Source of the DNA: a virus
DNA length: 62,441 nt
Direction: 5' to 3' (one strand)
IMG/VR virus record: IMGVR_UViG_3300020579_000013
Coordinates: 1 to 62,441 of that record
Positions within the stretch are counted from its first letter, which is position 1. Every line of letters begins with the position of its first letter. Of this stretch, positions 1-62,441 are shown piece by piece. Under the pieces are notes generated by a model. The model saw only the letters and a program-made list of their open reading frames with translations. It was not told where the DNA came from and searched no databases. The translations under genes were made by a program, and so were the position numbers.

Positions 1-214
1 TCTTTCGGCGGACGCCACCGAAAACGCACACATCAGCGGAGACAATGTTGGCCGCGCAGCAGAGGCACGAACGCAATTTCAAGCGCTACCAGAGGAGATG
101 CAAGCGCATTTCCGGACGATGAAGAAATATTACGCGGATGAGCAGCGCAACACGACCGACCAGATCGTGCTGAACGGCTTGCACGCGATGCTGACCAAGG
201 GCGAGGATGCGGCG
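1..214. repeat. Left copy of the contig-end overlap (circular closure)
   Basis: Bases 1-214 match 62228-62441 at an offset of 62,227. I find two mismatches: base 127 is A against G at 62354, and base 139 is T against C at 62366. Both are third-codon changes that leave Lys and Asp unchanged in the giant virion protein that crosses the junction. The simplest reading is a circularly permuted or circular assembly with minor strain variation. A true short direct terminal repeat is possible but less likely inside a coding sequence. Confidence 0.9.
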
Positions 215-2695
215 ATGACGGCCAAGGAGTTTGACTCCAAGTATGACGCCGCCACGGTGCGCAAACTTGAACTCGACACCCAAGACGGCCTGCAGAAAGA
301 ATTTGGCGATAAGCTTTCTGGAGCAAGCCAGGACATGATCGCCAAAATCGGCAAACTCTCGCAGAGCAAAGGCCCCTACTTCCCGCTTATGCGCAATGGC
401 GACTACATCGTCACGGCGAAGCGGGCGCGCGCCAGCAAGGAGTTCGACACCAGCCAAGCCGCCCAAGCATATGCTCGCGAGCAGCGCGGCAATGACCCGA
501 CGCTGTCGGTCAATGTTACCCACGACGTCGAGGACGGGATTTACCGTGTCGGCGTCACAGAGCGCGAAGTGCGTATGGCGGAGACGAAAAGTGAAGCGGC
601 GCAACACCGGAAAGAGCTCGCGGCGACCTACGGCGAGGAGAACACCACACCTGTTCAGCTCAAGGCGGATCTATATCAAGGATCCTCCTCGATCACCACT
701 GGTAGTGCACTTGACCGTATCATCAACAAACTTGAGGGCAACCCTGCAGCGCAGGCTGCTATCAAAGATTTCTACCTTCGTTCGCTTGGTGAACAATCTT
801 TCCGTAAGCGGGAACTCGCGCGTGCGAACGTCCGCGGCGTCGACATCCAGAACCAGCACCGCTCGTTCGCGCAGTACGGCCGCTCGCAAAGCTACTATCT
901 CTCGCAGCTCAAGTGGGGCCGCCACCTCGCGAACGCGCAGGGCGAAGTCAACGACACGGTCAAAGACCACCGCGACGAGTCCGAAGTCTCCGCGGTTCGT
1001 ATGGGTGAATTCGCCCATGAGCTCGCGCTCCGGGATCAGATTTCTCGGAACCCGTACCAAGTCTCAGATCTCGTTCGAAAAGGAACAAGTCTGACGCAGT
1101 TTTACATGCTCACGAGCCCCTCTCACTGGTTCGTTCGTGCCGCGCAGCCCTACATGCTGACCGCTCCGTGGCTGGGCGCCCGGCATGGATATGGCGAGTC
1201 GATGGCCGCGCTTGGCCGAGCGCAGGCCCGCATTGCCAGCCCTCTTCTCAACGAAAGTGTGGAGAGCGGACTAGGTCTCAAAGCACTGTTCTCGCGCGCC
1301 GCCGCGGAGAAAACCTACAGTGTGCTCGACCAGGTGATGCAGCATATCAATGACCCCAAAATCAACGATATGCTTCAGCACCTGCGGAACAACAACCTGA
1401 TCGATCTCTCGATGGCCACCGAACTCGCCGACATCGGCAAGGGCAAATCTACCGGTCTGGCTTCTCGCGTACTGGACGCCGGCCGCACAATGCTGCACCT
1501 GGCCGAAGTAAACAACCGCGTTATGACCGCCATCGCCGCACGGGAGCTTGGCCTCAAACAAGGTATGACGGAGAGCCAAGCATGGGATCATGCAGCGGAT
1601 GCGATCAATGTAACCCACAACGACTACTCCTACGGCAACACCCCGCGCGCCTTTATGGCTCAAGCCAAGGGCGTGCTTGGCGGCGCACGGCCGATGATGT
1701 TCCAGTTCATGAAATACCCCCAGCAGGTCTATGGGATGATGATCTCGTCGGGCCTCGCCGCCCTTAAAGGTAAAACTGCGCTCGAACGACAAGTCGGCCT
1801 ACGGACGCTGTCGGGGGTTCTCCTTACGCATATGCTCGCCGCGGGCGCCATCGGCGCTTCCATCCAACCCATGAAGTGGGCGATCGGCGGGTTGATGGCC
1901 GGCGCATCGGCGCTGGGCCTGACCGACCAAAAATATACCGTTGCCGGTGCACTCTCGGGAGATACCTATGACCACGAGCTCCGAGAAGTGGCGACGGATC
2001 TGTTCGGTACTGAGCTCGGCGAAGTCGTCAGTAAAGGACTCCCTGCTGCTATGGGCATTGACCTTAGTCAGCGTATGGCTCTGGGATCGACTTACAACTT
2101 TCATCTTAAGACGGACTCCGATGCCTCTACCCTCGGATCCCTCATGGAAACTTTCGGCGGCCCCTGGCTCAACGTCGCAGAGAACTTCTACGACTCGGGC
2201 AAGTCATTCCTGAATGGCGACGTGGTGAAGGGCATCCAGCAGATGTCTCCGCATATCCTGCGCGACTTGGTGAAGGCCGGCTCGATGGCGGAGAATGGAG
2301 TGGTTAACAATGCTGGCACGAATTTGATCCCTGCCGACAAGCTCACCGGTCCGGAGATCTTCGCGCAATCGCTCGGCTTTCGGCCGGAGAAGGTCGCCGA
2401 GATACAGGACCGCAATAACGCAGAACGCACTGCGCTCGCCAATATCCAGGATCAGAGGAAGTCGATCGTACAAAGGTACGTCGCCGCGGAACCAAATGCG
2501 CGACAGGCTGTCCGAGATGAAGCACTGCAGTTCAGCCGGCAGCATCCGGGATTCAAGATCGACTACTCGACTTTACAGAAAGCCGTGACTTCTCAGCAGC
2601 TTGCACAACGCGAGATGCAGATGTATGGTGTGAGACTGAAAGGCAGACAGCTACCGGAGATTGCGGCCCAGGGGGCCCCATACAACGTCCAGTAG
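1..2695 (+). CDS. Giant polyvalent internal virion protein, C-terminal part
   Basis: This is the last 897 residues of a protein that begins at 57642 and crosses the contig junction; an isolated ATG at 98 is internal, not the real start. Residues from base 383 read P-L-M-R-N-G-D, close to the P-L-x-R-F-G signature of the domain of that name at the end of giant phage polyvalent proteins. A Gly/Ala-rich hydrophobic helical stretch lies around bases 1800-1930. Such proteins are packaged in the head and ejected with the DNA. The sequence shows the open frame and the motif; the virion role is inferred from family and from its place after the other internal proteins. Confidence 0.85.
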   Translation, partial: LSADATENAHISGDNVGRAAEARTQFQALPEEMQAHFRTMKKYYADEQRNTTDQIVLNGLHAMLTKGEDAAMTAKEFDSKYDAATVRKLELDTQDGLQKEFGDKLSGASQDMIAKIGKLSQSKGPYFPLMRNGDYIVTAKRARASKEFDTSQAAQAYAREQRGNDPTLSVNVTHDVEDGIYRVGVTEREVRMAETKSEAAQHRKELAATYGEENTTPVQLKADLYQGSSSITTGSALDRIINKLEGNPAAQAAIKDFYLRSLGEQSFRKRELARANVRGVDIQNQHRSFAQYGRSQSYYLSQLKWGRHLANAQGEVNDTVKDHRDESEVSAVRMGEFAHELALRDQISRNPYQVSDLVRKGTSLTQFYMLTSPSHWFVRAAQPYMLTAPWLGARHGYGESMAALGRAQARIASPLLNESVESGLGLKALFSRAAAEKTYSVLDQVMQHINDPKINDMLQHLRNNNLIDLSMATELADIGKGKSTGLASRVLDAGRTMLHLAEVNNRVMTAIAARELGLKQGMTESQAWDHAADAINVTHNDYSYGNTPRAFMAQAKGVLGGARPMMFQFMKYPQQVYGMMISSGLAALKGKTALERQVGLRTLSGVLLTHMLAAGAIGASIQPMKWAIGGLMAGASALGLTDQKYTVAGALSGDTYDHELREVATDLFGTELGEVVSKGLPAAMGIDLSQRMALGSTYNFHLKTDSDASTLGSLMETFGGPWLNVAENFYDSGKSFLNGDVVKGIQQMSPHILRDLVKAGSMAENGVVNNAGTNLIPADKLTGPEIFAQSLGFRPEKVAEIQDRNNAERTALANIQDQRKSIVQRYVAAEPNARQAVRDEALQFSRQHPGFKIDYSTLQKAVTSQQLAQREMQMYGVRLKGRQLPEIAAQGAPYNVQ

Positions 2696-2717
2696 CGCGC
2701 GTCAAATAGGAAATTTT

Positions 2718-2882
2718 ATGCCCTGGAATCCAGCAGAATTTGCGGCGAAGCACAACAAGTCGCTTAGCCCCAAACAGGCAAAACAGGCGGCCAGAACCGC
2801 CAATGCCGTTCTCGCACGTACCGGCAACGACGCCAGCGCCATACGCATAGCGAACGCTCAGGTCAAAAAGAAGCATTCGTGA
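2718..2882 (+). CDS. Small conserved phage protein (ChaB-like/DUF7218 type)
   Basis: This 54-residue basic protein starts M-P-W-N-P-A-E-F and contains K-H-N-K-S-L-S, then A-N-A-V-L-A-R-T-G-N-D-A-S-A-I-R-I-A-N. That pattern is widely conserved in small phage proteins related to the ChaB family. The start at 2718 is chosen because AGGA lies just upstream and the conserved part begins there. It follows the giant virion protein by 22 bases. Function is unknown. Confidence 0.75.
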   Translation: MPWNPAEFAAKHNKSLSPKQAKQAARTANAVLARTGNDASAIRIANAQVKKKHS

Positions 2883-2921
2883 GGCATATAATGGCGCTCA
2901 TCCACACAGGAGAGCACTGCC

Positions 2922-3047
2922 ATGATGCCGCCACCGGATTCCGACGATTGGGGAAAACCAGAAGGTGCAGAAGATGAAGCAGCAGAAGTACAGCTGTCCC
3001 CGCTGCGGTGGCACGCTACACCGAGACGGTTACGCTGCAGGCGGTAA
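2922..3047 (+). CDS. Possible 41-residue acidic leader peptide
   Basis: The ATG at 2922 has a good ribosome site (AGGAGAG) upstream. The N-terminal half is acidic (D-S-D-D-W-G-K-P-E-G-A-E-D-E). Its second half overlaps, in another frame, the zinc-ribbon codons of the next gene. It may be a real small gene that couples translation to the phosphoesterase, or an accident of the overlap. Confidence 0.35.
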   Translation: MMPPPDSDDWGKPEGAEDEAAEVQLSPLRWHATPRRLRCRR

Positions 3048-4551
3048 GCAGCGGTGGTCATGTCGACCGGCAAAAGGACCCAGACCACACGCATACTGTT
3101 ATCGGACGACTTCGCCAGAATCTCCAAGCGCTCTCCATCAAAGTGGGAAGCCGGAAGGCCCGCCCCCTGTGTTCAAGCGCAAGCTGGGAGCAGTGCGGCG
3201 ATATCTCGTCACCGCCGCGCAAAACGCAACGCCCCTACACGATGGGTTCTGGATGGCGCTCCAGAAAGCGAAGACCCACTATAAGGCCGAGCTGCTCGTC
3301 ATTCCTCTTCGATACCGCAACCCTACTTCGCGTTTCGAGTCGACAAAGATCGAGCACGATGAATGGTGGGACGATCGCGTCGTACCTTTCCTGTGGAACG
3401 TACGAAAAGCACTAAACGACAATCTCGAGGTTTTGGGTGACATAAAGATCCAGCCGACCGCAGTAGAGCCGCTCACCGGTCTGGAAGGGTTCACCGGTGC
3501 GCGCTCGGCGATCGTCGGCCACACCAAGCTATCGTTCAAGACTGTCCCCACGCCGGGCCACAAGATGGCAAAAATTCTCACTACCACGGGGGCCTGCACA
3601 CGGAAGAACTACTCGGACTCGCGTGCCGGCAAACACGGCGAATTCCACCACACACTCGGCGCAGTCATTGTGGAGATTAGCGGCAGCAAGTTCTGGCTGC
3701 GGCATTTGAATGCGAACCAGGACGGTAGCTTTACCGATCTCGATTCGCGCTTTACGGCGAGAGGGCAGGGAGCGGCGGAATCGCCAGAAGCAATTGTTTT
3801 AGGGGATACCCATGTCGATTTTACTGACCCCGATGTTGATCGCGCTACTTTTGGGGTTGGCGGTATTGTGCGAACTCTCAATCCTAAGCGGATCGTCTGG
3901 CACGACTTACTGGACGCTTATAGCTGCAATCCTCATCACCGGGGCAATCCTTTTAATGCAATTGCAAAGCTACGATCCGGACTGGATGATGTTGCAGCAG
4001 AGGTCCAGCGAGCAATCGACTTCGTCCGAACCCGAACCGGCGATGCCCATAGCTATATTGTGTCCTCCAACCATGACGACATGCTGCACCGATGGATCCT
4101 GTCTCACGACTGGAAGGCAGATCCCAAGAATGCAGAGTTCTACCTGGAGACAGCGCTAGCGATTTCGCAGGCAACCAAGATGGGCAGCGGCGGCACGGAG
4201 TATCCGCGGCCGTTCAAGTACTGGGTCGACCGGCTGAAGGCGGCGAATATCACATGTCTGGGGTCGGAGCAGCTCGTCATCGCCGGGATCCTTTGCTCGA
4301 TGCACGGCGACCATGGCCCCAACGGCGCCCGCGGGTCGATAAAAAATCTTCGCCGCATTGGAACTAAGAGCGTAATTGGCCATAGTCACAGTCCCGGCAT
4401 ATCCGAAGGCTGCTATCAGGTCGGCACATCCAGTCGACTGAAACTTGAGTACAATCAAGGTCCTTCTGGCTGGCTAAATTGTCATGCTCTGATTCACGCC
4501 GACGGAAAACGACAGCTCATCGTTATAATCGAGGGCAAGTGGCGACTGTGA
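2974..4551 (+). CDS. Zinc-ribbon metallophosphoesterase (phage T5 A1-like)
   Basis: This is a 525-residue protein. The N-terminus has a C-P-R-C-G-G ... C zinc ribbon of the type seen before nuclease or transposase domains. The C-terminal half carries the calcineurin-like metal-binding set in order: G-D-T-H (about residue 277), S-N-H-D (about 365), M-H-G-D-H (about 443) and G-H-S-H (about 468). Phage T5 A1, a calcineurin-like protein needed for host DNA degradation, has the same kind of domain, so a nuclease role is plausible. GTG at 2965 is an alternative start. Its stop overlaps the start of endonuclease VII by GTGA. Confidence 0.75.
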   Translation: MKQQKYSCPRCGGTLHRDGYAAGGKQRWSCRPAKGPRPHAYCYRTTSPESPSALHQSGKPEGPPPVFKRKLGAVRRYLVTAAQNATPLHDGFWMALQKAKTHYKAELLVIPLRYRNPTSRFESTKIEHDEWWDDRVVPFLWNVRKALNDNLEVLGDIKIQPTAVEPLTGLEGFTGARSAIVGHTKLSFKTVPTPGHKMAKILTTTGACTRKNYSDSRAGKHGEFHHTLGAVIVEISGSKFWLRHLNANQDGSFTDLDSRFTARGQGAAESPEAIVLGDTHVDFTDPDVDRATFGVGGIVRTLNPKRIVWHDLLDAYSCNPHHRGNPFNAIAKLRSGLDDVAAEVQRAIDFVRTRTGDAHSYIVSSNHDDMLHRWILSHDWKADPKNAEFYLETALAISQATKMGSGGTEYPRPFKYWVDRLKAANITCLGSEQLVIAGILCSMHGDHGPNGARGSIKNLRRIGTKSVIGHSHSPGISEGCYQVGTSSRLKLEYNQGPSGWLNCHALIHADGKRQLIVIIEGKWRL

Positions 4552-4937
4552 AGTATTTCACACCGGAGGCACGTAAAGCCGCCCACAAGCGGGCCATGAA
4601 GAAGTATATGGCCACCCCAAAAGGTAAGGCTTTGCAGCGGAAGCACGATGGCTCCGATCGGCGTAAAGAATCTCGTCATGGCCTTCCCGTCGGTTGGTAT
4701 GCGGACCAACGACTTAGGCAGAACAATCTCTGTCTGATCTGTAAGCGGGAACTTAAAGCAGGAAGAATGGTCCACATCGACCATGACCACCGGCACTGCC
4801 CAACTAGGCGGGGTTGTCCGGATTACGTGAGAGGACTTCTATGTCGGGTGTGTAATACCGGATTGGGAGACTTCAACGATTCGCCTGACATGCTGCGAAG
4901 AGCAGCTGATTATCTCGAAGGAAAATGGAGATTATGA
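4548..4937 (+). CDS. Recombination endonuclease VII (Holliday-junction resolvase)
   Basis: This 129-residue protein of the T4 gp49 family has two CxxC zinc pairs (C-L-I-C and C-R-V-C) and the catalytic region I-D-H-D-H-R-H. The C-terminal signature V-R-G-L-L-C-R-V-C-N-T-G-L-G is followed by D-S-P-D-M-L-R-R-A. It resolves branched DNA before or during packaging. I choose the GTG at 4548, which overlaps the upstream stop (GTGA); the longer frame upstream has no homology. Confidence 0.88.
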   Translation: MKYFTPEARKAAHKRAMKKYMATPKGKALQRKHDGSDRRKESRHGLPVGWYADQRLRQNNLCLICKRELKAGRMVHIDHDHRHCPTRRGCPDYVRGLLCRVCNTGLGDFNDSPDMLRRAADYLEGKWRL

Positions 4938-5575
4938 TTAAAGCCAAGGTCAATTTTGAAGAGCAGGCGCCGCAGATCACAATGCCGCCGCAGAAGGTCC
5001 GAGTCCTCAAGCAGAGTGACAAGGAAGGTCCACATATCGAACTCGTCACCGGCAGCAATTTCTACTACGCCGATCCGAAGTGGGACATCGGTGCGATCGC
5101 GCATTCTCTGTCTCTGATCTGCCGGTTCGTCGGCCAGTGCAAGAAGTTCTACTCAGTCGCTGAGCACTCCATTCTCGTCTCCCGCATCATGGAAGACATG
5201 GGGCTGGGCGATCCGATGGAAGGTCTAATGCATGATGGTGTCGAGTCGGTTCTGGCCGACGTTCCGCGTCCGGCGAAGCAAATGCTCAAGGACTACAAGG
5301 CATTGGATAAAGCGCTCGACGCCACACTGCGCAAGCAATTCGCGCTTCCGGAAGTAATGACGGAAGGCTGCGTGAAAGCTGACAACATCGCGCTCGCCAT
5401 CGAAGCGCGGGAGCTGATGCCGAACAAGGGTGCGGATTACGTCTTGTCAGACGACGTGTTGCTGGCGGCCCGCAAATCAACTTACATGATTGTTGGCTGG
5501 ACGTCAGAAGACGCCCGCGGCCGCTTTATGACCCGCATGCATGACATTCGCCGGAGGCTCCGTGGACTTCGGTAA
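4934..5575 (+). CDS. HD-domain 5'-deoxynucleotidase (YfbR-like)
   Basis: The 213-residue protein has the HD-hydrolase pattern: V-A-E-H-S (first His), then G-L-M-H-D-G-V-E-S (HD pair plus helix), A-D-V-P-R-P-A-K-Q, and a later Asp in K-A-D-N-I-A. YfbR-type enzymes dephosphorylate deoxynucleoside monophosphates, and DatZ dATPases belong to the same fold. ATG at 4925 is an alternative; 4934 is preferred because it forms an ATGA overlap with the endonuclease VII stop. Likely role: adjusting dNTP pools. The exact substrate cannot be read from the sequence. Confidence 0.8.
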   Translation: MIKAKVNFEEQAPQITMPPQKVRVLKQSDKEGPHIELVTGSNFYYADPKWDIGAIAHSLSLICRFVGQCKKFYSVAEHSILVSRIMEDMGLGDPMEGLMHDGVESVLADVPRPAKQMLKDYKALDKALDATLRKQFALPEVMTEGCVKADNIALAIEARELMPNKGADYVLSDDVLLAARKSTYMIVGWTSEDARGRFMTRMHDIRRRLRGLR

Positions 5576-5708
5576 GTTCGTTCTTATCAGCAAAACTCTT
5601 TTGGATATCGCTGCGGCGATGTGGTTTGTCTTTGAGAAGCCTGCACTGGGAATGATGTTCTTCGGCTTCGCAATAGCTGACCTCGGGATTTTGTGGGTAT
5701 CGGCATGA
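5562..5708 (+). CDS. Small two-helix membrane protein
   Basis: A 48-residue GTG-started frame overlaps the HD-protein end by 14 bases and the next start by ATGA (5705-5708). It holds two hydrophobic stretches, around T-L-L-D-I-A-A-A-M-W-F-V-F and M-M-F-F-G-F-A-I-A-D-L-G-I-L-W-V. Coupled overlaps on both sides support translation. Function is unknown. Confidence 0.55.
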   Translation: MDFGKFVLISKTLLDIAAAMWFVFEKPALGMMFFGFAIADLGILWVSA

Positions 5709-6349
5709 AGGGATATCCCGACAACAATCCCAAGACCCAGTTCGGCTTGGCGAAGTGCCCGGTCCATCTTGTCCCACCGGCCCTTATCCGCGGCGCCGCG
5801 GAAGCATGGAAGAACGGAGCCGACAAGTATGGCCCGTTCAACTGGCGGGAGAAGATGATCTCGGCAACCGTCTACTACGCGGCGGCCATTCGCCACCTGA
5901 CAGACTGGTATGATAGAGTCGATGCTGACGACTGTGCCCCCGACTCGGGCGTGCACCATGTCAAGCATGCCGTGGCCTGCCTCGGCATGATCCTGGACGT
6001 GATGGAGTCGCCAATGTTCAACGACAACCGACCTCCAGGAGTAAAGCGATGTCAGGCGGCCATAACCTCGAGCACGAAGAAACTTACCAAGAACAACCGG
6101 CTATCGTCAAAAAGCGGGAAGAGCGCAACAAAGCGCGCGCCCAGCTCGAAAAGGCGGGTAGGGTCCACAAAGGCGACGGCGTTGATGTCGACCACACCCA
6201 CCCCCTCGCCGAGGGCGGATCAAACAGACCCTCGAATTGGCGCGTTCGGTCGCGCCACGCTAACCGCGCAGAAGGCGATCTCGACGCAAAACGTCGCCCC
6301 ATATAGGCCGTATAGAACGGCACTTGAGCGCGAGCGCGGCATCAGCTAA
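5705..6349 (+). CDS. dATP/dGTP diphosphohydrolase-like protein (former DUF5664) with overprinted tail
   Basis: The first about 115 residues match a common phage family with L-V-P-P-A-L-I-R-G-A-A, N-G-A-D-K-Y-G-P-F-N-W-R-E, then A-A-I-R-H-L and H-H-V-K-H-A-V-A-C-L-G-M-I-L-D. The family name I recall is dATP/dGTP diphosphohydrolase N-terminal domain. The remaining about 98 residues are Ser/Thr/Lys-rich and are read out of frame across the next gene (6049-6306), so the stop has probably been lost or the tail is overprinted. It sits with the HD phosphohydrolase in a nucleotide-pool cluster. ATG at 5693 is an alternative start. Confidence 0.7.
   Translation: MKGYPDNNPKTQFGLAKCPVHLVPPALIRGAAEAWKNGADKYGPFNWREKMISATVYYAAAIRHLTDWYDRVDADDCAPDSGVHHVKHAVACLGMILDVMESPMFNDNRPPGVKRCQAAITSSTKKLTKNNRLSSKSGKSATKRAPSSKRRVGSTKATALMSTTPTPSPRADQTDPRIGAFGRATLTAQKAISTQNVAPYRPYRTALERERGIS
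6049..6306 (+). CDS. Small HNH nuclease-like protein
   Basis: An 85-residue protein with a charged helical N-terminus (K-K-R-E-E-R-N-K-A-R-A) and an HNH-like core V-D-V-D-H-T-H-P-L-A-E-G-G followed by N-R-P-S-N-W-R-V-R-S-R-H-A-N-R. A CAGGAG ribosome site precedes the ATG. It lies entirely within the 3' part of the upstream frame, but its conserved core makes this the likely functional frame there. Confidence 0.7.
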   Translation: MSGGHNLEHEETYQEQPAIVKKREERNKARAQLEKAGRVHKGDGVDVDHTHPLAEGGSNRPSNWRVRSRHANRAEGDLDAKRRPI

Positions 6350-6408
6350 ACTCCGGCTGGGTTCTCGAGACCTTGACTTCTAATTTCAACCTATAGGAAC
6401 TGACTCAG

Positions 6409-6903
6409 ATGAAAAACTTTGCAAAGACTTTCGCCGGCGTTGTTGCCGGTATCGCGTTGGCTGCTGGCCTCGCTTATGCCGTTACGCCTACCGCATATAC
6501 CGCTGGCTTCCGCCAGGAAGGTAATGCGAATGGCCTCAATGGCTTGGTGGTTTCTGGTCCGACCGCTCCGGTCACGACCGGCAGCACCTGCGCCAGCGGC
6601 ACCTTGACTGTCACCGGCGGCGCCACGGCGGGCCAGGTTGCCACTACGACCTGCACGACCTTGGTTCTCGTTCTGACTGGCTCGGTATCCAGCCTGGTCG
6701 TGTCGAGCGGCTTGAATGACGGTAAGAATGCCACCAACTCGTCCACGCCTCCGAATGGCGCGGTTTGTTTGGCCTTCGACGAAACGCACTACGCTGCAAT
6801 TGGTGGAACGTACGCGGCAACCGCCACGTCCTATACGTGCACCTACGCGTCGGCGACCATTACGGCCTCCGATGTCATTAAGTACGTGATTCTCGGCTAC
6901 TAA
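6409..6903 (+). CDS. Secreted or surface protein, last gene of the late block
   Basis: This 164-residue protein has a clear signal peptide (M-K-N-F-A-K-T-F, a hydrophobic core, then L-A-Y-A). The mature part is Thr/Ser/Gly-rich and beta-like, with four Cys suggesting disulfides. The motifs do not identify a family. It is preceded by a 59-base gap and followed at once by the block's terminator. A head-decoration or periplasmic role is possible; I cannot assign one. Confidence 0.6.
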   Translation: MKNFAKTFAGVVAGIALAAGLAYAVTPTAYTAGFRQEGNANGLNGLVVSGPTAPVTTGSTCASGTLTVTGGATAGQVATTTCTTLVLVLTGSVSSLVVSSGLNDGKNATNSSTPPNGAVCLAFDETHYAAIGGTYAATATSYTCTYASATITASDVIKYVILGY

Positions 6904-6923
6904 GCCAAACCCGTTCTGGGTAT

Positions 6924-7751
6924 CTAAGGCCCCCGTTCTGGGGGCCTTTTCATTTGTGGTAGATGGACTTTGAACGAGCTCGAGCTGTTCGCATTGAGGA
7001 GGTAGTGGGTGAACTCCTCGTCAGGGCTGCGCACGTACCAGGGCAGGTGCCGCGCGGTGTAGGGCCTTAAGGTCCTGCAGCCGCAGATCCGGTACTCACT
7101 CATTATGTGTTTGTGGTAGATGGCAAAGGTGGTGTCGACGGGTGCCAGCAGGGCAACATCATCCAGGGGCGGCGCGCGCCAATAGGAAGCCTCTATGTGG
7201 GCGTTGATCGGGTAGAAAGGCAAGTCCGGGGTGTAGTCGTTGATCTCCAGGGAGAGCCCCACCTTGCCCTGGGCGGGGTATTTGAGCAGGAGGTCTGCCA
7301 GGTGTTGGAGAGCGTCAGGCGGGACGCCCGACAAGTCCAGGTCCGGATCCGAGACTACGTACAGGTCTGTCTGAATGGCGGCTTGCACCTGGGGCAGCCA
7401 GGCGGCCGTATGGCCGACATTGGGTAGGCGGATAACTCGATAGGGGCAGGTCTTGTACCAGGCCAGGAGCGGCGCGTACGTCGAAGCGTTATCAATTATC
7501 AGGATCTCGGCGAGGTGATTGAAGCGGCTAATCGCCTCACACATGGCCCGCGGCCAGGTCAGCAGATCGCGGTTGTTCAGGACAACCGTTACTAGTGGTA
7601 CAGGCCGAACTCTATCCGGCGCAGGTCGGCTTCCCGGTAGCGGGTTTCCATTGTCTTGATCACGCTCGCTCGCTTGGCCCAGGTCAGGAAGTAAATCGCG
7701 GCGGTTTGTCCCTTGTCGAGGGTATTGGTTACCTGGAGGAGTTCCTGGCAT
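6924..7751 (-). CDS. GT-A-fold (family 2-like) glycosyltransferase, start uncertain
   Basis: The core runs from P-L-V-T-V-V-L-N-N-R through I-L-I-I-D-N-A-S-T (nucleotide-binding strand) to V-V-S-D-P-D-L-D, a DxD-type metal motif, as in family 2 glycosyltransferases. The first about 50 residues overlap the upstream 63-residue gene in another frame and look non-coding. No ATG, GTG or TTG occurs near the true domain start, so initiation is unclear. The C-terminal K-R-P-P-E-R-G-P is encoded by the terminator hairpin. It may modify host surface sugars, virion or DNA. Confidence 0.6.
   Translation of the reverse strand: MPGTPPGNQYPRQGTNRRDLLPDLGQASERDQDNGNPLPGSRPAPDRVRPVPLVTVVLNNRDLLTWPRAMCEAISRFNHLAEILIIDNASTYAPLLAWYKTCPYRVIRLPNVGHTAAWLPQVQAAIQTDLYVVSDPDLDLSGVPPDALQHLADLLLKYPAQGKVGLSLEINDYTPDLPFYPINAHIEASYWRAPPLDDVALLAPVDTTFAIYHKHIMSEYRICGCRTLRPYTARHLPWYVRSPDEEFTHYLLNANSSSSFKVHLPQMKRPPERGP
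6926..6951 (+). terminator. Rho-independent terminator of the late rightward block
   Basis: Stem AAGGCCCCC, loop GTTCT, stem GGGGGCCTT, then TTC. It sits 23 bases after the last rightward gene and lies between converging blocks. On the other strand the same hairpin encodes the last codons of the glycosyltransferase ORF. Confidence 0.9.
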
Positions 7752-7783
7752 ATGTCGATGTCATCCGCCGCTTCCGCTGTCAT
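7592..7783 (-). CDS. Hypothetical small protein
   Basis: A 63-residue acidic/basic soluble protein beginning M-T-A-E-A-A-D-D-I-D. Its start overlaps the end of the primase-helicase gene, and GGAG lies about 10 bases upstream. No family recognised. GTG at 7795 is an alternative start. Confidence 0.55.
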   Translation of the reverse strand: MTAEAADDIDICQELLQVTNTLDKGQTAAIYFLTWAKRASVIKTMETRYREADLRRIEFGLYH

Positions 7784-10592
7784 CCTGATCTCCACTGATG
7801 CCGAGTTTCTTCAGGTCGATATCGTAGCACGACGTCCGCATGCCTTGGCTATAGGGCGCGGCGCCGCCCATCGGATCGGTGTTTCGTTCGGTAATCGCAC
7901 TAGCCTGCTGTAGGCGCTTGTAAAGCGTATCAGGAGATTCATTGCGGTTGCGGCACCATTCATTGAATTTGGCTTTGCGGATCCGTAGGCTTCTACCCTT
8001 CTCTATGATCAGGATGTCTACTGAACCTAGTTTGGGGGCATGGTTTATTTTCACTCCTTGCTTAGCACTTTTCGCCAGATCCTCAATACGCAGGGTGGTG
8101 GACTGATAGTCAAGAACCATGTTGCTGATGACGGGGCCCGGTCCTTGGTCGGCGATCATTGCTGTCTTTCCGCCTCGCAACTCGCGAAAGCGGCGCACTA
8201 GATACGATTTAAGAACCGGCAGATTGAAATCGACGAGGTTTAGCTGCTTAGCGAACATAGCTCCAGCCAGCATCGTAACGATAGCGGCGAGCCAGAACCG
8301 CTCTTCGCTCTCCACTGCTAGTTCTTTGGATAGTCCTTCAGAGAGCCGCTCTACTGTAGCGCGCGCCGTGCCGTGGTTGACGGCCAGCCACGAAGCATAA
8401 ACTTCTCCGGCACGGCCATAGTTGGCGGTACAGGTATCGAAGAAAGTTGCTTGTTGCGTATTCGCGGGACGGTCTTCCAGTATGATCTCAAAGATTCGTG
8501 CTGCGCCGGCATCAGTTCCTCGACCATATCGCTTAACGATTTCGATGATGGAGTCGTTTGCGGCGACTACTGCCAGACAATTCCAGGTCTCCACTTCGCG
8601 TAGATTCGACTGTTGTGTAAGCCGGGATTTTTCTTTGCCCTGAGTGATTTGGTATATCGTCTCGGCAAATTGTCGGAAGGTGTTCTCGCCTTTTAGATCA
8701 TCCCAATACGCGGGGAGGTCCTTTGTAAAACCCATCTTCGACGACAATGAAGCGGCGGTGTCGTTGGCTGCGTGAATTGCACTTTTCGGACTCCCCCAAA
8801 CGCTTTGCGCCAAGGATAGTGCTGTACTCTTGCCCACACCGCTTGCAGTAGACACGATCGATACGACTGCCCCAGAGTGCCCACTGAATTTCATTAATGG
8901 CGATCCGAATGCTGTTGAGAGTATCGTCATCAATTCCGGGCGACCCTGATCTGCTAGGAATTTCGTGGTGGCTTTCCATTTCGCTAGATCTCCGGCGGGG
9001 TAGTAGTGTTTGGCTATCGTCGAGCCGCCGCCCGTCGCAACCTTAATTCCGTGTTCTATACGACCATCAGGAAAATATGCAGAATCGCCATGGGCAAATC
9101 CAAGAATCTGTCCTTGCTTCTCCATCCATCCTAGATGAGTAAATGACTGTTTGACACGCGACGAAGCCTGGATTTTTTTCAGCCAGTCCATAATCATCTC
9201 CTGAAATTCTTTGAACTCGTTGGCATTCGACGTCACGATACCATTTTGGGCTAGCAGGCTGCGGAATCCTCTGGTGTCGGTCGCTTCTCCGGCACTCAGA
9301 GTTACGATAGGAGTCTTACCCGCATTCTGACATTTCAGCTCGATAGAATACTGCTCTTCGCCGACGCTCGACAAAAACTCTAAGCTAAGCAGATGCACTC
9401 CACGAATCACGGTCTTCCATTCTCGTGTCTCGCCGTCGTCAAATAGTTTCTGTATATTCCACTCTTTGGGATTGTTCCGCCAGCTATCCGGCATCGGCAC
9501 CGGAACGGCTAAGGGTAAAACAAGTTGAGTTGGCCGCAGCAGAGCTGGCTGACTAGGTTGTGGATTTTCTGCCGGCTGACGTGCTGGAACGCTGGCTGCC
9601 GGCGCAGCAGCAGGGACAGGTGGCTGGACAGCAGGATCGACGACACTGCCGCTCCACCCTGCTTCAATGGCTTGCTTAAATAGCGTAGCAATAGTGATTC
9701 GAGGGCCGCTTCCGCTTCGCCCAAAGCTCTGCCATTTTGCCTGCGCAGCTCCTTCCATGTAGTTGGGGCAGCGCCGGGACCAGGCGTCATAGAGGTCGCA
9801 GCCTTGTGCGGAGCCTTCGGTACCGTCAAAGAGGGCCATCCCAATTTCGAGCCACTTACTGTAGTCACCATATACGGCTGTATCGAGCGATGCGAGCGCA
9901 CTGGCTATATCTCGTAGCGATGGTGGCGATCGCGCAGAGAGCTCCGCATTAGCCGCAACCCCGGCGGCCAGAATACTGACAGGGGATTGCCCTGCGATTC
10001 CAGTTCGTGCCACTGGGCGACTTGGTTCCACATTTGGTAGTACGAAACAAGGTCCATCGACCAATGCGAATATCTCATGAGCGGGGGCATCTCTTGGATG
10101 CCCGGGTAGATACCAAAGTTGTGATGTAGTCGCGCAGCGCGGGTCGAGATGTCCTTCGAAGATTTCATTGAAATACTCATAGTGCGCTTTGTGCTCCTTT
10201 GGAGTTATCGGTCGGCTATAAGGTATAAAGCAACGCCAACGCTGTAGCCCACCAACCCCATGCGAGTAGGAAGTCCAAGCGACGAATCGAAATGGGGCCA
10301 ATCGTGATTCGATCTCAGCCCGGCCAATGACTCCGTCGTCAAAATCGCACACGAACCCCGTAAGAGACCCAACTGCGTCGGCTCGTCTTTCCGGTCGAAT
10401 AAAAACAGCTGGGATGAACCAGGTGGAATCCTTATCTCGCCCTCGTTCCAGTTTCCCGGCCACTGAGTATTCCGCAAAAGATAACGTTCCGGAGTAGGTA
10501 TGGGACTGACACGCCTTGACGAATTGTTCAAATGACATCTCCCGGCCCCGTGGCACAGTGTCTAGAAACCCTTTACCGAAAGAGATATGCAA
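7761..10592 (-). CDS. Primase-helicase fusion (PriCT_2 plus DUF927-type helicase)
   Basis: This 943-residue protein begins with a primase-polymerase-like region that contains V-C-D-F-D-D-G (acidic catalytic motif) and W-R-C-F-I-P. A PriCT_2-like domain spans roughly residues 225-310 and includes D-Y-S-K-W-L-E-I-G-M-A-L-F-D. After a Pro/Ala linker, a helicase domain carries Walker A S-G-V-G-K-S-T and an acidic Walker B region (A-Y-W-D-D-L-K). It should prime and unwind at the phage origin. The start is TTG with GAGGAG upstream; no ATG gives the full conserved N-terminus. Confidence 0.85.
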   Translation of the reverse strand: MHISFGKGFLDTVPRGREMSFEQFVKACQSHTYSGTLSFAEYSVAGKLERGRDKDSTWFIPAVFIRPERRADAVGSLTGFVCDFDDGVIGRAEIESRLAPFRFVAWTSYSHGVGGLQRWRCFIPYSRPITPKEHKAHYEYFNEIFEGHLDPRCATTSQLWYLPGHPRDAPAHEIFALVDGPCFVLPNVEPSRPVARTGIAGQSPVSILAAGVAANAELSARSPPSLRDIASALASLDTAVYGDYSKWLEIGMALFDGTEGSAQGCDLYDAWSRRCPNYMEGAAQAKWQSFGRSGSGPRITIATLFKQAIEAGWSGSVVDPAVQPPVPAAAPAASVPARQPAENPQPSQPALLRPTQLVLPLAVPVPMPDSWRNNPKEWNIQKLFDDGETREWKTVIRGVHLLSLEFLSSVGEEQYSIELKCQNAGKTPIVTLSAGEATDTRGFRSLLAQNGIVTSNANEFKEFQEMIMDWLKKIQASSRVKQSFTHLGWMEKQGQILGFAHGDSAYFPDGRIEHGIKVATGGGSTIAKHYYPAGDLAKWKATTKFLADQGRPELMTILSTAFGSPLMKFSGHSGAVVSIVSTASGVGKSTALSLAQSVWGSPKSAIHAANDTAASLSSKMGFTKDLPAYWDDLKGENTFRQFAETIYQITQGKEKSRLTQQSNLREVETWNCLAVVAANDSIIEIVKRYGRGTDAGAARIFEIILEDRPANTQQATFFDTCTANYGRAGEVYASWLAVNHGTARATVERLSEGLSKELAVESEERFWLAAIVTMLAGAMFAKQLNLVDFNLPVLKSYLVRRFRELRGGKTAMIADQGPGPVISNMVLDYQSTTLRIEDLAKSAKQGVKINHAPKLGSVDILIIEKGRSLRIRKAKFNEWCRNRNESPDTLYKRLQQASAITERNTDPMGGAAPYSQGMRTSCYDIDLKKLGISGDQDDSGSGG

Positions 10593-10689
10593 CGCGAACT
10601 CCTCAAAATAAAGGGGCGCCCAGTGTACCAGCGGACCGCGGGGATGAGCGGTCTTTTGTGTGCTGGCCCACGGGAGCCCCTTCCGTCGC

Positions 10690-11787
10690 TTACTTCAGGA
10701 TCGCATCCAACATTGCGTCGAATGCATCGACCGGCTCGGGTGCGGAGGTTATCGCAGGAGCGGGGGCCGACTGAACAGCAACAACCGGGGCTGGCGAACT
10801 GCCAGGAATCTGCCCTGCGCCAGTCTTTCGCGTGCGCTTAGGTTTCTCGACGGGCAGCATCTCTGCCTCCACAGCAGTCCGAGGGGCGGCCGTGGGTGAT
10901 GCAGGACTCGCGGGGGTTGGTGCAGCCGCAGGAGCAACCTGCGTTGCTACCTGCTGAGGGGCAGCTACGCCCGTAAGGGGAGGCACCGAAGTGTTCCCAA
11001 TCACAGCAGACATTGTGCCAGCAATACCCTCGCTCGCCGGTGCAGCCTCAGCAGCCGCCCCATCGAACTCATGCGACTCTTGGAGGATACGCTTGACGTC
11101 TTCGCCCTCACGGATTTTCAGAATCGCCTTGGCCTCGTCCTCAGTGAGGAACCGAACGGCCTTAAACGTGAGCAGCGGGTGCGCCTGGGTTGTATCGAAC
11201 CCGATGCGCGTGACCACTGCGAAATAAGGAATGCCCTTCGGCGTCAGGATTTTCTTCTCGTACTCCGCGAGCCCTTTGAGCGAGCCCGCCGGGATGTGCA
11301 AGAGGAACTTGTCGCAATCAACTCCACGCTTGGCAAGGTCTGCAGGGCCAACCACAGCCAGGCGGCGGCGGTCTGCGCAGAGCTTGCCCTTCTTGCCAGA
11401 GTCAGATATCCGGCTGCCCCAGACATTGTTGGGACAGGCGGCGCAAGTAGCGCTAACGGGCTGCAGGACGTTCGCATCAGGCTTCGTGCCATCCGCGCTC
11501 CAGCAGTCCGGCTTGCCAGTGGATCCCTCCTCGAAAGCAGCTGAGTAATAGACTTTCGCGAGCGAGGGGTTAGCTTTTGCAAGTACAAACTCGAGCGACT
11601 GAACGGCATCTCCTTTATCGTCGACATAGTTCGTCTCCTCGCCTGCCTTGCGAATGCGCCACACCTTGCCGCGGTAGCTGATCGTCGGGAAGCCTTCGAC
11701 CACGCCGGTGGTCAGGTCGCCGCCCATTTTTTGACCTTGGAAAATCGCGGGCATGGCGCCCGTGATGGCTACTACTGCTGTGCTCAT
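10690..11787 (-). CDS. Putative replication-associated single-stranded-DNA-binding protein
   Basis: The 365-residue protein has a structured N-terminal 230 residues with a Cys cluster (C-A-A-C-P-N-N ... C), seen in a broad phage family. A long Ala/Pro linker follows, and a short acidic tip D-A-F-D-A-M-L-D-A-I-L-K. An acidic C-terminal tip after a flexible linker is typical of SSB proteins. It sits where other phages with this replication set carry an SSB-like or DUF2815-like gene. Function is inferred. It starts by ATGA overlap with the upstream gene. Confidence 0.55.
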   Translation of the reverse strand: MSTAVVAITGAMPAIFQGQKMGGDLTTGVVEGFPTISYRGKVWRIRKAGEETNYVDDKGDAVQSLEFVLAKANPSLAKVYYSAAFEEGSTGKPDCWSADGTKPDANVLQPVSATCAACPNNVWGSRISDSGKKGKLCADRRRLAVVGPADLAKRGVDCDKFLLHIPAGSLKGLAEYEKKILTPKGIPYFAVVTRIGFDTTQAHPLLTFKAVRFLTEDEAKAILKIREGEDVKRILQESHEFDGAAAEAAPASEGIAGTMSAVIGNTSVPPLTGVAAPQQVATQVAPAAAPTPASPASPTAAPRTAVEAEMLPVEKPKRTRKTGAGQIPGSSPAPVVAVQSAPAPAITSAPEPVDAFDAMLDAILK

Positions 11788-12188
11788 TTTCTCTGAACTC
11801 CTACGGTATTGATCTTGGATACTTTGACACCTGGGGGCGCCTCTTGGTTCTCGTCCAGATAGTCTTTCACGAAGGTTTTATTTGCCTTAATGTCCAGCGC
11901 TTCGTACTGGTCCGTCTCTTTCACGAACGCCATGAAGGCATCCTTGTCGGCGACGGTGGCGGAAATTTGGGTGGACTTGTAGACGGTGCCCGCGCTGCTG
12001 GCGACATTCTGTACGCCATTGGCGTCGAGGAACTCAAGAAGGGCCCCTTCGAGCTTCTCCATCGCGGCGACGATCTTGCTGCATGCTTGTTTATGCGCTT
12101 CGTCCTTTTCTTTCTTGGTGTCACGCAGCTTGATGTACATATCCGTCGCCTGCGCGGGCGACATTTTCATCTGATCAAGCAGCGGCAT
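11784..12188 (-). CDS. Conserved phage replication-module protein, function unknown
   Basis: A 134-residue protein with a helical N-terminus (Y-I-K-L-R-D-T-K-K-E-K-D) and a conserved centre A-S-S-A-G-T-V-Y-K-S. It ends with N-K-T-F-V-K-D-Y-L and P-P-G-V-K-V-S-K-I-N-T-V. I recognise this as a widespread phage family found next to ssDNA-binding and nuclease genes. No activity is known to me. Confidence 0.7.
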   Translation of the reverse strand: MPLLDQMKMSPAQATDMYIKLRDTKKEKDEAHKQACSKIVAAMEKLEGALLEFLDANGVQNVASSAGTVYKSTQISATVADKDAFMAFVKETDQYEALDIKANKTFVKDYLDENQEAPPGVKVSKINTVGVQRK

Positions 12189-12405
12189 TTTTTAGCTCCT
12201 TCCGCCGAGCTTGTAGTTTCGCCACTGCGTTGTCGCCCAACTTCTCGAAGGCGTGATCACAGCGGCAACATAGCCACCCACGGAACTTGTCTGTTTTGGG
12301 GTCCCAATCTGGAATGATGGCCCCGCCATTGCAGCCGCAAACCTCGCACGCATCAGGGCACTCGCGCGTGGGTTCCTCTAGCACAAACTCAAAAATACCT
12401 TTCAT
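12175..12405 (-). CDS. Small zinc-finger protein
   Basis: A 76-residue protein with two Cys pairs, C-E-V-C-G-C and L-C-C-R-C-D-H. The G-W-L-C-C-R-C-D-H-A-F-E-K-L-G segment resembles the C-terminal half of endonuclease VII-type zinc proteins, but the catalytic His-Asp-His is not visible. Probably a DNA-binding accessory protein. Confidence 0.6.
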   Translation of the reverse strand: MKGIFEFVLEEPTRECPDACEVCGCNGGAIIPDWDPKTDKFRGWLCCRCDHAFEKLGDNAVAKLQARRKELKNAAA

Positions 12406-12827
12406 ACAACCTCCTTACAGACCTGAACACTTCTACTTCGTGTAACCCCAAATACTCTTGCGATTTCGTAGTGCAGTTTTCCGTCTGCTCGCATCGCTTT
12501 CATTCTGACCTTGTCTTCTGAGGAAAGTTTCTTCGAAGGATGCCTATTTTTAGACATCATATCCTTCATGTTATCGCTCTGAGTTCCAAGAAACAAGTGG
12601 GTCGGCCTGACACACAGCATGATATCGCATCTATGCAGTACTTTGAGGCCAGCAGGGATCGGCCCGTAGGTCTCCGCCCACATGACTCGATGTACTTTCT
12701 CGTTTCCGGCTGCGTGCGAGCCGCGCCCGATGTGTCCGTACTTACCGTCGGTAGCACCCTCCCAGAGCCAGCACGTTTCAGTCTTCCTAACTCTCTTTAG
12801 GAGACGTTCAAGTATTGGGGTTGGCAT
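12402..12827 (-). CDS. HNH homing-type endonuclease
   Basis: This 141-residue protein has C-W-L-W-E-G-A (start of an HNH_3 domain), V-L-H-R-C-D-I-M-L-C-V-R-P-T-H-L-F-L-G-T and S-D-N-M-K-D-M. A C-terminal helix-turn-helix (E-I-A-R-V-F-G-V-T-R) follows. It overlaps the helicase stop by 20 bases and the next start by ATGA. Free-standing HNH genes of this kind are usually selfish homing elements. Confidence 0.82.
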   Translation of the reverse strand: MPTPILERLLKRVRKTETCWLWEGATDGKYGHIGRGSHAAGNEKVHRVMWAETYGPIPAGLKVLHRCDIMLCVRPTHLFLGTQSDNMKDMMSKNRHPSKKLSSEDKVRMKAMRADGKLHYEIARVFGVTRSRSVQVCKEVV

Positions 12828-14346
12828 TTGCGAACATCTCTAATAAGGCGTTTTGCACGCTCTCTTTTCCTTCGAGCATTTTGTATATCTTTCGTTCCAC
12901 CGGGCAGCCGCATAAATGCACGATCAGGGTCTTGCGGATTTGTCCGGGGCGCGTGACGCGGCCGTTCGCCTGAATGTATGTGTCCAGCGAGACCGTCGGC
13001 GTCCACCACACCACCGTATTTGCCGCGGTAAGTGTAAGTCCATGAGAAAGCACGCCAGGATGAGCAACCAAAACCCTAAGAGGACCACTAGACTGGAACG
13101 CACCAAAAATGCGATTACGCTCACCCAGAGAGGACGCCCCCGTGACTGTTTCACATACTATCCCCTTCGCCGTCAGTAGTCTGGTGAGTTCCGCCGCCGC
13201 GCTTATGTGCTGGACCAGAGTAATGATTTTGCCATCAGCTTCTTCCAGCACCTCAAGCAGAGCGTCCAGGCGGGTGGAGTTGTCAAAATTAAGAACCGTT
13301 CCCGTGGTTGAATAACACCATCCGCTAGCGATTTGTAGCAGCTTTTGCATAACGACACCCGCATTAAGGGCCGAGATCTGCCCGTGCTGGTGCATATGAT
13401 GAGCCGTGTCATAGATCTTTTTGTACGCTACTTGCTGGTCGGGCGTCAATGGACAATCAACAGTCTTGTAACAAGTCTCTGGTAGCTCAGCGATTTCTTT
13501 TCTCAGATATCGGACGCCAGGCTGCATCGCCGCGTAAACCGTATCCAAAGCAGTCGGCCTGGCCACCCATCGAAACTGTGAGTATTGGGTCATAGTCAGT
13601 TCTTTGAAGTGTTTGAAGTACTTCGGTACGGCTTCGGGGCGCAAAAGTTTGATCTGAGAGTAGGCGTCGCACGGTTCGTTCGGGGTCGGAGAACCAGTGA
13701 GCCCCCATACGTACGAGCAACCCGTTACGATTTTGTTCGCAGATTTCCAGCGATCCGTCGTCCCATTTCGAAAGTACGAAAGTTCGTCGATCACGATTGC
13801 GCCGAAAGATTTGCCACATAGCTCTGCCTGTATTGTCTCGATGCCGTCATGGTTGATGATGTAGATGTCAGCGTCCCGCGCGAGCGCTTCGCGCCGTTGC
13901 TTGCGGGAGCCGTGGAGAATCTCAGTCTTGAGATGGGGGAAGTACTTGAAGATCTCTTTGTCCCAAACCTGAGACAGCGTCGACAGCGGCGCAGTCACGA
14001 GGGCATGTTTGATCACGCCTTCCTGAAGGAGAAAATCCAGCGCATAGAGCGCTGCTCGGGTCTTACCGGTTCCGATTTCGGAGAGGATGAATGCCCGAGG
14101 GTTCTGCACCATAAGCGCTGCCGTAACTTCCTGAGCCTCGAACGGAGTATCGCCACACCAGTCATAGCGAGTACGAATAGGACTGGGGATAGAAAAACCC
14201 AGATTACGACCAAGTCGAGTGGTTTCAATGGTGTGCGGGACGACAACTTTATCTCCTAGAATTTTGCAGCCGGGAATGACGTTGTACAGTGCCGGATCGA
14301 ACGGCACCGCGAAGACTTTGTGCTTGGCGCTTACTTGAACAGACAT
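12808..14346 (-). CDS. SNF2-family DNA helicase/translocase
   Basis: A 512-residue superfamily 2 ATPase. Visible motifs are G-T-G-K-T (I), V-T-A-P-L-S-T (Ia), V-I-D-E-L-S (II), L-T-G-S-P (III), a helicase C domain with L-V-A-H-P-G-V-L-S-H-G, and N-G-R-V-T-R-P-G-Q (VI). SNF2-like proteins of this size accompany VRR-NUC, DNA polymerase and primase genes in many phages. The start at 14346 (M-S-V-Q-V) overlaps the preceding microprotein by 16 bases. Confidence 0.87.
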   Translation of the reverse strand: MSVQVSAKHKVFAVPFDPALYNVIPGCKILGDKVVVPHTIETTRLGRNLGFSIPSPIRTRYDWCGDTPFEAQEVTAALMVQNPRAFILSEIGTGKTRAALYALDFLLQEGVIKHALVTAPLSTLSQVWDKEIFKYFPHLKTEILHGSRKQRREALARDADIYIINHDGIETIQAELCGKSFGAIVIDELSYFRNGTTDRWKSANKIVTGCSYVWGLTGSPTPNEPCDAYSQIKLLRPEAVPKYFKHFKELTMTQYSQFRWVARPTALDTVYAAMQPGVRYLRKEIAELPETCYKTVDCPLTPDQQVAYKKIYDTAHHMHQHGQISALNAGVVMQKLLQIASGWCYSTTGTVLNFDNSTRLDALLEVLEEADGKIITLVQHISAAAELTRLLTAKGIVCETVTGASSLGERNRIFGAFQSSGPLRVLVAHPGVLSHGLTLTAANTVVWWTPTVSLDTYIQANGRVTRPGQIRKTLIVHLCGCPVERKIYKMLEGKESVQNALLEMFANANPNT

Positions 14347-14444
14347 AGCTGGCACAGCCAAAAACCAAAGATATCCGATCCAATGGAGTACTCGTAATCC
14401 AGCATCTCACCAAAGGGGAAGTAGTCGCTCAGAGGAAAAGACAT
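14331..14444 (-). CDS. Clamp-motif microprotein (37 aa, tail QLCLFK)
   Basis: A short acidic and aromatic peptide starting M-S-F-P-L-S-D-Y-F and ending F-W-L-C-Q-L-C-L-F-K. The tail fits the DnaN-binding consensus Q-x-x-(L/M)-F. It overlaps its neighbours at both ends, as in a coupled operon. Confidence 0.6.
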   Translation of the reverse strand: MSFPLSDYFPFGEMLDYEYSIGSDIFGFWLCQLCLFK

Positions 14445-14551
14445 GCCTGCGGCCACTCGTTGACTAAGCTTCCGCCGGGGGGATCCTGCATTGTACGCCA
14501 TAAGATCTCGTATTCATCATCAGGCACGAAGTGACTCCAGAACAACCCCAC
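14429..14551 (-). CDS. Clamp-motif microprotein (40 aa, tail QACLFL)
   Basis: The GTG start shares bases with the VRR-NUC stop codon. The protein has an aromatic/acidic core F-W-S-H-F-V-P-D-D-E-Y-E-I-L-W and ends W-P-Q-A-C-L-F-L. A longer frame to 14641 would overlap VRR-NUC and is less likely. Same tail class as the tandem array at 23-27 kb. Confidence 0.6.
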   Translation of the reverse strand: MGLFWSHFVPDDEYEILWRTMQDPPGGSLVNEWPQACLFL

Positions 14552-14856
14552 TATACGAACAGACTTATCTGTGGAATTGACCGTAACCAGTGTTCCAAGG
14601 AAACAATATCGTCTGGAGTTGAGATCTCGAATACCTTGCATCGTGAGTCCTCGATCCTTTGTGCTATTGCCCGCTGCTGCTCGGTGAGTTTTTTACCCGG
14701 TGCCTTGGTCTCAATCGCAAAAGAGCGACCATTGTGACAGCCAAGACAATCCAGGGTTCGCGCACCCATACCTGTCTGCACCGGCCAGAAATGGTAGCAG
14801 CCGTACGCATTCAGCAAGTTCTTCACTTTCACTTTTACCTTGCCTTCCGGCGTCAT
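14551..14856 (-). CDS. VRR-NUC nuclease with a clamp-binding tail
   Basis: A 101-residue PD-(D/E)XK enzyme. V-Q-T-G-M-G-A-R-T-L-D-C-L-G holds the catalytic Asp, F-A-I-E-T-K-A-P-G-K the E-x-K, and L-T-E-Q-Q the trailing helix. VRR-NUC domains cut branched DNA. The C-terminus I-P-Q-I-S-L-F-V is a good beta-clamp pentapeptide, which would place the nuclease at forks. The start at 14856 overlaps the upstream stop by ATGA. Confidence 0.85.
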   Translation of the reverse strand: MTPEGKVKVKVKNLLNAYGCYHFWPVQTGMGARTLDCLGCHNGRSFAIETKAPGKKLTEQQRAIAQRIEDSRCKVFEISTPDDIVSLEHWLRSIPQISLFV

Positions 14857-15512
14857 TCGCGCGGCTTCCAGTGGACGCAGCTCGTGACCGGGCAGTAACG
14901 ACAAAGGCCAGAAGGTTTTGCGGGGAAATCCGTCGTCCGCAGAGCGCTTTCAATCTTTGCAACACGGGGGAGCAAGTCATTCCACACTCCTACTAGGTCG
15001 GCCTTTTTGATTGTGTGGGGGCTAACTTTCTTACTCTGAAGCCACACATAGGCAAGCTTGAAAGTCTCAATTTCAGGCAGATGCGTACTAAGCACAGCCG
15101 CACTGAGTTCCAGCTGTGTGAATCCAGGTTTCGGTTTGCCAGTCTTCCAATCGACAACCAGCGCCGTATCTCCTCGCACGTTAAGCAGATCAACCACGAC
15201 ACGCACGAAAACAGAAGAGTCGAAGTATTGAACTGGGGAGAAGTCTCTTGCCATGGCAAACTTGAGCTCGCCCGAAGTATCCCCAGGGAGCCCCACAAAC
15301 TTAGCTGCTGTTTTTTCCAGGTAACGATAGTTAAGAGGCAGCGGGCGTCCTTTGCAGATACGGTTATAGAGTCCTTGATGGATATCTTTTCCGTCCGCAG
15401 AAAAGCTGGAATCTTCATCTTTGAAATCCTTGGCTACGGAGATATGAAAATATTGCTTAGGGCAATTTTCGTAGCGGGTAAGAGCAGAGAAGCTCCAGGC
15501 AAACTCTTTCAC
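14853..15512 (-). CDS. PD-(D/E)XK nuclease, Cas4/RecB-like
   Basis: The 219-residue protein has F-S-A-L-T-R-Y-E-N-C-P-K-Q-Y-F (RecB-type start with Cys), G-K-D-I-H-Q-G-L, then the catalytic V-V-D-W-K-T-G-K-P. A C-terminal C-R-Y-C-P-V-T-S-C suggests, with the first Cys, an iron-sulfur cluster as in Cas4 and AddB-type nucleases. It corresponds to the DUF2800-like nuclease of similar phage replication modules. GTG start overlaps the upstream stop by GTGA. Confidence 0.82.
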   Translation of the reverse strand: MKEFAWSFSALTRYENCPKQYFHISVAKDFKDEDSSFSADGKDIHQGLYNRICKGRPLPLNYRYLEKTAAKFVGLPGDTSGELKFAMARDFSPVQYFDSSVFVRVVVDLLNVRGDTALVVDWKTGKPKPGFTQLELSAAVLSTHLPEIETFKLAYVWLQSKKVSPHTIKKADLVGVWNDLLPRVAKIESALRTTDFPAKPSGLCRYCPVTSCVHWKPRE

Positions 15513-15652
15513 GGCATTATCGCTTCTTGGTGGCCGTTCTTGAGCCGCATGACTTCCATTTGCAACTCAAATAAAGCACTTAGTAGGTTTTGTATGTACT
15601 GCTGCTGGTCGCGGGTCCAGTCAGTGGGCGGCGGTTGCGGTATATAAATCAT
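15509..15652 (-). CDS. Small helical protein (47 aa)
   Basis: A 47-residue frame linked to both neighbours by 4-base overlaps (ATGA upstream, GTGA downstream). It has a Pro-rich start (I-P-Q-P-P-P-T-D-W) and a helix Q-N-L-L-S-A-L-F-E-L-Q-M-E-V-M-R. No family recognised. Confidence 0.55.
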   Translation of the reverse strand: MIYIPQPPPTDWTRDQQQYIQNLLSALFELQMEVMRLKNGHQEAIMP

Positions 15653-15918
15653 GAAAACATCCCGTCTTGCGGATCGTATTTTACGATTCGATGGGATTGG
15701 GTTTTCTTTTGTCTGCGCTTGGTGAGCTCTTTCTCTCGCTGCGCAATGACTTCCTTGATTTGTTGGTGCGTCGTTTCGAGTTTATCTACCCACTCCCCGC
15801 TGCCAACCTCGCGGTAAGAATATGCATTGATCCAGATTGGTTGCCACCACCATTGCTTTACTTGTACGCGGTATCTAGTTTCGGCACCGATAGTTTTAGT
15901 CGTGATGCGGAATTTCAA
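15649..15918 (-). CDS. Clamp-motif small protein (89 aa, tail QDGMFS)
   Basis: Begins at a TTG that shares bases with the upstream stop (TTGA). The N-terminal half is beta-like (F-R-I-T-T-K-T; W-W-W-Q-P-I-W-I-N-A-Y-S-Y), followed by a charged helix and the tail P-Q-D-G-M-F-S. The tail is a weaker match to Q-x-x-(L/M)-F than those of the array. Confidence 0.6.
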   Translation of the reverse strand: MKFRITTKTIGAETRYRVQVKQWWWQPIWINAYSYREVGSGEWVDKLETTHQQIKEVIAQREKELTKRRQKKTQSHRIVKYDPQDGMFS

Positions 15919-16106
15919 AATAATCCCCTCTGTTCTGGTTCGTCGACTGGTCCGTTTCCGGACACTATAGCGGCATTCACGGAAACACTGCCGAGCCAGT
16001 CTCCGCCTTTTTTGTCGTAAATCTTGTGCCCAAGCGGAGTGTGCTCTACAAACTTGCCAGTCGGAAAAATTAGAACTCGACCGTCTACGAGATATACAGT
16101 AATCAT
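15915..16106 (-). CDS. Clamp-motif small protein (63 aa, tail QRGLF)
   Basis: Starts M-I-T-V-Y-L-V-D-G-R-V and is predicted to be mostly beta. The last residues are D-E-P-E-Q-R-G-L-F, so the clamp-type pentapeptide is the exact C-terminus. It overlaps both neighbours by four bases. Confidence 0.62.
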   Translation of the reverse strand: MITVYLVDGRVLIFPTGKFVEHTPLGHKIYDKKGGDWLGSVSVNAAIVSGNGPVDEPEQRGLF

Positions 16107-16441
16107 AGCATCAACATCCTTTGACAGCACTGAATGCCATGAGTACGGACGGTAGGGCCAAATAGCTGCTGGGTCAAGCGCATAAGTTTGCCTTCGAACT
16201 CCAGCTCATCGTCCGGCACGTTCTCTTCGAATTGCGGTAGTGGAGTATAGTAGGCACCGCTCATGTTCTGTGACATTTGGTTTTGATAGGCTTGACCTTG
16301 AGCCTGGCCGGCCATCAGCCCGCCGATAGCCTGGTTTGCTAAGTTGCCGTGCTGGATGGTAGGGGCCGTGCCGCCCTGCGCTAGTCCCGCCCAGCCCTGG
16401 CTGCTCTGCTGAATCGGTTTGGGCTGCCATGGAAATATCAT
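16103..16441 (-). CDS. Gln/Gly-rich hypothetical protein
   Basis: A 112-residue protein with a low-complexity centre (Q-A-Q-G-Q-A-Y-Q-N-Q-M-S-Q-N) and an acidic stretch E-E-N-V-P-D-D-E-L-E-F-E-G-K. Linked by ATGA to the DNA polymerase stop. No family recognised; composition resembles flexible structural or scaffold proteins. Confidence 0.55.
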   Translation of the reverse strand: MIFPWQPKPIQQSSQGWAGLAQGGTAPTIQHGNLANQAIGGLMAGQAQGQAYQNQMSQNMSGAYYTPLPQFEENVPDDELEFEGKLMRLTQQLFGPTVRTHGIQCCQRMLML

Positions 16442-18261
16442 TTCACTTCTCCAAAATTAGCGCCGTAATGGATCTCGACGTCGATGGGGGCATTGGGCAT
16501 CCAGGATAGTGGCGCAGTCATAATGACTCGCGCTTCGCGAACCACTTCCTCAACCCGGCCCACCGGTACAATATAATCCAATTCGTCGTGGACTTGAAGA
16601 GCCGGCCGCAGTTTCAGTTTACGGTGGATCTCCAACATGCAGTGCTTGATGACGATATTGGCGAGCGCTTGGATTATGTTCTCCAGCAGCTTGCCTCCCC
16701 ATATCGATCGCAGCTCGCGGCCGAATAGGTACTGGTAGCCGTCGAAGGTGTTCTCGAGTTTCGGATAGTATAGGAACATGCCATTTGGCAGCTCCACACT
16801 CTCGTGACGAAACGTCAGTGGACCCAATGTTGCCTTGGCGCCGGGGGTAGCCATTATCTCTAACATGGTATCCAGCGTCCGCCATAGTTCCGGGATCTTC
16901 GAGTAGGTGTCCCGATAAATCCCAACCACCTTCGTGGCCTCGCCTAGGTCGACCTTGATGTTCTCTTGAGCTCGGCAGGTTCCAATGTATTTAATTGCCC
17001 CCATACCGTACTGTAGGCCAAGAACAGCGGTCTTAGCGAGGAATCTTTCGCGAGTATCAGCCCTCGAAATCGGCCGGCCATAAAGTCGGCTCGCAAATTG
17101 CGAATAAACGTCCACGCCATCCCTGAAAGCATTAATGAGAGCTTGCTCGTCTGCGAGGCAACAGCAGAGTCGTGCTTCGATCTGGCTAAGGTCGGCACCC
17201 AAGACCACATGTCCTGCTGGCGCGCGAAGTGCGAAGCGAATACGGGACTTATGAGGCTGAGGAAGATTTTGGAGGTTGATCTTTTCGGTTCCTCCATATC
17301 GTCCAGTATGCGCAGCGTAATAAAGAAGTGGGACTCGAAGGCTGCTGGACGTACGTCCCATCTCCAGCAGGCGCGTCGTGCGCGTCTCTTCCAGGGTGGA
17401 TTTAACTCCGGTTCGTGCGGCGCAGAGCGCTGATACGAGCTCGTCGCTTTCGTACTCTTCCACAAAATCTTTCCATGCCTGGTCTGTTTTGGCGAACGCA
17501 TAAGTAGGTTGTCCTGTGGCGGGACTGGTTTTCGTGGGTGGCTCGGCGCCAAAAGACTTGAGAGCCTCGGCGAACCGCTGGTTAGACATCAGGACATCTT
17601 TCGATACAACGGTTGTAACACGCTCCATGAGCGCAGCTTTCTTGGCGACCACCTCTTGGAGATGCTCCGCCAGCAGCGCGACGTCCAATTCGAACTTCGG
17701 CTCCAGGTACATTCGTAGTGTCAGGTCTATGACCTTAAGTTCATCGCGCGGGTAGTCGAGTACTAACTGGTCAAACAGTGCCTTGGTACAGTCGGTGTCG
17801 TTGCAGCAATACTCGGCATATTTGACCAGCTCTTCTCTACTTAAAGAGGCTCTGCTGCGGCCAAACATGTTCGTAACTTCGTCCCCCTTCTCTAATCCCA
17901 GGCCAGCGTACTGCATACAGTTCTTCAACGACGCAGACCCCGTGAAGGGTTTGTATTTCGCCTGAGCCATCAGGCGAGTGTCCAAATATAGGGCAGGAAT
18001 CAGTCCAAAGTGGTGCTGCAAAATCAGACCATCGAATGACATGTTGTGTGCCAAAAGGGCGTGGCGGGAAATGTCGAATTGCTGTAGCCAAGTCCCAGTC
18101 TGCTTCATCGTTCCCGAGAACCATTTGGTGATTCCTCGTAGCTTGACCGACACCAGTATTACTTCGAACCGCGGATCGCGGACGTAGTCCTCGGTGGTCA
18201 TCTTGGATAAGGTGTACTCTGGGCCGTAGAACGACTCAAAGTCCAGTGTGATTATCTCCAT
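16438..18261 (-). CDS. Family A DNA polymerase with 3'-5' exonuclease
   Basis: A 607-residue enzyme. The exonuclease domain opens with I-T-L-D-F-E-S (ExoI) and includes L-L-A-H-N-M-S-F-D (ExoII). The polymerase domain shows motif A G-A-D-L-S-Q-I-E-A-R-L, motif B around K-T-A-V-L-G-L-Q-Y-G-M-G and motif C Q-V-H-D-E-L-D. It replicates the phage genome. No phage clamp is visible, so processivity must come from elsewhere. One TTACAA-type palindrome lies inside this gene (17605-17618). Confidence 0.93.
   Translation of the reverse strand: MEIITLDFESFYGPEYTLSKMTTEDYVRDPRFEVILVSVKLRGITKWFSGTMKQTGTWLQQFDISRHALLAHNMSFDGLILQHHFGLIPALYLDTRLMAQAKYKPFTGSASLKNCMQYAGLGLEKGDEVTNMFGRSRASLSREELVKYAEYCCNDTDCTKALFDQLVLDYPRDELKVIDLTLRMYLEPKFELDVALLAEHLQEVVAKKAALMERVTTVVSKDVLMSNQRFAEALKSFGAEPPTKTSPATGQPTYAFAKTDQAWKDFVEEYESDELVSALCAARTGVKSTLEETRTTRLLEMGRTSSSLRVPLLYYAAHTGRYGGTEKINLQNLPQPHKSRIRFALRAPAGHVVLGADLSQIEARLCCCLADEQALINAFRDGVDVYSQFASRLYGRPISRADTRERFLAKTAVLGLQYGMGAIKYIGTCRAQENIKVDLGEATKVVGIYRDTYSKIPELWRTLDTMLEIMATPGAKATLGPLTFRHESVELPNGMFLYYPKLENTFDGYQYLFGRELRSIWGGKLLENIIQALANIVIKHCMLEIHRKLKLRPALQVHDELDYIVPVGRVEEVVREARVIMTAPLSWMPNAPIDVEIHYGANFGEVK
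17605..17619. promoter_or_regulatory. Operator-like palindrome within the polymerase gene
   Basis: Core TACAACGGTTGTA, read on the minus strand as codons V-T-T-V-V. One of about ten related sites between 17.6 and 29.6 kb. Confidence 0.45.
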
Positions 18262-18803
18262 ACGGTGAGCAGGATGCTGTCCTTGACAGGATTGGCCGTA
18301 TCGATAGAAGTGAGATCCACGATCTCAACCCTGGTGAACGTCTGGTTGGAGATATGTTTCACTAGTGCCTTCGCCGCCTCCATGCTTGCGATGTCCTCGA
18401 TCACCAGCAACCCACCTTCGCGCAGCTTGCCGAGATACAGATCCAGAAAGCTAAGCTGGCTGCGCAGGGTGTGCGGACCGTCGTCTACCATGAAGTCGAA
18501 GTACCCATCCGGGAAGAAACTCGCGACGTGATGAGTGTATGCGTCTTGGTGTATGAGTTGGATGCGCTCGGAAGGCACGGTGCGGACAACGACATCCATG
18601 CCGGTGATGTAGGCTTGGGCGAAGTAATCCCGCCACAGCTGTATTGAGCCGCCCTCGTAGATGCCTATCTCGAGCACCTGCCTGACCCGGTCGCGCATTG
18701 GCGCGAGAGCCTGCTCATAGAAGTTCTCAACGTAAGAGTGGGACCGTCCGAACTTGTCGGTCTTGTAATTTCCAGTAAGGCACATCTCGATTAGGCTTGG
18801 CAT
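18252..18803 (-). CDS. SAM-dependent methyltransferase (cephalosporin hydroxylase/sugar O-MTase type)
   Basis: A class I methyltransferase of about 183 residues. V-L-E-I-G-I-Y-E-G-G-S-I is the SAM motif I, F-D-F-M-V-D-D-G-P-H the metal/substrate region and E-G-G-L-L-V-I-E-D-I the post-motif. This resembles the MycF/cephalosporin-hydroxylase group, which methylates sugars. An ATG at 18824 sits in the T-tract of the upstream terminator and is unlikely. With the phage glycosyltransferases it may help modify a glycan. Confidence 0.7.
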   Translation of the reverse strand: MPSLIEMCLTGNYKTDKFGRSHSYVENFYEQALAPMRDRVRQVLEIGIYEGGSIQLWRDYFAQAYITGMDVVVRTVPSERIQLIHQDAYTHHVASFFPDGYFDFMVDDGPHTLRSQLSFLDLYLGKLREGGLLVIEDIASMEAAKALVKHISNQTFTRVEIVDLTSIDTANPVKDSILLTVWR

Positions 18804-18824
18804 TTGGTTCCCCGGCGCAGTCAT

Positions 18825-18863
18825 AAAAAGGGCCCGAACCAAGTATGATACTTGGCCGGGCCC
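18825..18863 (-). terminator. Leftward intrinsic terminator
   Basis: On the minus strand: GGGCCCGGCCAAGTATC, a short loop, then the pairing arm ending in GGGCCC, followed by TTTTT. It separates the secreted 111-residue protein from the methyltransferase. Confidence 0.8.
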
Positions 18864-18880
18864 AAAGTTCAATCTATCTC

Positions 18881-19216
18881 TTACTCAGCTTCCATCTGGA
18901 CAATGATCACTGGGGGCGATTGCCCCGGCTGCAGCGGATCGATCACCAACTGCTCGCGCGTCAGTGGGCCTCGGGTGGGAGACTCTTCGTATACCGTGAT
19001 CGTATATGTCCCGGCATAATTCAGATACCCGAAGTAGCACGTCTCGGAAGTCGACGGGGTCGCCCAAGCGTAGGCGCCTGCAGGTCCGCTGATCGTGCAA
19101 TATGAAGTTGTCCAGCCCTCGGGGGCCTTCACCTCAAGATAAGCCACCGGATGCGTTGTAGTCCCGCGCCCGAACGCCACTGTCGCCACCAAACACAACA
19201 CCAATGCCTTCAACAT
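18881..19216 (-). CDS. Secreted hypothetical protein
   Basis: A 111-residue protein with a signal peptide (M-L-K-A-L-V-L-C-L-V-A-T-V-A-F-G). The mature part is beta-rich with two Cys. AAGGAG precedes tandem ATGs at 19219 and 19216. It is the last gene before a terminator. No family recognised. Confidence 0.6.
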   Translation of the reverse strand: MLKALVLCLVATVAFGRGTTTHPVAYLEVKAPEGWTTSYCTISGPAGAYAWATPSTSETCYFGYLNYAGTYTITVYEESPTRGPLTREQLVIDPLQPGQSPPVIIVQMEAE

Positions 19217-19230
19217 CATCTTCTCCTTAG

Positions 19231-19398
19231 TTACCTACCAAACAAAAAACCCTGTGCTCTAGAGTCACGCAAAGAATCCGTGTCATGGGGCGAGAAAAGA
19301 AAATCTAGCCCGCGTCCGCTGAACTCAAATAAATCCAGGTCCGTGAACCCTGCGCCTCCCCATAAAAACTCCCACTCAGTCAGACCCCTACAAAGCAT
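19231..19398 (-). CDS. Clamp-motif microprotein (55 aa, tail QGFLFGR)
   Basis: The start overlaps the VWA-protein stop. The core is L-T-E-W-E-F-L-W-G-G-A-G-F, followed by acidic and aromatic residues, ending R-A-Q-G-F-L-F-G-R. Both the Trp-rich core and the Q-x-x-L-F tail match the array at 23-27 kb. Confidence 0.65.
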   Translation of the reverse strand: MLCRGLTEWEFLWGGAGFTDLDLFEFSGRGLDFLFSPHDTDSLRDSRAQGFLFGR

Positions 19399-20626
19399 CG
19401 ATGTGTATAGTCTTTCCAAATGGCCCCTCCTGCGGTGTGGTCGCGCACCAGATCACCGGATACCCCGGATCTCTATCGGGGAACGGGCCACACATGTCTG
19501 TGAAGTAGATCAGACAGTCGGGGACAAGACCTTGTTCCTTCACCCACTCGAACGGCGGACGGAAGTCCGTGCCCCCGCCGCCCTTCACCTCTACGTTGTG
19601 CCAGTCAATCTCCTCGTGGATGTTGAACTCTTGGACAGACGCGATGTCAGCGTCGCAGCCTAATAGGATGGTCTGCTCGGGATGACAGGTACGGATGATG
19701 TCCTTGCACTCCCCGCCGAAGCTGTTCATCTCCTTCTGTCCAATACTCCCTGACGTATCCCACACCCACACAATCAGCCTGCACCCGAATGATGCACTGC
19801 GGGGCAGGTACATTCGTTGCTGGGCCAGTCTGCGCCGGTGCGGCCGCTTCCACGTGCTGGTGTCCCGGCTGCTCGATGTTACAACCGTTGTACGCAGGAT
19901 GTCCTGCCACCGGACCTTGGGCTCCAGGAACTCCTCGGCATAGCGCTTGAGGGCCGCAGGCAGCTTCCCACAGGCTTTGGCAGTGTCCAGGGCCGTCTGA
20001 ACCGCCCGCTTCATTTCCGCACTAGACACCTTTCCGGTGTCATAGATATGGACGTCCTGGCCTTTCCCCTTGCCGTTCCCCGGTACGCCGCCACCCGTCA
20101 CCTTCTTGGCGTTCTTCCACAGATCCCGATATACCTCTTCCACGCTCATCTCGCACGTGTACTTCGGGTCCAGCAACCACTCGGGCTCACCCTTTTTGTA
20201 CTTGCCTTGCGGATCGTCGTGGTCAAACCGCTTCATCGCCCCGACCTGGGACTTGACCAGCATGTCATTGATGACATAGTCGGCCGCGATGTTATACAGC
20301 ATCGAGGAGAACGGATTGCCGTCGAACCCGGTGTCTTCATACACCTTGCCGCGCATCATGTGTTCCCACATTGCGTGGCCTACCTCGTGGCACACACCGA
20401 ACACGGCCTCTTCCAGCTTGAGCGTATTCAGGAAGTCCTCGTCTATATAGACAGTCTTGCCGTCGGTCGCCATTGTGGCCGGCATGCCCCCAAACAACTT
20501 CTCGAACTTACCGATGCGGACATCCATGATGTCGAGCAACAGACTCGCGAAGAATGGCACATGCAGAAGCAGTGCCGTCTTCACACCTACAAACATTGGA
20601 TGGTTAGTACCTTGACTTTCAGCCAT
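19388..20626 (-). CDS. VWA-like protein with HExxH metallopeptidase motif (DUF2201/CobT-like)
   Basis: The 412-residue protein has C-H-E-V-G-H at residues 79-84 (zinc peptidase motif) and, in its C-terminal half, W-D-T-S-G-S-I-G at 289-296. The latter is the D-x-S-x-S of a VWA MIDAS metal site. This is the DUF2201 layout that pairs with MoxR/CobS-type AAA+ ATPases. It likely acts as an ATPase-driven chaperone or protease-like machine. A TTACAA palindrome lies inside (19878-19893). Confidence 0.82.
   Translation of the reverse strand: MAESQGTNHPMFVGVKTALLLHVPFFASLLLDIMDVRIGKFEKLFGGMPATMATDGKTVYIDEDFLNTLKLEEAVFGVCHEVGHAMWEHMMRGKVYEDTGFDGNPFSSMLYNIAADYVINDMLVKSQVGAMKRFDHDDPQGKYKKGEPEWLLDPKYTCEMSVEEVYRDLWKNAKKVTGGGVPGNGKGKGQDVHIYDTGKVSSAEMKRAVQTALDTAKACGKLPAALKRYAEEFLEPKVRWQDILRTTVVTSSSRDTSTWKRPHRRRLAQQRMYLPRSASFGCRLIVWVWDTSGSIGQKEMNSFGGECKDIIRTCHPEQTILLGCDADIASVQEFNIHEEIDWHNVEVKGGGGTDFRPPFEWVKEQGLVPDCLIYFTDMCGPFPDRDPGYPVIWCATTPQEGPFGKTIHIDAL
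19878..19893. promoter_or_regulatory. Operator-like palindrome within the VWA gene
   Basis: GTTACAACCGTTGTAC; on the minus strand it encodes R-T-T-V-V-T. Same class as the other TTACAA/TTGTAA sites. Confidence 0.45.
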
Positions 20627-20680
20627 TTAAATCCTCCCACAAATTATATTGGACGTAAGGATAGCGCCAGCAAAAATCTT

Positions 20681-22039
20681 CTAGGAAAAAGAACCTGCCC
20701 TGCGATCCATATCTTCTAAGATATTTCCTGCAAGACTCGCGGTCAGTTGTCTTTTTCGTAAGTCGTTGCGCAGGGTGTTCGGATCGTGTTTGCATAAGTC
20801 CTTCTCGATGCGCTGCCTGATTGACTCGATGGTGGCGTCGTTCGTCGCGTTCAGATGCGTGAGCAAGTCTACGGTCTCACGCACGTTGCTCACAAGCGTG
20901 TCGTGGAACGTATGCTTAGGATCGCCCAGCCGGTCCGCCATCTTGGCAACGACGTCACGCATTCGACGCCAGACATCTTGCATTGCACCCTCAAGACATT
21001 TGTTACGCTGGGCGGTGAGAGCGTCCGCGAGCTTGCGAGCCTGCTGCGCAGGAAGTCCCTTGAAATCCATCCCGTCGGGTACAGGGCTGAACTCAAAGTC
21101 GAGATTGAACATAGACTCCAGATCATCCGGGGTTGGGTAGTCTGTGATGACAAATGCTTCTCCTAGATTACGTCTTGCCTCTTTGATCAGCTCCGGGAAC
21201 GCTTCGCGCAATTCCTCGCGCTTGGTGTTGACCAGCTGCTTGGCCTGCCCCATCTCGGTGATGTACTCCATGAACAGCGTATTAGCCAGCAACCTCGGAC
21301 CATCTCGTCTACCAGAATCATCCATGCCCGTGGTCGACCACGGCAATGTCATCTGATAGTGCCGAGTGCGTGCGGAGTCAAGAACAGAGTTGACGGCCTT
21401 GAGTTTGTCTTCTGTGCCTGCGAACAACTTTTTGTACGCTGTATACGTGCCATCGACTGAGCCGTGATCCGACTCTGCTTTCTTTGCCGCGCCTTTGTCT
21501 CGCTTTCGGCCAACCCATTTACGAACCTTGAGGCGGCAAAGCGTCGCGAAGTTTCGTATATCCAGTTGTGCGGCAATCGACTCATTGGTGAATTGTGGAA
21601 AAGCAACCACTGGCAGTCTTTCGGCTGGTGCCGCATTAGTCCTCTCCACCTCGGTGCTTGAACCGTCCGTACGCTCATCTTCATCTCCTAGTCCATCCAC
21701 AGGCAAAGCTGCCGCCTGCGGCCGAACTGTTTGTTTCGCCACCAGCACCCCGCCAGTGACGCGCGTTTCTTTCTCGCCATTGCTGGCTCCTGTTACAGTG
21801 GTTGTATCGGCTGGCGCAGTCACAGATTGTTTTGGCGTAGCCAGTTCCGTACCTCTGAGTGGAATACGACTCCTCGCCGAGGTGGGAGTTGGTCGTATTT
21901 GAACAGGCACTGTTGATGTTGGGTTATCCGCATTATTGTCTTTCGGATTAGCAACTTGCTGTTTTTTGTCCACCAGTGGGGCATGGTCGTCTCCATTCAT
22001 TATCTGATCCAAGACAGATTGTAGGTCGAAGTCATTCAT
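20681..22039 (-). CDS. Helical partner protein of the MoxR/VWA pair (DUF3150-like?)
   Basis: A 452-residue protein. About 150 N-terminal residues are low-complexity (Pro/Thr/Asn/Asp). The rest is helical with many charged residues, for example A-K-Q-L-V-N-T-K-R-E-E-L-R-E and A-L-T-A-Q-R-N-K-C-L-E-G-A-M. It lies between the MoxR ATPase and the VWA protein, a position held by DUF3150 proteins in related mobile-element operons; the match is by position and character only. Start at 22039 follows CAGGAG. Confidence 0.6.
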   Translation of the reverse strand: MNDFDLQSVLDQIMNGDDHAPLVDKKQQVANPKDNNADNPTSTVPVQIRPTPTSARSRIPLRGTELATPKQSVTAPADTTTVTGASNGEKETRVTGGVLVAKQTVRPQAAALPVDGLGDEDERTDGSSTEVERTNAAPAERLPVVAFPQFTNESIAAQLDIRNFATLCRLKVRKWVGRKRDKGAAKKAESDHGSVDGTYTAYKKLFAGTEDKLKAVNSVLDSARTRHYQMTLPWSTTGMDDSGRRDGPRLLANTLFMEYITEMGQAKQLVNTKREELREAFPELIKEARRNLGEAFVITDYPTPDDLESMFNLDFEFSPVPDGMDFKGLPAQQARKLADALTAQRNKCLEGAMQDVWRRMRDVVAKMADRLGDPKHTFHDTLVSNVRETVDLLTHLNATNDATIESIRQRIEKDLCKHDPNTLRNDLRKRQLTASLAGNILEDMDRRAGSFS

Positions 22040-22072
22040 ATCGAACTCCTGCAAGTCGGGTCTCGATGTTAC

Positions 22073-23140
22073 TCATGACTTCTTGTCCAGCAGATTCGCC
22101 GCCTCCAACAATGCTTTGTTACCCCGCAGCCATATGCTGAACTGCGGATGCTGCACGATCTGCGGTGTACGCCGCACGGTGTGCCGCAGCGCGCTGGCCT
22201 GGAACTCCTTGCCCATGCGCGACAAGTACTCGAACGCCTGCACCGCAGTTACGCCATCGATGTTATGAGAGATCATTCTCATGGTGGCGTAGCATGCGTC
22301 CGGCTTCTCCGGCACCTTGGTTGTCTTCGGTTGCGCGACTATATCCGCGTAGCTCGGCAGCTCGTCCACCACCCGCAGGTGCGCAATGAACTGAGCAGCC
22401 GCACCTTCACCTATCGCGCCCGCCGCGAACTCGGTGAACATCTCTGTGCTCATGGTGTCCATGTACGGGCTCAGTCTGCATATCGACCGCGGTGTGCAGA
22501 ACGGGCCGGGCTTCTCGGGCACCTTGTCTGCCAGCACTATGTTGGGTAGTGCCTCTGTGAACGATATGATCTGATGCGCAATGTTGTTCTTCTCCATCCA
22601 GTCCACCAGTGCATCCTTGCTCGGCTCGATCTGGATGTCGGCTATTCTGTTCTGAATAAATGCCATTGTCTTACGGGCACCGGAGCGGTCTTGCTCCCGA
22701 TTGCCCGCTGCAACGACAATCCACCCCGGCGGAAGCTGATAGTCGCCCACTCGACGGTCAAGCATGAGCTCTGCTGCCACCTTGTTGACGTCATCGTCCG
22801 CTTGCGGCTGCTCGTCCAAAAATAAGTAGCCATACTCACCATCCTTCTCGATGTCGACTGCCCAGAAGGGCAGACTGAACTCCATCTTGCTCGTGGCGAT
22901 GTTGCCCTCGGGCGGCAGGCCGTAGCCCTTCACGTCCGGTTGCTCCACCTCGCACAGCCGCACCACCTTGCAGCCGACCAACTGTCCTAGCTTCTTGGTT
23001 AGCTCCAGTGCGGCGTCCTTGACGATGGTACTCTTGCCCATGCCTGGGCTCGACAGCAGGCGTACGCACATATACTCCTGCTTCTCGATTGCCACGTTCA
23101 ACATCGTGATCAACAATCGCTTTGCGTCACTGATCTTCAT
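22073..23140 (-). CDS. MoxR/CobS-type AAA+ ATPase
   Basis: The 355-residue protein has Walker A S-S-P-G-M-G-K-S-T near residue 28-36, Walker B Y-L-F-L-D-E-Q-P, and sensor I V-V-A-A-G-N-R-E-Q-D followed by an arginine-rich segment R-S-G-A-R-K. MoxR ATPases work with VWA proteins to remodel or insert cofactors into target complexes. It starts by ATGA overlap with a clamp-motif microprotein, so it is co-translated with that set. Confidence 0.87.
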   Translation of the reverse strand: MKISDAKRLLITMLNVAIEKQEYMCVRLLSSPGMGKSTIVKDAALELTKKLGQLVGCKVVRLCEVEQPDVKGYGLPPEGNIATSKMEFSLPFWAVDIEKDGEYGYLFLDEQPQADDDVNKVAAELMLDRRVGDYQLPPGWIVVAAGNREQDRSGARKTMAFIQNRIADIQIEPSKDALVDWMEKNNIAHQIISFTEALPNIVLADKVPEKPGPFCTPRSICRLSPYMDTMSTEMFTEFAAGAIGEGAAAQFIAHLRVVDELPSYADIVAQPKTTKVPEKPDACYATMRMISHNIDGVTAVQAFEYLSRMGKEFQASALRHTVRRTPQIVQHPQFSIWLRGNKALLEAANLLDKKS

Positions 23141-23298
23141 TCGGGTTCCTCGTTGTTAAATAAATTTGCCTGCCAGGTATGCCAGAAATTAGCGCCATTT
23201 ACAGTGTCGTCGCCCTCTGGCCATCGTGTCTGCTTCTTTCCCTCCGGGCGTGTCATGCACCAATACCACCAGTAGAACTTATACGGTTCATACGCCAT
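23137..23298 (-). CDS. Clamp-motif microprotein (53 aa, QANLF near C-terminus)
   Basis: Starts M-A-Y-E-P-Y-K-F-Y-W-W-Y-W-C, has R-W-P-E-G-D-D, and ends W-H-T-W-Q-A-N-L-F-N-N-E-E-P-E. Very Trp-rich. Coupled to the MoxR ATPase by ATGA. Confidence 0.68.
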   Translation of the reverse strand: MAYEPYKFYWWYWCMTRPEGKKQTRWPEGDDTVNGANFWHTWQANLFNNEEPE

Positions 23299-23389
23299 TA
23301 TTCCACTCCCGTTCGAACAGCATCCACTGTTCCGTCCAGTCGAAACCGTGCCCGGCCTTCCCTAAAGACTCGCGCCAGTCCGTTGGCAT
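23288..23389 (-). CDS. Clamp-motif microprotein (33 aa, QWMLF)
   Basis: A 33-residue peptide with G-F-D-W-T-E-Q-W-M-L-F-E-R-E-W. It overlaps the following gene by 11 bases. It is below usual gene-calling limits, but motif, orientation and overlap agree with the array. Confidence 0.55.
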   Translation of the reverse strand: MPTDWRESLGKAGHGFDWTEQWMLFEREWNNGV

Positions 23390-23438
23390 TAAAATTGTCT
23401 CGTCTGTTGGGATAAACTGGTGCTCTACCAGCCGGTCT

Positions 23439-23894
23439 CTACTTGTCCTCATCGGTCTTGGCGGCTGTCTCCGGCGTGACCAGCACCCCTCTATACTGCG
23501 TGGCCAGGCTGGTCATGGGTTCATATAACTCATCCCTGTGTTCCTTCGCGAACTCCAGTACCTTCCGCGGATCCTCTTCGGACATCGGGAACCCCAACAA
23601 CGCGAACAACGCCGCGACACTCTCACCGAACTCCGCCGCATCTTCCAGCTTCGCGAACACCAGCTTCTGGTTTGTTCCGCTGATGCGAAGACCACTTGCC
23701 TTCATCGACACACAGAACGGACCGTTCTTGCGAGTCTTGTAGATGGGATAATCTTTCTGCCGATAGACAGGCAATGCATGCGCTACTACGTGATCGCCGC
23801 ACGCGATGCCGTCGCCCTCTAGGTACACCTGCTCCGAGTTTGTCGGGGCACCAATCTTGATCTTGAACACTTCAACTTTCTTCTCGCTCGTCAT
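23439..23894 (-). CDS. Conserved-looking hypothetical protein (151 aa)
   Basis: Starts M-T-S-E-K-K-V-E-V-F-K-I-K-I-G. It contains C-G-D-H-V-V-A-H-A-L-P-V-Y and R-K-N-G-P-F-C-V-S-M-K-A-S-G-L-R, then a helical C-terminal half. A longer frame to 23936 would read through the palindrome and lacks support. GGAGAG lies upstream, immediately after an operator-like palindrome, suggesting control of this gene at its 5' leader. No family recognised. Confidence 0.65.
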   Translation of the reverse strand: MTSEKKVEVFKIKIGAPTNSEQVYLEGDGIACGDHVVAHALPVYRQKDYPIYKTRKNGPFCVSMKASGLRISGTNQKLVFAKLEDAAEFGESVAALFALLGFPMSEEDPRKVLEFAKEHRDELYEPMTSLATQYRGVLVTPETAAKTDEDK

Positions 23895-23906
23895 CTGAAC
23901 TCTCCT

Positions 23907-23923
23907 GTTACAACGGTTGTTAC
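23907..23923. promoter_or_regulatory. Operator-like palindrome in the leader of the 151-aa gene
   Basis: GTTACAACGGTTGTTAC, about 13 bases upstream of the start at 23894. It is one of the sites lying outside coding sequence. Confidence 0.55.
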
Positions 23924-24094
23924 TTACTCTCTCCAACTAAACAAGCACAACTGAAATCTTGGGTACCATCTATCACTAAAGTATCCAGTCCAAGGACTTT
24001 CTAGCTCGCCGGCATTATCCCAATCACAATAATTTTCCGGGCTAAACTCCCCAAAACTCAATTCTCCATCTCTACCGAAGCGCTCTATGGCCAT
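23924..24094 (-). CDS. Clamp-motif microprotein (56 aa, QLCLFSWRE)
   Basis: Starts M-A-I-E-R-F-G-R-D-G. The core is N-Y-C-D-W-D-N-A-G-E and P-W-T-G-Y-F-S-D-R-W, and the tail is F-Q-L-C-L-F-S-W-R-E. The start lies inside the upstream gene's last codons. Confidence 0.7.
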   Translation of the reverse strand: MAIERFGRDGELSFGEFSPENYCDWDNAGELESPWTGYFSDRWYPRFQLCLFSWRE

Positions 24095-24267
24095 AAACTC
24101 ACCTGACAAGGGTTGTTGTATTTCTCCCTGTAGAACATCCACCTCCACTCTTGTGTCGCCACATCTAGAGTAATCCACCTCCCGGCCGAAACCTGTATGC
24201 AGTCCGCTCCGCGCGGATATCGGGTGCGGGCAAGACCTTCCGCGTCGAGCGACGGTTTAGTATCCAT
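24085..24267 (-). CDS. Clamp-motif microprotein (60 aa, tail QVSLWP)
   Basis: GAGGAG precedes the ATG. The core T-Q-E-W-R-W-M-F-Y-R-E-K-Y leads to N-P-C-Q-V-S-L-W-P. Trp replaces the terminal Phe of the pentapeptide, an allowed aromatic swap. An imperfect TTACAA-type palindrome overlaps its last codons. Confidence 0.65.
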   Translation of the reverse strand: MDTKPSLDAEGLARTRYPRGADCIQVSAGRWITLDVATQEWRWMFYREKYNNPCQVSLWP

Positions 24268-24280
24268 CTTATAAATCTCC

Positions 24281-24490
24281 TCATGTTGTCTCCCGAAACA
24301 AGCAGTACTGCCGATCATAAGCGGCGCTCCATCGCTCATCGTCGGACCTTATGTCGGTGTACGGTCCATCGAACTTATAACTCTCCAGGAACTCAGGAGA
24401 CCAGCTAAAGATAATATGCCCATCGCCTACTTGCACAGAGTGTCCTTGGTCATATCGGCGCGTGCCGTACCTCCAGTTCCTGTCACTCAC
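24281..24490 (-). CDS. Clamp-motif microprotein (69 aa, QYCLFRETT)
   Basis: GTG start, overlapping the upstream stop. It contains F-S-W-S-P-E-F-L-E-S-Y and D-D-E-R-W-S-A-A-Y-D-R-Q-Y-C-L-F-R-E-T-T. Acidic/aromatic spacing before the pentapeptide matches the 56- and 53-residue members. Confidence 0.68.
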   Translation of the reverse strand: MSDRNWRYGTRRYDQGHSVQVGDGHIIFSWSPEFLESYKFDGPYTDIRSDDERWSAAYDRQYCLFRETT

Positions 24491-24803
24491 GACGTATCAG
24501 TGACAGCACGTTCATCTGCCTCCGCGTGCATTGGTGGCCGGCGAAGTCGGAGAATATGTGCAGTGTCTCGCCGATGAAATATACCCGCATGTCACGCTGA
24601 CAACCCTTACAAGTAATAGTTCTGTCGTGACGCATTATTGTGGTTTGGAGATACGGCGGCCTTTCTGTCTCCTTTAGGTCGTGGCCTTGTCCCTCTACCT
24701 CTTGTACATATTTAGCCAGTTCCTCCTCCGGGTCTTCACCCGGTAGTGTAGTGATTTCGAGTGTGTCGCTATAACTGACGTGGCGCGCAGTCACGATTGC
24801 CAT
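24483..24803 (-). CDS. Zinc-finger small protein of the array
   Basis: A 106-residue acidic protein with a C-terminal zinc site: I-T-C-K-G-C-Q-R-D, F-I-G-E-T-L-H-I-F, G-H-Q-C-T. It ends R-R-Q-M-N-V-L-S-L-I-R-R-E, which resembles but does not match the clamp pentapeptide. It is coupled to its neighbours. Confidence 0.6.
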   Translation of the reverse strand: MAIVTARHVSYSDTLEITTLPGEDPEEELAKYVQEVEGQGHDLKETERPPYLQTTIMRHDRTITCKGCQRDMRVYFIGETLHIFSDFAGHQCTRRQMNVLSLIRRE

Positions 24804-24982
24804 CGCTTAATCGTTGTCCTGGTCGCTCCAGGTTGGGAGAACATCATTGCCTGCACCCGAAGGCAGGGCAGTGATCTGCTGAAGTCTCCTTTGCGGCTGT
24901 AGAATCCCATTTTGCATTCGCAGATGCGGCAGGTCAGCTTTACAAACTTGTGTCCGTCTTCTCTGAGCCATTTGAGTTTCAT
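24791..24982 (-). CDS. Clamp-motif zinc-finger microprotein (63 aa, QAMMF)
   Basis: Starts M-K-L-K-W-L-R-E-D-G-H-K-F. Two Cys pairs (C-R-I-C, then C-K and C-L) suggest zinc binding. The tail V-Q-A-M-M-F-S-Q-P-G-A is followed by a basic end. The same G-(Y/F)-x-x-R-K-G-D-F-S segment before the motif is not seen in the other members. Confidence 0.6.
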   Translation of the reverse strand: MKLKWLREDGHKFVKLTCRICECKMGFYSRKGDFSRSLPCLRVQAMMFSQPGATRTTIKRWQS

Positions 24983-24987
24983 TGTAT

Positions 24988-25188
24988 TTACTCGCTGAAT
25001 AGCATTGCTTGTGCGATTGGACATATCTCTGGCTCCTTTGCAATATAGTTGAAGTTCTTGTCTAGTTGTCCAGTGCCCACATCGAACCACGAGTCACAAG
25101 TGAAGCACCTAAATAACCTGGTGTCTCTGTCGATGTCGCGCAGGTTGTGGAACTGGTTGGCCGCGAGTTGCCATAGGTTGGCGTTCAT
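24988..25188 (-). CDS. Clamp-motif zinc-finger microprotein (66 aa, tail QAMLFSE)
   Basis: ATGA start inside the previous stop. R-C-F-T-C-D-S-W-F-D and E-I-C-P-I-A-Q-A-M-L-F-S-E provide three Cys and the terminal pentapeptide. The longer frame upstream of 25188 is discarded. Confidence 0.67.
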   Translation of the reverse strand: MNANLWQLAANQFHNLRDIDRDTRLFRCFTCDSWFDVGTGQLDKNFNYIAKEPEICPIAQAMLFSE

Positions 25189-25382
25189 GCGAATAGCTGC
25201 CCTTGCATAGACAGATAGAATGGGGATTTTCCTTCGCGAGCGCGAGTCCAGTGCAAACCCAAAGCCTGCCACTCGCAGTAGTCCAGATAGCACCAGGCTT
25301 TAGGTGCTGGTCCGTTTACTGTTGCATAGCAAGCATACGGCGTAACTCCACCGATCCCGCTAATTTTATCGTATTCTCTCAT
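25185..25382 (-). CDS. Clamp-motif microprotein (65 aa, tail QGQLFA)
   Basis: ATGA coupled at both ends. It has W-C-Y-L-D-Y-C-E-W-Q-A-L-G-L-H-W, the clearest copy of the Y-L-D-Y/W-x-x-W core, and ends S-M-Q-G-Q-L-F-A. Confidence 0.72.
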   Translation of the reverse strand: MREYDKISGIGGVTPYACYATVNGPAPKAWCYLDYCEWQALGLHWTRAREGKSPFYLSMQGQLFA

Positions 25383-25516
25383 TGGAACACCATGAGCTGC
25401 ATTGCGTTTCCGAACCAGGTATGACCTCTATTCAGCAAGAAGTCGCCGTGAGTTGGGTTAGTAGCCTTGATTTCTTCCATGTGCAGCCACCTAATCAGAT
25501 CAATACCCTGAATCAT
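25379..25516 (-). CDS. Clamp-motif microprotein (45 aa, tail QLMVFQ)
   Basis: The start at 25516 forms ATGA with the upstream micro-membrane gene; 25567 is a longer alternative that overlaps that gene. Core I-R-W-L-H-M-E-E-I-K; end F-G-N-A-M-Q-L-M-V-F-Q. Confidence 0.65.
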   Translation of the reverse strand: MIQGIDLIRWLHMEEIKATNPTHGDFLLNRGHTWFGNAMQLMVFQ

Positions 25517-25656
25517 TGCAGCAGCATCTGAAGCAGCACACCGAACCCAAAGACCAGAGTCAGCCATAAAATTGTCCTGTGTGTTTTAATACTCATCAAA
25601 CAGATCCTCCTGTTGGTGTATGTATTTGGCAGATCTTGCAGTTGTTCTTCGCTCAT
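25513..25656 (-). CDS. Small membrane protein in the array
   Basis: A 47-residue frame starting by ATGA at 25656 (M-S-E-E-Q-L-Q-D-L) or, with a better AGGAGG site, a 27-residue frame from 25596 (M-S-I-K-T-H-R). The C-terminal half W-L-T-L-V-F-G-F-G-V-L-L-Q-M-L-L is a transmembrane helix. It is coupled to the next gene by ATGA. Confidence 0.5.
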   Translation of the reverse strand: MSEEQLQDLPNTYTNRRICLMSIKTHRTILWLTLVFGFGVLLQMLLQ

Positions 25657-25798
25657 GCGAATAGGTTGCATTGCTCTGTTCTCCATGCATGTGAAATGTT
25701 ACTGCTGCTTGCTCTACGCCACCCTGCGTAGTCCAGCCAGCCGTATAAAGAAAATCTATCGTCCCCATCGCGAGCCGCACAGGCGTTGGGTGGGACAT
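25586..25798 (-). CDS. Alternative overlapping frame ending QEDLFDEY
   Basis: A third-frame ORF overlaps the 65- and 47-residue genes. Its end, H-Q-Q-E-D-L-F-D-E-Y, fits the clamp consensus well, but its N-terminal part copies no family pattern. A shorter version from an ATG near 25690 would encode about 34 residues. It may be a real overlapping gene or a coincidence. Confidence 0.3.
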   Translation of the reverse strand: MSHPTPVRLAMGTIDFLYTAGWTTQGGVEQAAVTFHMHGEQSNATYSHERRTTARSAKYIHQQEDLFDEY

Positions 25799-25850
25799 GC
25801 GGTGTAGACCATCTCTCTGTGCCGTCGATCGGTTTATAAGTGAGTTTCAT
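25653..25850 (-). CDS. Clamp-motif microprotein (65 aa, tail QCNLFA)
   Basis: Starts M-K-L-T-Y-K-P-I-D-G-T-E-R-W. The core L-Y-G-W-L-D-Y-A-G-W-R-R is a close copy of the 25185-25382 core, and it ends W-R-T-E-Q-C-N-L-F-A. The similar core and tail suggest duplication. Confidence 0.72.
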   Translation of the reverse strand: MKLTYKPIDGTERWSTPHVPPNACAARDGDDRFSLYGWLDYAGWRRASSSNISHAWRTEQCNLFA

Positions 25851-25956
25851 ACAAACAACCCCATCTGTGTGTGTGCGTATATGGATCTTGCTCGTGTCCA
25901 CGCGTAATATACCAACCTGGAAACAGCAATTCATCCCAAAAGAAATGGCACCTCAT
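25834..25956 (-). CDS. Divergent array member without the clamp tail (40 aa)
   Basis: GGAGG precedes the ATG. It has H-F-F-W-D-E-L-L-F-P-G-W-Y-I, resembling the Trp core, but ends C-L-Y-E-T-H-L without a Q-x-x-L-F. Possibly a member that lost its tail through overlap with the next gene. Confidence 0.45.
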   Translation of the reverse strand: MRCHFFWDELLFPGWYITRGHEQDPYTHTHRWGCLYETHL

Positions 25957-25974
25957 GACCTACCTCCAACTATT

Positions 25975-25990
25975 TTACAACGGTTGTAAC
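25975..25990. promoter_or_regulatory. Operator-like palindrome at a gene end
   Basis: TTACAACGGTTGTAAC overlaps the stop of the 84-residue gene; on the minus strand TTACAACCGTTGTAA encodes L-Q-P-L-stop. Confidence 0.55.
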
Positions 25991-26229
25991 AATGCCGACT
26001 CGCGCAGATACAACGCGCAGTCACGAAAGTTCAGGGATCGAACGGAGCGCGCTGCTCGTCGTGCTGCAGCAGAAATTGTCGACACCTGGAACAACGACAT
26101 ACACTGCGCCCTACCCAAAACCCTGACGCCTTTGGTTTGGTTCACTTGCCAGAAATACTCTGACGAATACTCATGGGATCCTCGCTGTGGTGTTGTGTCT
26201 ATGTGGGCATGCAAACGCGGTCGCCTCAC
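25975..26229 (-). CDS. Hypothetical basic protein (84 aa)
   Basis: GTG start overlapping the upstream stop (GTGA). Contains Y-S-S-E-Y-F-W-Q-V-N-Q-T-K and an internal Q-C-M-S-L-F, then a basic helical tail R-R-A-A-R-S-V-R-S. Its last codons are formed by the operator-like palindrome. Coding status is moderate. Confidence 0.45.
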   Translation of the reverse strand: MRRPRLHAHIDTTPQRGSHEYSSEYFWQVNQTKGVRVLGRAQCMSLFQVSTISAAARRAARSVRSLNFRDCALYLRESALLQPL

Positions 26230-26270
26230 TCAAACGCACAAGCCTGAATAGTGAACACGTCTACATCCAT
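26226..26270 (-). pseudogene. Possible remnant of a clamp-motif microprotein
   Basis: The frame begins at an ATGA overlap (ATG at about 26318), meets TGA after two codons, then stays open through G-H-L-K-Y-M-D-V-D-V-F to the end T-I-Q-A-C-A-F-E. An ATG at 26270 could still make a 14-residue peptide. The degraded Q-A-C-A-F tail and in-frame stop suggest a decaying copy. Confidence 0.4.
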
Positions 26271-26314
26271 ATACTTCAAGTGCCCGAACCGAGCCTCGAC
26301 CCTCGACCCTCACT

Positions 26315-26581
26315 TCATCGTCGCGGCCTGCGGCCGTCGCCTGCCACAACACTTAGCGGGAGTGCTTTATACTCAGCCCGCCGCGCAGCAGCGATCTTCC
26401 CATCGCATCTGGCATCCGGGTTGAATTTTTTATAGATGGCGATCTTGCGTCTGGTCTTGCGGGCTATCACGCTCGGATAGTCTTTGACCTCGCCGCATCC
26501 AATACACTGCATGCCCCCGCCAAGATGTCGATGCATCGTGTCGGTTGCACATGTCTCACAAGGCTGGTTGGATAGTTTCAT
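26315..26581 (-). CDS. Zinc-ribbon small protein (88 aa)
   Basis: Starts by ATGA overlap. C-E-T-C-A-T and C-I-G-C-G-E form a zinc ribbon, followed by a basic helical part R-K-T-R-R-K-I-A-I-Y-K-K. Likely nucleic-acid-binding. No clamp tail. Confidence 0.62.
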   Translation of the reverse strand: MKLSNQPCETCATDTMHRHLGGGMQCIGCGEVKDYPSVIARKTRRKIAIYKKFNPDARCDGKIAAARRAEYKALPLSVVAGDGRRPRR

Positions 26582-26739
26582 TGTATGCCTCTACGTACGC
26601 AAGCTAACCATATTCTTCGTCTCTCCAAGATTTCCCAGTCTGAGAACAGGCAGTGCTGATACCGCTCATCTTGGTCGAGCGGTGTAGTTCTGCGGTACCA
26701 TATCCTCAGTGTCGTCCAATCAAGATACATGTAGTTCAT
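26578..26739 (-). CDS. Clamp-motif microprotein (53 aa, QHCLF)
   Basis: M-N-Y-M-Y-L-D-W-T-T-L-R-I-W, then D-E-R-Y-Q-H-C-L-F-S-D-W-E and a basic extension. ATGA-coupled on both sides. It shows both shared elements in the same order and spacing as its neighbours. Confidence 0.72.
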   Translation of the reverse strand: MNYMYLDWTTLRIWYRRTTPLDQDERYQHCLFSDWEILERRRIWLACVRRGIQ

Positions 26740-26852
26740 TCGTCACTCCCGAATAAACACAGTTGCATATGCCAGGACTTGCACCACGTGCCTGAGTTGG
26801 CCCAGTTGTTGCGGTCGTACCAGTCCAGGTATAGGAAGAGTGCTCTAATCAT
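26736..26852 (-). CDS. Clamp-motif microprotein (38 aa, QLCLFGSDE)
   Basis: The most compact member: M-I-R-A-L-F-L-Y-L-D-W-Y-D-R-N-N-W, then S-W-H-M-Q-L-C-L-F-G-S-D-E. ATGA overlaps at both ends. Confidence 0.72.
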   Translation of the reverse strand: MIRALFLYLDWYDRNNWANSGTWCKSWHMQLCLFGSDE

Positions 26853-27031
26853 ACACTCACCTTGTAGATTTCACTTATCTTCTCAATCGTCTTTCGCGGC
26901 CACTCTTCCGGTCCGACGAACAACATTGCCTGCAAGCTGCAACCCTCGCCTTTGTCGGTACATTCTGCCGCTTTGGCTTTATAGAACTCATCCCACGGCA
27001 ACCAAAATCCTTCACGTAGCCTACCAACCAT
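26849..27031 (-). CDS. Clamp-motif microprotein (60 aa, QAMLF)
   Basis: AAGGAG precedes the ATG. F-W-L-P-W-D-E-F-Y-K, then C-S-L-Q-A-M-L-F-V-G-P-E-E-W and a 15-residue basic tail. Confidence 0.72.
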   Translation of the reverse strand: MVGRLREGFWLPWDEFYKAKAAECTDKGEGCSLQAMLFVGPEEWPRKTIEKISEIYKVSV

Positions 27032-27041
27032 GATTGTCTCC

Positions 27042-27230
27042 TTACTCAAACATGCTGAACTGCATTGTGTCCCAAGAGTTGTCGTTGGTGTACGCAGGAT
27101 GATACGCGTCGTCGAACACAACTCGCCACTCAAACACATCCAACCATCCACATTGGTAGCAAGCAGCATCACCTATATTGTGATCGCCTATCCGGTGATT
27201 TTTTCGTCGCTTCGGTCGCGCAGTCATCAT
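27042..27230 (-). CDS. Clamp-motif microprotein (62 aa, tail QFSMFE)
   Basis: Basic N-terminus (R-P-K-R-R-K-N-H-R), core C-G-W-L-D-V-F-E-W-R, end S-W-D-T-M-Q-F-S-M-F-E. The start forms an ATGATGA overlap with the upstream gene. Confidence 0.72.
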   Translation of the reverse strand: MMTARPKRRKNHRIGDHNIGDAACYQCGWLDVFEWRVVFDDAYHPAYTNDNSWDTMQFSMFE

Positions 27231-27388
27231 TGCCGGTACCATGGCGGCATCTCGTCTGGAAATAAACAGATTTGTGCCGAGTATATACGCAGACCTTCAC
27301 TCTGCAATGCATCCCACTCAAGCCAGCACAGAAAGACCGCACCGGCGCTTGCCTTTACTTTCGCTACGTATTCGCTTAAGGCATCCAT
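27227..27388 (-). CDS. Clamp-motif microprotein (53 aa, QICLF)
   Basis: First member of the main tandem run. M-D-A-L-S-E-Y-V-A-K-V-K, then F-L-C-W-L-E-W-D-A-L and S-A-Q-I-C-L-F-P-D-E-M. GAGG lies upstream. Confidence 0.72.
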   Translation of the reverse strand: MDALSEYVAKVKASAGAVFLCWLEWDALQSEGLRIYSAQICLFPDEMPPWYRQ

Positions 27389-27438
27389 TTTATTACCTCG
27401 CTCGGAAACCCTCGCTCATCCTAATGTGCTGCGACCAG

Positions 27439-27453
27439 TTACAACCCTTGTAA
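27439..27453. promoter_or_regulatory. Operator-like palindrome at a gene end
   Basis: TTACAACCCTTGTAA; on the minus strand it supplies the last codons L-Q-G-L-stop of the 88-residue gene, exactly as at 25975. Confidence 0.5.
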
Positions 27454-27705
27454 GAACCGCCGTTGGATATTACTCAATGGCTGCATGTTTGGATTGCCCA
27501 CCAACCCAGGATGCATTGGCGCGTTGAGTGATTGACCTATTGACTTCTTGGCTACGCGTCGCACGCGCACCGCATGCCTGTGCGCAAGCCAGCCCGCACG
27601 ATATGCTGAAGCCAGCATATCTCTGGTTTCATTCCCGTCCCACGTTCCGCTCTGCGGCTGCCATGCCCGCGCGGCATACGCCGCGGCTCTGTGTTTGGTA
27701 CTCAT
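27439..27705 (-). CDS. Hypothetical basic protein (88 aa)
   Basis: Starts M-S-T-K-H-R-A-A-A-Y-A-A-R-A-W, contains E-T-R-D-M-L-A-S-A-Y-R-A-G-W-L-A-H-R-H. The ATG overlaps the stop of a micro-membrane gene. The 157-residue version from 27912 reads through that gene and is rejected. No family recognised. Confidence 0.6.
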   Translation of the reverse strand: MSTKHRAAAYAARAWQPQSGTWDGNETRDMLASAYRAGWLAHRHAVRVRRVAKKSIGQSLNAPMHPGLVGNPNMQPLSNIQRRFLQGL

Positions 27706-27767
27706 ATATCCACCCCCAACACAAGCAGACACACCACGATGGCTGCAAACCACGCCACGACGATCAT
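27702..27767 (-). CDS. 21-residue transmembrane micropeptide
   Basis: M-I-V-V-A-W-F-A-A-I-V-V-C-L-L-V-L-G-V-D-I: a single hydrophobic helix. It is bounded by ATGA overlaps on both sides, an arrangement hard to explain unless it is translated. Confidence 0.5.
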   Translation of the reverse strand: MIVVAWFAAIVVCLLVLGVDI

Positions 27768-28279
27768 GCCCCACCATTCGCGCGCTGCTCATCCAACCGC
27801 ACCAGCGCCTCGTATGCCTTGCGCATCTCTTCGGCAGTGACCGGCAAGGCAGTCGGATAGTCAGTGGGCATGAACGTGTCCATGGACTTCGCACAGCTAC
27901 TTCGCGGAGCATGTGCTACGTCGAATATCTCCATATCCAATTTATCCACGCCCGGGTCCACTACAGCCGGCGACGCAGGCTGCCGGCCCTGATCCTGGTT
28001 TAGCAGGTCGATCAGGTCTTCCGTCTGATTGAGTCTATGTGCATGGTTCACACGATACGTCTCCAGGTCTTTGATGCGCTGCGCCAAAGCCTGCTCGACC
28101 TTGCTACGTAGTCTTTCGTTTGCCGCCACCTCGTCCAGGATTTTGGCGCACCAGACCTTGACTGTGTCACGCGCAATGACGGTTTCGTTGTGAGCATCAA
28201 GGCTCATGAACACGCCAAGTGTCATGGCGACACTACCTAGTACGGACATAACAATCGCGAAAATTGTGTAACTATCCAT
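27764..28279 (-). CDS. Membrane-anchored coiled-coil protein
   Basis: A 171-residue protein with an N-terminal transmembrane helix (F-A-I-V-M-S-V-L-G-S-V-A-M-T-L-G-V-F) and a long helical part (L-R-S-K-V-E-Q-A-L-A-Q-R-I-K-D-L-E). The C-terminus is acidic. It is among the first genes of the leftward block, so probably made early. No family recognised. Confidence 0.65.
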   Translation of the reverse strand: MDSYTIFAIVMSVLGSVAMTLGVFMSLDAHNETVIARDTVKVWCAKILDEVAANERLRSKVEQALAQRIKDLETYRVNHAHRLNQTEDLIDLLNQDQGRQPASPAVVDPGVDKLDMEIFDVAHAPRSSCAKSMDTFMPTDYPTALPVTAEEMRKAYEALVRLDEQRANGGA

Positions 28280-28291
28280 CGAAATCTCCTA

Positions 28292-28483
28292 TTAAGGTTG
28301 TTTAGAACGGTTACGCATAGCATCGGCGATCTTCTGACGATGCTCAGAACTAAGCGGAACACCAACTCGACCCTTAACCCGTGCCGCGCGAATGTGCGGT
28401 CGATGGTTTTTCTCTACTTGGTGCACCCGCTTCATCGACTCACTAATCTTACGTCGATGGCCTGAACTTAACGATTTAGGCAT
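28292..28483 (-). CDS. NUMOD3-repeat DNA-binding protein
   Basis: A 63-residue basic protein with two copies of the NUMOD3 pattern: S-S-G-H-R-R-K-I-S-E-S-M and S-S-E-H-R-Q-K-I-A-D-A-M. NUMOD3 is the DNA-binding module of GIY-YIG and HNH homing endonucleases; no nuclease domain is present. A start at 28603 adds 40 residues with C-S-E-H-R. First gene of the leftward operon; could be a homing remnant or a regulator. Confidence 0.65.
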   Translation of the reverse strand: MPKSLSSGHRRKISESMKRVHQVEKNHRPHIRAARVKGRVGVPLSSEHRQKIADAMRNRSKQP

Positions 28484-28922
28484 AAAAACACTCCATCGAG
28501 TAGTGACGCTCACTACGTCCACTACCCGGTCAAACTGATAACTTGTTGTATTGTCTCGATGTTCACTGCAGTAGAAGTATGTAGTAAGAATACAAGCACG
28601 CATCTTTTTGGAGACTACTAGGTGACTACGTGGTCTTAGTACCCTCTAACCCATACACTCTCACTCTCAAACGCGTGATTACCTTATATTTTATACTAGG
28701 TATGTATATATTATTGAAGAAAACACACATGCTAAGACTTGCAAATCAAGCACTTAACCACGTATATACTAGGTCATGTTGCGATGCGATTTGTGCTGGC
28801 GCGCAGTCATAAAATCATGTGGACAATCAATCACCTACAAAAAATTATACCCGGTCTACCCGGTTCACTACCCGGTTAAGTGTTAAATAGCTCCCATTAA
28901 GGAATTATTTAAACAAGAAAAA
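28484..28922. promoter_or_regulatory. Repeat-rich control region, candidate origin
   Basis: About 440 bases without a convincing gene. Contents: palindrome GTAGTGACGCTCACTAC (28500-28516); ACCCGGT at 28524, 28849, 28858 and 28870; TATACTAGGT at 28692 and 28765; and an AT-rich tract around 28680-28720. The closely spaced ACCCGGT copies look like iterons or operators beside an easily melted tract. It lies upstream of the leftward early block. Confidence 0.5.
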
Positions 28923-28946
28923 CCCCCGACCATTGCTGATCGGGGG
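28915..28946 (-). terminator. Leftward terminator after the 190-aa gene
   Basis: On the minus strand CCCCCGATCAGCAATGGTCG GGGG forms a stem followed by TTTTTCTTG. It makes the 190-residue gene a single-gene unit. Confidence 0.85.
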
Positions 28947-28948
28947 TC

Positions 28949-28965
28949 GTTACAAGGCTTGTTAC
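28949..28965. promoter_or_regulatory. Operator-like palindrome downstream of the 190-aa gene
   Basis: GTTACAAGGCTTGTTAC, between the stop codon and the terminator. Confidence 0.45.
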
Positions 28966-28966
28966 C

Positions 28967-29539
28967 TTACTGGCCTAAGCCAATGTCCAAGCCCATCTCG
29001 GTGGCGAAGTTCACTATTGCTTTCATCTGTTCCAAACGCTTTGGCGTCTTGCGTCCGTCTCTGACAGATGCATACCACGACTTGAGCGCCGATGCCGCGC
29101 GAACCGCCGGGTCCGTCTTGGTCGCTTCAGCCTTGGTGTTCAACGCCATCACCGCGTCGCCTACGTTACCGTGCTCTTTGATCGCGCGTGCTACCTTGAC
29201 CGCGTCATGATATCCGCAGCGACCATACGCGCTCGAACGCAATGCCGTAATGGCTTCGGGGAGCAACGCGTGTTGCCGGATCAGGCTGCGTGCCTCAGAC
29301 TTGGAAACCTTCTCGCGAGGTGTTCCAGCCCAGTTCAGCTTGGCGCTGAGTTGATCTGCGACCAACACGACATCGGCCTCACTGGGGATTTTCGGAAAAC
29401 CAGCCTTCGCCATGGCCCTGAATGCGTCGATCAGTGTCGCGCCCGAATTTTGCGCGGACTGGATGGCCTCGCCGAGGACGGTTACAACGGTTGTAACTAC
29501 CTTGGCGGCCAGTGTCGAGACTTGTTTGGTATCACTCAT
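28967..29539 (-). CDS. Hypothetical protein bracketed by operator palindromes
   Basis: A 190-residue helical protein starting M-S-D-T-K-Q-V-S-T-L, with K-S-E-A-R-S-L-I-R-Q-H-A-L-L-P-E-A-I and a basic C-terminal region R-D-G-R-K-T-P-K-R-L-E-Q-M-K. No family recognised. It has its own terminator, and TTACAA palindromes lie upstream, inside (29481-29497, read as V-T-T-V-V-T) and just downstream. That arrangement suits an autoregulated DNA-binding protein, but no helix-turn-helix is certain. Confidence 0.6.
   Translation of the reverse strand: MSDTKQVSTLAAKVVTTVVTVLGEAIQSAQNSGATLIDAFRAMAKAGFPKIPSEADVVLVADQLSAKLNWAGTPREKVSKSEARSLIRQHALLPEAITALRSSAYGRCGYHDAVKVARAIKEHGNVGDAVMALNTKAEATKTDPAVRAASALKSWYASVRDGRKTPKRLEQMKAIVNFATEMGLDIGLGQ
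29481..29497. promoter_or_regulatory. Perfect operator-like palindrome inside the 190-aa gene
   Basis: GTTACAACGGTTGTAAC, 7-base arms GTTACAA/TTGTAAC, about 45 bases after the start codon. Confidence 0.5.
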
Positions 29540-29614
29540 TCGCATAACTCCTAGTTTCTTGAATGAGGTAGCGGTATTGCTCCCTCACTAATCAGCCGGA
29601 AGGAAACGGCACAG

Positions 29615-29633
29615 GGTTACAAGCCTTGTAACC
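29615..29633. promoter_or_regulatory. Perfect 19-bp palindrome upstream of the 190-aa gene
   Basis: GGTTACAAGCCTTGTAACC, 9-base arms around a central C. It lies 76 bases upstream of the leftward start in the divergent intergenic region. Confidence 0.6.
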
Positions 29634-29696
29634 GGCACTGGCCAGAGACCCCGGTATAGGGGCCAGGCCAGGGGGGCCGGCACCCGGTGGTTTAGG

Positions 29697-29757
29697 TACT
29701 TGATCAATACGTCAAGTAAAAATTGACTACTTGACACACGACCGGCCCACATATAAC
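29697..29757 (+). promoter_or_regulatory. Rightward early promoter with operator half-sites
   Basis: TTGACA at 29731 and TATAAC at 29752 (15-base spacer, short) resemble sigma-70 boxes 10 bases upstream of the first rightward gene. Alternating half-sites TACTTGA (29697), TCAAGTA (29712) and TACTTGA (29728) overlap the -35 box, and ACCCGGT occurs at 29682. Confidence 0.5.
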
Positions 29758-29766
29758 ATCGCCGCC

Positions 29767-30009
29767 ATGCCTAAATTCCCTCTTGTCCAAATCTCCTGGC
29801 ACGACGCATGGTCAGACTCCGGCTGGAAGAGTCCTGGAGAAATTTCAAACCTATGCATCCCGCTCGTCATCCATTCGGTTGGCTTCCTGGTCAAAACGAC
29901 ACGTAGTGGATATTTGATCGCAGGTTCGGTGGACGCGAACGGCCTTGTTGGCTCGGTGATGTTCCGTCCGCGCGGCATGGTCAAGTCGATGAAGCGCATA
30001 TACCTATGA
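29767..30009 (+). CDS. Conserved small phage protein (80 aa)
   Basis: Starts M-P-K-F-P-L-V-Q-I-S-W-H-D-A-W, a form common in small early phage proteins, with F-L-V-K-T-T-R-S-G-Y-L-I-A-G and F-R-P-R-G-M-V-K. Function unknown. First gene of the rightward early block; ATGA to the next. Confidence 0.68.
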   Translation: MPKFPLVQISWHDAWSDSGWKSPGEISNLCIPLVIHSVGFLVKTTRSGYLIAGSVDANGLVGSVMFRPRGMVKSMKRIYL

Positions 30010-30386
30010 GATTCTCCCGTCCTCCGATCGGCACCGTCCGCAAGCGGTTTGCCTGGTGGCCTAAGCATGCTACGGTGATCAGTGGAAAATATGTCCCCGA
30101 GAAAAATGCCACTATGGTTCCGTTTTTCTGGGGGTTTCACAACCCCGGCCCCGCCGCATTCCCGTACTCGGCGCCCAGAAAAAACAAAAAACCCCCGACC
30201 AGCGGTACCGTGTTGGCGCCGGTGATGTATGTGCAGAATTCCTGGCTGGACGGCTGGATCTGGCTCGAGTGGTACGTCGAGGAGCTGGAGGCGAGCTACC
30301 GCGGCGTCGGCGGAGAGACGAGTATTACGGTCTGGCGGATGAAGCCGCCGACCAAGCAGTGGAATGCATTTCATGAATACGATTAG
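30006..30386 (+). CDS. Hypothetical early protein (126 aa)
   Basis: Basic N-terminus; W-P-K-H-A-T-V-I-S-G-K-Y-V-P and S-W-L-D-G-W-I-W-L-E-W-Y-V-E-E-L are Trp-rich. It ends K-Q-W-N-A-F-H-E-Y-D, a degenerate Q-x-x-x-F tail. No family recognised. Confidence 0.6.
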   Translation: MRFSRPPIGTVRKRFAWWPKHATVISGKYVPEKNATMVPFFWGFHNPGPAAFPYSAPRKNKKPPTSGTVLAPVMYVQNSWLDGWIWLEWYVEELEASYRGVGGETSITVWRMKPPTKQWNAFHEYD

Positions 30387-30395
30387 GAGTTCACT

Positions 30396-30656
30396 ATGAC
30401 TTTTGATTTTTTGGTTGGGTTTGCCACTCCGGGCTGCAAGACAGTCCTGACTTCCCCGCAGGGCCGCCGAGGCTGGTTTGCCAATTGGATGGGAAAAAGA
30501 TGGGTCGCTTTAGACGGTTATGTCTATATGGCCGCGGTGCGCTTGCTGGGTGTCACCGTTGGGGTTACCATCACGAGAGAATGCGACAACTCATCTTTGC
30601 CACAATTTGCGCAATCGCCCTCGGCTGCGGCACCGCCCATTCCGAGATCGACATAA
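30396..30656 (+). CDS. Hypothetical small protein (86 aa)
   Basis: AGGAG precedes the ATG. M-T-F-D-F-L-V-G-F-A-T-P-G, then a hydrophobic segment V-A-L-D-G-Y-V-Y-M-A-A-V. Its last 76 bases overlap the next gene. Possibly membrane-associated. Confidence 0.5.
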   Translation: MTFDFLVGFATPGCKTVLTSPQGRRGWFANWMGKRWVALDGYVYMAAVRLLGVTVGVTITRECDNSSLPQFAQSPSAAAPPIPRST

Positions 30657-30907
30657 CGCCACCGTACAAAGAGTGGACGTATATGTTTTTCCGGAACATC
30701 GAGGGCGGCTGGACAGCACGATTGATCGAGGTTCCGTTCGAGCCTGGACAAAAAGTCACTGCATGTTTTCAGATGCCGGACGAAGATGCGACGGCGGACT
30801 GTTTCTACGTGTACAACGAGGAGAGAGATCCGGACGAGAAGGATGTACGGAACATCGGCGGCTACATGCACCACATCAACTTGTATTTTGAGGATATCGT
30901 GATATGA
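30581..30907 (+). CDS. Secreted early protein (108 aa)
   Basis: Signal peptide M-R-Q-L-I-F-A-T-I-C-A-I-A-L-G-C-G-T-A-H-S, then an acidic mature domain with two Cys. The longer frame from 30485 overlaps the upstream gene without support. No family recognised; an exclusion or envelope role is possible. Confidence 0.6.
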   Translation: MRQLIFATICAIALGCGTAHSEIDITPPYKEWTYMFFRNIEGGWTARLIEVPFEPGQKVTACFQMPDEDATADCFYVYNEERDPDEKDVRNIGGYMHHINLYFEDIVI

Positions 30908-31164
30908 GCTACGCCAAACAACCAATAAGTATCGCGGAGAAAAAGGCCCTCGACCAAGACGACTGCACTCAATGGGAGCCGCGGGACTTGTTGCTGCATT
31001 TTTTGCGACGGATAGACTCCGGAGAGAGTTTTGATGGGATGATTGTGACGTACGTTAAGAAATCGGAAACCGGGTCCTGCACAGGAATGCTGCGGGCGAA
31101 ACTTAAATTTTTGGAGTGCATCGGCGCTCTGGAGGCGGTCAAGTCTGACCTGATACATTCATGA
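30904..31164 (+). CDS. Hypothetical early protein (86 aa)
   Basis: Soluble mixed alpha/beta protein with D-D-C-T-Q-W-E-P-R-D-L-L-L-H-F and V-T-Y-V-K-K-S-E-T-G. ATGA overlaps at both ends. No family recognised. Confidence 0.58.
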   Translation: MSYAKQPISIAEKKALDQDDCTQWEPRDLLLHFLRRIDSGESFDGMIVTYVKKSETGSCTGMLRAKLKFLECIGALEAVKSDLIHS

Positions 31165-31676
31165 GCAACATCTGGAATTACATTCGGCAGCTGGTCGGCA
31201 ACGGCAAGTCTGCGACGATCGGAATTTTTGTTTTTATTTTGGTTTTGTCTCTCGTGTTCGCCAAGTGCCATGCGGCCGAGGTGGATATCCTGGCCGGCTC
31301 GAGTTTCGGTACTGAAGGGTACGGCCCGGTGCTTGGGCTCGACGTCAAGTTCCCGCTGAGTCCGAATCCGGGCGTGTCTATCGTGGCGGGCACCGATCTT
31401 TGGGGATCCACCACATACCACGGATTCAATGTGCCGAATAATTGGGACTGGCACATGGAGCTCGAGGGCTGTAAGGGCCGGTTCTGCGCAGGGATAGGGC
31501 CTGCGTTCGTACAGCGCGTGGATGCCATTAATGGCGCGCACACGAATTACTACCTGGGGCTGTCCTTCAAGGCCACCAGCCGACTCACGATGGTGCTGGG
31601 ACACTTGTCGGATGCGGGCACTTCAAATCCGAATGTCGGTCGGCAATATTTGTCGTTCTCGTACAGACTCCAATGA
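31161..31676 (+). CDS. PagL-like outer-membrane lipid A deacylase
   Basis: The 171-residue protein has a signal segment (I-G-I-F-V-F-I-L-V-L-S-L-V-F-A) and alternating beta strands ending in a terminal aromatic strand Y-L-S-F-S-Y-R-L-Q. Near the end, V-L-G-H-L-S-D-A-G-T-S-N-P-N-V-G resembles the PagL pattern H-x-S-N-A ... N-P-G, with the catalytic His and Ser in place. PagL removes a fatty acid from lipid A in the outer membrane. A phage copy could alter the receptor or block superinfection. Confidence 0.68.
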   Translation: MSNIWNYIRQLVGNGKSATIGIFVFILVLSLVFAKCHAAEVDILAGSSFGTEGYGPVLGLDVKFPLSPNPGVSIVAGTDLWGSTTYHGFNVPNNWDWHMELEGCKGRFCAGIGPAFVQRVDAINGAHTNYYLGLSFKATSRLTMVLGHLSDAGTSNPNVGRQYLSFSYRLQ

Positions 31677-32110
31677 ACGCTAAGCGCGCCAAGAAGTTAC
31701 GGTGGTTTGCCAGGGCTCAGGAAGCAGCTATGCCGGACATCATGGTCAACGAGAAGGGGATACCGTCCACGGTTCTGGTGTACGATCATCGCAAGATCGT
31801 AATCGACAAGGAGGGCAAAGAGCATGAAATCATCCGACGCACCGTCCAGTACAACCCCCGGACTTCGGGTAAGGGTTATTACCGGGCGCTCAAGGCAGCA
31901 AAAATTCGCCTTCGCGGTTCTGTCGCCCTTGTCCGCCAAACTTGCCAGTTCCGAGCTATCAAGGCTCTTACTGAGAAGCAGCAACGAGCCGGAGATAGTG
32001 CCCGACCTGGCGCAGAGTCTCTCGCTATGGCAGCGGCTGGAATGGGCCAGCCGGGCCCGCAGACGGCAGGTTCAGCAGATGCTGTTCGACAACCCTCCGG
32101 AGCAGCTTGA
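31673..32110 (+). CDS. Small conserved early protein with overprinted tail
   Basis: The first about 80 residues (M-N-A-K-R-A-K-K-L-R-W-F-A-R; Y-N-P-R-T-S-G-K-G-Y-Y-R-A-L-K) match a common phage family that usually ends near this point. The remaining Ala/Gly/Gln-rich part overlaps another frame (31824-32123). Function unknown. Confidence 0.6.
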   Translation: MNAKRAKKLRWFARAQEAAMPDIMVNEKGIPSTVLVYDHRKIVIDKEGKEHEIIRRTVQYNPRTSGKGYYRALKAAKIRLRGSVALVRQTCQFRAIKALTEKQQRAGDSARPGAESLAMAAAGMGQPGPQTAGSADAVRQPSGAA

Positions 32111-32123
32111 GTTTGTAATTTGA
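31824..32123 (+). CDS. Overlapping ORF with clamp-type tail (QQMLF)
   Basis: A 99-residue frame inside and beyond the previous gene. AAGGAGG lies about 9 bases before the ATG; TTG near 31930 is a later possible start. The C-terminal half S-L-S-L-W-Q-R-L-E-W, then Q-V-Q-Q-M-L-F-D-N-P-P-E-Q-L-E-F-V-I, looks like real protein and carries Q-Q-M-L-F. It would be the only rightward member of the clamp-tail class. Confidence 0.5.
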   Translation: MKSSDAPSSTTPGLRVRVITGRSRQQKFAFAVLSPLSAKLASSELSRLLLRSSNEPEIVPDLAQSLSLWQRLEWASRARRRQVQQMLFDNPPEQLEFVI

Positions 32124-32161
32124 TGCCCGTACACTCGTGGGCGTTGTAACAGGAGACCGAC

Positions 32162-32332
32162 ATGACTGATCCAGTGACTGAAGTGAAGACTGTTGTTGCC
32201 GACGTAAAGTCCGACGTGGTCGTGGCACAGAGTTTTCTCGCCAAGCAGATTGCTTGGGTGAAAGCCAACCCGGTGAAGACCGGCGCAGCCGTATCGGCCG
32301 TGCTCGCAGTCCTCGCCAAGTTGTTTTTGTAA
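32162..32332 (+). CDS. Small protein with C-terminal hydrophobic helix (56 aa)
   Basis: Acidic amphipathic start (M-T-D-P-V-T-E-V-K), then T-G-A-A-V-S-A-V-L-A-V-L-A-K-L-F-L at the end. ACAGGAGA precedes the ATG. Possibly a holin-like or tail-anchored membrane protein. Confidence 0.6.
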   Translation: MTDPVTEVKTVVADVKSDVVVAQSFLAKQIAWVKANPVKTGAAVSAVLAVLAKLFL

Positions 32333-32520
32333 TGTCTGCTCCTCACAGTGCCGTAGCAGCCCCCACGGGAGCTGCGGCTGCTGTGAGCTTGGCGACCGTG
32401 ACTTGGGTGGCCAATCTCGAGTTGATACTGCGTATTTCCGCGAGCGCCCTGACGGTGGCGGTTGCGTTGTTTTCCCTCTATCACTACTACAACATTTACA
32501 TCCGCAAGAAGAAGTCATGA
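32332..32520 (+). CDS. Small membrane protein (62 aa)
   Basis: Two hydrophobic segments, around A-A-A-A-V-S-L-A-T-V-T-W-V and A-S-A-L-T-V-A-V-A-L-F-S-L, then a basic tail Y-I-R-K-K-K-S. Start shares a base with the previous stop. It may form a pair with the preceding gene. Confidence 0.58.
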   Translation: MSAPHSAVAAPTGAAAAVSLATVTWVANLELILRISASALTVAVALFSLYHYYNIYIRKKKS

Positions 32521-32660
32521 GCAATCCAGTGGGTCAGCGGATCCATGTCCGACTGACGAAAGTGCAGTACGCGAAACTGAAAAGTTTGGCCAAAAACGGC
32601 GGCTACTCAATTTCTGAAACACTTCGTCGAGCGATCGACGCCTACCTCGCAGTACAGTAA
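32517..32660 (+). CDS. Ribbon-helix-helix (CopG/Arc-type) regulator
   Basis: A 47-residue protein: R-I-H-V-R-L-T-K-V-Q-Y-A-K-L-K-S-L-A (strand and helix 1), N-G-G-Y-S-I-S-E-T-L-R-R-A-I-D-A-Y-L (turn and helix 2). This is the usual RHH layout. Such dimers bind short palindromes or repeats, so it is a candidate for the operator-like sites described here. ATGA and TAATG overlaps link it to its neighbours. Confidence 0.78.
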   Translation: MSNPVGQRIHVRLTKVQYAKLKSLAKNGGYSISETLRRAIDAYLAVQ

Positions 32661-33607
32661 TGCGTTATTGGGTGCGGACGCTTAAAATCCGCGATGCGAT
32701 GGAGCCCCATCAGCTCAAGGAAATCGCAACCGTGGTTCACGATGGGCTGCAGCTTCTGGGCCTGCAGGCCTACCATATCCGGCAGGGCTGGCCCTGTGTC
32801 GGAGACCTGAAGGACGAGCGGCAGATAATCATCGGCGGGAACGTCGGCACCAAGCAGACTCTCATGGGCATCCCCGACAACTCCATCGTCTACAACTTCG
32901 AGCAGGTTGGGAATTTTCACTTCTCGGCGATGTACCTTGAGTTGCTGCGGCGCTGCGAAGTCTGGGACTACAATCACACCAACATCGAACGCCTGAAAAA
33001 GTACGCCATTAATGCGCGCTACGTTCCATTCGGCTACGTGCCGAGCTTGACGGAAGAGTACCGGCCGCAGTGGGACACCGAGGAGTACGACGTCATGTTC
33101 GTCGGCTCGATGTGCTCGGATGTGCGGGTCAAGCTCATCGAGCAGATGCGACAACGCAAACTGAATGTGTTCACTTCGGAGGCCTGTTATGGTCACGCGC
33201 GCGCGGAAGCGTATCAACGCAGTAAAATCGTCCTCAACATGCACTTCCACAAAGAGAAAATCATGGAATCTGTCCGCGTGGGCACAGCGATGGCGAATCG
33301 GAAACCAGTGGTATGCCAGATGGATGTCGACACGTCAGCAGATGCTTTTTTAGTGCCGGGCATGGCATGCGTTCCGTACGACATGCTGGCGGAGACCTGT
33401 GAGCGGCTCGCGCATGATGGCGAGGCGCGGAACAAATTAGCAAGACTCGGGTTCGAGATTTTCTCGGCCCGTAAAATGGATGAAATACTGAGGCCGATAC
33501 TCAATGAACCCCAAAGACCCGTCGCTCTACCCCAAAGTTATGAGCGAGAGAAAAACACTGGAGCTGTTACTTACCGGCGCATATCAGGGACTAGCCCGAT
33601 ACGGTGA
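32660..33607 (+). CDS. GT-B-type glycosyltransferase (CgeB/family 1-like)
   Basis: A 315-residue protein with Y-V-P-F-G-Y-V-P-S, D-V-M-F-V-G-S-M-C-S-D-V-R (start of the second Rossmann domain), K-I-V-L-N-M-H-F-H-K-E, and E-S-V-R-V-G-T-A-M-A-N-R-K-P-V-V. This matches CgeB/YkvP-like glycosyltransferases. The last about 35 residues overlap the next gene and are probably not conserved. First of three sugar-type genes. Confidence 0.7.
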   Translation: MRYWVRTLKIRDAMEPHQLKEIATVVHDGLQLLGLQAYHIRQGWPCVGDLKDERQIIIGGNVGTKQTLMGIPDNSIVYNFEQVGNFHFSAMYLELLRRCEVWDYNHTNIERLKKYAINARYVPFGYVPSLTEEYRPQWDTEEYDVMFVGSMCSDVRVKLIEQMRQRKLNVFTSEACYGHARAEAYQRSKIVLNMHFHKEKIMESVRVGTAMANRKPVVCQMDVDTSADAFLVPGMACVPYDMLAETCERLAHDGEARNKLARLGFEIFSARKMDEILRPILNEPQRPVALPQSYEREKNTGAVTYRRISGTSPIR

Positions 33608-34217
33608 CGGTGATTTTGCCTGCCTGCGAGGGCAGATGGATCGGTATCAGGCGCCAACTCCCGACCTGGCATATGCGCTCGCAGAGGGCCTGCGGCGGCC
33701 GCATCCCGACGTCCTGAACGCAATCATCGCGCCACCGGGGCACGGCACGTTCGTCAATCAGCGGTGGATCTGCTACTTCGAGGCCAATGCCGGCATCATT
33801 CCAATGCTTGATCGCGACTACGAGTATGGCAACGCCAGCTTGAGCCGCATGGACTCGTGCGTGCAGCTGCACACCGAGGAGTGGTGGCTGGAAGTTGCGA
33901 AATTATGGAAGGACCAGGAAGTGACTCTCATACGCGGGTCGGAGCGATCCCTCACCGCGCAGATGATGCTCGAGTCGCCGAACTCTCCGGAGTCCGTGAC
34001 TGAAGTTATTTCTTCGGTGCGCAATGCATGGTCGCACTACGATAGAATTCTCAAAGAGACACGTGACGCTGGACATCAGGTGGTGATACTCTGCACTGGC
34101 CTGGTAGCTCGCCCTCTAGTTCATGCATTGGTTGCGGCGGGCCACAGCGCATTCGATGTCGGGCATTTTGGTTTGTGGTTCAAAGACGGAAAGCCAATTG
34201 AGGTTCCCAGACCGTGA
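33504..34217 (+). CDS. GT-D-fold glycosyltransferase (DUF1792-like)
   Basis: The 237-residue protein has L-A-R-Y-G-D-G-D-F (R-x-G-D-G-E-type motif of GT-D enzymes) early on, F-V-N-Q-R-W-I-C-Y in the middle and V-I-L-C-T-G-L-V-A-R-P-L-V-H-A-L near the end. GT-D enzymes transfer sugars onto glycoprotein glycans. ATG at 33540 is an alternative start. Confidence 0.65.
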   Translation: MNPKDPSLYPKVMSERKTLELLLTGAYQGLARYGDGDFACLRGQMDRYQAPTPDLAYALAEGLRRPHPDVLNAIIAPPGHGTFVNQRWICYFEANAGIIPMLDRDYEYGNASLSRMDSCVQLHTEEWWLEVAKLWKDQEVTLIRGSERSLTAQMMLESPNSPESVTEVISSVRNAWSHYDRILKETRDAGHQVVILCTGLVARPLVHALVAAGHSAFDVGHFGLWFKDGKPIEVPRP

Positions 34218-34945
34218 GATTTTGTGCCAGCCATATAATTCCGCCGCGCACGCCGCCGCAATTTTACGATCGGCTACTGCCGATACCCATCGATCCGTTC
34301 GATCTTCTTTCGTCGCTGAATGTGCTGCCGCAAGTGATGGACCAAAGCAAGGACAAACTCACTGGGTTTTGTAGCTTTCGAAAGATCGTCGTGCGCGATA
34401 GGCCAGAAGTCGTCCCAGAAGGCGACTGGGTTATACGGCCGGATGGAATCGCCGCGGTGCCGGGTGTCGAGGCTACCCCGCGGCCCAGCCATGATTTCCT
34501 GGTATCGAGACCGTTGAATTTCATAGTCGGCGATCAGTACGCAGCCTGCTGCCACATCGGCGACCTGTTCGCATATCTGGAGCTCGCGGTCGAGATAGGG
34601 TTCTTGCACTACACCGAGACAGCGCCGCTTCTGTCATCGACCCGGTTTGTTCAGGGCGGCATCGAGCAAGGTGTGTACCCTACTGACTTTATCCTGCCTC
34701 TCTATGAGAAAGTCATGGCGCTGAGCCACGAGTTTGTCGCGCGGCACGGCAAGCGGATTCTCGGCTACGATTCTCTGAACCGCCGCGCGCTGCCGTATCT
34801 TGCGGAGCGGATTGAGTCATACTGGTTGCTCAAAGAACTGGATCGCCGCTACGGACAAATCCCGGAGGAAGTGTTTGGGATTTTGCTGGACGTAGAGCTG
34901 CCGGGTCATAAGTTCGAGCCGGCCCGTGCTACGTCCATGCCCTGA
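34214..34945 (+). CDS. Putative glycan-related protein (243 aa)
   Basis: No clear family. It contains F-C-S-F-R-K-I-V-V, V-I-R-P-D-G-I-A, G-D-Q-Y-A-A-C-C-H and E-S-Y-W-L-L-K-E-L-D-R-R-Y, loosely like DUF4422-type glycosyltransferases. It follows the two glycosyltransferases by ATGA and overlaps the terminase gene tail-to-tail by 17 bases. Confidence 0.5.
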   Translation: MRFCASHIIPPRTPPQFYDRLLPIPIDPFDLLSSLNVLPQVMDQSKDKLTGFCSFRKIVVRDRPEVVPEGDWVIRPDGIAAVPGVEATPRPSHDFLVSRPLNFIVGDQYAACCHIGDLFAYLELAVEIGFLHYTETAPLLSSTRFVQGGIEQGVYPTDFILPLYEKVMALSHEFVARHGKRILGYDSLNRRALPYLAERIESYWLLKELDRRYGQIPEEVFGILLDVELPGHKFEPARATSMP

Positions 34946-36341
34946 CCGGCATCCCCGCCCGGCGCGGCCGCGGTTTGCCATCTGCGATTACGCGCGCGCT
35001 GTAATTTCCCGTGGCTCCAAGCGCTGCATACTGCAGACAGTCAGCAAGATCCGACGCGGGATGGGACTTTTCTGGCTTGTCGTCGAGGTCGCCCGTTTGT
35101 TTGCGGCGGTATCGATACTCGAATTTAAGCGCCCGAACGAGAAGCGGACAGGCGGCCCCGTCTATCACTACCGCGGGACCTCCGTCGACGTTGCGCAAAA
35201 AGAGCTGTTCGACAGCCCGAAGCCGGGTCTCAATATCGTTGCTTGGCGCCGCATAAGCCGCGAACCCAAGTCGCTTCAGAGCATCAAATGGCGACTCCTC
35301 GTTGACCTGCGACTTCTGTCGGCCTGCTGGATCCGCGACCATAAAAATGGGGAAGCCGGGAAACTTACGCGCAAGATGCGGCTTCAGAAGCGTCTGAAGG
35401 AATTGTTCCAGGCCCATATCGGTCGACGTCTGTTCGGCGAGAATCAGCAGACGGCCGCGTACGTCGACTTGAGTTATGAGACCTGCCGGCGTGCGGCCGA
35501 AATCCTGGCCAATCATGAGGGGATACCCGGTTACGCACTGAAGGCCGCCATTCACGACATGAAACTCCGGGCGGAACGAGGAGCGAAAGACCGCCTGACC
35601 TGAGAGAGATTTGCCATACTTGGCGTCAATATGGACGTCGCACCAGTCTTTCGTGTTGGACATCTTCAGGTCGTCGTAATAACCGGCTCGAAGGTTCGCG
35701 ATATTTTCCGCCGCGGGATCGAGGCCGCCCGGTTGTTTGTAGACCCGCCAGTTCTGCGGGAGCTCGAGCTCCATCCGGATGTACCAATCGGAGTCCTCGT
35801 CGGGCGGGTTCGACTCGGCGATCACACCCTGCCATTTATTTTCCTCGACGCCGAGAGCACGGAAGCGGCCGCATCGTCCGTACAGAGCTTCGAGGATTGG
35901 TATCGGGACTTCGCGAAATTCCGAGACCCATCCGCCGGTGATGTTGAGTGACAGCAATCGCTGTATGTCGGCCTGGGTGTCGAGTGGGATCAGCAGCCAG
36001 TCGGACTCGACTTTGGTGCCGTCCGCGAGATTGAAGCGGATCTGCACAACTGAGTCGGTGACTTTGAAGTTCATGATCGGCGTAAGCCACTTCTTGATGT
36101 CTTCCAACACGGTTTGGCGTAGCTGGGCTGCAGTGTTGCGGACCACTACGAAACGCGTCTTACGAGTTCCTTTGTGATCGGGATATTCTTCGCTTGCGCG
36201 CTTGAGCAGCTCCATGATGCAGCCGGTGGTTTTGCCGGAGCCCCAGGGACCGAGGATTAGACGTACCGCGGCCTTGTTGTCCTTCATGAAGCGTTCGATC
36301 GTCGGCGGCACCTTATAGGTGACGGCACTATTCTGGGTCAT
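34929..36341 (-). CDS. terL: Terminase large subunit
   Basis: A 470-residue packaging motor. Walker A is G-P-W-G-S-G-K-T-T-G near residue 33; G-G-W-V-S-E-F-R-E includes the Walker B region; the nuclease domain shows I-G-Q-D-F-G-R-T-P-A and M-V-A-D-P-A-G-R. It cuts concatemers and pumps DNA into the procapsid. It lies on the strand opposite the portal and capsid genes. The start at 36341 overlaps the small subunit by 14 bases. Confidence 0.9.
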   Translation of the reverse strand: MTQNSAVTYKVPPTIERFMKDNKAAVRLILGPWGSGKTTGCIMELLKRASEEYPDHKGTRKTRFVVVRNTAAQLRQTVLEDIKKWLTPIMNFKVTDSVVQIRFNLADGTKVESDWLLIPLDTQADIQRLLSLNITGGWVSEFREVPIPILEALYGRCGRFRALGVEENKWQGVIAESNPPDEDSDWYIRMELELPQNWRVYKQPGGLDPAAENIANLRAGYYDDLKMSNTKDWCDVHIDAKYGKSLSGQAVFRSSFRPEFHVVNGGLQCVTGYPLMIGQDFGRTPAGLITQVDVRGRLLILAEQTSTDMGLEQFLQTLLKPHLARKFPGFPIFMVADPAGRQKSQVNEESPFDALKRLGFAAYAAPSNDIETRLRAVEQLFLRNVDGGPAVVIDGAACPLLVRALKFEYRYRRKQTGDLDDKPEKSHPASDLADCLQYAALGATGNYSARVIADGKPRPRRAGMPVRAWT

Positions 36342-36876
36342 TTGCTTTTCCGTCGATGGTGACTTTCTGGTCGTTCCCAAATTGTATGTTCAGCGTGAAT
36401 CCCTGCTGCGCCGGCGCGGCGTTTGGGACGGCCTTGGCAGAGCGACCGGCCAGATCGGCCAGAGTCTGTATGGCGTCAATACGCGAGGCCACCGGAGTGG
36501 AGGTGTCTTTCGCCATCAGATAAAGCTCGGGTAGGGCATCCTCGAGCGCTATTTCTGCTTTTTTGGTTATTCGCTGGCCGGCGGCGAGCGGGCCGCGGAA
36601 AGTCTGGAGCGCGTCGCGCACCATGCCGCGGAACATGGGGTTGGTCCGCATCGTATCCCACTGACCCTTGGTCAGGCCGTAGCGCTTACGGATATCCTCC
36701 GGGCCGCATAGCTCAGCTGCGAGCTCGGCGGCAATGGAGGCTTTCAGGTCACCCAGTTCGATGGCTGTGCCCGTACCGGGGACTGTCACCGAGGTATTGG
36801 CAGAGCCAGTCTCGTCGGACATCTTGTGTTTCCAAAGTGGATCGTCCAGACTAGGGTAACTGGTAACATCCATCAT
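36328..36876 (-). CDS. terS: Terminase small subunit
   Basis: A 182-residue protein immediately upstream of terL. It has a helix-turn-helix-like segment E-D-I-R-K-R-Y-G-L-T-K-G-Q-W-D-T-M and a long helix region A-E-I-A-L-E-D-A-L-P-E-L-Y-L-M-A-K. Position, size and helical DNA-binding start support the assignment. ATG at 36822 is an alternative start. Confidence 0.72.
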   Translation of the reverse strand: MMDVTSYPSLDDPLWKHKMSDETGSANTSVTVPGTGTAIELGDLKASIAAELAAELCGPEDIRKRYGLTKGQWDTMRTNPMFRGMVRDALQTFRGPLAAGQRITKKAEIALEDALPELYLMAKDTSTPVASRIDAIQTLADLAGRSAKAVPNAAPAQQGFTLNIQFGNDQKVTIDGKANDPE

Positions 36877-36889
36877 CGCAAGGCACCCC

Positions 36890-37297
36890 ATGTCAAACCT
36901 ATCCAGAAAGCTGATCGCGTTAATTACCGGTCTTTTGGTGGCAGGCTCAATTTCTGCATCGAATCTCGAAGCGTTCACATATCTGGCCAATACGGCTAAT
37001 GCAACGGCGGCGTCGACAACTGCGAACGTGCAGATTCCGCTTCCGTCTCCGCTTCCGAGTTCCAGCATTCAGGTTGAAGTAGTGAATCCTTCGAGCGAGA
37101 CAATTTTTGTTAAGTTCGGCCCCACCAGCGCGGTAACTGCGTCAGTCTCTACTTCACTACCGATTCCTGCTAATTCAGCGCAGATTCTTACGGTTCCGTT
37201 CCAGGTTCAGTCGGCTCCAGGAACGCTTTATGTAGCGATCATTGCTGCAGCCGGCGCATCGGCGCCCGCGTACTTCACTGTCGGAGTCGGACACTAG
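36890..37297 (+). CDS. Putative capsid decoration or surface protein
   Basis: A 135-residue protein with a hydrophobic start (L-I-A-L-I-T-G-L-L-V-A-G-S-I-S-A-S) and a beta-rich Ser/Ala/Pro body (V-V-N-P-S-S-E-T-I-F-V-K-F-G). Such small beta proteins before the portal are often decoration proteins; the hydrophobic N-terminus could also be a signal peptide. Divergent from terS. Confidence 0.5.
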   Translation: MSNLSRKLIALITGLLVAGSISASNLEAFTYLANTANATAASTTANVQIPLPSPLPSSSIQVEVVNPSSETIFVKFGPTSAVTASVSTSLPIPANSAQILTVPFQVQSAPGTLYVAIIAAAGASAPAYFTVGVGH

Positions 37298-37300
37298 TAA

Positions 37301-40090
37301 ATGGCTGCGCCCGTTAATTTCTCGAATTCGCTCGACAATAACCGCATGGCGAATATTCGGGCGTTGCCCGTGATGCCCCGCGGCGGTTCCGGCCAGCCGA
37401 ACTACAATCCGCAGAGCGGCCTTCCTCAGCAAATGCCTTCCGTTCCCGGTCGCGCGCTCACGCGCATGCTGTCGCCGGACCAAGTTGCGCAGCGCGAGGA
37501 ACAGCAGTCTCTGGCGAATCAGCCGTCACAGAATCCTGACTGGCAGAATGATCCGAGCGTCCTTGAGATTGCCAAGCACGTCCGATACCGCATGTATGAA
37601 ATGCGGAACTTCCGTAACATGATGGGCATAGGCCAAAGGCTGATTGATGCGCTGCGAACCTACAAAGGACAGTATGATCCCGCCCGACTTCGAGACATCA
37701 AAGCATTCGGCGGATCAGACGTGTTCGCCCGGATTGTCCCCGGAAAGTGCCGCGGCGCAACGTCTCTGCTCCGTGATATCTATCTCGGAGCTGAACGACC
37801 TTGGGATATTTCGCCTACTCCAGAACCTGAAGTTCCAGGGGATATCGAGCAGGCGATCCAAGGGCTCGTAGCCGCCGAGATTGCGCAGTGCCAGAAACAG
37901 CTTCAATTGATGCAGGCCCAGGCTGCTGCGATGCAACAGGCTCAGCAGATAGCCATGCAGATGGCACCCCAGGTCGCACAGCAGAACCAGCAGATTGGTC
38001 TGAACCAACAGGCCGGAGAGGCTGGGCAAGCCATTCAGACGGCTCAGGCAGCCCAGGGCACGCAGCAGGGGCCCGCCGCCCAGGCCGGTGCCGAACACGC
38101 CGTACAGGCCGCGCAGCAGGCCCAGATGGCCGCACAGCTACCGCCGCCTCCCCAGATGCCGCCGCAGCCGGCAATGCCGCAAGGCACTCCCCAGCCGCCG
38201 CCAGGGCAGCCGTGGGCAGGTCCGCTTGCACCAGAGTCGCCCGCCGGTATGCCGGGACAGATGCCACAGATGCCGACGTCGGACCAAATCGAGGAGCGGG
38301 TCAACCAGCTTCGCGAAGCGGCACGGAAAGCGGCAAAAAAGAACGCCGTCAAGGAAGCAAAGTCTGCCGCCGAAGAGTTGGACGAGCTTCTGACAACCGG
38401 CAATTTTTATGATGCATTAGCTGAGTTTCTGATCGATTTACCGATCTTTCCGTTCGCGGCACTTAAAGGCCCGACGGTTCGAATGTGCTCCCAGGTCAAG
38501 TGGGTGAATGGCTCGCCGGTGCGCAAGCAGGTTCCCAAGATGTTCTGGAGCCGAGTTTCTCCCTTCGACCTTTACTGGACGCCCACCGCGCATAACGTAC
38601 ATGAAGCAGAATTTGTCGAACGACTTCGCCTCACGCGGGCTGACCTGCTGGCCTGTAAGGGTCTCCCCGGCTACAACGACGATGCTATTTCCCAGTGCCT
38701 CGATCGATTCCATGATCGGGGGTTTCGGGAGTGGTGGGACGTGGTTGATGTCGAGCGGGCCCTCCTCGAGAATCGCGAGGCATGGCCCCGCACCTCGAGC
38801 TCACTAATAGATACGGCGGAATACCACGGCAGTGTGTCAGGAAAGACACTAATTGAGTGGGGAATGGATCCCCAACAAGTCCCTGATCCTGAACAGGAAT
38901 ATCGCGTGACGGCCTGGTTGATCGACCGGTTTGTGATCAAAACGCAACTCGATCCGACACCCTCGCAGCGTGCTCCTTACTATGTCTCTCAGTTCGAAAA
39001 GATCCCTGGAACGATGTACGGCTATGGCCTTCCCGACCTACTGGAAGATGTCCAGACTGTCGCTAATGCTTCTTATCGCGCTCTTGTGAATAACATGGGC
39101 ATCGCCTCCGGTCCGCAGGTCGTGATCAATGACGCCGTGATGTCGCCGGGAGAAGACGATGCGATGTATCCCTGGAAGCGCTGGCACGTCAGTTACGATC
39201 CGATGATGGCATCCAGCGGTATGCAGCCGATTTCGTTTTACCAGCCCGATTCGCGCGCGCAGGAGATCCAGGGCCTGATTGCAAATCTGAACCTGATGGC
39301 CGATGATGTGTCGGCAATTCCCCGCTATATGACGGGTGGATCGCAAGGTGGCGGCGCGGGCCGCACCGCATCTGGTTTGTCGATGCTGATGTCGAACGCT
39401 GCCAAGACCCTGCAGAATGTGGCTGCTTCGATCGACCGCGACGTCTTCGAACCATTGCTGAAACACCTCTACGAAACGATTATGCTCACGATGCCGGGCG
39501 TGTTCCGCGGCGACGAGAGCGTTGTTGTGAAGGGTGTGACGTACGCTGTGAAGCGTGAACAGGATCGCACGCGACAGCTCGAGTTCCTAAACATGACGTC
39601 GAACCCGACGGACATGAAGATCGTCGGAATCTCCGGACGGTCCAAGGTTCTCGGCGCGGTGGCGAATTCGATCGGTCTCGACTGGGACAATATCGTTCCG
39701 GACGATGCCTCGATGGAAGCGGCACAGGCCCAACAGCAGCAGGTGGAGCAGCAAGAACAGGAAGCGCACGAGCAGCAGATGGCGGCTCAGGCGCAAGCTC
39801 GGACGCTCGAAGCGATGGAGCACGCGAATTTGTACGCAGCGCAGGCGCAGCTACAGGTGCCGCTACCGGGAACTCCGGGGCAGCACACAGCTTCGCCTCT
39901 ACCGCCGCCGGGGCCGCAGCAAAATGGCGCGGCCGCCGCAGCGATACCGCCGCGAAACCCGCATGGGATGTCGCACGGCGGCATGTATGCAGGGCAGAAG
40001 CCGCATCCGAAGGGCAGCCTGACGACGGCACAGTTGAATGGAACCCAGCAACCGTTTGCGCGGCGGCCGGGAATGAAACCAGGAGCGTGA
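37301..40090 (+). CDS. Portal protein with long Gln/Ala/Pro insert
   Basis: A 929-residue portal. The N-terminal domain (Y-R-M-Y-E-M-R-N-F-R-N-M-M; A-F-G-G-S-D-V-F-A-R-I-V-P) is followed by a low-complexity Gln/Ala/Pro region at about residues 190-330. The wing/stem core contains F-W-S-R-V-S-P-F-D-L-Y-W-T-P, P-G-T-M-Y-G-Y-G-L-P-D-L-L and R-T-A-S-G-L-S-M-L-M-S-N-A-A-K, a portal-type motif. The C-terminus is Gln-rich. It forms the dodecameric DNA channel. Confidence 0.85.
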   Translation: MAAPVNFSNSLDNNRMANIRALPVMPRGGSGQPNYNPQSGLPQQMPSVPGRALTRMLSPDQVAQREEQQSLANQPSQNPDWQNDPSVLEIAKHVRYRMYEMRNFRNMMGIGQRLIDALRTYKGQYDPARLRDIKAFGGSDVFARIVPGKCRGATSLLRDIYLGAERPWDISPTPEPEVPGDIEQAIQGLVAAEIAQCQKQLQLMQAQAAAMQQAQQIAMQMAPQVAQQNQQIGLNQQAGEAGQAIQTAQAAQGTQQGPAAQAGAEHAVQAAQQAQMAAQLPPPPQMPPQPAMPQGTPQPPPGQPWAGPLAPESPAGMPGQMPQMPTSDQIEERVNQLREAARKAAKKNAVKEAKSAAEELDELLTTGNFYDALAEFLIDLPIFPFAALKGPTVRMCSQVKWVNGSPVRKQVPKMFWSRVSPFDLYWTPTAHNVHEAEFVERLRLTRADLLACKGLPGYNDDAISQCLDRFHDRGFREWWDVVDVERALLENREAWPRTSSSLIDTAEYHGSVSGKTLIEWGMDPQQVPDPEQEYRVTAWLIDRFVIKTQLDPTPSQRAPYYVSQFEKIPGTMYGYGLPDLLEDVQTVANASYRALVNNMGIASGPQVVINDAVMSPGEDDAMYPWKRWHVSYDPMMASSGMQPISFYQPDSRAQEIQGLIANLNLMADDVSAIPRYMTGGSQGGGAGRTASGLSMLMSNAAKTLQNVAASIDRDVFEPLLKHLYETIMLTMPGVFRGDESVVVKGVTYAVKREQDRTRQLEFLNMTSNPTDMKIVGISGRSKVLGAVANSIGLDWDNIVPDDASMEAAQAQQQQVEQQEQEAHEQQMAAQAQARTLEAMEHANLYAAQAQLQVPLPGTPGQHTASPLPPPGPQQNGAAAAAIPPRNPHGMSHGGMYAGQKPHPKGSLTTAQLNGTQQPFARRPGMKPGA

Positions 40091-40091
40091 C

Positions 40092-40526
40092 ATGCAGAAA
40101 AAGCACACATTTAGCCCGAACCACAAAGTGGTCACGGATTCGAAGCACAACTTTCATCCGCACGGCGCACCGACAACGGCGAGCATGGGCGCACCCCCGA
40201 AGTCGATTGGCGGCGGTGGGGGCGAGCAACCCGGTGGCGATGCTGACGGTGACAACGACGGAACTCAGGGCGGCAATACGAGCGGCCTGAATTTCTGCAA
40301 CGGCGGCATGAAGTATGCCGATGGTGGCAACATTTTTGAGCGCGCTGGCGAAGCCGTAAGCCGCGGCGCCGACAAGCTGTTCAATAGCGCGTCGAATCAG
40401 TATGATACCGCGCATACGAAGCCCTCTATGCCGCTTGCGGCGGAGGATCAGTCCAGCCCCGGTGCTGGTGTCGGTGGCGCACAGCGCACCAAAAATCAGA
40501 TGGATGAAGCGGACAAGGCAGGCTGA
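40092..40526 (+). CDS. Gly-rich small structural protein (144 aa)
   Basis: Begins with basic H-T-F-S-P-N-H-K-V-V-T-D-S-K-H, then Gly/Asp-rich linkers and C-N-G-G-M-K-Y-A-D-G-G. The Y-A-D-G-G element recurs in the later internal proteins. Probably head-associated. Confidence 0.6.
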   Translation: MQKKHTFSPNHKVVTDSKHNFHPHGAPTTASMGAPPKSIGGGGGEQPGGDADGDNDGTQGGNTSGLNFCNGGMKYADGGNIFERAGEAVSRGADKLFNSASNQYDTAHTKPSMPLAAEDQSSPGAGVGGAQRTKNQMDEADKAG

Positions 40527-40527
40527 A

Positions 40528-40800
40528 ATGATCAAGAAACAACCTGACGAAGACAAAGTGCATAAGCTCGTCAACGAGTTTAGCGGCGGCGATCCTTCTC
40601 CTACATGGGAGGATAAGCTGAAGAATCAGATGGGCTACGGCCGGACATCCGACCTGGCGAAGAAGATCCATGGTTGGAGTAGCGGCGGCGACAAGCACGG
40701 CGCGCAAGACCAGGAACAACTGTTATCTGACTTGGGCGTGAAATCCACGACTGAAAGTGATCGTCCGGAGAAAGCAGCCGGCAGCAAGAAGATCGTTTAA
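40528..40800 (+). CDS. Hypothetical head-module protein (90 aa)
   Basis: A charged, mostly disordered protein: P-D-E-D-K-V-H-K-L-V-N-E-F-S, then W-E-D-K-L-K-N-Q-M-G-Y-G. It lies in the portal-capsid gap, where scaffold and head-accessory genes sit. Confidence 0.58.
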   Translation: MIKKQPDEDKVHKLVNEFSGGDPSPTWEDKLKNQMGYGRTSDLAKKIHGWSSGGDKHGAQDQEQLLSDLGVKSTTESDRPEKAAGSKKIV

Positions 40801-40813
40801 CCAGGAGATCGAA

Positions 40814-41209
40814 ATGGGTAAGATTGACGAGAATGTATACAAGGGCGCCGGCTCCAAGTCCAGTCAGGATGAAGACGCAGGCTCCAACAAAAAGAAGGAT
40901 GGCGGCGGTTCTACGAAGACCTCCCCTCCGGCTATGGAGAAGGACTCGCATGCTGCCAGCCCCGGCAAGAGCAAGTTCTACGGTCCGACCGACGGTAACG
41001 CGGATCGGAACGTCGACCTGACTGACGCAGACGGCGGCGGAAGCGGCGAGAGCCATCCGTATAGCTGCGACAGTCCGTTCATCGGCGAGACGAAGGGCAA
41101 TAAAGATCGCCCGAGCGATATCTCGCGCGGCACCGGTGGTAAGGAAGGCGGCAAGTATATCGCCGGCCGTGGCAACAAGGTGTTCAAAGGCAACAAGGGT
41201 GGTTTCTAA
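40814..41209 (+). CDS. Hypothetical head-module protein (131 aa)
   Basis: Hydrophilic Lys/Gly/Ser/Asp-rich chain (Y-K-G-A-G-S-K-S-S-Q-D-E-D; G-R-G-N-K-V-F-K-G-N-K-G-G-F). AGGAG precedes the ATG. Likely disordered; no family recognised. Confidence 0.58.
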   Translation: MGKIDENVYKGAGSKSSQDEDAGSNKKKDGGGSTKTSPPAMEKDSHAASPGKSKFYGPTDGNADRNVDLTDADGGGSGESHPYSCDSPFIGETKGNKDRPSDISRGTGGKEGGKYIAGRGNKVFKGNKGGF

Positions 41210-41212
41210 CCC

Positions 41213-41515
41213 GTGAAGCTGACAGTCGAGCTGGCGGACGCAATACTTAAGCTGCGTCCGTATCCAGCGTTTCAGAAGTTTTTGGAAGGAATCAATCAAG
41301 ACGGCATCGAAGCAATGCTGAATCTTGTGAAGGCCCGAGGTGACGCTATCGGACCGTTGCAAGGTAAGGCAGAGGAAGCTCAGAGCATCCTCGGCGCGGT
41401 CGGGCAGGCTGATCAATTCCTAGAGAAGATCGCAGCGAATCAACAACGTAACACAGGAGAAGACGGCCATGTCCGCTCTACCAAACCGCATCAGGCAGCA
41501 AGCAGAATTAGCTAA
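41213..41515 (+). CDS. Small helical head-module protein (100 aa)
   Basis: GTG start. Helical core V-E-L-A-D-A-I-L-K-L and Q-D-G-I-E-A-M-L-N-L-V-K-A-R. The last about 17 residues overlap the scaffold gene. Confidence 0.6.
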   Translation: MKLTVELADAILKLRPYPAFQKFLEGINQDGIEAMLNLVKARGDAIGPLQGKAEEAQSILGAVGQADQFLEKIAANQQRNTGEDGHVRSTKPHQAASRIS

Positions 41516-42635
41516 CCAACTCGCCGCCAAGGCGAAATCCGGCACGCTCACGCTCGAAGATATGAACGCGACGTCGCCGGCCGCCGCCCCGCAAGGGCAG
41601 CAACCAATGCCGTCGACATTCCAGCCGCAGCCGGCCGGAGAAGTCGTCCCCGGTCTCGGCACTCCCGGATTCAATCCGCAGCCACCCGACAAACCAAACG
41701 CCGCGCAGGCTCGCGCGCCGGCGCCCGCGGCGGCCCCAGCCGACGATCAGGCGGAGCACCGCTACCGTGTACTGCAGGGCAAATATAACGCTGAGGTTCC
41801 CCGCCTGCAGTCGCAGCTGAAGGACCAGCAGCAACGGTTCGAAGCCATGCAGAACCAGCTCTCGGCGACGCAAAACCTGCTCGCGAGCTTGGGAACGCAG
41901 CAGGCACAGCCGCCTCATTTGGTGCAACCAGCACCCCAACCGAGTCTCGTAACACCTAAAGAAGTGACCGAGTTCGGTGCCGATCTTTACGATTTTGTGA
42001 AGCGTGCAGCCCAAGAAGTGGTCGCGCCTCAAGTTCACTCCCTCGAGGAGCGATTCCGTCCTGTAGCACAGACCGTCCAGCAACTTGCTCCCGCTGTTCA
42101 GCAAAACCGGGAAGACACCGCGCGGACGTCGGCCGATGTGGCCCACGAAAAGATGTGCAATGGGCTGGATGATCTCGCCGCGGGATGGGAGACGATCAAT
42201 ACGTCTCCTGAGTTCCAGGCATGGCTCGACGAAGTAGACCCCTATGCAGGGGCGAAACGTGGTGCTATGCTGGCTCAAGCGTATGGAAGTGGTGACGTTA
42301 CCCGCGTCGCGCATTTCTTTACAGGCTTTCAGAAAGAACACGCAGCCGTAGCTCCCAGTGGGCAGCAGCCGCAGCCGGCAGCGCAGGGCACAAATCCTGG
42401 CGCTACACCGAATGTGAGTCTCGCATCCCTGGCAGCACCGGGCACCGGAGTCGGTGGTCCTGGAGCAGGCAGCACTCCTAACGAGTCTGGTCAACAACGG
42501 GTTTACACCCAGTCCGAGATAGCTGCTTTCTATACGGATGTTCGAAAAGGCGCGTACCGCGGCAGAGATGCTGACAAGGTCGCGATTGAAAAGGACATCT
42601 TCTTAGCGCAGAAACAGGGCAGGGTACGTCCGTAA
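41469..42635 (+). CDS. Putative scaffolding protein
   Basis: A 388-residue protein just before the major capsid gene. It has Pro/Ala/Gln-rich disordered ends and a coiled-coil centre (L-Q-S-Q-L-K-D-Q-Q-Q-R-F-E-A-M-Q-N-Q-L). A short structured end F-Y-T-D-V-R-K-G-A-Y-R-G-R closes it. Such features and position are typical of procapsid scaffolds. Confidence 0.75.
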   Translation: MSALPNRIRQQAELANQLAAKAKSGTLTLEDMNATSPAAAPQGQQPMPSTFQPQPAGEVVPGLGTPGFNPQPPDKPNAAQARAPAPAAAPADDQAEHRYRVLQGKYNAEVPRLQSQLKDQQQRFEAMQNQLSATQNLLASLGTQQAQPPHLVQPAPQPSLVTPKEVTEFGADLYDFVKRAAQEVVAPQVHSLEERFRPVAQTVQQLAPAVQQNREDTARTSADVAHEKMCNGLDDLAAGWETINTSPEFQAWLDEVDPYAGAKRGAMLAQAYGSGDVTRVAHFFTGFQKEHAAVAPSGQQPQPAAQGTNPGATPNVSLASLAAPGTGVGGPGAGSTPNESGQQRVYTQSEIAAFYTDVRKGAYRGRDADKVAIEKDIFLAQKQGRVRP

Positions 42636-42664
42636 CAAGATTTTTGTGATAGGAGTTTCCTGAC

Positions 42665-43642
42665 ATGACTACTGTATATCCGGTTTCAGCCGCCCCTTGG
42701 GTTGGCCAAAACCCGAACCCGGCCTATAGCGGCATTTTTATTCCGCAAATTTGGTCGGGAAAGTTGGTTGAGAAGTTCTACGCGGCCACCGTGCTCGCGG
42801 CGATTTCGAACACCGACTATGAGGGCGAGATCAAGAATTTCGGCGATACGGTGAACATCCGTACCCGTCCGACGATCGTGATTTCCGACTACCAAGTCGA
42901 CCAAGATCTCTCGGTTCAGCGTCCGTCCAGCAACCTGGTCGTTCTGCAGATCAACAACGGCAAGTACTTCAACGTCGCCCTCGATGACGTGATGGAAGTG
43001 CAGTCGGACATCGATCTGATGAACATCTGGGCGCAGGATGCCGCAGAGCAGATGAAGATCGCCGTCGACACGTCAGTGTTGAGCTACCTCAGCACCACGA
43101 CCGACATCGCTTCCACCAACTACGGTTTGACCGCCGGTGCGATTACTGCGGCTCTGAACATGGGTACGACCGCGTCCCCCGTGACGATCTCCAGCAATCC
43201 GGCCACGTCCAACACCTACGTTCTGAACTTCATCACCCAGGCGGGGCAGGTTCTGGACGAAGCCAACATCCCGGAGTCGGGTCGTTGGATGGTGATTCCG
43301 TCGTGGATGGCATCGTTGATCAAGCAGTCCGACTTGCGGAATGCGTCGATCGCCGGTGACATGACTTCGATTCTCCGGAATGGCCGGTTGGGCGAAATCG
43401 ACCGCTTTACGCTGTACTACAGCAACTTGTTGCCGACTGGCGACACGAGCGGTACCGCGTACTCGGTGTTCTTCGGCGTGCCCGCGGCGCTGACGTTCGC
43501 TGCCCAGTTCACCAAGATGGAAACGATCCGCTCCGAGCGTTCGTTCTCCAACCTGGTTCGTGGTCTGCAGGTGTACGGCTTCAAGGTCGTCACTGCGGTC
43601 GCGATGGGTCGCGCGTGGTTGATCAATGGTCTGAACACGTAA
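42665..43642 (+). CDS. Major capsid protein
   Basis: A 325-residue protein with typical HK97-fold elements: F-G-D-T-V-N-I-R-T-R-P-T-I (E-loop/strand), Q-D-A-A-E-Q-M-K-I-A-V-D-T-S-V-L (spine helix), and P-E-S-G-R-W-M-V-I-P-S-W-M (P-domain). It is most like P22-coat or related podovirus capsid proteins. AGGAG lies upstream, and a strong hairpin follows, as expected for a highly expressed gene. Confidence 0.9.
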   Translation: MTTVYPVSAAPWVGQNPNPAYSGIFIPQIWSGKLVEKFYAATVLAAISNTDYEGEIKNFGDTVNIRTRPTIVISDYQVDQDLSVQRPSSNLVVLQINNGKYFNVALDDVMEVQSDIDLMNIWAQDAAEQMKIAVDTSVLSYLSTTTDIASTNYGLTAGAITAALNMGTTASPVTISSNPATSNTYVLNFITQAGQVLDEANIPESGRWMVIPSWMASLIKQSDLRNASIAGDMTSILRNGRLGEIDRFTLYYSNLLPTGDTSGTAYSVFFGVPAALTFAAQFTKMETIRSERSFSNLVRGLQVYGFKVVTAVAMGRAWLINGLNT

Positions 43643-43656
43643 GAGTGATGTAATAA

Positions 43657-43685
43657 GCCCCCCGGTCCTCGCTTGGACCGGGGGC
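43657..43685 (+). terminator. Stem-loop after the major capsid gene
   Basis: GCCCCCCGGTCC, loop TCGCTT, GGACCGGGGGC; no U-tract follows, so it may stabilise mRNA or partly attenuate rather than terminate. Confidence 0.65.
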
Positions 43686-43704
43686 AATCTAAGCGGAGAA
43701 TCAC

Positions 43705-44097
43705 GTGACGACGACTCTTACCTATCAGGCACTCCTGACTGAAGCACGAGAAATTCTCCAAGACGTAAACACCGATCCCACCCTCCAGCGGTATCCGGAT
43801 CAGACTCTCGTCAGTATTTTCAATCGTGGCCTGCAAGAGCTTTATCGCCTGCGGCCGGATGCCTTCTATGACTTCTGGGATCCTCCAGCATCGGACTTCG
43901 ACGTACCCATGATCGTGATCACGGCACAGACCGGCGGTGTCCTGTGGACGTCCGTATTCGAGCTACCAATGATGTTTTACGATCCGCTCGTGAATTGGGT
44001 CATCGGAACAGTTGAAGCCATCGATGATGAGTTCAGTGAGGATGCCCGCTCGACTGCCTTCCGGGCCTTCTTCAAACAGCAGGTGGTCGGCCTATGA
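43705..44097 (+). CDS. Head-tail connector protein 1 (130 aa)
   Basis: GTG start. Mixed helical protein with E-A-R-E-I-L-Q-D and R-Y-P-D-Q-T-L-V-S-I-F-N-R-G-L-Q-E-L-Y-R-L-R-P-D, a pattern of phage adaptor (DUF6682/gp6-like) proteins. It joins portal to tail. Confidence 0.68.
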   Translation: MTTTLTYQALLTEAREILQDVNTDPTLQRYPDQTLVSIFNRGLQELYRLRPDAFYDFWDPPASDFDVPMIVITAQTGGVLWTSVFELPMMFYDPLVNWVIGTVEAIDDEFSEDARSTAFRAFFKQQVVGL

Positions 44098-44804
44098 CAC
44101 AGAATGCACAAGTCGTCGCCTCCGGCGCCGAAGGCCAGGCAAATCTCAATTTGTGGCTCCAGGATATGGCGCCATGGGTCCCTGGTGCGCACCGTAGTGT
44201 ACTGAAGCGACAATTGATTCTCGCTGTGCGCGAATTCTTCGAGCAGTCCTGGGCGTGGCGCGCGGAGATCGGACCGATCCCCGTGGAGACCAATCAGTCC
44301 AGCTACATGCTTTCGCCATTTAACTCTACGACCGACGTGGTCGGCGTGATCTGGGCGACCGTCAACGGTGCGCCGCTGAACCCGCTCAGCGCGTCTCCGC
44401 CGCCTTCGCAGAATGGCCAGCCGTTCGCCGATACTCCGACGGGCTACTGGCTGCCGCGGCCGGACATCATCCAGCTCTACCCGATACCGAACATCACCAG
44501 CGTACCGCAGAACCTCACGGTGCTGTGCGCGCTGCGTCCGAAGATGAGCGTTACCCAGGTCCCCAAGATCTGCGTGACGGACTTCTACGAGGCCATCCTG
44601 AACGGTGCGCTCTATCGGATGCTGAACCAGCCCGCGAAGCCGTATTCGAACCCTACCCTGGCAGCCTATTTCGAGACGCGCTTCCGTAAAGACATCGGCG
44701 TCTATGCCGGAAAGGCCAAGAAAGGATTCGCTAACGGTGCGAGCTGGCGCTTCCCGTACTTCGGTAATGGCCGGCTCAATTACTGGGGCGGAGGTGTGCG
44801 ATGA
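44094..44804 (+). CDS. Head-tail connector / tail tube adaptor (236 aa)
   Basis: Beta-rich protein with L-I-L-A-V-R-E-F-F-E-Q-S-W-A-W-R-A and P-R-P-D-I-I-Q-L-Y-P-I-P, then D-F-Y-E-A-I-L-N-G-A-L-Y-R-M. Coupled by ATGA on both sides; family character and position suggest a connector of podovirus type. Confidence 0.65.
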   Translation: MTQNAQVVASGAEGQANLNLWLQDMAPWVPGAHRSVLKRQLILAVREFFEQSWAWRAEIGPIPVETNQSSYMLSPFNSTTDVVGVIWATVNGAPLNPLSASPPPSQNGQPFADTPTGYWLPRPDIIQLYPIPNITSVPQNLTVLCALRPKMSVTQVPKICVTDFYEAILNGALYRMLNQPAKPYSNPTLAAYFETRFRKDIGVYAGKAKKGFANGASWRFPYFGNGRLNYWGGGVR

Positions 44805-45217
44805 GCTCTCGCTCGCAGATCTACCCGCTCGCGCGGCAGTTGTTCGTTAATGCCGGACTGGACTGGGCCACGTCCAACGTCAAGGCGCTTCTGCTCGCCG
44901 CGGCGTACACGCCGGACTTCACGCAGGGATATCTCTCGGGAATTCCTTCGGCGTTCATTCTGGCCACCTCCGGCAATATCGCCGGCAAGACCGGCGCCAA
45001 TGGTTTGCTGGACGGTAACACTACGAGCTTTGGCGTTGTCTCGAGTACGGCGAAGGCTGGTTACATCCTGCTATACAAAGATACCGGCGTCCCTTCGACG
45101 TCGCCACTGATCTTGTTTCTTGACAGCCCGGACATTTCCGGCATGCCGCAGATGCTCACCGGCCTGCAGTACTTCCTCTACAAGAACCTGACCTACGGCG
45201 GTTGGGCTAGGTTGTAG
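44801..45217 (+). CDS. Virion protein, tail module (138 aa)
   Basis: A beta-rich Ala/Gly/Ser protein with A-R-Q-L-F-V-N-A-G-L-D-W-A and V-K-A-L-L-L-A-A-A-Y-T-P-D-F, a form found in phage tail or decoration proteins. Exact role unclear. Confidence 0.58.
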   Translation: MSSRSQIYPLARQLFVNAGLDWATSNVKALLLAAAYTPDFTQGYLSGIPSAFILATSGNIAGKTGANGLLDGNTTSFGVVSSTAKAGYILLYKDTGVPSTSPLILFLDSPDISGMPQMLTGLQYFLYKNLTYGGWARL

Positions 45218-45219
45218 CG

Positions 45220-46872
45220 ATGGCCTGCGATCCAAATTTTAGTCAGGTAAGTTTGCTGCTCCATTGTGATGGCACGAATGGTTCAACATCGTTTCCAGAT
45301 TCGTCGAGTGTCGGTAATGTGATGACGGCAGCCGGTACGGCAGCTGTGACCACCACAAACCCCGCTTTTGGAACTGGCTCCTTATTGGTGACCGGCAACA
45401 GCGTCAGCGGGAACGATATAAGTACGCCGATAACCACTAACGGTCCGCTCGATTTAGTGACAGCAACGGTAGACTTTACTATCGAGTTTTTGGTGTATCT
45501 GAACGACCCCACTCACCCTTACGCTAGTTTGATGGCCGCGGGATATTCATTTGGCAATGGATGGGTGCTGGATATAGAACCTAACGGGGCGAACATCACC
45601 CTGATAGCTCGTTTTGGCACCACATCGCTTTTTGCCAATGTACCAATTACAAATTTTCCTACGCAGGTATGGACCGCAGTTGCGTTTGTACGTCAAGGAA
45701 ATGTTTTCGGGTTGTGGATAGCCGGCACAGCGGAAAATTTTGTCACTTATACGGGAAGCATGGGGTCTCCTGGATCTACTCTACTAATAGGCGCCGGACC
45801 ATTAGTAAATGTCTCCGAGAACATTCAGTTCGATGAGATTAGAATTACTAAGGGATTCGCGCGATACACACCAGGAACTAGCTATAGCCAACAAACTGCA
45901 GCGTTTCCCGACGGTGCCTGCGCCGTAGTTCCTAATGTTGTTGGTGATGTGTTGGCAGTTGGTGAGGCCGCCATTATCGCCGCCGGGCTGACGGTTGGAA
46001 CCGTCACTCCGGGAACTAGCCTGACAGTTCCGTATGGCGACATTATTAGTCAGAACCCCGTTGGCGGCACCCAAGAAATTACTGGCTTTCCGGTCAATCT
46101 TGTTTGGTCGGTCGGGGATACCTTCACCGCCCCGGTTCTCTCCGGATCGATCCCAAATCCGACTACACAGCCCAATGTGGGCGTTCTCACGTGGACGCAG
46201 TCCCTTGCTGGTTCGATACCCGCAACTGGCTATGATATCTACCGTAATGGCGTATCGATCGCGACGGTGGGAGCAGTTCTCACTTACACGGATACGGTGC
46301 CATTGTTGGGCACATACACCTACAACGTGGCGGCTTACGACTCGACCATGCCGGGAGATGTTTCGCCGCTCTCCAATACGGTGCCGCTCAACTATGCGGG
46401 CCCGGTCTACGCCTTCATAAACACCGTTTTTGATGAAGCTATTTTTGGAGCCTACTTCGGCGGCCAGCTGAATCTGGTAGAGTTCACCTATATGCCGGGG
46501 CGCACGCCCTTCGTGGAAGGAGCGACTAACTTGATCATCAATCGATACAAACAGGAGCCGGGCGACGTTCGCGCCCGCGGAGTGGACTTTACCCAATTCG
46601 TCGTTCCTGGCGAATTATTGCAGGCGGTGTCTGTAGAGAGCATCAGTGCGCAGGGTGTTCCGCAGCAGTTGACGAATCCGCTCGTGACGCCGCTTGTCGT
46701 GAGTAATCTTGTGATTGATCCTGTTACGAATCTTATATTCGGGTATACCGTTTCCGGTGGCCAAAATGGCATCGAGTACACTATCCAATTTGAGACGACG
46801 ACCAACATTCAGACCACGATGCTCGAGGAAATCTTCTCGATCAACATCCTCGTCGAAGATAGTTTTCCTTAA
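45220..46872 (+). CDS. Tail adhesin: LamG-like, PASTA and fibronectin-III domains
   Basis: A 550-residue surface protein. Residues about 8-225 form a concanavalin A/LamG-like lectin domain (S-L-L-L-H-C-D-G-T-N-G-S; F-D-E-I-R-I-T-K-G). Residues about 235-300 read as a PASTA domain (V-P-N-V-V-G-D ... G-D-I-I-S-Q-N-P-V-G-G). Then comes a fibronectin-III-like domain (G-Y-D-I-Y-R-N-G-V-S; Y-T-Y-N-V-A-A-Y-D). The last 130 residues are unassigned. Likely cell-surface or peptidoglycan contact. Confidence 0.75.
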   Translation: MACDPNFSQVSLLLHCDGTNGSTSFPDSSSVGNVMTAAGTAAVTTTNPAFGTGSLLVTGNSVSGNDISTPITTNGPLDLVTATVDFTIEFLVYLNDPTHPYASLMAAGYSFGNGWVLDIEPNGANITLIARFGTTSLFANVPITNFPTQVWTAVAFVRQGNVFGLWIAGTAENFVTYTGSMGSPGSTLLIGAGPLVNVSENIQFDEIRITKGFARYTPGTSYSQQTAAFPDGACAVVPNVVGDVLAVGEAAIIAAGLTVGTVTPGTSLTVPYGDIISQNPVGGTQEITGFPVNLVWSVGDTFTAPVLSGSIPNPTTQPNVGVLTWTQSLAGSIPATGYDIYRNGVSIATVGAVLTYTDTVPLLGTYTYNVAAYDSTMPGDVSPLSNTVPLNYAGPVYAFINTVFDEAIFGAYFGGQLNLVEFTYMPGRTPFVEGATNLIINRYKQEPGDVRARGVDFTQFVVPGELLQAVSVESISAQGVPQQLTNPLVTPLVVSNLVIDPVTNLIFGYTVSGGQNGIEYTIQFETTTNIQTTMLEEIFSINILVEDSFP

Positions 46873-46882
46873 GGAGTAGCCA

Positions 46883-47929
46883 GTGGGCAACAGACAGTTT
46901 ACAAATGAAGCCAGTGCGATTCTTGCCGGCACAATCACTGGTGCGTCGACAACCATCGCAGTTGCGACCGGTTTTGGCGCGCTGTTTCCTAGCCCGACCG
47001 GCACGCAATTTTTCATAGTTGCCATTCAAGATACGCTCGGAAACTACGAGTACGTCGCGATCACGGGAGTATCTGGCGATAACCTGACGGTTGCGCCGGT
47101 CTCGACACAGTTCCCCGCTGGTGGGCGCGCGCAAGAGGGCACCACTGCACAGTCTTTCACGGCCAACCTGGCTCGTGTTGAACTTCGCGCTACGGCCGGA
47201 TTATTCGCTGACCTGTACCAGAAAGACGGCGACACACTGACCGGCCCCATGAATATGGGCAACCAATCAATCACCAACGGCGTCCTCGGCACCGGCATCT
47301 CCATAGAGTCCGCCACCGAGATCGTCAATACGCCGCTCCGCGGTAAGACCGGCAGCACCGCCAACCAGATCACTGTCCCGACCGATGGCGTCTCGCGCGC
47401 GCAGGCGGGCGGCCTGAATATCATGGTTCAGGGCGATCCGACCAATGCATTTACTCCCGGCATGGTGTTGATGTTCAACGGTCCGCCATCGAATCTTCCT
47501 TTTGGCTGGCATGTGTGTGACGGCACCAATGGCACTCTCGATCTTCGTGACCACTTCATCGTGGGCGCCGGCCTTACGTACCCGCTCGACGCGAACGGCA
47601 ACATCACTGATACAACCAGCATCGAGTCGCCGACGCTTACTCCGGCGATCAATCCCGTGACGCTGTCTGTTGCGAATTTGGCAGTCCATGCGCATCCGTT
47701 CGACTATTTTGTTGGTAATAGCTTCTCGATCGTCAATCCGGGCGGCGGCGCTGGTGCGGCCTATTTCTCGCAGCAGGCGGGAGCCGGTACGCGCATAAGT
47801 TATGCGGGCAGCAACGCAGGTAGCGGGACTCCGTTTACGCCGACGGCGGCGCAACTGCCGGATCACACACATACTTACGCGCTCGGGCCGTTTTATGCGC
47901 TCTACTTTGCGATGTACACAGGCTCCTAA
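46883..47929 (+). CDS. Tail fibre protein with collar domain
   Basis: GTG start. Beta-repeat N-terminus, then a phage tail-collar domain: G-M-V-L-M-F-N-G, P-F-G-W-H-V-C-D-G-T-N-G-T-L-D-L-R-D-H-F-I-V-G-A-G. A Gly-rich C-terminal end with T-A-A-Q-L-P-D-H-T-H-T-Y follows. Such proteins recognise the receptor. ATGA-type overlap to the next gene. Confidence 0.82.
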   Translation: MGNRQFTNEASAILAGTITGASTTIAVATGFGALFPSPTGTQFFIVAIQDTLGNYEYVAITGVSGDNLTVAPVSTQFPAGGRAQEGTTAQSFTANLARVELRATAGLFADLYQKDGDTLTGPMNMGNQSITNGVLGTGISIESATEIVNTPLRGKTGSTANQITVPTDGVSRAQAGGLNIMVQGDPTNAFTPGMVLMFNGPPSNLPFGWHVCDGTNGTLDLRDHFIVGAGLTYPLDANGNITDTTSIESPTLTPAINPVTLSVANLAVHAHPFDYFVGNSFSIVNPGGGAGAAYFSQQAGAGTRISYAGSNAGSGTPFTPTAAQLPDHTHTYALGPFYALYFAMYTGS

Positions 47930-49818
47930 TGACCGCGTTTAAACTGGAAAATTTCGGCGGTATTCGGCCTCGCATCTCGGCACGCTTGCTGCCGGTCAAT
48001 GCGGCCGTTACCGCGGAAAACACCAAGCTTCTGGAAGGAGAATTGCGTGGGTACCATAAGCCGACTATCCTTAAGGATCTTAGTAGTTTCGGTTTTACCG
48101 TTGGCCGCGCTTACCGCATTCCAGCTAGCGTCACGGGTACCGTCGACGTCTGGCTTGCCTTCCAGTCCCCCAACACAGACATCATCCGATCCCCCGTCCT
48201 CGGAGACGTCTACAACCGATACTACTGGTTCGGAAACAACGCCGCACCCATGTATAACACCCTCGCACGCATCGTTGCCGGGAACACAGGTGCGAACGCG
48301 CCTTGGTTGCTTGGAGTACCTCAACCCGCAGCGGCTCTGACGGTAGGGCAGACTGGCGGCAGTGGCGTTACCGAAACACGTTCCTACGTCTATACTTTCG
48401 TCACCGCCTACGGTGAGGAAGGCCCGCCATCGAATCCGACAACCTTTACAGGCTACGTAAATTCCACGAGCTGGAATTTGAGCGGTGGTTCGACCACGTG
48501 GACCGGTGGCAGTCAGGTCGATGTGGCGTTCGTCAATATTTACCGGACTGTCCCGAATCAATCGAACCCTGCATTCTTCTTTGTCGCGCAAATTGCCATC
48601 GCTACATGGATCAGCGGCAGCGGTTCATATACCGACACGATTTCTGATACGACTGTCGCGCAGAACAACACTCTTAATTTCGTGGACAATTTTCCGCCGC
48701 CGTCCACCATGCAGGGCGCCGCTCTCATGCCCGGTGGATTCTTGATCGGCTTTCAGGGCCGCAATCTGCTCTTCACTGAGCCATATCTTCCGCACGCGTG
48801 GAACCCAACTTACAACCTCGCCACCGAATTTGAAATCGTAGGAATTGTCGTATGGTCACAGACAGCGATTATATGTACGACATCGAACTTGTACCTGGGG
48901 TCTGGTTCGACCCCGGCTGCATTCACGCTACAGAAGCTGGACGGCGTTACTCCATGTTTGAGTCGGAGGGGTATTGTCTCTACTGTCAGTGGTGCCTATT
49001 TCCCGACTGTGGACGGCCTGGCGATGTTCAATGTGAATGGGTTGAACACTATTACGCAGCCGATCCTGACGAAGGAAGAGTGGGCTACTTTCAGTCCCAC
49101 CACGCTCATTGCCGCGCAGTTGGGGCTGCAGTATTTGGCATGGGGTTCGACGACGAACGGGATGCAGATCAATCCGACGGAAAGTAGCGCGGAGATGGCG
49201 ACCATCACTGCGTTTGCGCAGGTTACCGCGGTGGAGACGGACCGGTACACCGGAAATCCCTATATCGTCATCAACAATGTCGCATTCGACTGGGACCCCA
49301 ACGGCGCAGAGCGGCTCTACTGGCACTGGCTTTCCAAGCAGGCGCAACTACCGAAATATCTGAATTTCGGTGCATTTAAAATCAAGGCTGACTTCGGCTC
49401 GGCGAACGTGACCAGTAACGTCACTGCTGTGTATGGTCCGTACGATCTTGCGCGCAACATCACTGATCCGGGTACCGTCCGTGCGGGCCAACTCAACGCG
49501 ATCGGTGCGAACGTCATCGGCGGAATTTCGCCGTACAACCTCGGCCTCGTACCCGGCAACACGCTCCCCGAAAATCGACTACCGCTCGGCGGCGGCCCGC
49601 TGTATCCGCTGTTTCAGCTGAACAACCAGGCGCTTTCTATCCGGATGCGCACCTACTGCAACGGCCTCCTGGTCAACGACCAGAATGTGACGAACGACAG
49701 AATTCATCGTCTGCCGTCCGGTTTCAAGCACGATCTTTGGCAGTTTGAGTTCTTCGGCAATACCAACATGTACAACGTGATGGTGGCGGAGACAGGCAAA
49801 GAACTCGCGGAAGTGTGA
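47929..49818 (+). CDS. Tail nozzle/tubular B-like protein
   Basis: A 629-residue beta-rich protein beginning F-K-L-E-N-F-G-G-I-R-P-R-I-S-A-R-L-L, a start typical of podovirus tail-tube/stabilisation proteins. It also has Y-V-Y-T-F-V-T-A-Y-G-E-E-G-P-P-S (fibronectin-like) and D-G-L-A-M-F-N-V-N-G. I assign the nozzle role from position and size. Confidence 0.65.
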   Translation: MTAFKLENFGGIRPRISARLLPVNAAVTAENTKLLEGELRGYHKPTILKDLSSFGFTVGRAYRIPASVTGTVDVWLAFQSPNTDIIRSPVLGDVYNRYYWFGNNAAPMYNTLARIVAGNTGANAPWLLGVPQPAAALTVGQTGGSGVTETRSYVYTFVTAYGEEGPPSNPTTFTGYVNSTSWNLSGGSTTWTGGSQVDVAFVNIYRTVPNQSNPAFFFVAQIAIATWISGSGSYTDTISDTTVAQNNTLNFVDNFPPPSTMQGAALMPGGFLIGFQGRNLLFTEPYLPHAWNPTYNLATEFEIVGIVVWSQTAIICTTSNLYLGSGSTPAAFTLQKLDGVTPCLSRRGIVSTVSGAYFPTVDGLAMFNVNGLNTITQPILTKEEWATFSPTTLIAAQLGLQYLAWGSTTNGMQINPTESSAEMATITAFAQVTAVETDRYTGNPYIVINNVAFDWDPNGAERLYWHWLSKQAQLPKYLNFGAFKIKADFGSANVTSNVTAVYGPYDLARNITDPGTVRAGQLNAIGANVIGGISPYNLGLVPGNTLPENRLPLGGGPLYPLFQLNNQALSIRMRTYCNGLLVNDQNVTNDRIHRLPSGFKHDLWQFEFFGNTNMYNVMVAETGKELAEV

Positions 49819-51122
49819 TGGGTACAATTACTCTCGCCGGTTCGCGCGGCTATCAAGATATCGGAACCATAGGACAGACCGTCCCGCAGCTTGCGGAGAA
49901 CGTGCTATCTATAAATGCGATTCTGGACGTCGGCTTGCGCAACACGCGTGACTATCAGCACGGCTGGATCCGCGTTTCTGATTTGATCGGTCTTGGCCTT
50001 GCGACACTCATCAATGGTGATCAACTGACAGCCACTGTTTCTAGCGGAAGTGGCACCGTCAGCGTATCGGACTCTATTACCGGCACCGGCGCTTCGGCCA
50101 CACCGTTGTTGCTGCAGGGAGATGCTTCGGCACCAGGCAATTCGTTTTATTACGGAACAAATGGAAGCGGCACAAAAGGCTGGTATGCACTGCCTACCAG
50201 TGGTGGCACCGTAACATCAGTCGGTTTTGCAGATGCATCGACCACATCGATCTACACGATCACCGGTTCGCCAGTCACTACTTCGGGCACCCTGACACAG
50301 ACCCTCACCACTCAGACCGCCAACAAAGTATTCGCCGGGCCTGCCAGCGGCGGCGCGGCCCAGCCGACTTTTCGCGCGCTTGTTGCTGCGGATATTCCCG
50401 CTTCGTCTCCCGCCGTACCGGGCACGATCCCTGACCTCGTGATGTGGTGGGCTGCGGACAATATTCTTGCGGCCAGTGGCACAGAGATATATCGACTGCA
50501 GGATAGAACGCCGTGGGGTGGAGGCAGCGCTTACGCCACCGGTCTGAGTGGAGGGCAGCCGACAACAATGTCAGCATCTACATTAAATGGGCTACCAACT
50601 TTGATATTTGGCAGTACACCTCCAATAGGCGGCTTTTCTAGTACTGTCACAGCAGCAAATGGCGGATTTACTACCAAAAAAGGATTTACAGCGTTCTACG
50701 TGATAAATCCGGCTTTGAATGGAAGCCAAGCGCTTTTTGGATGCAGTGCTAGCGGCGGCGTGTCACTTTATGTGACCTCAGGTTCTAACAACAAGATGAC
50801 TCTCGTATCAACAGCCATCGCTGTGGCGGGCACCGAGACCACGGCATGGAGTGGAGGCGCATTCTTTCAAGGCAACGCTACTTACAATATCAGCACCGGA
50901 GCGTTTGCCTTTCGCCGTGCACAAGCCGCTAATGGTAGCGGCGGCACTGGGGTAACAAGTACTGGCGCGAGCACAACTAATTGGCTAGGCAGCGACACGA
51001 GCGCGACCACAAGCCCCCTTGGTTCCTGTGGATTGGCCGAACTGATCATTTATGACCGTGTTCTCACGGGTACTGAAATCACCAACGTCGAAAATTATTT
51101 GCATGTAAAGTGGGGCGTATGA
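49818..51122 (+). CDS. Tail fibre/tailspike with lectin-like C-terminus
   Basis: The 434-residue protein starts M-G-T-I-T-L-A-G-S-R-G-Y-Q-D-I-G. A Ser/Gly/Thr repeat region follows (S-G-S-G-T-V-S-V-S-D-S-I-T-G), then a LamG-like C-terminal domain from P-D-L-V-M-W-W-A-A-D-N to L-I-I-Y-D-R-V-L-T-G-T-E-I. Likely receptor-binding. Confidence 0.72.
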   Translation: MGTITLAGSRGYQDIGTIGQTVPQLAENVLSINAILDVGLRNTRDYQHGWIRVSDLIGLGLATLINGDQLTATVSSGSGTVSVSDSITGTGASATPLLLQGDASAPGNSFYYGTNGSGTKGWYALPTSGGTVTSVGFADASTTSIYTITGSPVTTSGTLTQTLTTQTANKVFAGPASGGAAQPTFRALVAADIPASSPAVPGTIPDLVMWWAADNILAASGTEIYRLQDRTPWGGGSAYATGLSGGQPTTMSASTLNGLPTLIFGSTPPIGGFSSTVTAANGGFTTKKGFTAFYVINPALNGSQALFGCSASGGVSLYVTSGSNNKMTLVSTAIAVAGTETTAWSGGAFFQGNATYNISTGAFAFRRAQAANGSGGTGVTSTGASTTNWLGSDTSATTSPLGSCGLAELIIYDRVLTGTEITNVENYLHVKWGV

Positions 51123-51583
51123 CCGATCTCGATAAAGCAGTTTCTGACACCGCCGGTTTTGAGGGCTACAAAGCCGCCCCCTACAAGGACACCCAGGGCC
51201 GATGGACCGTCGGCGAGGGTACCTGCCTGGAGACAAACCCGATCGCAGCGTCCGACTGGAAGTACCTACTCGACAACAGTTTCATCACTGTCTCGCTCTC
51301 GGGCGCCGGCGCGCGCTGGCTCTTGCGGGCCAAATTGGCTGCCGATCTGCGCGGCCTGAGCGTTCGATTTCCGAACTTTGCATCCTTGCCCGATTTGGTC
51401 CAGACTCTCCTTCTGGAGATGTCTTACCAGCTCGGCGACTTGCAGCAATTCACGACTTTTGACACACTAGTGGCACAACTTCGGTTTAAGGAAGCCGCGG
51501 CGGACGCCAGGACGACGAAATGGTATTCGCAGACCCCAAACCGGGCAGAGACGATTCTGAAGCAGCTTGAATCTGTTACTTAG
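51119..51583 (+). CDS. Endolysin (GH24-type lysozyme)
   Basis: A 154-residue lysozyme: A-G-F-E-G-Y-K-A-A-P-Y-K-D-T-Q-G-R-W-T-V-G-E-G-T holds the catalytic E...D...T pattern of T4-type lysozymes. The C-terminal half is helical (L-L-L-E-M-S-Y-Q-L-G). No signal peptide. Starts by ATGA overlap with the fibre gene. Confidence 0.8.
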   Translation: MTDLDKAVSDTAGFEGYKAAPYKDTQGRWTVGEGTCLETNPIAASDWKYLLDNSFITVSLSGAGARWLLRAKLAADLRGLSVRFPNFASLPDLVQTLLLEMSYQLGDLQQFTTFDTLVAQLRFKEAAADARTTKWYSQTPNRAETILKQLESVT

Positions 51584-51592
51584 GAGACTTGA

Positions 51593-51808
51593 ATGTCACA
51601 AAATCTGAACGCTAACGGCACGAACAACTACTCACTCGATAGCTACATCGCTGCATGCGTGAAAGCCGGCACTACGTCTGGCTTCAACTACCCGGACGCG
51701 TCTGTTTGTCAGTACGTGAAGGCTGCGATCGTTGCTGGCACCTACAAGGTTCCCGGCGCCCCGTCTCTCGAAACTGCTGAGGCAGTACACGCCACAATCG
51801 GTGCGTAG
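51593..51808 (+). CDS. Small lysis-module protein (71 aa)
   Basis: GGAGACTTGA precedes the ATG. Asn/Ala-rich, with Y-S-L-D-S-Y-I-A-A-C-V-K-A-G and V-C-Q-Y-V-K-A-A-I-V-A-G-T. No family recognised. Confidence 0.58.
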   Translation: MSQNLNANGTNNYSLDSYIAACVKAGTTSGFNYPDASVCQYVKAAIVAGTYKVPGAPSLETAEAVHATIGA

Positions 51809-52027
51809 ATGGGTGAGGTTGAGGTCCGCGACTGGTTTGTAATGGTGCTCCTGGCGGCCGCCACGGTGGCCTCTGGGGTCTACCTTTTCAGGCACGCATC
51901 GGACATCAATTTCGGTGCCTGGCTTACTTTTCTCGGGTCCATGGGCGGCATCTACCACTGGCTCGTCCTCATAGATTCAAAGCGGCCCGACGCGGATCGC
52001 AAGAGAGATCAAGATGGGCATCCTTAG
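51809..52027 (+). CDS. Holin
   Basis: A 72-residue protein with two hydrophobic helices (W-F-V-M-V-L-L-A-A-A-T-V-A-S-G-V-Y-L-F and W-L-T-F-L-G-S-M-G-G-I-Y-H-W-L-V-L) and a charged C-terminus R-P-D-A-D-R-K-R-D. It sits between lysozyme and spanins. Confidence 0.78.
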   Translation: MGEVEVRDWFVMVLLAAATVASGVYLFRHASDINFGAWLTFLGSMGGIYHWLVLIDSKRPDADRKRDQDGHP

Positions 52028-52466
52028 CGGATTCACGATAAAAGACGCGCTTTACGGCGCGGTTATCCTCGCCCTGGGAATTTTCCTGTGGCACTACCAC
52101 ACTCTACAGAATGAAGTTGATACGGCCAAAGTAGTCGCAGCGAGCGAGAAACAAGTCGTACAAGTCGATCAATCGGCTGCAAAAGCCACGGAGACTCGCA
52201 ATGCGGACGTTGTCAAACAAGCTGTTTCTGCTCCCCCTGTCGCTAATCTTGGCGTCGTGTGCAAGCGCGCCGGTGGTGGTCAAGTGCCCGCGGCCAACCC
52301 CGTCGCAGCAGCCCCAACTCGAGAACAACCCGCCGACGGTCCAGTCGGACCAGCGTTTGATCCTTCAGGGGCCCTCCTCACCCGTGCCGCCCTCGCCGAC
52401 GCCCAAATAAGCTATCTGCAGGCGCGCATACACGAGCTCGAGACCGAGATGAACAACGCGCCATGA
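52014..52466 (+). CDS. Inner-membrane spanin (Rz-like)
   Basis: A 150-residue protein with an N-terminal signal anchor (A-L-Y-G-A-V-I-L-A-L-G-I-F-L-W) and a helical periplasmic part (V-V-A-A-S-E-K-Q-V-V-Q-V-D-Q-S-A-A-K). It spans to the outer-membrane partner encoded inside it and disrupts the outer membrane at lysis. Confidence 0.78.
   Translation: MGILSGFTIKDALYGAVILALGIFLWHYHTLQNEVDTAKVVAASEKQVVQVDQSAAKATETRNADVVKQAVSAPPVANLGVVCKRAGGGQVPAANPVAAAPTREQPADGPVGPAFDPSGALLTRAALADAQISYLQARIHELETEMNNAP
52201..52410 (+). CDS. Outer-membrane lipoprotein spanin (Rz1-like), nested
   Basis: A 69-residue lipoprotein entirely inside the Rz-like gene in another frame. Signal L-L-P-L-S-L-I-L-A-S-C-A-S has a lipobox L-A-S-C, and the mature part is Pro-rich. 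Nesting is typical of Rz/Rz1 pairs. Confidence 0.8.
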   Translation: MRTLSNKLFLLPLSLILASCASAPVVVKCPRPTPSQQPQLENNPPTVQSDQRLILQGPSSPVPPSPTPK

Positions 52467-52945
52467 TTGCAATCCCTTTCAAGAATTTCTTGATCGAGAG
52501 AATTCCGATCTGGGAGAGCAAAGACGAGATCAAGCCTCTCCACGAGGCACACTACGCCGAGACTGAGACCAGGTACAAAAAGCACACGGTGGCTGTCAAT
52601 TATGCCCACATGGGCAAGTGCGACGACGAAGGGACGATGCGCTGTTTCGGGGCCCGGCTAGTTGATTCCGAGAGGCTTGTGGCATATTTGTTTGTGTACA
52701 TCAATCACAGCGCCCATGACTCGAGCTTGTGCGCTGTGGAAGATGCATATTACGTACTGCCGGAATACCGTGGATCGGGATTGGCTCGTCGACTCTTACA
52801 GTACTCTGAAAAACGCCTCAAAGAGATGGGCGCTGATTATTTCTTTATGAGTAGTAAAGCTCCTGTCGGAGGGCCGAACATCGGAATGTTCCTTGAGACG
52901 GAAGGCTTTAAAGCTACGGCTGTCGTGTATTCGAAGGCTCTCTGA
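52463..52945 (+). CDS. GNAT acetyltransferase
   Basis: The 160-residue protein has the GNAT core: V-E-D-A-Y-Y-V-L-P-E-Y-R-G-S-G-L-A-R-R-L-L (acetyl-CoA binding R-G-x-G-x-A) and a C-terminal F-L-E-T-E-G-F-K. Phage GNATs can modify host or virion proteins; target unknown. Confidence 0.82.
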   Translation: MIAIPFKNFLIERIPIWESKDEIKPLHEAHYAETETRYKKHTVAVNYAHMGKCDDEGTMRCFGARLVDSERLVAYLFVYINHSAHDSSLCAVEDAYYVLPEYRGSGLARRLLQYSEKRLKEMGADYFFMSSKAPVGGPNIGMFLETEGFKATAVVYSKAL

Positions 52946-53373
52946 TGCAGACACAGGAAGAATGGAAGCAAGTAAACAACGCGGCCTGTCGGCGCTGGCG
53001 TATTACCAATGCCGAGTATGACCAGCAACGACAGTTAGCTTGGCGCCAGGCCAACCCCGAGTATCAGGCTAGGTGGGCCGCCGCGAATAAAGAGAAAATT
53101 AACGCTCGAAAGCGAGTATGGGCCCGTCAGAATCGAGCGAAATTGCGTCGCAAGGAACTGGCACAGAAGTTTGCTCGGCGGCGCGCTTGCCCTCCATGGG
53201 CTGAACGAGCCCCCCTTCTTGCTTTCTATCGTGCTTGCCCCCCTGGATTTCATGTCGATCATGTTATACCCTTGCGTGGTAAATTAGTGTGTGGGCTGCA
53301 TTGTCTCGATAATCTGCAATACCTACCAGCACAGATCAATCTCCAAAAGGCAAACCGGTTCAGTCCGGAATAA
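52945..53373 (+). CDS. HNH endonuclease
   Basis: A 142-residue protein. The basic helical N-terminus (R-K-R-V-W-A-R-Q-N-R-A-K-L-R) precedes H-V-D-H-V-I-P-L-R-G and L-D-N-L-Q-Y-L-P-A-Q-I-N-L-Q-K, the HNH of free-standing homing nucleases. Overlaps the GNAT stop by one base. Confidence 0.82.
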   Translation: MQTQEEWKQVNNAACRRWRITNAEYDQQRQLAWRQANPEYQARWAAANKEKINARKRVWARQNRAKLRRKELAQKFARRRACPPWAERAPLLAFYRACPPGFHVDHVIPLRGKLVCGLHCLDNLQYLPAQINLQKANRFSPE

Positions 53374-53385
53374 GGAGCAGCGAAT

Positions 53386-55089
53386 ATCTGTTTTGGCGGA
53401 GGAACCGTACCATCAGCCCCTAACACGTCTGCCGAACAAGCAGGCGCGGGCAATGTCGCCAATGCGGGCCTTGCCGCGGGGCAATCGCAGCTAAATTGGG
53501 CACAAGGACAAGCAGCCACCAATGCCGGCGTAGCGGGCGGCCTGCAGCAATCGCTTACTCCTCAAGTTGGTGTCGACACAACCGCCAATACCGCCGGTGC
53601 GGGCATGTATGGCTCGACACTCGGCGGTCTAGGACAGCAGCTGACCACCGCACAAAATTACGGCAACACGGCCGGCATGAACCAGGCCTCGACGAACGCG
53701 ATGGCCTCCACTGCCCAGAGCTACGATGCCGCGCGACAGAACAACATGCGTCAGCTCGGCTCGTACGGCGTCGATCCCAGTCAAATGAAGTCAGGCGCGC
53801 TGAACCTGAACGCGAACTTGGCGCAGGCCGGCGCGGTCGGCAATGCCGGCTACCAGGCAGGCCAGCAGCGCCAACTTACGGGTATGGGTCTCGTATCGAA
53901 CGCTCTGAACCAGAACATGATGGGTTCACAGGTTGGCCAGGGTTATGGCGCGGGCGCCAACGCGACCGGCCAGAATATCGCCGGCATCGGCAACCAGACC
54001 ACGCAGACGAGCTCGGGTGCACTCACTGCTCCTTCGACCATGCTACAGACAGGTCTCTCGGGCTACGGCACGAGTGCGAACATTGCCAACCAAACCTTTG
54101 GCAACCAGCTCGCGCAGTACAATATCAACCAGAACAACGGCAACATGCTCTCGAGCATGATAGGCCAAGGTGTCGGCATGGCGGCTGGTGCGGCCGCGGG
54201 CCACGCAGATGGCGGCGCGATCCCCGGCCGGTACGCCAATGGCGGACAGGCGGCGCCGATCCCCGTGAGTGGCGTTACTCCCGTGATGGCTGGCGCCTAT
54301 ACGCCTCCCCAATCGCAGAATGGCGGCGGTGGCGGCGGCGGAAGTAGCCCCATGAGTCCTGCCATGCAGGGCTACAAGGCCGGCAATAACCTATCCGGTA
54401 TGTATGACCAGTACCAGGCCAACTCGATGATGCCCGGCACCAATTCAATGATGGCCAGCGACCCGCAGATGCAGTCGATCGCCAGCGGCAATAGTTTCGG
54501 CGGCGGCGCTGATATCGCCAGTTCCACAGGCACCAGTGCGGCTGATCTTGGAGCCAGCTCCGGTGTCGGGGCTGCGGCGGGCGGCGCTGGAGATGCCGCG
54601 ATCGGTAGCGCTGCTGGCGGGGCCGCGGCGGGCGGCGCAGGCGCTGCTGTCGGCGGTGCGGCCGCAGATGCCGCAATTGGTACCGCGGCGGCCGATGCAG
54701 CGGGTGTCATAGGAGCCGATTTGGCGGCCGGCGGCGCGGCCGATGCGCTACTCTTGGCGGCTAACGGCGGCGCGATCCCCCAACGCAAGCGGCCGGACTG
54801 GGGCAATCCCGCGGTGCAGCGCCCGCAGGGCGTGCCTCCGCAGATCGGTATCCCTGGTCCCTGGGTGAATGCGGATGGTGGGCATCCCGGTCCTGGCCCC
54901 GGCATGATTCAACACGGTATGTCTGATGGCACCGGTATCGACGATCAGGTCCATGCGAAGGTCTCCGTGGGTGAGTACATCATTCCGGCGGATGTCGTTC
55001 ATGCGAAAGGCAAGGAATTTTTCGATAAGCTGCTTCAGCGATATCACACACCCGCCGCACAGCAGCGGCAACAGATGGGAATGCACTAA
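53386..55089 (+). CDS. Internal virion protein 1 (apparent AUC start)
   Basis: An Ala/Gly/Gln/Asn-rich protein. The open frame continues upstream of the first ATG (53605) with the same composition to C-F-G-G-G-T-V-P-S-A-P at 53389, preceded by AAGGAG and the codon ATC at 53386, where M-C-F-G-G-G would be expected. The C-terminus D-D-Q-V-H-A-K-V-S-V-G-E-Y-I-I-P-A-D-V-V followed by G-K-E-F-F-D-K-L is a known signature of phage internal proteins. G-G-A-I-P-G-R occurs here and in the next protein. If AUC is not used, the product starts at 53605 (494 residues). Confidence 0.7.
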   Translation: MCFGGGTVPSAPNTSAEQAGAGNVANAGLAAGQSQLNWAQGQAATNAGVAGGLQQSLTPQVGVDTTANTAGAGMYGSTLGGLGQQLTTAQNYGNTAGMNQASTNAMASTAQSYDAARQNNMRQLGSYGVDPSQMKSGALNLNANLAQAGAVGNAGYQAGQQRQLTGMGLVSNALNQNMMGSQVGQGYGAGANATGQNIAGIGNQTTQTSSGALTAPSTMLQTGLSGYGTSANIANQTFGNQLAQYNINQNNGNMLSSMIGQGVGMAAGAAAGHADGGAIPGRYANGGQAAPIPVSGVTPVMAGAYTPPQSQNGGGGGGGSSPMSPAMQGYKAGNNLSGMYDQYQANSMMPGTNSMMASDPQMQSIASGNSFGGGADIASSTGTSAADLGASSGVGAAAGGAGDAAIGSAAGGAAAGGAGAAVGGAAADAAIGTAAADAAGVIGADLAAGGAADALLLAANGGAIPQRKRPDWGNPAVQRPQGVPPQIGIPGPWVNADGGHPGPGPGMIQHGMSDGTGIDDQVHAKVSVGEYIIPADVVHAKGKEFFDKLLQRYHTPAAQQRQQMGMH

Positions 55090-57638
55090 TGGGCAACTTT
55101 TCCGGCAAATTGAACCCTGGCAATGTCGGCTCCTTCCTGGGCGGTATCCCGCAAGGCATGGAGGAACAGCAGAAGCTCCAGCACGGCGACTTCTCGAATC
55201 AAATCATGCGCAGTGCGGCCACCGAGTCCAATCTCGGCACGCATGGCAATCTACAGCAGGCCAACCTACTTGCACCGGCCGCCGGCCAGCCCCAGGCACA
55301 GCAGAGCGGTGGGATGTTTGATCCCGTACGCGAGCGCATCCACTCGCTTCTCGGTGCCGCGCAGCAGCGCTACCAACAAGTTTTCAGTCGCGGCCAACAG
55401 GGCCAGACCAATCCTGCCGCCGCGCCGAGCGGCCGTGGACCGGGCCCTGCCGCGCAGCAGACGACTCAGGCTCCCGGCAACGCCGCCATGAGCCGCCCGC
55501 AACCGACTACTTCGAGCGGTACAGCAGGACCTCCGGGCGCAACCGGCCCCATGCCCTTGCCGGATCAGGATCAAGTGACCGGCCGCGACTATCCGGGAGC
55601 CTATGCCGAAGGCGGCGCCATCCCCGGCCGCAAACTCGCCGGCATCCGCGCGAAGAAGGCGAAGGCCGGTAATGTGGCGAAGGCCACTGCGGGTGACAAG
55701 CAGGTCGCCAACCAACAACCAGGCGCCGGCGGGGCATCAATGCCCGGCCAGCAGATGCCCCCACGCAACACTGAGCCGGGTGCCGGAATTAGTAACCAGG
55801 ATCCGCAGCTAGCTGACGGCGGCCCGCCCAGTTCCGATGCGGGTACGGTGGCGACCGCGGGCATGCCGCGCGCCGAGTACAATGCCGTCGAAGCCGATGC
55901 CGATGGTGGCCCGGCTGGTCAAGGCAAGTTCATCCAGAAGGCGATCAAGAAGCCAGGGCAACTCCACAAAGATCTGGGCGTTCCCCAAGGCGAGAAGATC
56001 CCCAAGTCGAAGATCAAGGCAGCTGAAAAGGGCGGCGGTAAGGTCGCGCAGCGCGCTCGTTTCGCCGATACGCTGAGCAAGTTCAAGGATGGAGGGGCAC
56101 CGAAAATCCCAAAACTTGAACCGGGCGCAGCCCCGGAACCAAAGCCTGCACCCAATGCGGTGGAGCAGACCGTCAACAATGATGGCATGCGACACTATCT
56201 CGGCAAGACCATCAAGCGCTTCGATGATGGATCGCCTGGTGGTGTGAAACCGGATCAGGTACCGACCCCCGCTGGCACGAAAGATGATTCGTGGCCGGGC
56301 CTTATTCCTGCCGTTATTAATTCGGCCAAGTACTATGCTGGAGCTGTCGGCGCTCCTCTCGCGAACGCCAGCGGTCGCGCCGGCGAGCTCATTCAACAAG
56401 GGCTGTTTGGTGACAAGAATGCTATTGGCGCCACTCCTCCGCCGGCTACGCCCGGTAAGGGTGCGAGTCCGCCACAGGATAGCACTGCCTCGGCAGCCGC
56501 CGGCCCTCCGACCTCGGCATATAATCCGCATGTTCCGAACTCCAATGGTAGGTCTGGTTCAGCTCCGTACAACATAAATGACGGCTCGCTCGACTACCCA
56601 GAGAATGAGCGCCTTCCTGGCGATGACTACAACAAAGCTGGTCTCGCTGCCGCCCTCAAAGGAGGCCAAGGTACTCAAGGACCCCCCTCACCGCAGGGAG
56701 CGCCTCCAGCCGCCGGCGCCGCTCCGATCGATTTCTCGCAGGTACAGGTCGACCATAGCCAGATCCCCACGACTACCACGGAAGACTGGAGGAAGCTCGA
56801 GGCTGCCTCTGCGTATAACTACGCCGCGCATGGTATGGGTGCCGGCGAGGCGATGCGCAAAGCGAATGCTGACATTACGGGCATGCAGCACGACAACTTC
56901 ATGGACTACCTGCGCCAGGGGGCGGCACTGGACGCTGCCGGTAACAAGCAAGGCGCCATGGCCGCCTACAAGACGGCATATCAGTACTTCCCAACTGGCC
57001 ACGATATGCATTTCGGTGTCGGCCAGGATGGCAATATTGTGGCTTTTGGAGTCAACGAACAGACCGGAAAACCGGTTCAAAACGGTGCTGTGAAGCTTGA
57101 TCAACAAGGTATACACGGTATTATGACGCATTTCGCCAATCCGGAGAATTTCGTCAACGAAGGCATTCGGATGCAGACTCTTGCTAACGAGACTGCACAT
57201 TTGGGTAAAGGCCAGATCCCGCTCGAACAGGCGCAGGCGCAGCGTACGATAGCTCAGCGTAATTACCTCCAAGAACGGAATCCCACAGCTCTCGCAATTG
57301 CGGAGACGCGCGCAGATGCCGCGGGCCGCCGTCTGCAGCCGGATATCCAGAAGTACTACTCCAGCAACCTCAAAGATCTCCCTAACGCCGGTGATGCGGA
57401 AAATATTGCGGCGCAACTTGAAGCTCAGGCTCCTGGTGGTGTCGACCAAGCGCATCGTTTGCAGATCTTGGGTATCGTGCGGCATCTCTATGATCCAGCC
57501 ACCGACCCCGCCGAACGACAGCAATTCCTGCAGAAGTACCATCTACAGGAGCCCGCGCAGGCTAACCTCCAAGGTGGCGCAATTCCTGGTCGAGCTGAAG
57601 ATCCTTATGCGAGGGGCTACGCCCTTTACGGACAATAG
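55089..57638 (+). CDS. Internal virion protein 2 (849 aa)
   Basis: Starts M-G-N-F-S-G-K-L-N-P-G-N-V-G. The first 500 residues are Gln/Gly/Pro-rich with Y-A-E-G-G-A-I-P-G-R; a helical domain follows (Y-N-Y-A-A-H-G-M-G-A-G-E-A-M-R-K-A). It ends with Q-G-G-A-I-P-G-R-A-E-D. It stands between two internal proteins and is probably packaged and ejected. Confidence 0.65.
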   Translation: MGNFSGKLNPGNVGSFLGGIPQGMEEQQKLQHGDFSNQIMRSAATESNLGTHGNLQQANLLAPAAGQPQAQQSGGMFDPVRERIHSLLGAAQQRYQQVFSRGQQGQTNPAAAPSGRGPGPAAQQTTQAPGNAAMSRPQPTTSSGTAGPPGATGPMPLPDQDQVTGRDYPGAYAEGGAIPGRKLAGIRAKKAKAGNVAKATAGDKQVANQQPGAGGASMPGQQMPPRNTEPGAGISNQDPQLADGGPPSSDAGTVATAGMPRAEYNAVEADADGGPAGQGKFIQKAIKKPGQLHKDLGVPQGEKIPKSKIKAAEKGGGKVAQRARFADTLSKFKDGGAPKIPKLEPGAAPEPKPAPNAVEQTVNNDGMRHYLGKTIKRFDDGSPGGVKPDQVPTPAGTKDDSWPGLIPAVINSAKYYAGAVGAPLANASGRAGELIQQGLFGDKNAIGATPPPATPGKGASPPQDSTASAAAGPPTSAYNPHVPNSNGRSGSAPYNINDGSLDYPENERLPGDDYNKAGLAAALKGGQGTQGPPSPQGAPPAAGAAPIDFSQVQVDHSQIPTTTTEDWRKLEAASAYNYAAHGMGAGEAMRKANADITGMQHDNFMDYLRQGAALDAAGNKQGAMAAYKTAYQYFPTGHDMHFGVGQDGNIVAFGVNEQTGKPVQNGAVKLDQQGIHGIMTHFANPENFVNEGIRMQTLANETAHLGKGQIPLEQAQAQRTIAQRNYLQERNPTALAIAETRADAAGRRLQPDIQKYYSSNLKDLPNAGDAENIAAQLEAQAPGGVDQAHRLQILGIVRHLYDPATDPAERQQFLQKYHLQEPAQANLQGGAIPGRAEDPYARGYALYGQ

Positions 57639-57641
57639 TCC

Positions 57642-60600
57642 ATGGCGTTGAACCCAACTCTACAGCTTCCGGATGTCCCTATCGAGGAGACTCCTTCTGA
57701 ACCCATACCGGGTATCAGTGACGTGCGCGCGCAAGCCGCGCAGATGCTTAAAGATGCCCAAGCGCTTCCTCGAGCTGGGGCCCCAGGTGCACCTCCGCAA
57801 ACCGGCGCCACCGACTCATGGCTGAAGGATCTGTCTTCTTCTCTTCCAGGGCGCCCTGCGCCAAAAGAAGGGCTCTTTTCCGGAGTCGGTAAGGCGGCCG
57901 CTGCCGGCGCCGCGGAGCTCGGGCATCAAGTCACTGGAGCCGCCAACTGGGCCGCCCAGCGCCTCGCGCCGGGATCCCCTGTCGCCGGCGCCACCAACTG
58001 GGCCAACCAAGTCGCCGGTCAGTCTGCACAGGACTGGCGCGATGAGATGACGCCGCAGGAGCGCGACCTGATGGCGCGCGAGTGGACCACCCTCGACCCG
58101 CATCAGACTATCTGGCAAGGCTCTCCTCACGACTTCATCCACGCCCTGACCCTACAGATGGGGCAGGCCGCGCCGGCCACGCTCTCGATGCTGCTGCCCA
58201 TGACCGCTATGGCGCGCGCTGGCATGACGGCCGGCGCTTTGACCTACGTCGGAGCCACCCAAGCGGGGCTCTCCCTAGGACAAATTTCCAACAACATCAA
58301 CCAGGAAATTGCCAGCCGGGACGACAATACCCTTCGGCAGCAGTCTCCGGCCTACGCGAAGATGCTGGACGGCGGCATGGACCCGCGCGCGGCGCGGCAG
58401 GAACTCACCAACCAGGCTCAGCGTTATGCGCCGGTTGTCGGCGGTTTGATTTCCGGCGCCATCGCCACTCTGGCAGGAAGATACCTAACACCCGTTATCA
58501 CGGGTCAAGCCGGCGCTGGTGTATTACGGCGCGCCGGCATGGGGTTTGCCGACCAGGCGCTTCAGGGTGCGGGCATTGGCGCGGCGAATTACGTTGCGAC
58601 GGAGACTGCCGCGAACGTATATGACAAAGGGCGGCTCCGGAATCTGGTGGGTGGTCTGCATGCCGCCGGCGAGTCCGCGGCCGCCATGGGTGCTCTGGGA
58701 GCAGGCTTTGCGGTCGCGCATGGTCGCAGCCAGCCACTACACACCGACAAAGCGCCGAATCAGCCGGAGGCTGCGCAAATACACCAGACGATGGCGCAGA
58801 CACCCGAAAACAAGGCTACCGGGGTCTCGCCTGAAGAGCACACCTCCGGAGCCGGTCAGACGGACGAATACATTCCGATTGAGCGGATTCGCGAAGGAGA
58901 GACCCTAGGAGCGGCGAACGAGCCTACCCCGCCACCCCAGGGTCACCAAAATGAGCTTCCTTTCGGTCCTAGACAGGATGTAGCCCAGGCCATAAGGGCG
59001 CACTACGATCAAGGTGACGTCGCGCATTGGGGCGAACCTCCGCAGCCCAGCGGCTACCGCGGCGCCCCGCCGCCGGAGCCCGGCCCCCAGGAACCGCCTT
59101 GGGCGAACCAGGCCGCCATCGCGCAGCGCCAAGAGCAACTGCCGCTTCAGGGCGGCCAAATGAATCCGCCGCGGCCGGGACCATCGCCCCCCGTTCCGGC
59201 GCCTGCACAACTGAATTTGCCGCTGCGTCGTCAAGCTCGCGGCGGACCCGAATTCCCCCCGGTGGCTGAGCCACCTAGAACCGTGGCTGACCAACTTCGA
59301 GCGCGGAATGTTTACCCGACGCCCGACTGGAACCAGCCCGACCTTCTGCGTGACCAGCCGTCTCCTGGTCAGCTCACCACCGTGGGGAACCGTCCGACCA
59401 TACAAGGTAATGCCGAGGCGCCCGGCGCGCGCCCGTTCACCGACATACAGGGGCAGCTCCATGAACTCACCCAAGGCACGCGTTCTGGTGTATGGCTCTC
59501 GGGCGATACTCTGGCGTCGCTCCGACGGTCAGGTCTTCTGGACCGCGTTCGAGACCAAGCCGGAGATGAGGCGGTTCCTCTGGTCAATTTTGATGGGAAA
59601 GGCGGAACACTTCTCGCCAAAGATCAGGCCACCGCCGAGGAGCTTACCCATTATCGAGACGCGAAGGTCGGCACTGTCCCGGAGATTATCGAGCACGCTG
59701 CTGGAGAGACTGCGGCGGGCCCTGCGGAAGTACTTCGCCGCGCGCAATTGACAAACGTCGAGAATGAAGTACAACAGCGGGCTCAAGCCGAAAAGGAGAC
59801 AGGTCGTGCAGTCAGACAAGCAACCGAAGCCACCGTCCCCGATACGGCTACTGCTCTGCGTGCACGTGCTGCTGCTGCGCGTGACCTGGCAACTGGCAAA
59901 GAATCGCCTCCAATATCTGGTCCGGAAGCTGCTAAGCGACTGACGGCCGAAGCACAGAAGGTACACAATGAAATTACTGGTAGGGCATGGCGTGGTATTG
60001 GGGCTCCTGATCCGCGAGACATTGACTTTCACTCTGAAGATCTGCAAAGACAGTATCAAAACCTCGATCACGAGCTTGCTGGCATGCGAGTCATGCGTAA
60101 TACCGCGCGAACTGCGGAAGATGTGGCGCACGCTAATGCCGGTGCGGAGGTGGTTGAGCGCAAGATCGCCCGCTTCCTCGAGTCCCATCCCCACGAAACC
60201 CGAGCCGAGCAAGTCGCCCGCGCGGCTGTGCGTGTGTCGCCCGAAGGAGTCCGTGAGTTCGTCGAGAATAAACGACAGGTCGGCAAGCGACTCGTCAAGC
60301 CTCTCGAACGAATAGAGACGGCAGCTCTCCCCAAGGAAGCGCGGCCAACGCGCGCCGAGCTGCGGGCGATGCATCCCGACGAGTTCAAGCCACTCTACGA
60401 AGAGGCGCTTGCACGTACGTCCGAGAGTAGCGGCCGGCAAAAGATCTCCGCTGAGGAGATGCGGGCCCAGGACCAGGGCTATCGATCGCTCGAGGAAAAG
60501 CGGGTCCTGCGGTACTACCGCACTGAGGCAGAACACGCCTCCGTCGGAGCGGTGCATTCTGACAAAATGGCGGTCTCGCCTCGTAGAGCACTCACCGAGC

Positions 60601-62441
60601 GCGAAGTACAAAAGAACGCCGTGAAGGGCCGCACCGCGGCGCGCATCGTCGGTTACAAGACATTTGACCCGCGCAATCTTATCGCCGATGTACAGTCCCA
60701 GCGGGAGATGGAGGCCAATACGGCCGGCCGCAAAGAGTTCCGCCAGCAGCGCCAGGCGCTTAAGGTTGGCATCGAGAAGACCGTTCGTAATGGTGAGCGG
60801 GCTATCAAGCAGCTGGAGAAGGTCGAGCCGGAGATGATCAACGGTAAGCTATCGATGGCCAAAGGTTACATGCGGCAGATACTGCAGTATGGTCGTGCGT
60901 TACGCGACGGGCCGATGAACAGCTCCCACGCCATGTCCGCTGCGAAACAATTCAACGCGCACGTCGAGATGCTCTCCAAGTTGGACCCGCAGAAGCGGGC
61001 GCAGTACCTGATCGACGCTTACAATACTGAACTGAAACGCCAGAACCAGCGGGCCGCCGGCGCCAACCCGGAGCGCCTCGCGCACAACGAAGAGATCGGC
61101 GGCGAGCAACCACTGGTTTCGGATAGCCTCGAGCCATATCGTAGTGCCCTGGGCTATCCTCAGAAGCCGACCGCATTCACTGAGTCTGCACGTACAGTCG
61201 CACAGCATTTTGAGCAGGGGCCCGTGCGTGCGCATGTGGTGATTCGCGAAGTGCTGCGGCAGTTCCCCGAAGGCTCGCCGATGCATCGGTTGTTCACGGC
61301 TCTCAATCATGTAGTGGATGCCGGCACTATGGTCGGATACACCAACGACAAGACCATGGGCAATAATATCGCCCAGACTCGTTGGGCAGCCGAGGCTCCG
61401 GCTGTACATATCAATCGCGCAGCGCTGGATGAAACGCGTTCGATGGGGCAGGCTCCGGAGTTCCAACTCATGCATGCATTGGGCCACGAGCTGGTGCATG
61501 TCGCGACGGTGCGCGCCATTGAGGCTAACCCTGCAGTGAAGGCGCGGCTCGAGGCGATTCTCGCCGAAGTCAACAAGAACATGACCGCCGACCTGCACTA
61601 CGGCACGACGAACGTCAAGGAGATGGTCGCGGAAGCCTACGCCAATCCGGAGTTCCAGAATTTCCTGAACACGATCAAAGTGGCGGGCACCCAGGAGTCT
61701 TTATGGGGCCGCTTCAAGCAGGTCGTGGCAGATATCCTTGGTTTCAAGTCGACTGACAAGCACTTTACCGCGCTCGATGCGATTATGCGGGAGCACGGCA
61801 CGATCTTTCGCGGCAAGGAATACGCAACTACCCCCGGTATGCGCGCGCTGCCGGAGAACCTGGAGCGAGATCGCGAAGGCGTACATGTTGGCAATGCGAT
61901 CGACCGGATTCAGAAATCTGCCGGCTTTGTGAAGGACCTGTATACCAACGCTACACAGCACACCGGACAGGCAGGTCTCGCTTTGATGACCCCGAGGCAG
62001 CAAAGTGCGCAATTCAGTAAGTATTTTGAACGAGCCGATGGCAGCAACCCATACAAACGCTACTGGGACACTTTCTTCAAGCGTGCTTCAGATAATGCTC
62101 TTTCCATGGAGCATGTCGGAAAGCTATCTAACCATTGGTCAAACCTTGAGGAGAAGTACGGTGTCGACCAAGCAGCCCAGCTCAGCAAGCTCATGCATGA
62201 CTCCACCATCTACGGATTCCACCCTGATCTTTCGGCGGACGCCACCGAAAACGCACACATCAGCGGAGACAATGTTGGCCGCGCAGCAGAGGCACGAACG
62301 CAATTTCAAGCGCTACCAGAGGAGATGCAAGCGCATTTCCGGACGATGAAGAAGTATTACGCGGACGAGCAGCGCAACACGACCGACCAGATCGTGCTGA
62401 ACGGCTTGCACGCGATGCTGACCAAGGGCGAGGATGCGGCG
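57642..62441 (+). CDS. Giant polyvalent internal virion protein with HExxH peptidase, N-terminal part
   Basis: The first 1,600 residues; the frame is open to the contig end and continues at base 2, giving 2,426 residues in all. Residues about 165-360 are Gly/Ala-rich and hydrophobic (M-G-Q-A-A-P-A-T-L-S-M-L-L; G-L-I-S-G-A-I-A-T-L-A-G), possibly membrane-active. A zinc peptidase motif G-H-E-L-V-H-V-A lies at residues 1281-1288. Charged helical regions lie between. This is the MPTase plus PLxRFG layout of phage polyvalent proteins that enter the cell with the DNA. Confidence 0.85.
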   Translation, partial: MALNPTLQLPDVPIEETPSEPIPGISDVRAQAAQMLKDAQALPRAGAPGAPPQTGATDSWLKDLSSSLPGRPAPKEGLFSGVGKAAAAGAAELGHQVTGAANWAAQRLAPGSPVAGATNWANQVAGQSAQDWRDEMTPQERDLMAREWTTLDPHQTIWQGSPHDFIHALTLQMGQAAPATLSMLLPMTAMARAGMTAGALTYVGATQAGLSLGQISNNINQEIASRDDNTLRQQSPAYAKMLDGGMDPRAARQELTNQAQRYAPVVGGLISGAIATLAGRYLTPVITGQAGAGVLRRAGMGFADQALQGAGIGAANYVATETAANVYDKGRLRNLVGGLHAAGESAAAMGALGAGFAVAHGRSQPLHTDKAPNQPEAAQIHQTMAQTPENKATGVSPEEHTSGAGQTDEYIPIERIREGETLGAANEPTPPPQGHQNELPFGPRQDVAQAIRAHYDQGDVAHWGEPPQPSGYRGAPPPEPGPQEPPWANQAAIAQRQEQLPLQGGQMNPPRPGPSPPVPAPAQLNLPLRRQARGGPEFPPVAEPPRTVADQLRARNVYPTPDWNQPDLLRDQPSPGQLTTVGNRPTIQGNAEAPGARPFTDIQGQLHELTQGTRSGVWLSGDTLASLRRSGLLDRVRDQAGDEAVPLVNFDGKGGTLLAKDQATAEELTHYRDAKVGTVPEIIEHAAGETAAGPAEVLRRAQLTNVENEVQQRAQAEKETGRAVRQATEATVPDTATALRARAAAARDLATGKESPPISGPEAAKRLTAEAQKVHNEITGRAWRGIGAPDPRDIDFHSEDLQRQYQNLDHELAGMRVMRNTARTAEDVAHANAGAEVVERKIARFLESHPHETRAEQVARAAVRVSPEGVREFVENKRQVGKRLVKPLERIETAALPKEARPTRAELRAMHPDEFKPLYEEALARTSESSGRQKISAEEMRAQDQGYRSLEEKRVLRYYRTEAEHASVGAVHSDKMAVSPRRALTEREVQKNAVKGRTAARIVGYKTFDPRNLIADVQSQREMEANTAGRKEFRQQRQALKVGIEKTVRNGERAIKQLEKVEPEMINGKLSMAKGYMRQILQYGRALRDGPMNSSHAMSAAKQFNAHVEMLSKLDPQKRAQYLIDAYNTELKRQNQRAAGANPERLAHNEEIGGEQPLVSDSLEPYRSALGYPQKPTAFTESARTVAQHFEQGPVRAHVVIREVLRQFPEGSPMHRLFTALNHVVDAGTMVGYTNDKTMGNNIAQTRWAAEAPAVHINRAALDETRSMGQAPEFQLMHALGHELVHVATVRAIEANPAVKARLEAILAEVNKNMTADLHYGTTNVKEMVAEAYANPEFQNFLNTIKVAGTQESLWGRFKQVVADILGFKSTDKHFTALDAIMREHGTIFRGKEYATTPGMRALPENLERDREGVHVGNAIDRIQKSAGFVKDLYTNATQHTGQAGLALMTPRQQSAQFSKYFERADGSNPYKRYWDTFFKRASDNALSMEHVGKLSNHWSNLEEKYGVDQAAQLSKLMHDSTIYGFHPDLSADATENAHISGDNVGRAAEARTQFQALPEEMQAHFRTMKKYYADEQRNTTDQIVLNGLHAMLTKGEDAA
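62228..62441. repeat. Right copy of the contig-end overlap
   Basis: Repeats bases 1-214 with two synonymous differences; see the left copy. Confidence 0.9.

Follow-up and report, generated by a model that had tools for sequence, protein, structure and literature searches.

A minus-strand array of tailed microproteins

The window, by which we mean the whole 62,441-nt stretch of viral DNA analysed, carries on its minus strand an array of microprotein genes (23137-27388), most of which encode a pentapeptide of the form Q-x-x-[LMV]-[FW] at or near the C-terminus. Proteins in which this tail accompanies a tryptophan- or tyrosine-containing core lie at 27227-27388 (53 aa; tail QICLF, core CWLEW), 27042-27242 (66 aa; QFSMF, GWLDVFEW), 25653-25850 (65 aa, start refined; QCNLF, GWLDYAGW; QGNLF in the L011 homologue) and 25185-25382 (65 aa; QGQLF, CYLDYCEW). 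Further tailed microproteins are encoded at 26736-26852 (38 aa; QLCLF, with QHCLF in the L010 homologue), 25379-25567 (62 aa; QLMVF), 24281-24490 (69 aa; QYCLF, as in the L009 and L011 homologues), 24085-24267 (60 aa, start refined; QVSLW), 23924-24094 (56 aa, start refined; QLCLF), 23288-23452 (54 aa; QWMLF) and 23137-23298 (53 aa; QANLF, with Q.NLF.NE invariant over four aligned rows). The array also includes two CxxC proteins, one at 24988-25188 (66 aa; QAMLF, with QAMMF in the L009 homologue) and one at 24791-24982 (63 aa; QAMMF, 20 residues from the C-terminus). An untailed orphan of 151 aa (23439-23894) is located among these genes, and an untailed MoxR-type AAA+ ATPase (22073-23140) adjoins them, all likewise on the minus strand.

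An earlier note on this DNA listed 21 such pentapeptides and assigned them to 23137-27388. All 21 are present on the minus strand, but 15 lie within that interval and six outside it, and two of those inside are not truly terminal, namely QHCLF 26 residues from the end of a 53-aa protein (26578-26739) and QAMLF 27 residues from the end of a 60-aa protein (26849-27031, start refined; core FWLPWDEF). Those outside are QLCLF and QACLF as tails of two further microproteins (14331-14501 and 14429-14641, respectively), QISLF on a VRR-NUC-like nuclease (14551-14856, start refined), two weaker cases in small ORFs (QDGMF at 15649-15918 and QRGLF, at the very end, at 15915-16130), and QGFLF in a small ORF at 19231-19419 that may be chance. 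The note also described most genes as joined by ATGA; exact ATGA overlaps do occur, but at only about a third of the junctions within the array (6 of 19) plus one to the ATPase, most of the remainder being overlaps of 8-17 nt or gaps of 5-29 nt.

The shared W-L-x-(W/Y) core reported previously is likewise real but weaker than the tail, with W-L-x-[WYH] found in 13 of 255 ORFs against a shuffle mean of 2.6 and maximum of 8. Its occurrence in many members, together with the mutual homology of several, raises the possibility that the small proteins are paralogues of a single fold in which Q-x-x-L-F packs into the hydrophobic core rather than acting as a docking peptide. A fold model of the family at 23137, of low confidence and too poor for use in a fold search (mean pLDDT 57.5), does place a helix across the tail region. 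Pfam and PHROG scans of sampled microproteins gave no usable family. We consider a common fold quite improbable, as the tail also occurs on the nuclease and the CxxC proteins, which lack that core, and sits at the extreme end of the protein, mostly with one to four residues beyond it.

Recurrence of the tail and its conservation among relatives

Within the last 20 residues, Q-x-x-[LMV]-[FW] occurs in 13 of the 20 array genes (mean 0.19 and maximum 3 in shuffles of the same 20 start-refined proteins), and within the last 30 residues in 15 of 20 (mean 0.30, maximum 4), bearing out the original claim that the tails exceed chance and making it stronger than first stated. Array starts were set by hand from the sequence because a longest-first gene picker run over both strands was too crude, recovering 5 of 12 genes; the tails were already known at that stage, which may have biased gene choice, and one of the 20 gene models (25516-25656) ends 3 bases before its stop. 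When patterns of three and four residues were counted across all ORFs without regard to any motif, Q..LF ranked first both in the window (15 ORFs versus 1.97 expected) and in the relative G003 (16 versus 1.91). When position 1 was swapped, no other residue gave more than 4 ORFs compared with 72 for Q, and the opposite strand yielded 3 ORFs with the Q motif. The count of 72 still contains alternative-frame and doubtful ORFs; excluding the tail mimics in alternative frames of polymerase, ATPase and RecB-like genes (window 17837, 22642 and 14711; L011 15663) and two further doubtful ORFs leaves about 66 tails in four related viral records (the window, G001, G002 and G003).

These 66 tails are encoded by 65 distinct 15-mers, and codon use within the motif resembles that of the rest of the genes, which indicates selection on the peptide and not on the DNA. 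Since the genes overlap tightly, gene ends also contain start signals, and the motif might in principle merely reflect a signal in the DNA or RNA where genes meet, or have arisen by chance. The diversity of coding 15-mers rules out a DNA-level signal and the codon data effectively refute a junction signal, while chance is opposed by the shuffles (at most 4 against 15) and by the near-zero residue-swapped and opposite-strand controls, so that this explanation can hardly be correct.

Relatives were found through the ATPase; a polymerase-based search returned G003 alone, and two scans across cellular genomes turned up no relative. The earlier note had proposed loss of the tails in related phages as a refutation, and in that comparison the idea survived, with true homologues in other clade members nearly always retaining the tail. 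A search with protein bodies alone did find the tail absent from 18 of 42 best matches, but on inspection most of these were chance matches or lay in a wrong or overlapping frame. Clear tail-less exceptions were the ORF at 30006-30386 of the window (QWNAF) and a single weak match in G001. The array is absent from more distant relatives, in which the ATPase is about 50% identical or less. On these sequence comparisons, the tail is a clade-conserved short motif of the clamp-binding type at the C-terminus, maintained at the protein level.

The nuclease illustrates how the tail is distributed. Its core, P.G.D..ETK.GK, is conserved across 35 sequences, one of them annotated VRR-NUC, so that the protein predicted at 14551-14856 carries the conserved nuclease core expected of a VRR-NUC enzyme; it matches the PHROG 93 endonuclease at E=1.2e-11 and Pfam VRR_NUC at E=0.0027, the latter below the Pfam cut-off. 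In members of the clade the nuclease ends in PQISLFV or PQVCVFS, an extension beyond the nuclease domain in the alignment that is absent from the homologues listed from other phages. As the clade nuclease has the tail and its listed homologues elsewhere do not, the tail is a portable add-on that an otherwise unrelated nuclease has gained.

Candidate partners of the tail

The best known match for the tail is the motif that binds the bacterial beta sliding clamp (QLxLF), whose consensus, QL[S/D]LF, is used by Pol II, Pol IV, Pol III alpha and Hda (PMC11139829). The phage motif resembles it in being short and often C-terminal, in being acquired by unrelated proteins, and in having Q first, L or M fourth (L 59, M 7 and V 6 in the 72-ORF set) and F fifth (F 60 and W 12 in that set, Trp being unusual; Leu, with 5 ORFs, is not enriched). 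Most commonly Q stands 6 residues from the end (29 of 66), leaving one residue after the motif, and the residues that follow are 28% acidic and 11% basic, compared with 11% and 12% in the protein bodies; acidic flanks are also reported for known clamp-binding motifs (PMC11139829).

The original identification of the tails with the clamp consensus holds for the type of C-terminal motif, but not for its position-specific preferences. Position 2 is aliphatic in 26 of 66 tails and aromatic, often Trp or Tyr, in 23, and position 3 is C, M, N or S in 53, whereas in known clamp motifs position 3 is variable and position 2 tolerant (PMC11139829). Position 5 is Trp in 10 of 66 tails and does not use Leu, unlike known motifs, in which Leu is allowed (PMC11139829). 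In E. coli, the Pol III alpha motif binds less well with Trp (PMC11139829). The strict form Q[AVLIM]x[LM]F is satisfied by 19 of 66 tails.

The record contains no DnaN-type clamp domain (no match to PF00712 or PF02768), in agreement with the note's view that the phage has no visible clamp, which makes host DnaN the likely partner. Judged from sequence, we lean towards the tails being C-terminal docking peptides for the host clamp, a reading supported by their C-terminal position, acidic flank, portability, clade conservation and excess over controls. It is weakened by the aromatic position 2, the restricted position 3, Trp at position 5 and the small share of strict forms, and also because no reason is evident for 20-30 different ligands in one phage.

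Those Trp- and Cys-rich preferences, unlike E. coli clamp ligands, could instead point to another host hub, such as a protease adaptor, a localisation factor or a replication or transcription protein, for which the tail would act as a tag controlling localisation or stability. Factors of this kind commonly recognise C-terminal tags, but no bacterial hub other than the clamp is known to us to have a Q-x-x-L-F consensus, and we regard such a partner as rather unlikely. Departure from canonical clamp motifs would equally suit a private address tag recognised by a phage-encoded hub that gathers the tailed proteins, most plausibly the 151-aa orphan. Located within the array, the orphan accompanies the tails in each of the four records that have them and was absent from every other record searched. 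Its copies in the three relatives are 81-82% identical to it, most of its neighbours being far less alike. Co-occurrence across four related records proves little, however, and the orphan has no family or structure match and a fold model too poor for use (mean pLDDT 41.6). Agreement of Q, L and F with the clamp motif would also have to be coincidence, and we judge this explanation unlikely.

If the tails do bind the host clamp, numerous small phage proteins, for the most part unrelated, would have acquired docking ends, and dozens of clamp ligands, weak to moderate in strength, would be produced together during infection. These could occupy the peptide pocket of DnaN and displace Pol III of the host along with the clamp's other clients, among which the note had suggested MutS/L or Hda, while the phage's own family A DNA polymerase (16438-18261, minus strand), which is free of the motif, would remain unaffected. 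The DNA-bound clamp might also serve as a landing pad for single effectors such as the tailed nuclease or the CxxC proteins. Overexpression of the peptide MGPRQLDLF is known to inhibit growth of E. coli (PMC11139829).

Known systems and wider significance

Mobile elements offer a precedent in that transposases of different families independently gained C-termini resembling Q-L-x-L-F, through which they bind the clamp of their host (PMC4549789), although these occur one per element, whereas a single virus here tags some 20-30 small proteins, a number also unlike other users of the bacterial motif. In phage T4, gp33, gp55 and gp43 share a common, interchangeable C-terminal clamp-binding motif (PMC2988020); as here, several proteins of one phage carry the same C-terminal motif, but T4 uses its own clamp, gp45, and the case involves three proteins only and different motif letters. 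Twort gp168 and G1 gp240 are phage inhibitors of DnaN (PMC3594737) and would share with clamp-binding tails the strategy of arresting replication in the host by targeting its clamp. By their descriptions they differ as single proteins, and gp168 occupies the DNA channel of the clamp rather than the peptide pocket (PMC11139829).

Phage proteins that individually target DnaN are already known, while a battery of different small proteins sharing one docking tail is not described in the open literature searched. Should clamp binding prove true, the tails would represent a natural, phage-selected library of clamp ligands useful for clamp inhibitor discovery, and would show how phages halt host replication while their own polymerase runs. 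The tail also offers a way into the uncharacterised microproteins of phages, as a short peptide bait could fish out the partner.

More speculatively, one recognition peptide spread across 20-30 unrelated small proteins may saturate a single hub, be it the host clamp or the phage orphan, or turn it into an effector docking platform, and other phage lineages may possibly do likewise with a signature peptide of their own. Rhizobium phage RHph_TM3_14A (MN988472) resembles the window in its neighbourhood of ATPase, metallopeptidase, Pol I, RecB, VRR-NUC and SNF2 genes and in having numerous small genes located upstream of its ATPase gene. In contrast to the window it has no Q-x-x-L-F tails, and its small proteins instead share AMLLG, mostly near the N-terminus.

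C-terminal tails of the array and their distribution

A pentapeptide of the form Q-x-x-[LMV]-[FW] recurs at or near the C-terminus of the microproteins encoded on the minus strand at 23137-27388 of the window, a viral record of 62,441 bases. Taking the array as 20 genes, with computational starts that were refined from sequence when the tails were already known, the pattern lies within the last 20 residues in 13 of the 20 and within the last 30 in 15; shuffles of the same 20 proteins (20,000 rounds) gave a mean of 0.19 and a maximum of 3 for the last 20 residues, and a mean of 0.30 and a maximum of 4 for the last 30. A motif-blind pattern count ranked Q..LF first in both the window and its close relative G003. 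All 21 pentapeptides placed in this array by the earlier note are present on the minus strand, only 15 of them inside 23137-27388 and six at 14331-19419. One clear degenerate copy is the QWNAF tail of the plus-strand gene at 30006-30386, in which position 4 seems to have decayed or changed; this protein is homologous to the tailed proteins at L009:2410-2925 and L011:386-781 (QWNLW) of relatives.

The same kind of array is present in three close relatives recognised by the MoxR-type ATPase encoded beside it (22073-23140, minus), namely G001 (84%), G002 (67%) and G003 (69%, 61.8 kb), giving 66 tails over the four main records when alternative-frame mimics are left out. G007, reached via the capsid protein, adds three further clear tails close to one contig end. 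When the final 20 residues of each ORF are scanned for x..[LMV][FW], Q occupies x in 72 ORFs (mimics included) and any other residue in at most 4; the opposite strand yields three with Q. The main records bearing the feature are four only, all related to one another, and tail enrichment is absent in the more distant phages G015 (51% ATPase), G013, G021, G022, G017, RHph_TM3_14A and Pseudomonas phage KPP25.

Conservation of the peptide and its addition to a nuclease

The 66 tail-coding stretches comprise 65 different 15-mers, codon use inside the motif resembles that of the rest of the genes, and the motif is a protein-level rather than a DNA-level feature. Where the tails of homologous tail-bearing proteins could be aligned, 30 of 30 pairs preserve Q, position 4 and position 5 (identity elsewhere 42%), a figure biased upward because pairs were picked for having tails. 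When homologues were sought by body only, the tail was kept in 24 of 42 best matches, the other 18 being on inspection mostly wrong-frame, chance or overlapping-frame. Tail loss in the G001 homologue of 23137-23298 was apparent only, as the correct frame reads WQANLF.

The VRR-NUC-like nuclease at 14551-14856 (minus) belongs to PHROG 93, a family with many phage homologues. In alignment, the two clade nucleases end WLRSIP-QISLFV and WLRLEP-QVCVFS; the remaining homologues terminate where the domain does, or close to it, or have different extensions, and the motif ending was seen in none of those listed. The tail is thus a portable add-on: missing from the other nuclease homologues listed and from the distant phages, it spread within one clade and there reached at least one protein whose fold is unrelated.

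The host clamp as probable partner

Ligands of the beta clamp canonically carry Q-aliphatic-x-[L/M]-[F/L], with QLxLF strongest; some examples are C-terminal, flanks are mostly negative, and E. coli grows less well when MGPRQLDLF is overexpressed, the peptide being inhibitory (PMC11139829). The Q, L/M and F positions of the tails fit this motif, and the residues that follow are 28% acidic and 11% basic. The fit is poorer at position 2 (aromatic in 23/66), position 3 (C, M, N or S in 53/66) and position 5 (Trp in 10/66). Similar C-terminal motifs occur in transposases, seemingly of many independent origins (PMC4549789). In T4, one C-terminal clamp motif is likewise common to gp33, gp55 and gp43, but the clamp is the phage's own (PMC2988020). 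A domain search found no DnaN match in the window record, and the phage polymerase is of family A and lacks the motif.

Most likely the tails dock on host DnaN, for which we infer binding, host and effect alike. So docked, they might either displace host Pol III and repair proteins by crowding or recruit effectors, the nuclease for instance, to DNA. Among specific rival readings, the main one is a hub encoded by the phage itself, the untailed 151-aa orphan at 23439-23894 (minus), which occurs only in tail-bearing records, is absent from all others searched, and is 81-82% identical between the window and its three relatives, but has no family or solved-structure match and no usable fold model. 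Known phage proteins directed at DnaN, the partner we favour, are single proteins (PMC3594737, PMC11139829), and open PMC papers, the literature covered, yielded no earlier account of such an array.

Other recurring elements

A palindrome, approximately TTACAAC(C/G)GTTGTAA, occurs at eight window sites with at most two mismatches (17605, 19880, 21793, 23908, 25976, 27439, 29483 and 29617), or 15 hits over both strands versus 0.37 expected from shuffling. It recurs in relatives (L009, L010, L011). Several copies lie directly upstream of gene starts within microprotein arrays, and the palindrome is a candidate operator. Small proteins of the matching region in RHph_TM3_14A (L014) have A-M-L-L-G in common (L-M-G in the L018 version), a motif that frequently precedes Tyr and residues resembling D-A-D-T-[LM]-x-P, and perhaps form a different paralogous microprotein family. 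Close to their C-termini, four adjacent small proteins of G015 (37559-39404, minus; L250) carry M-x-x-G-T-[AE]-A-[ES], which may be a further common tail peculiar to one lineage, though copies are few. V-T-x-x-G-N recurs over many ORFs (13 in L022 and 11 in L014, about 0.1 expected), and these look like repeat proteins.
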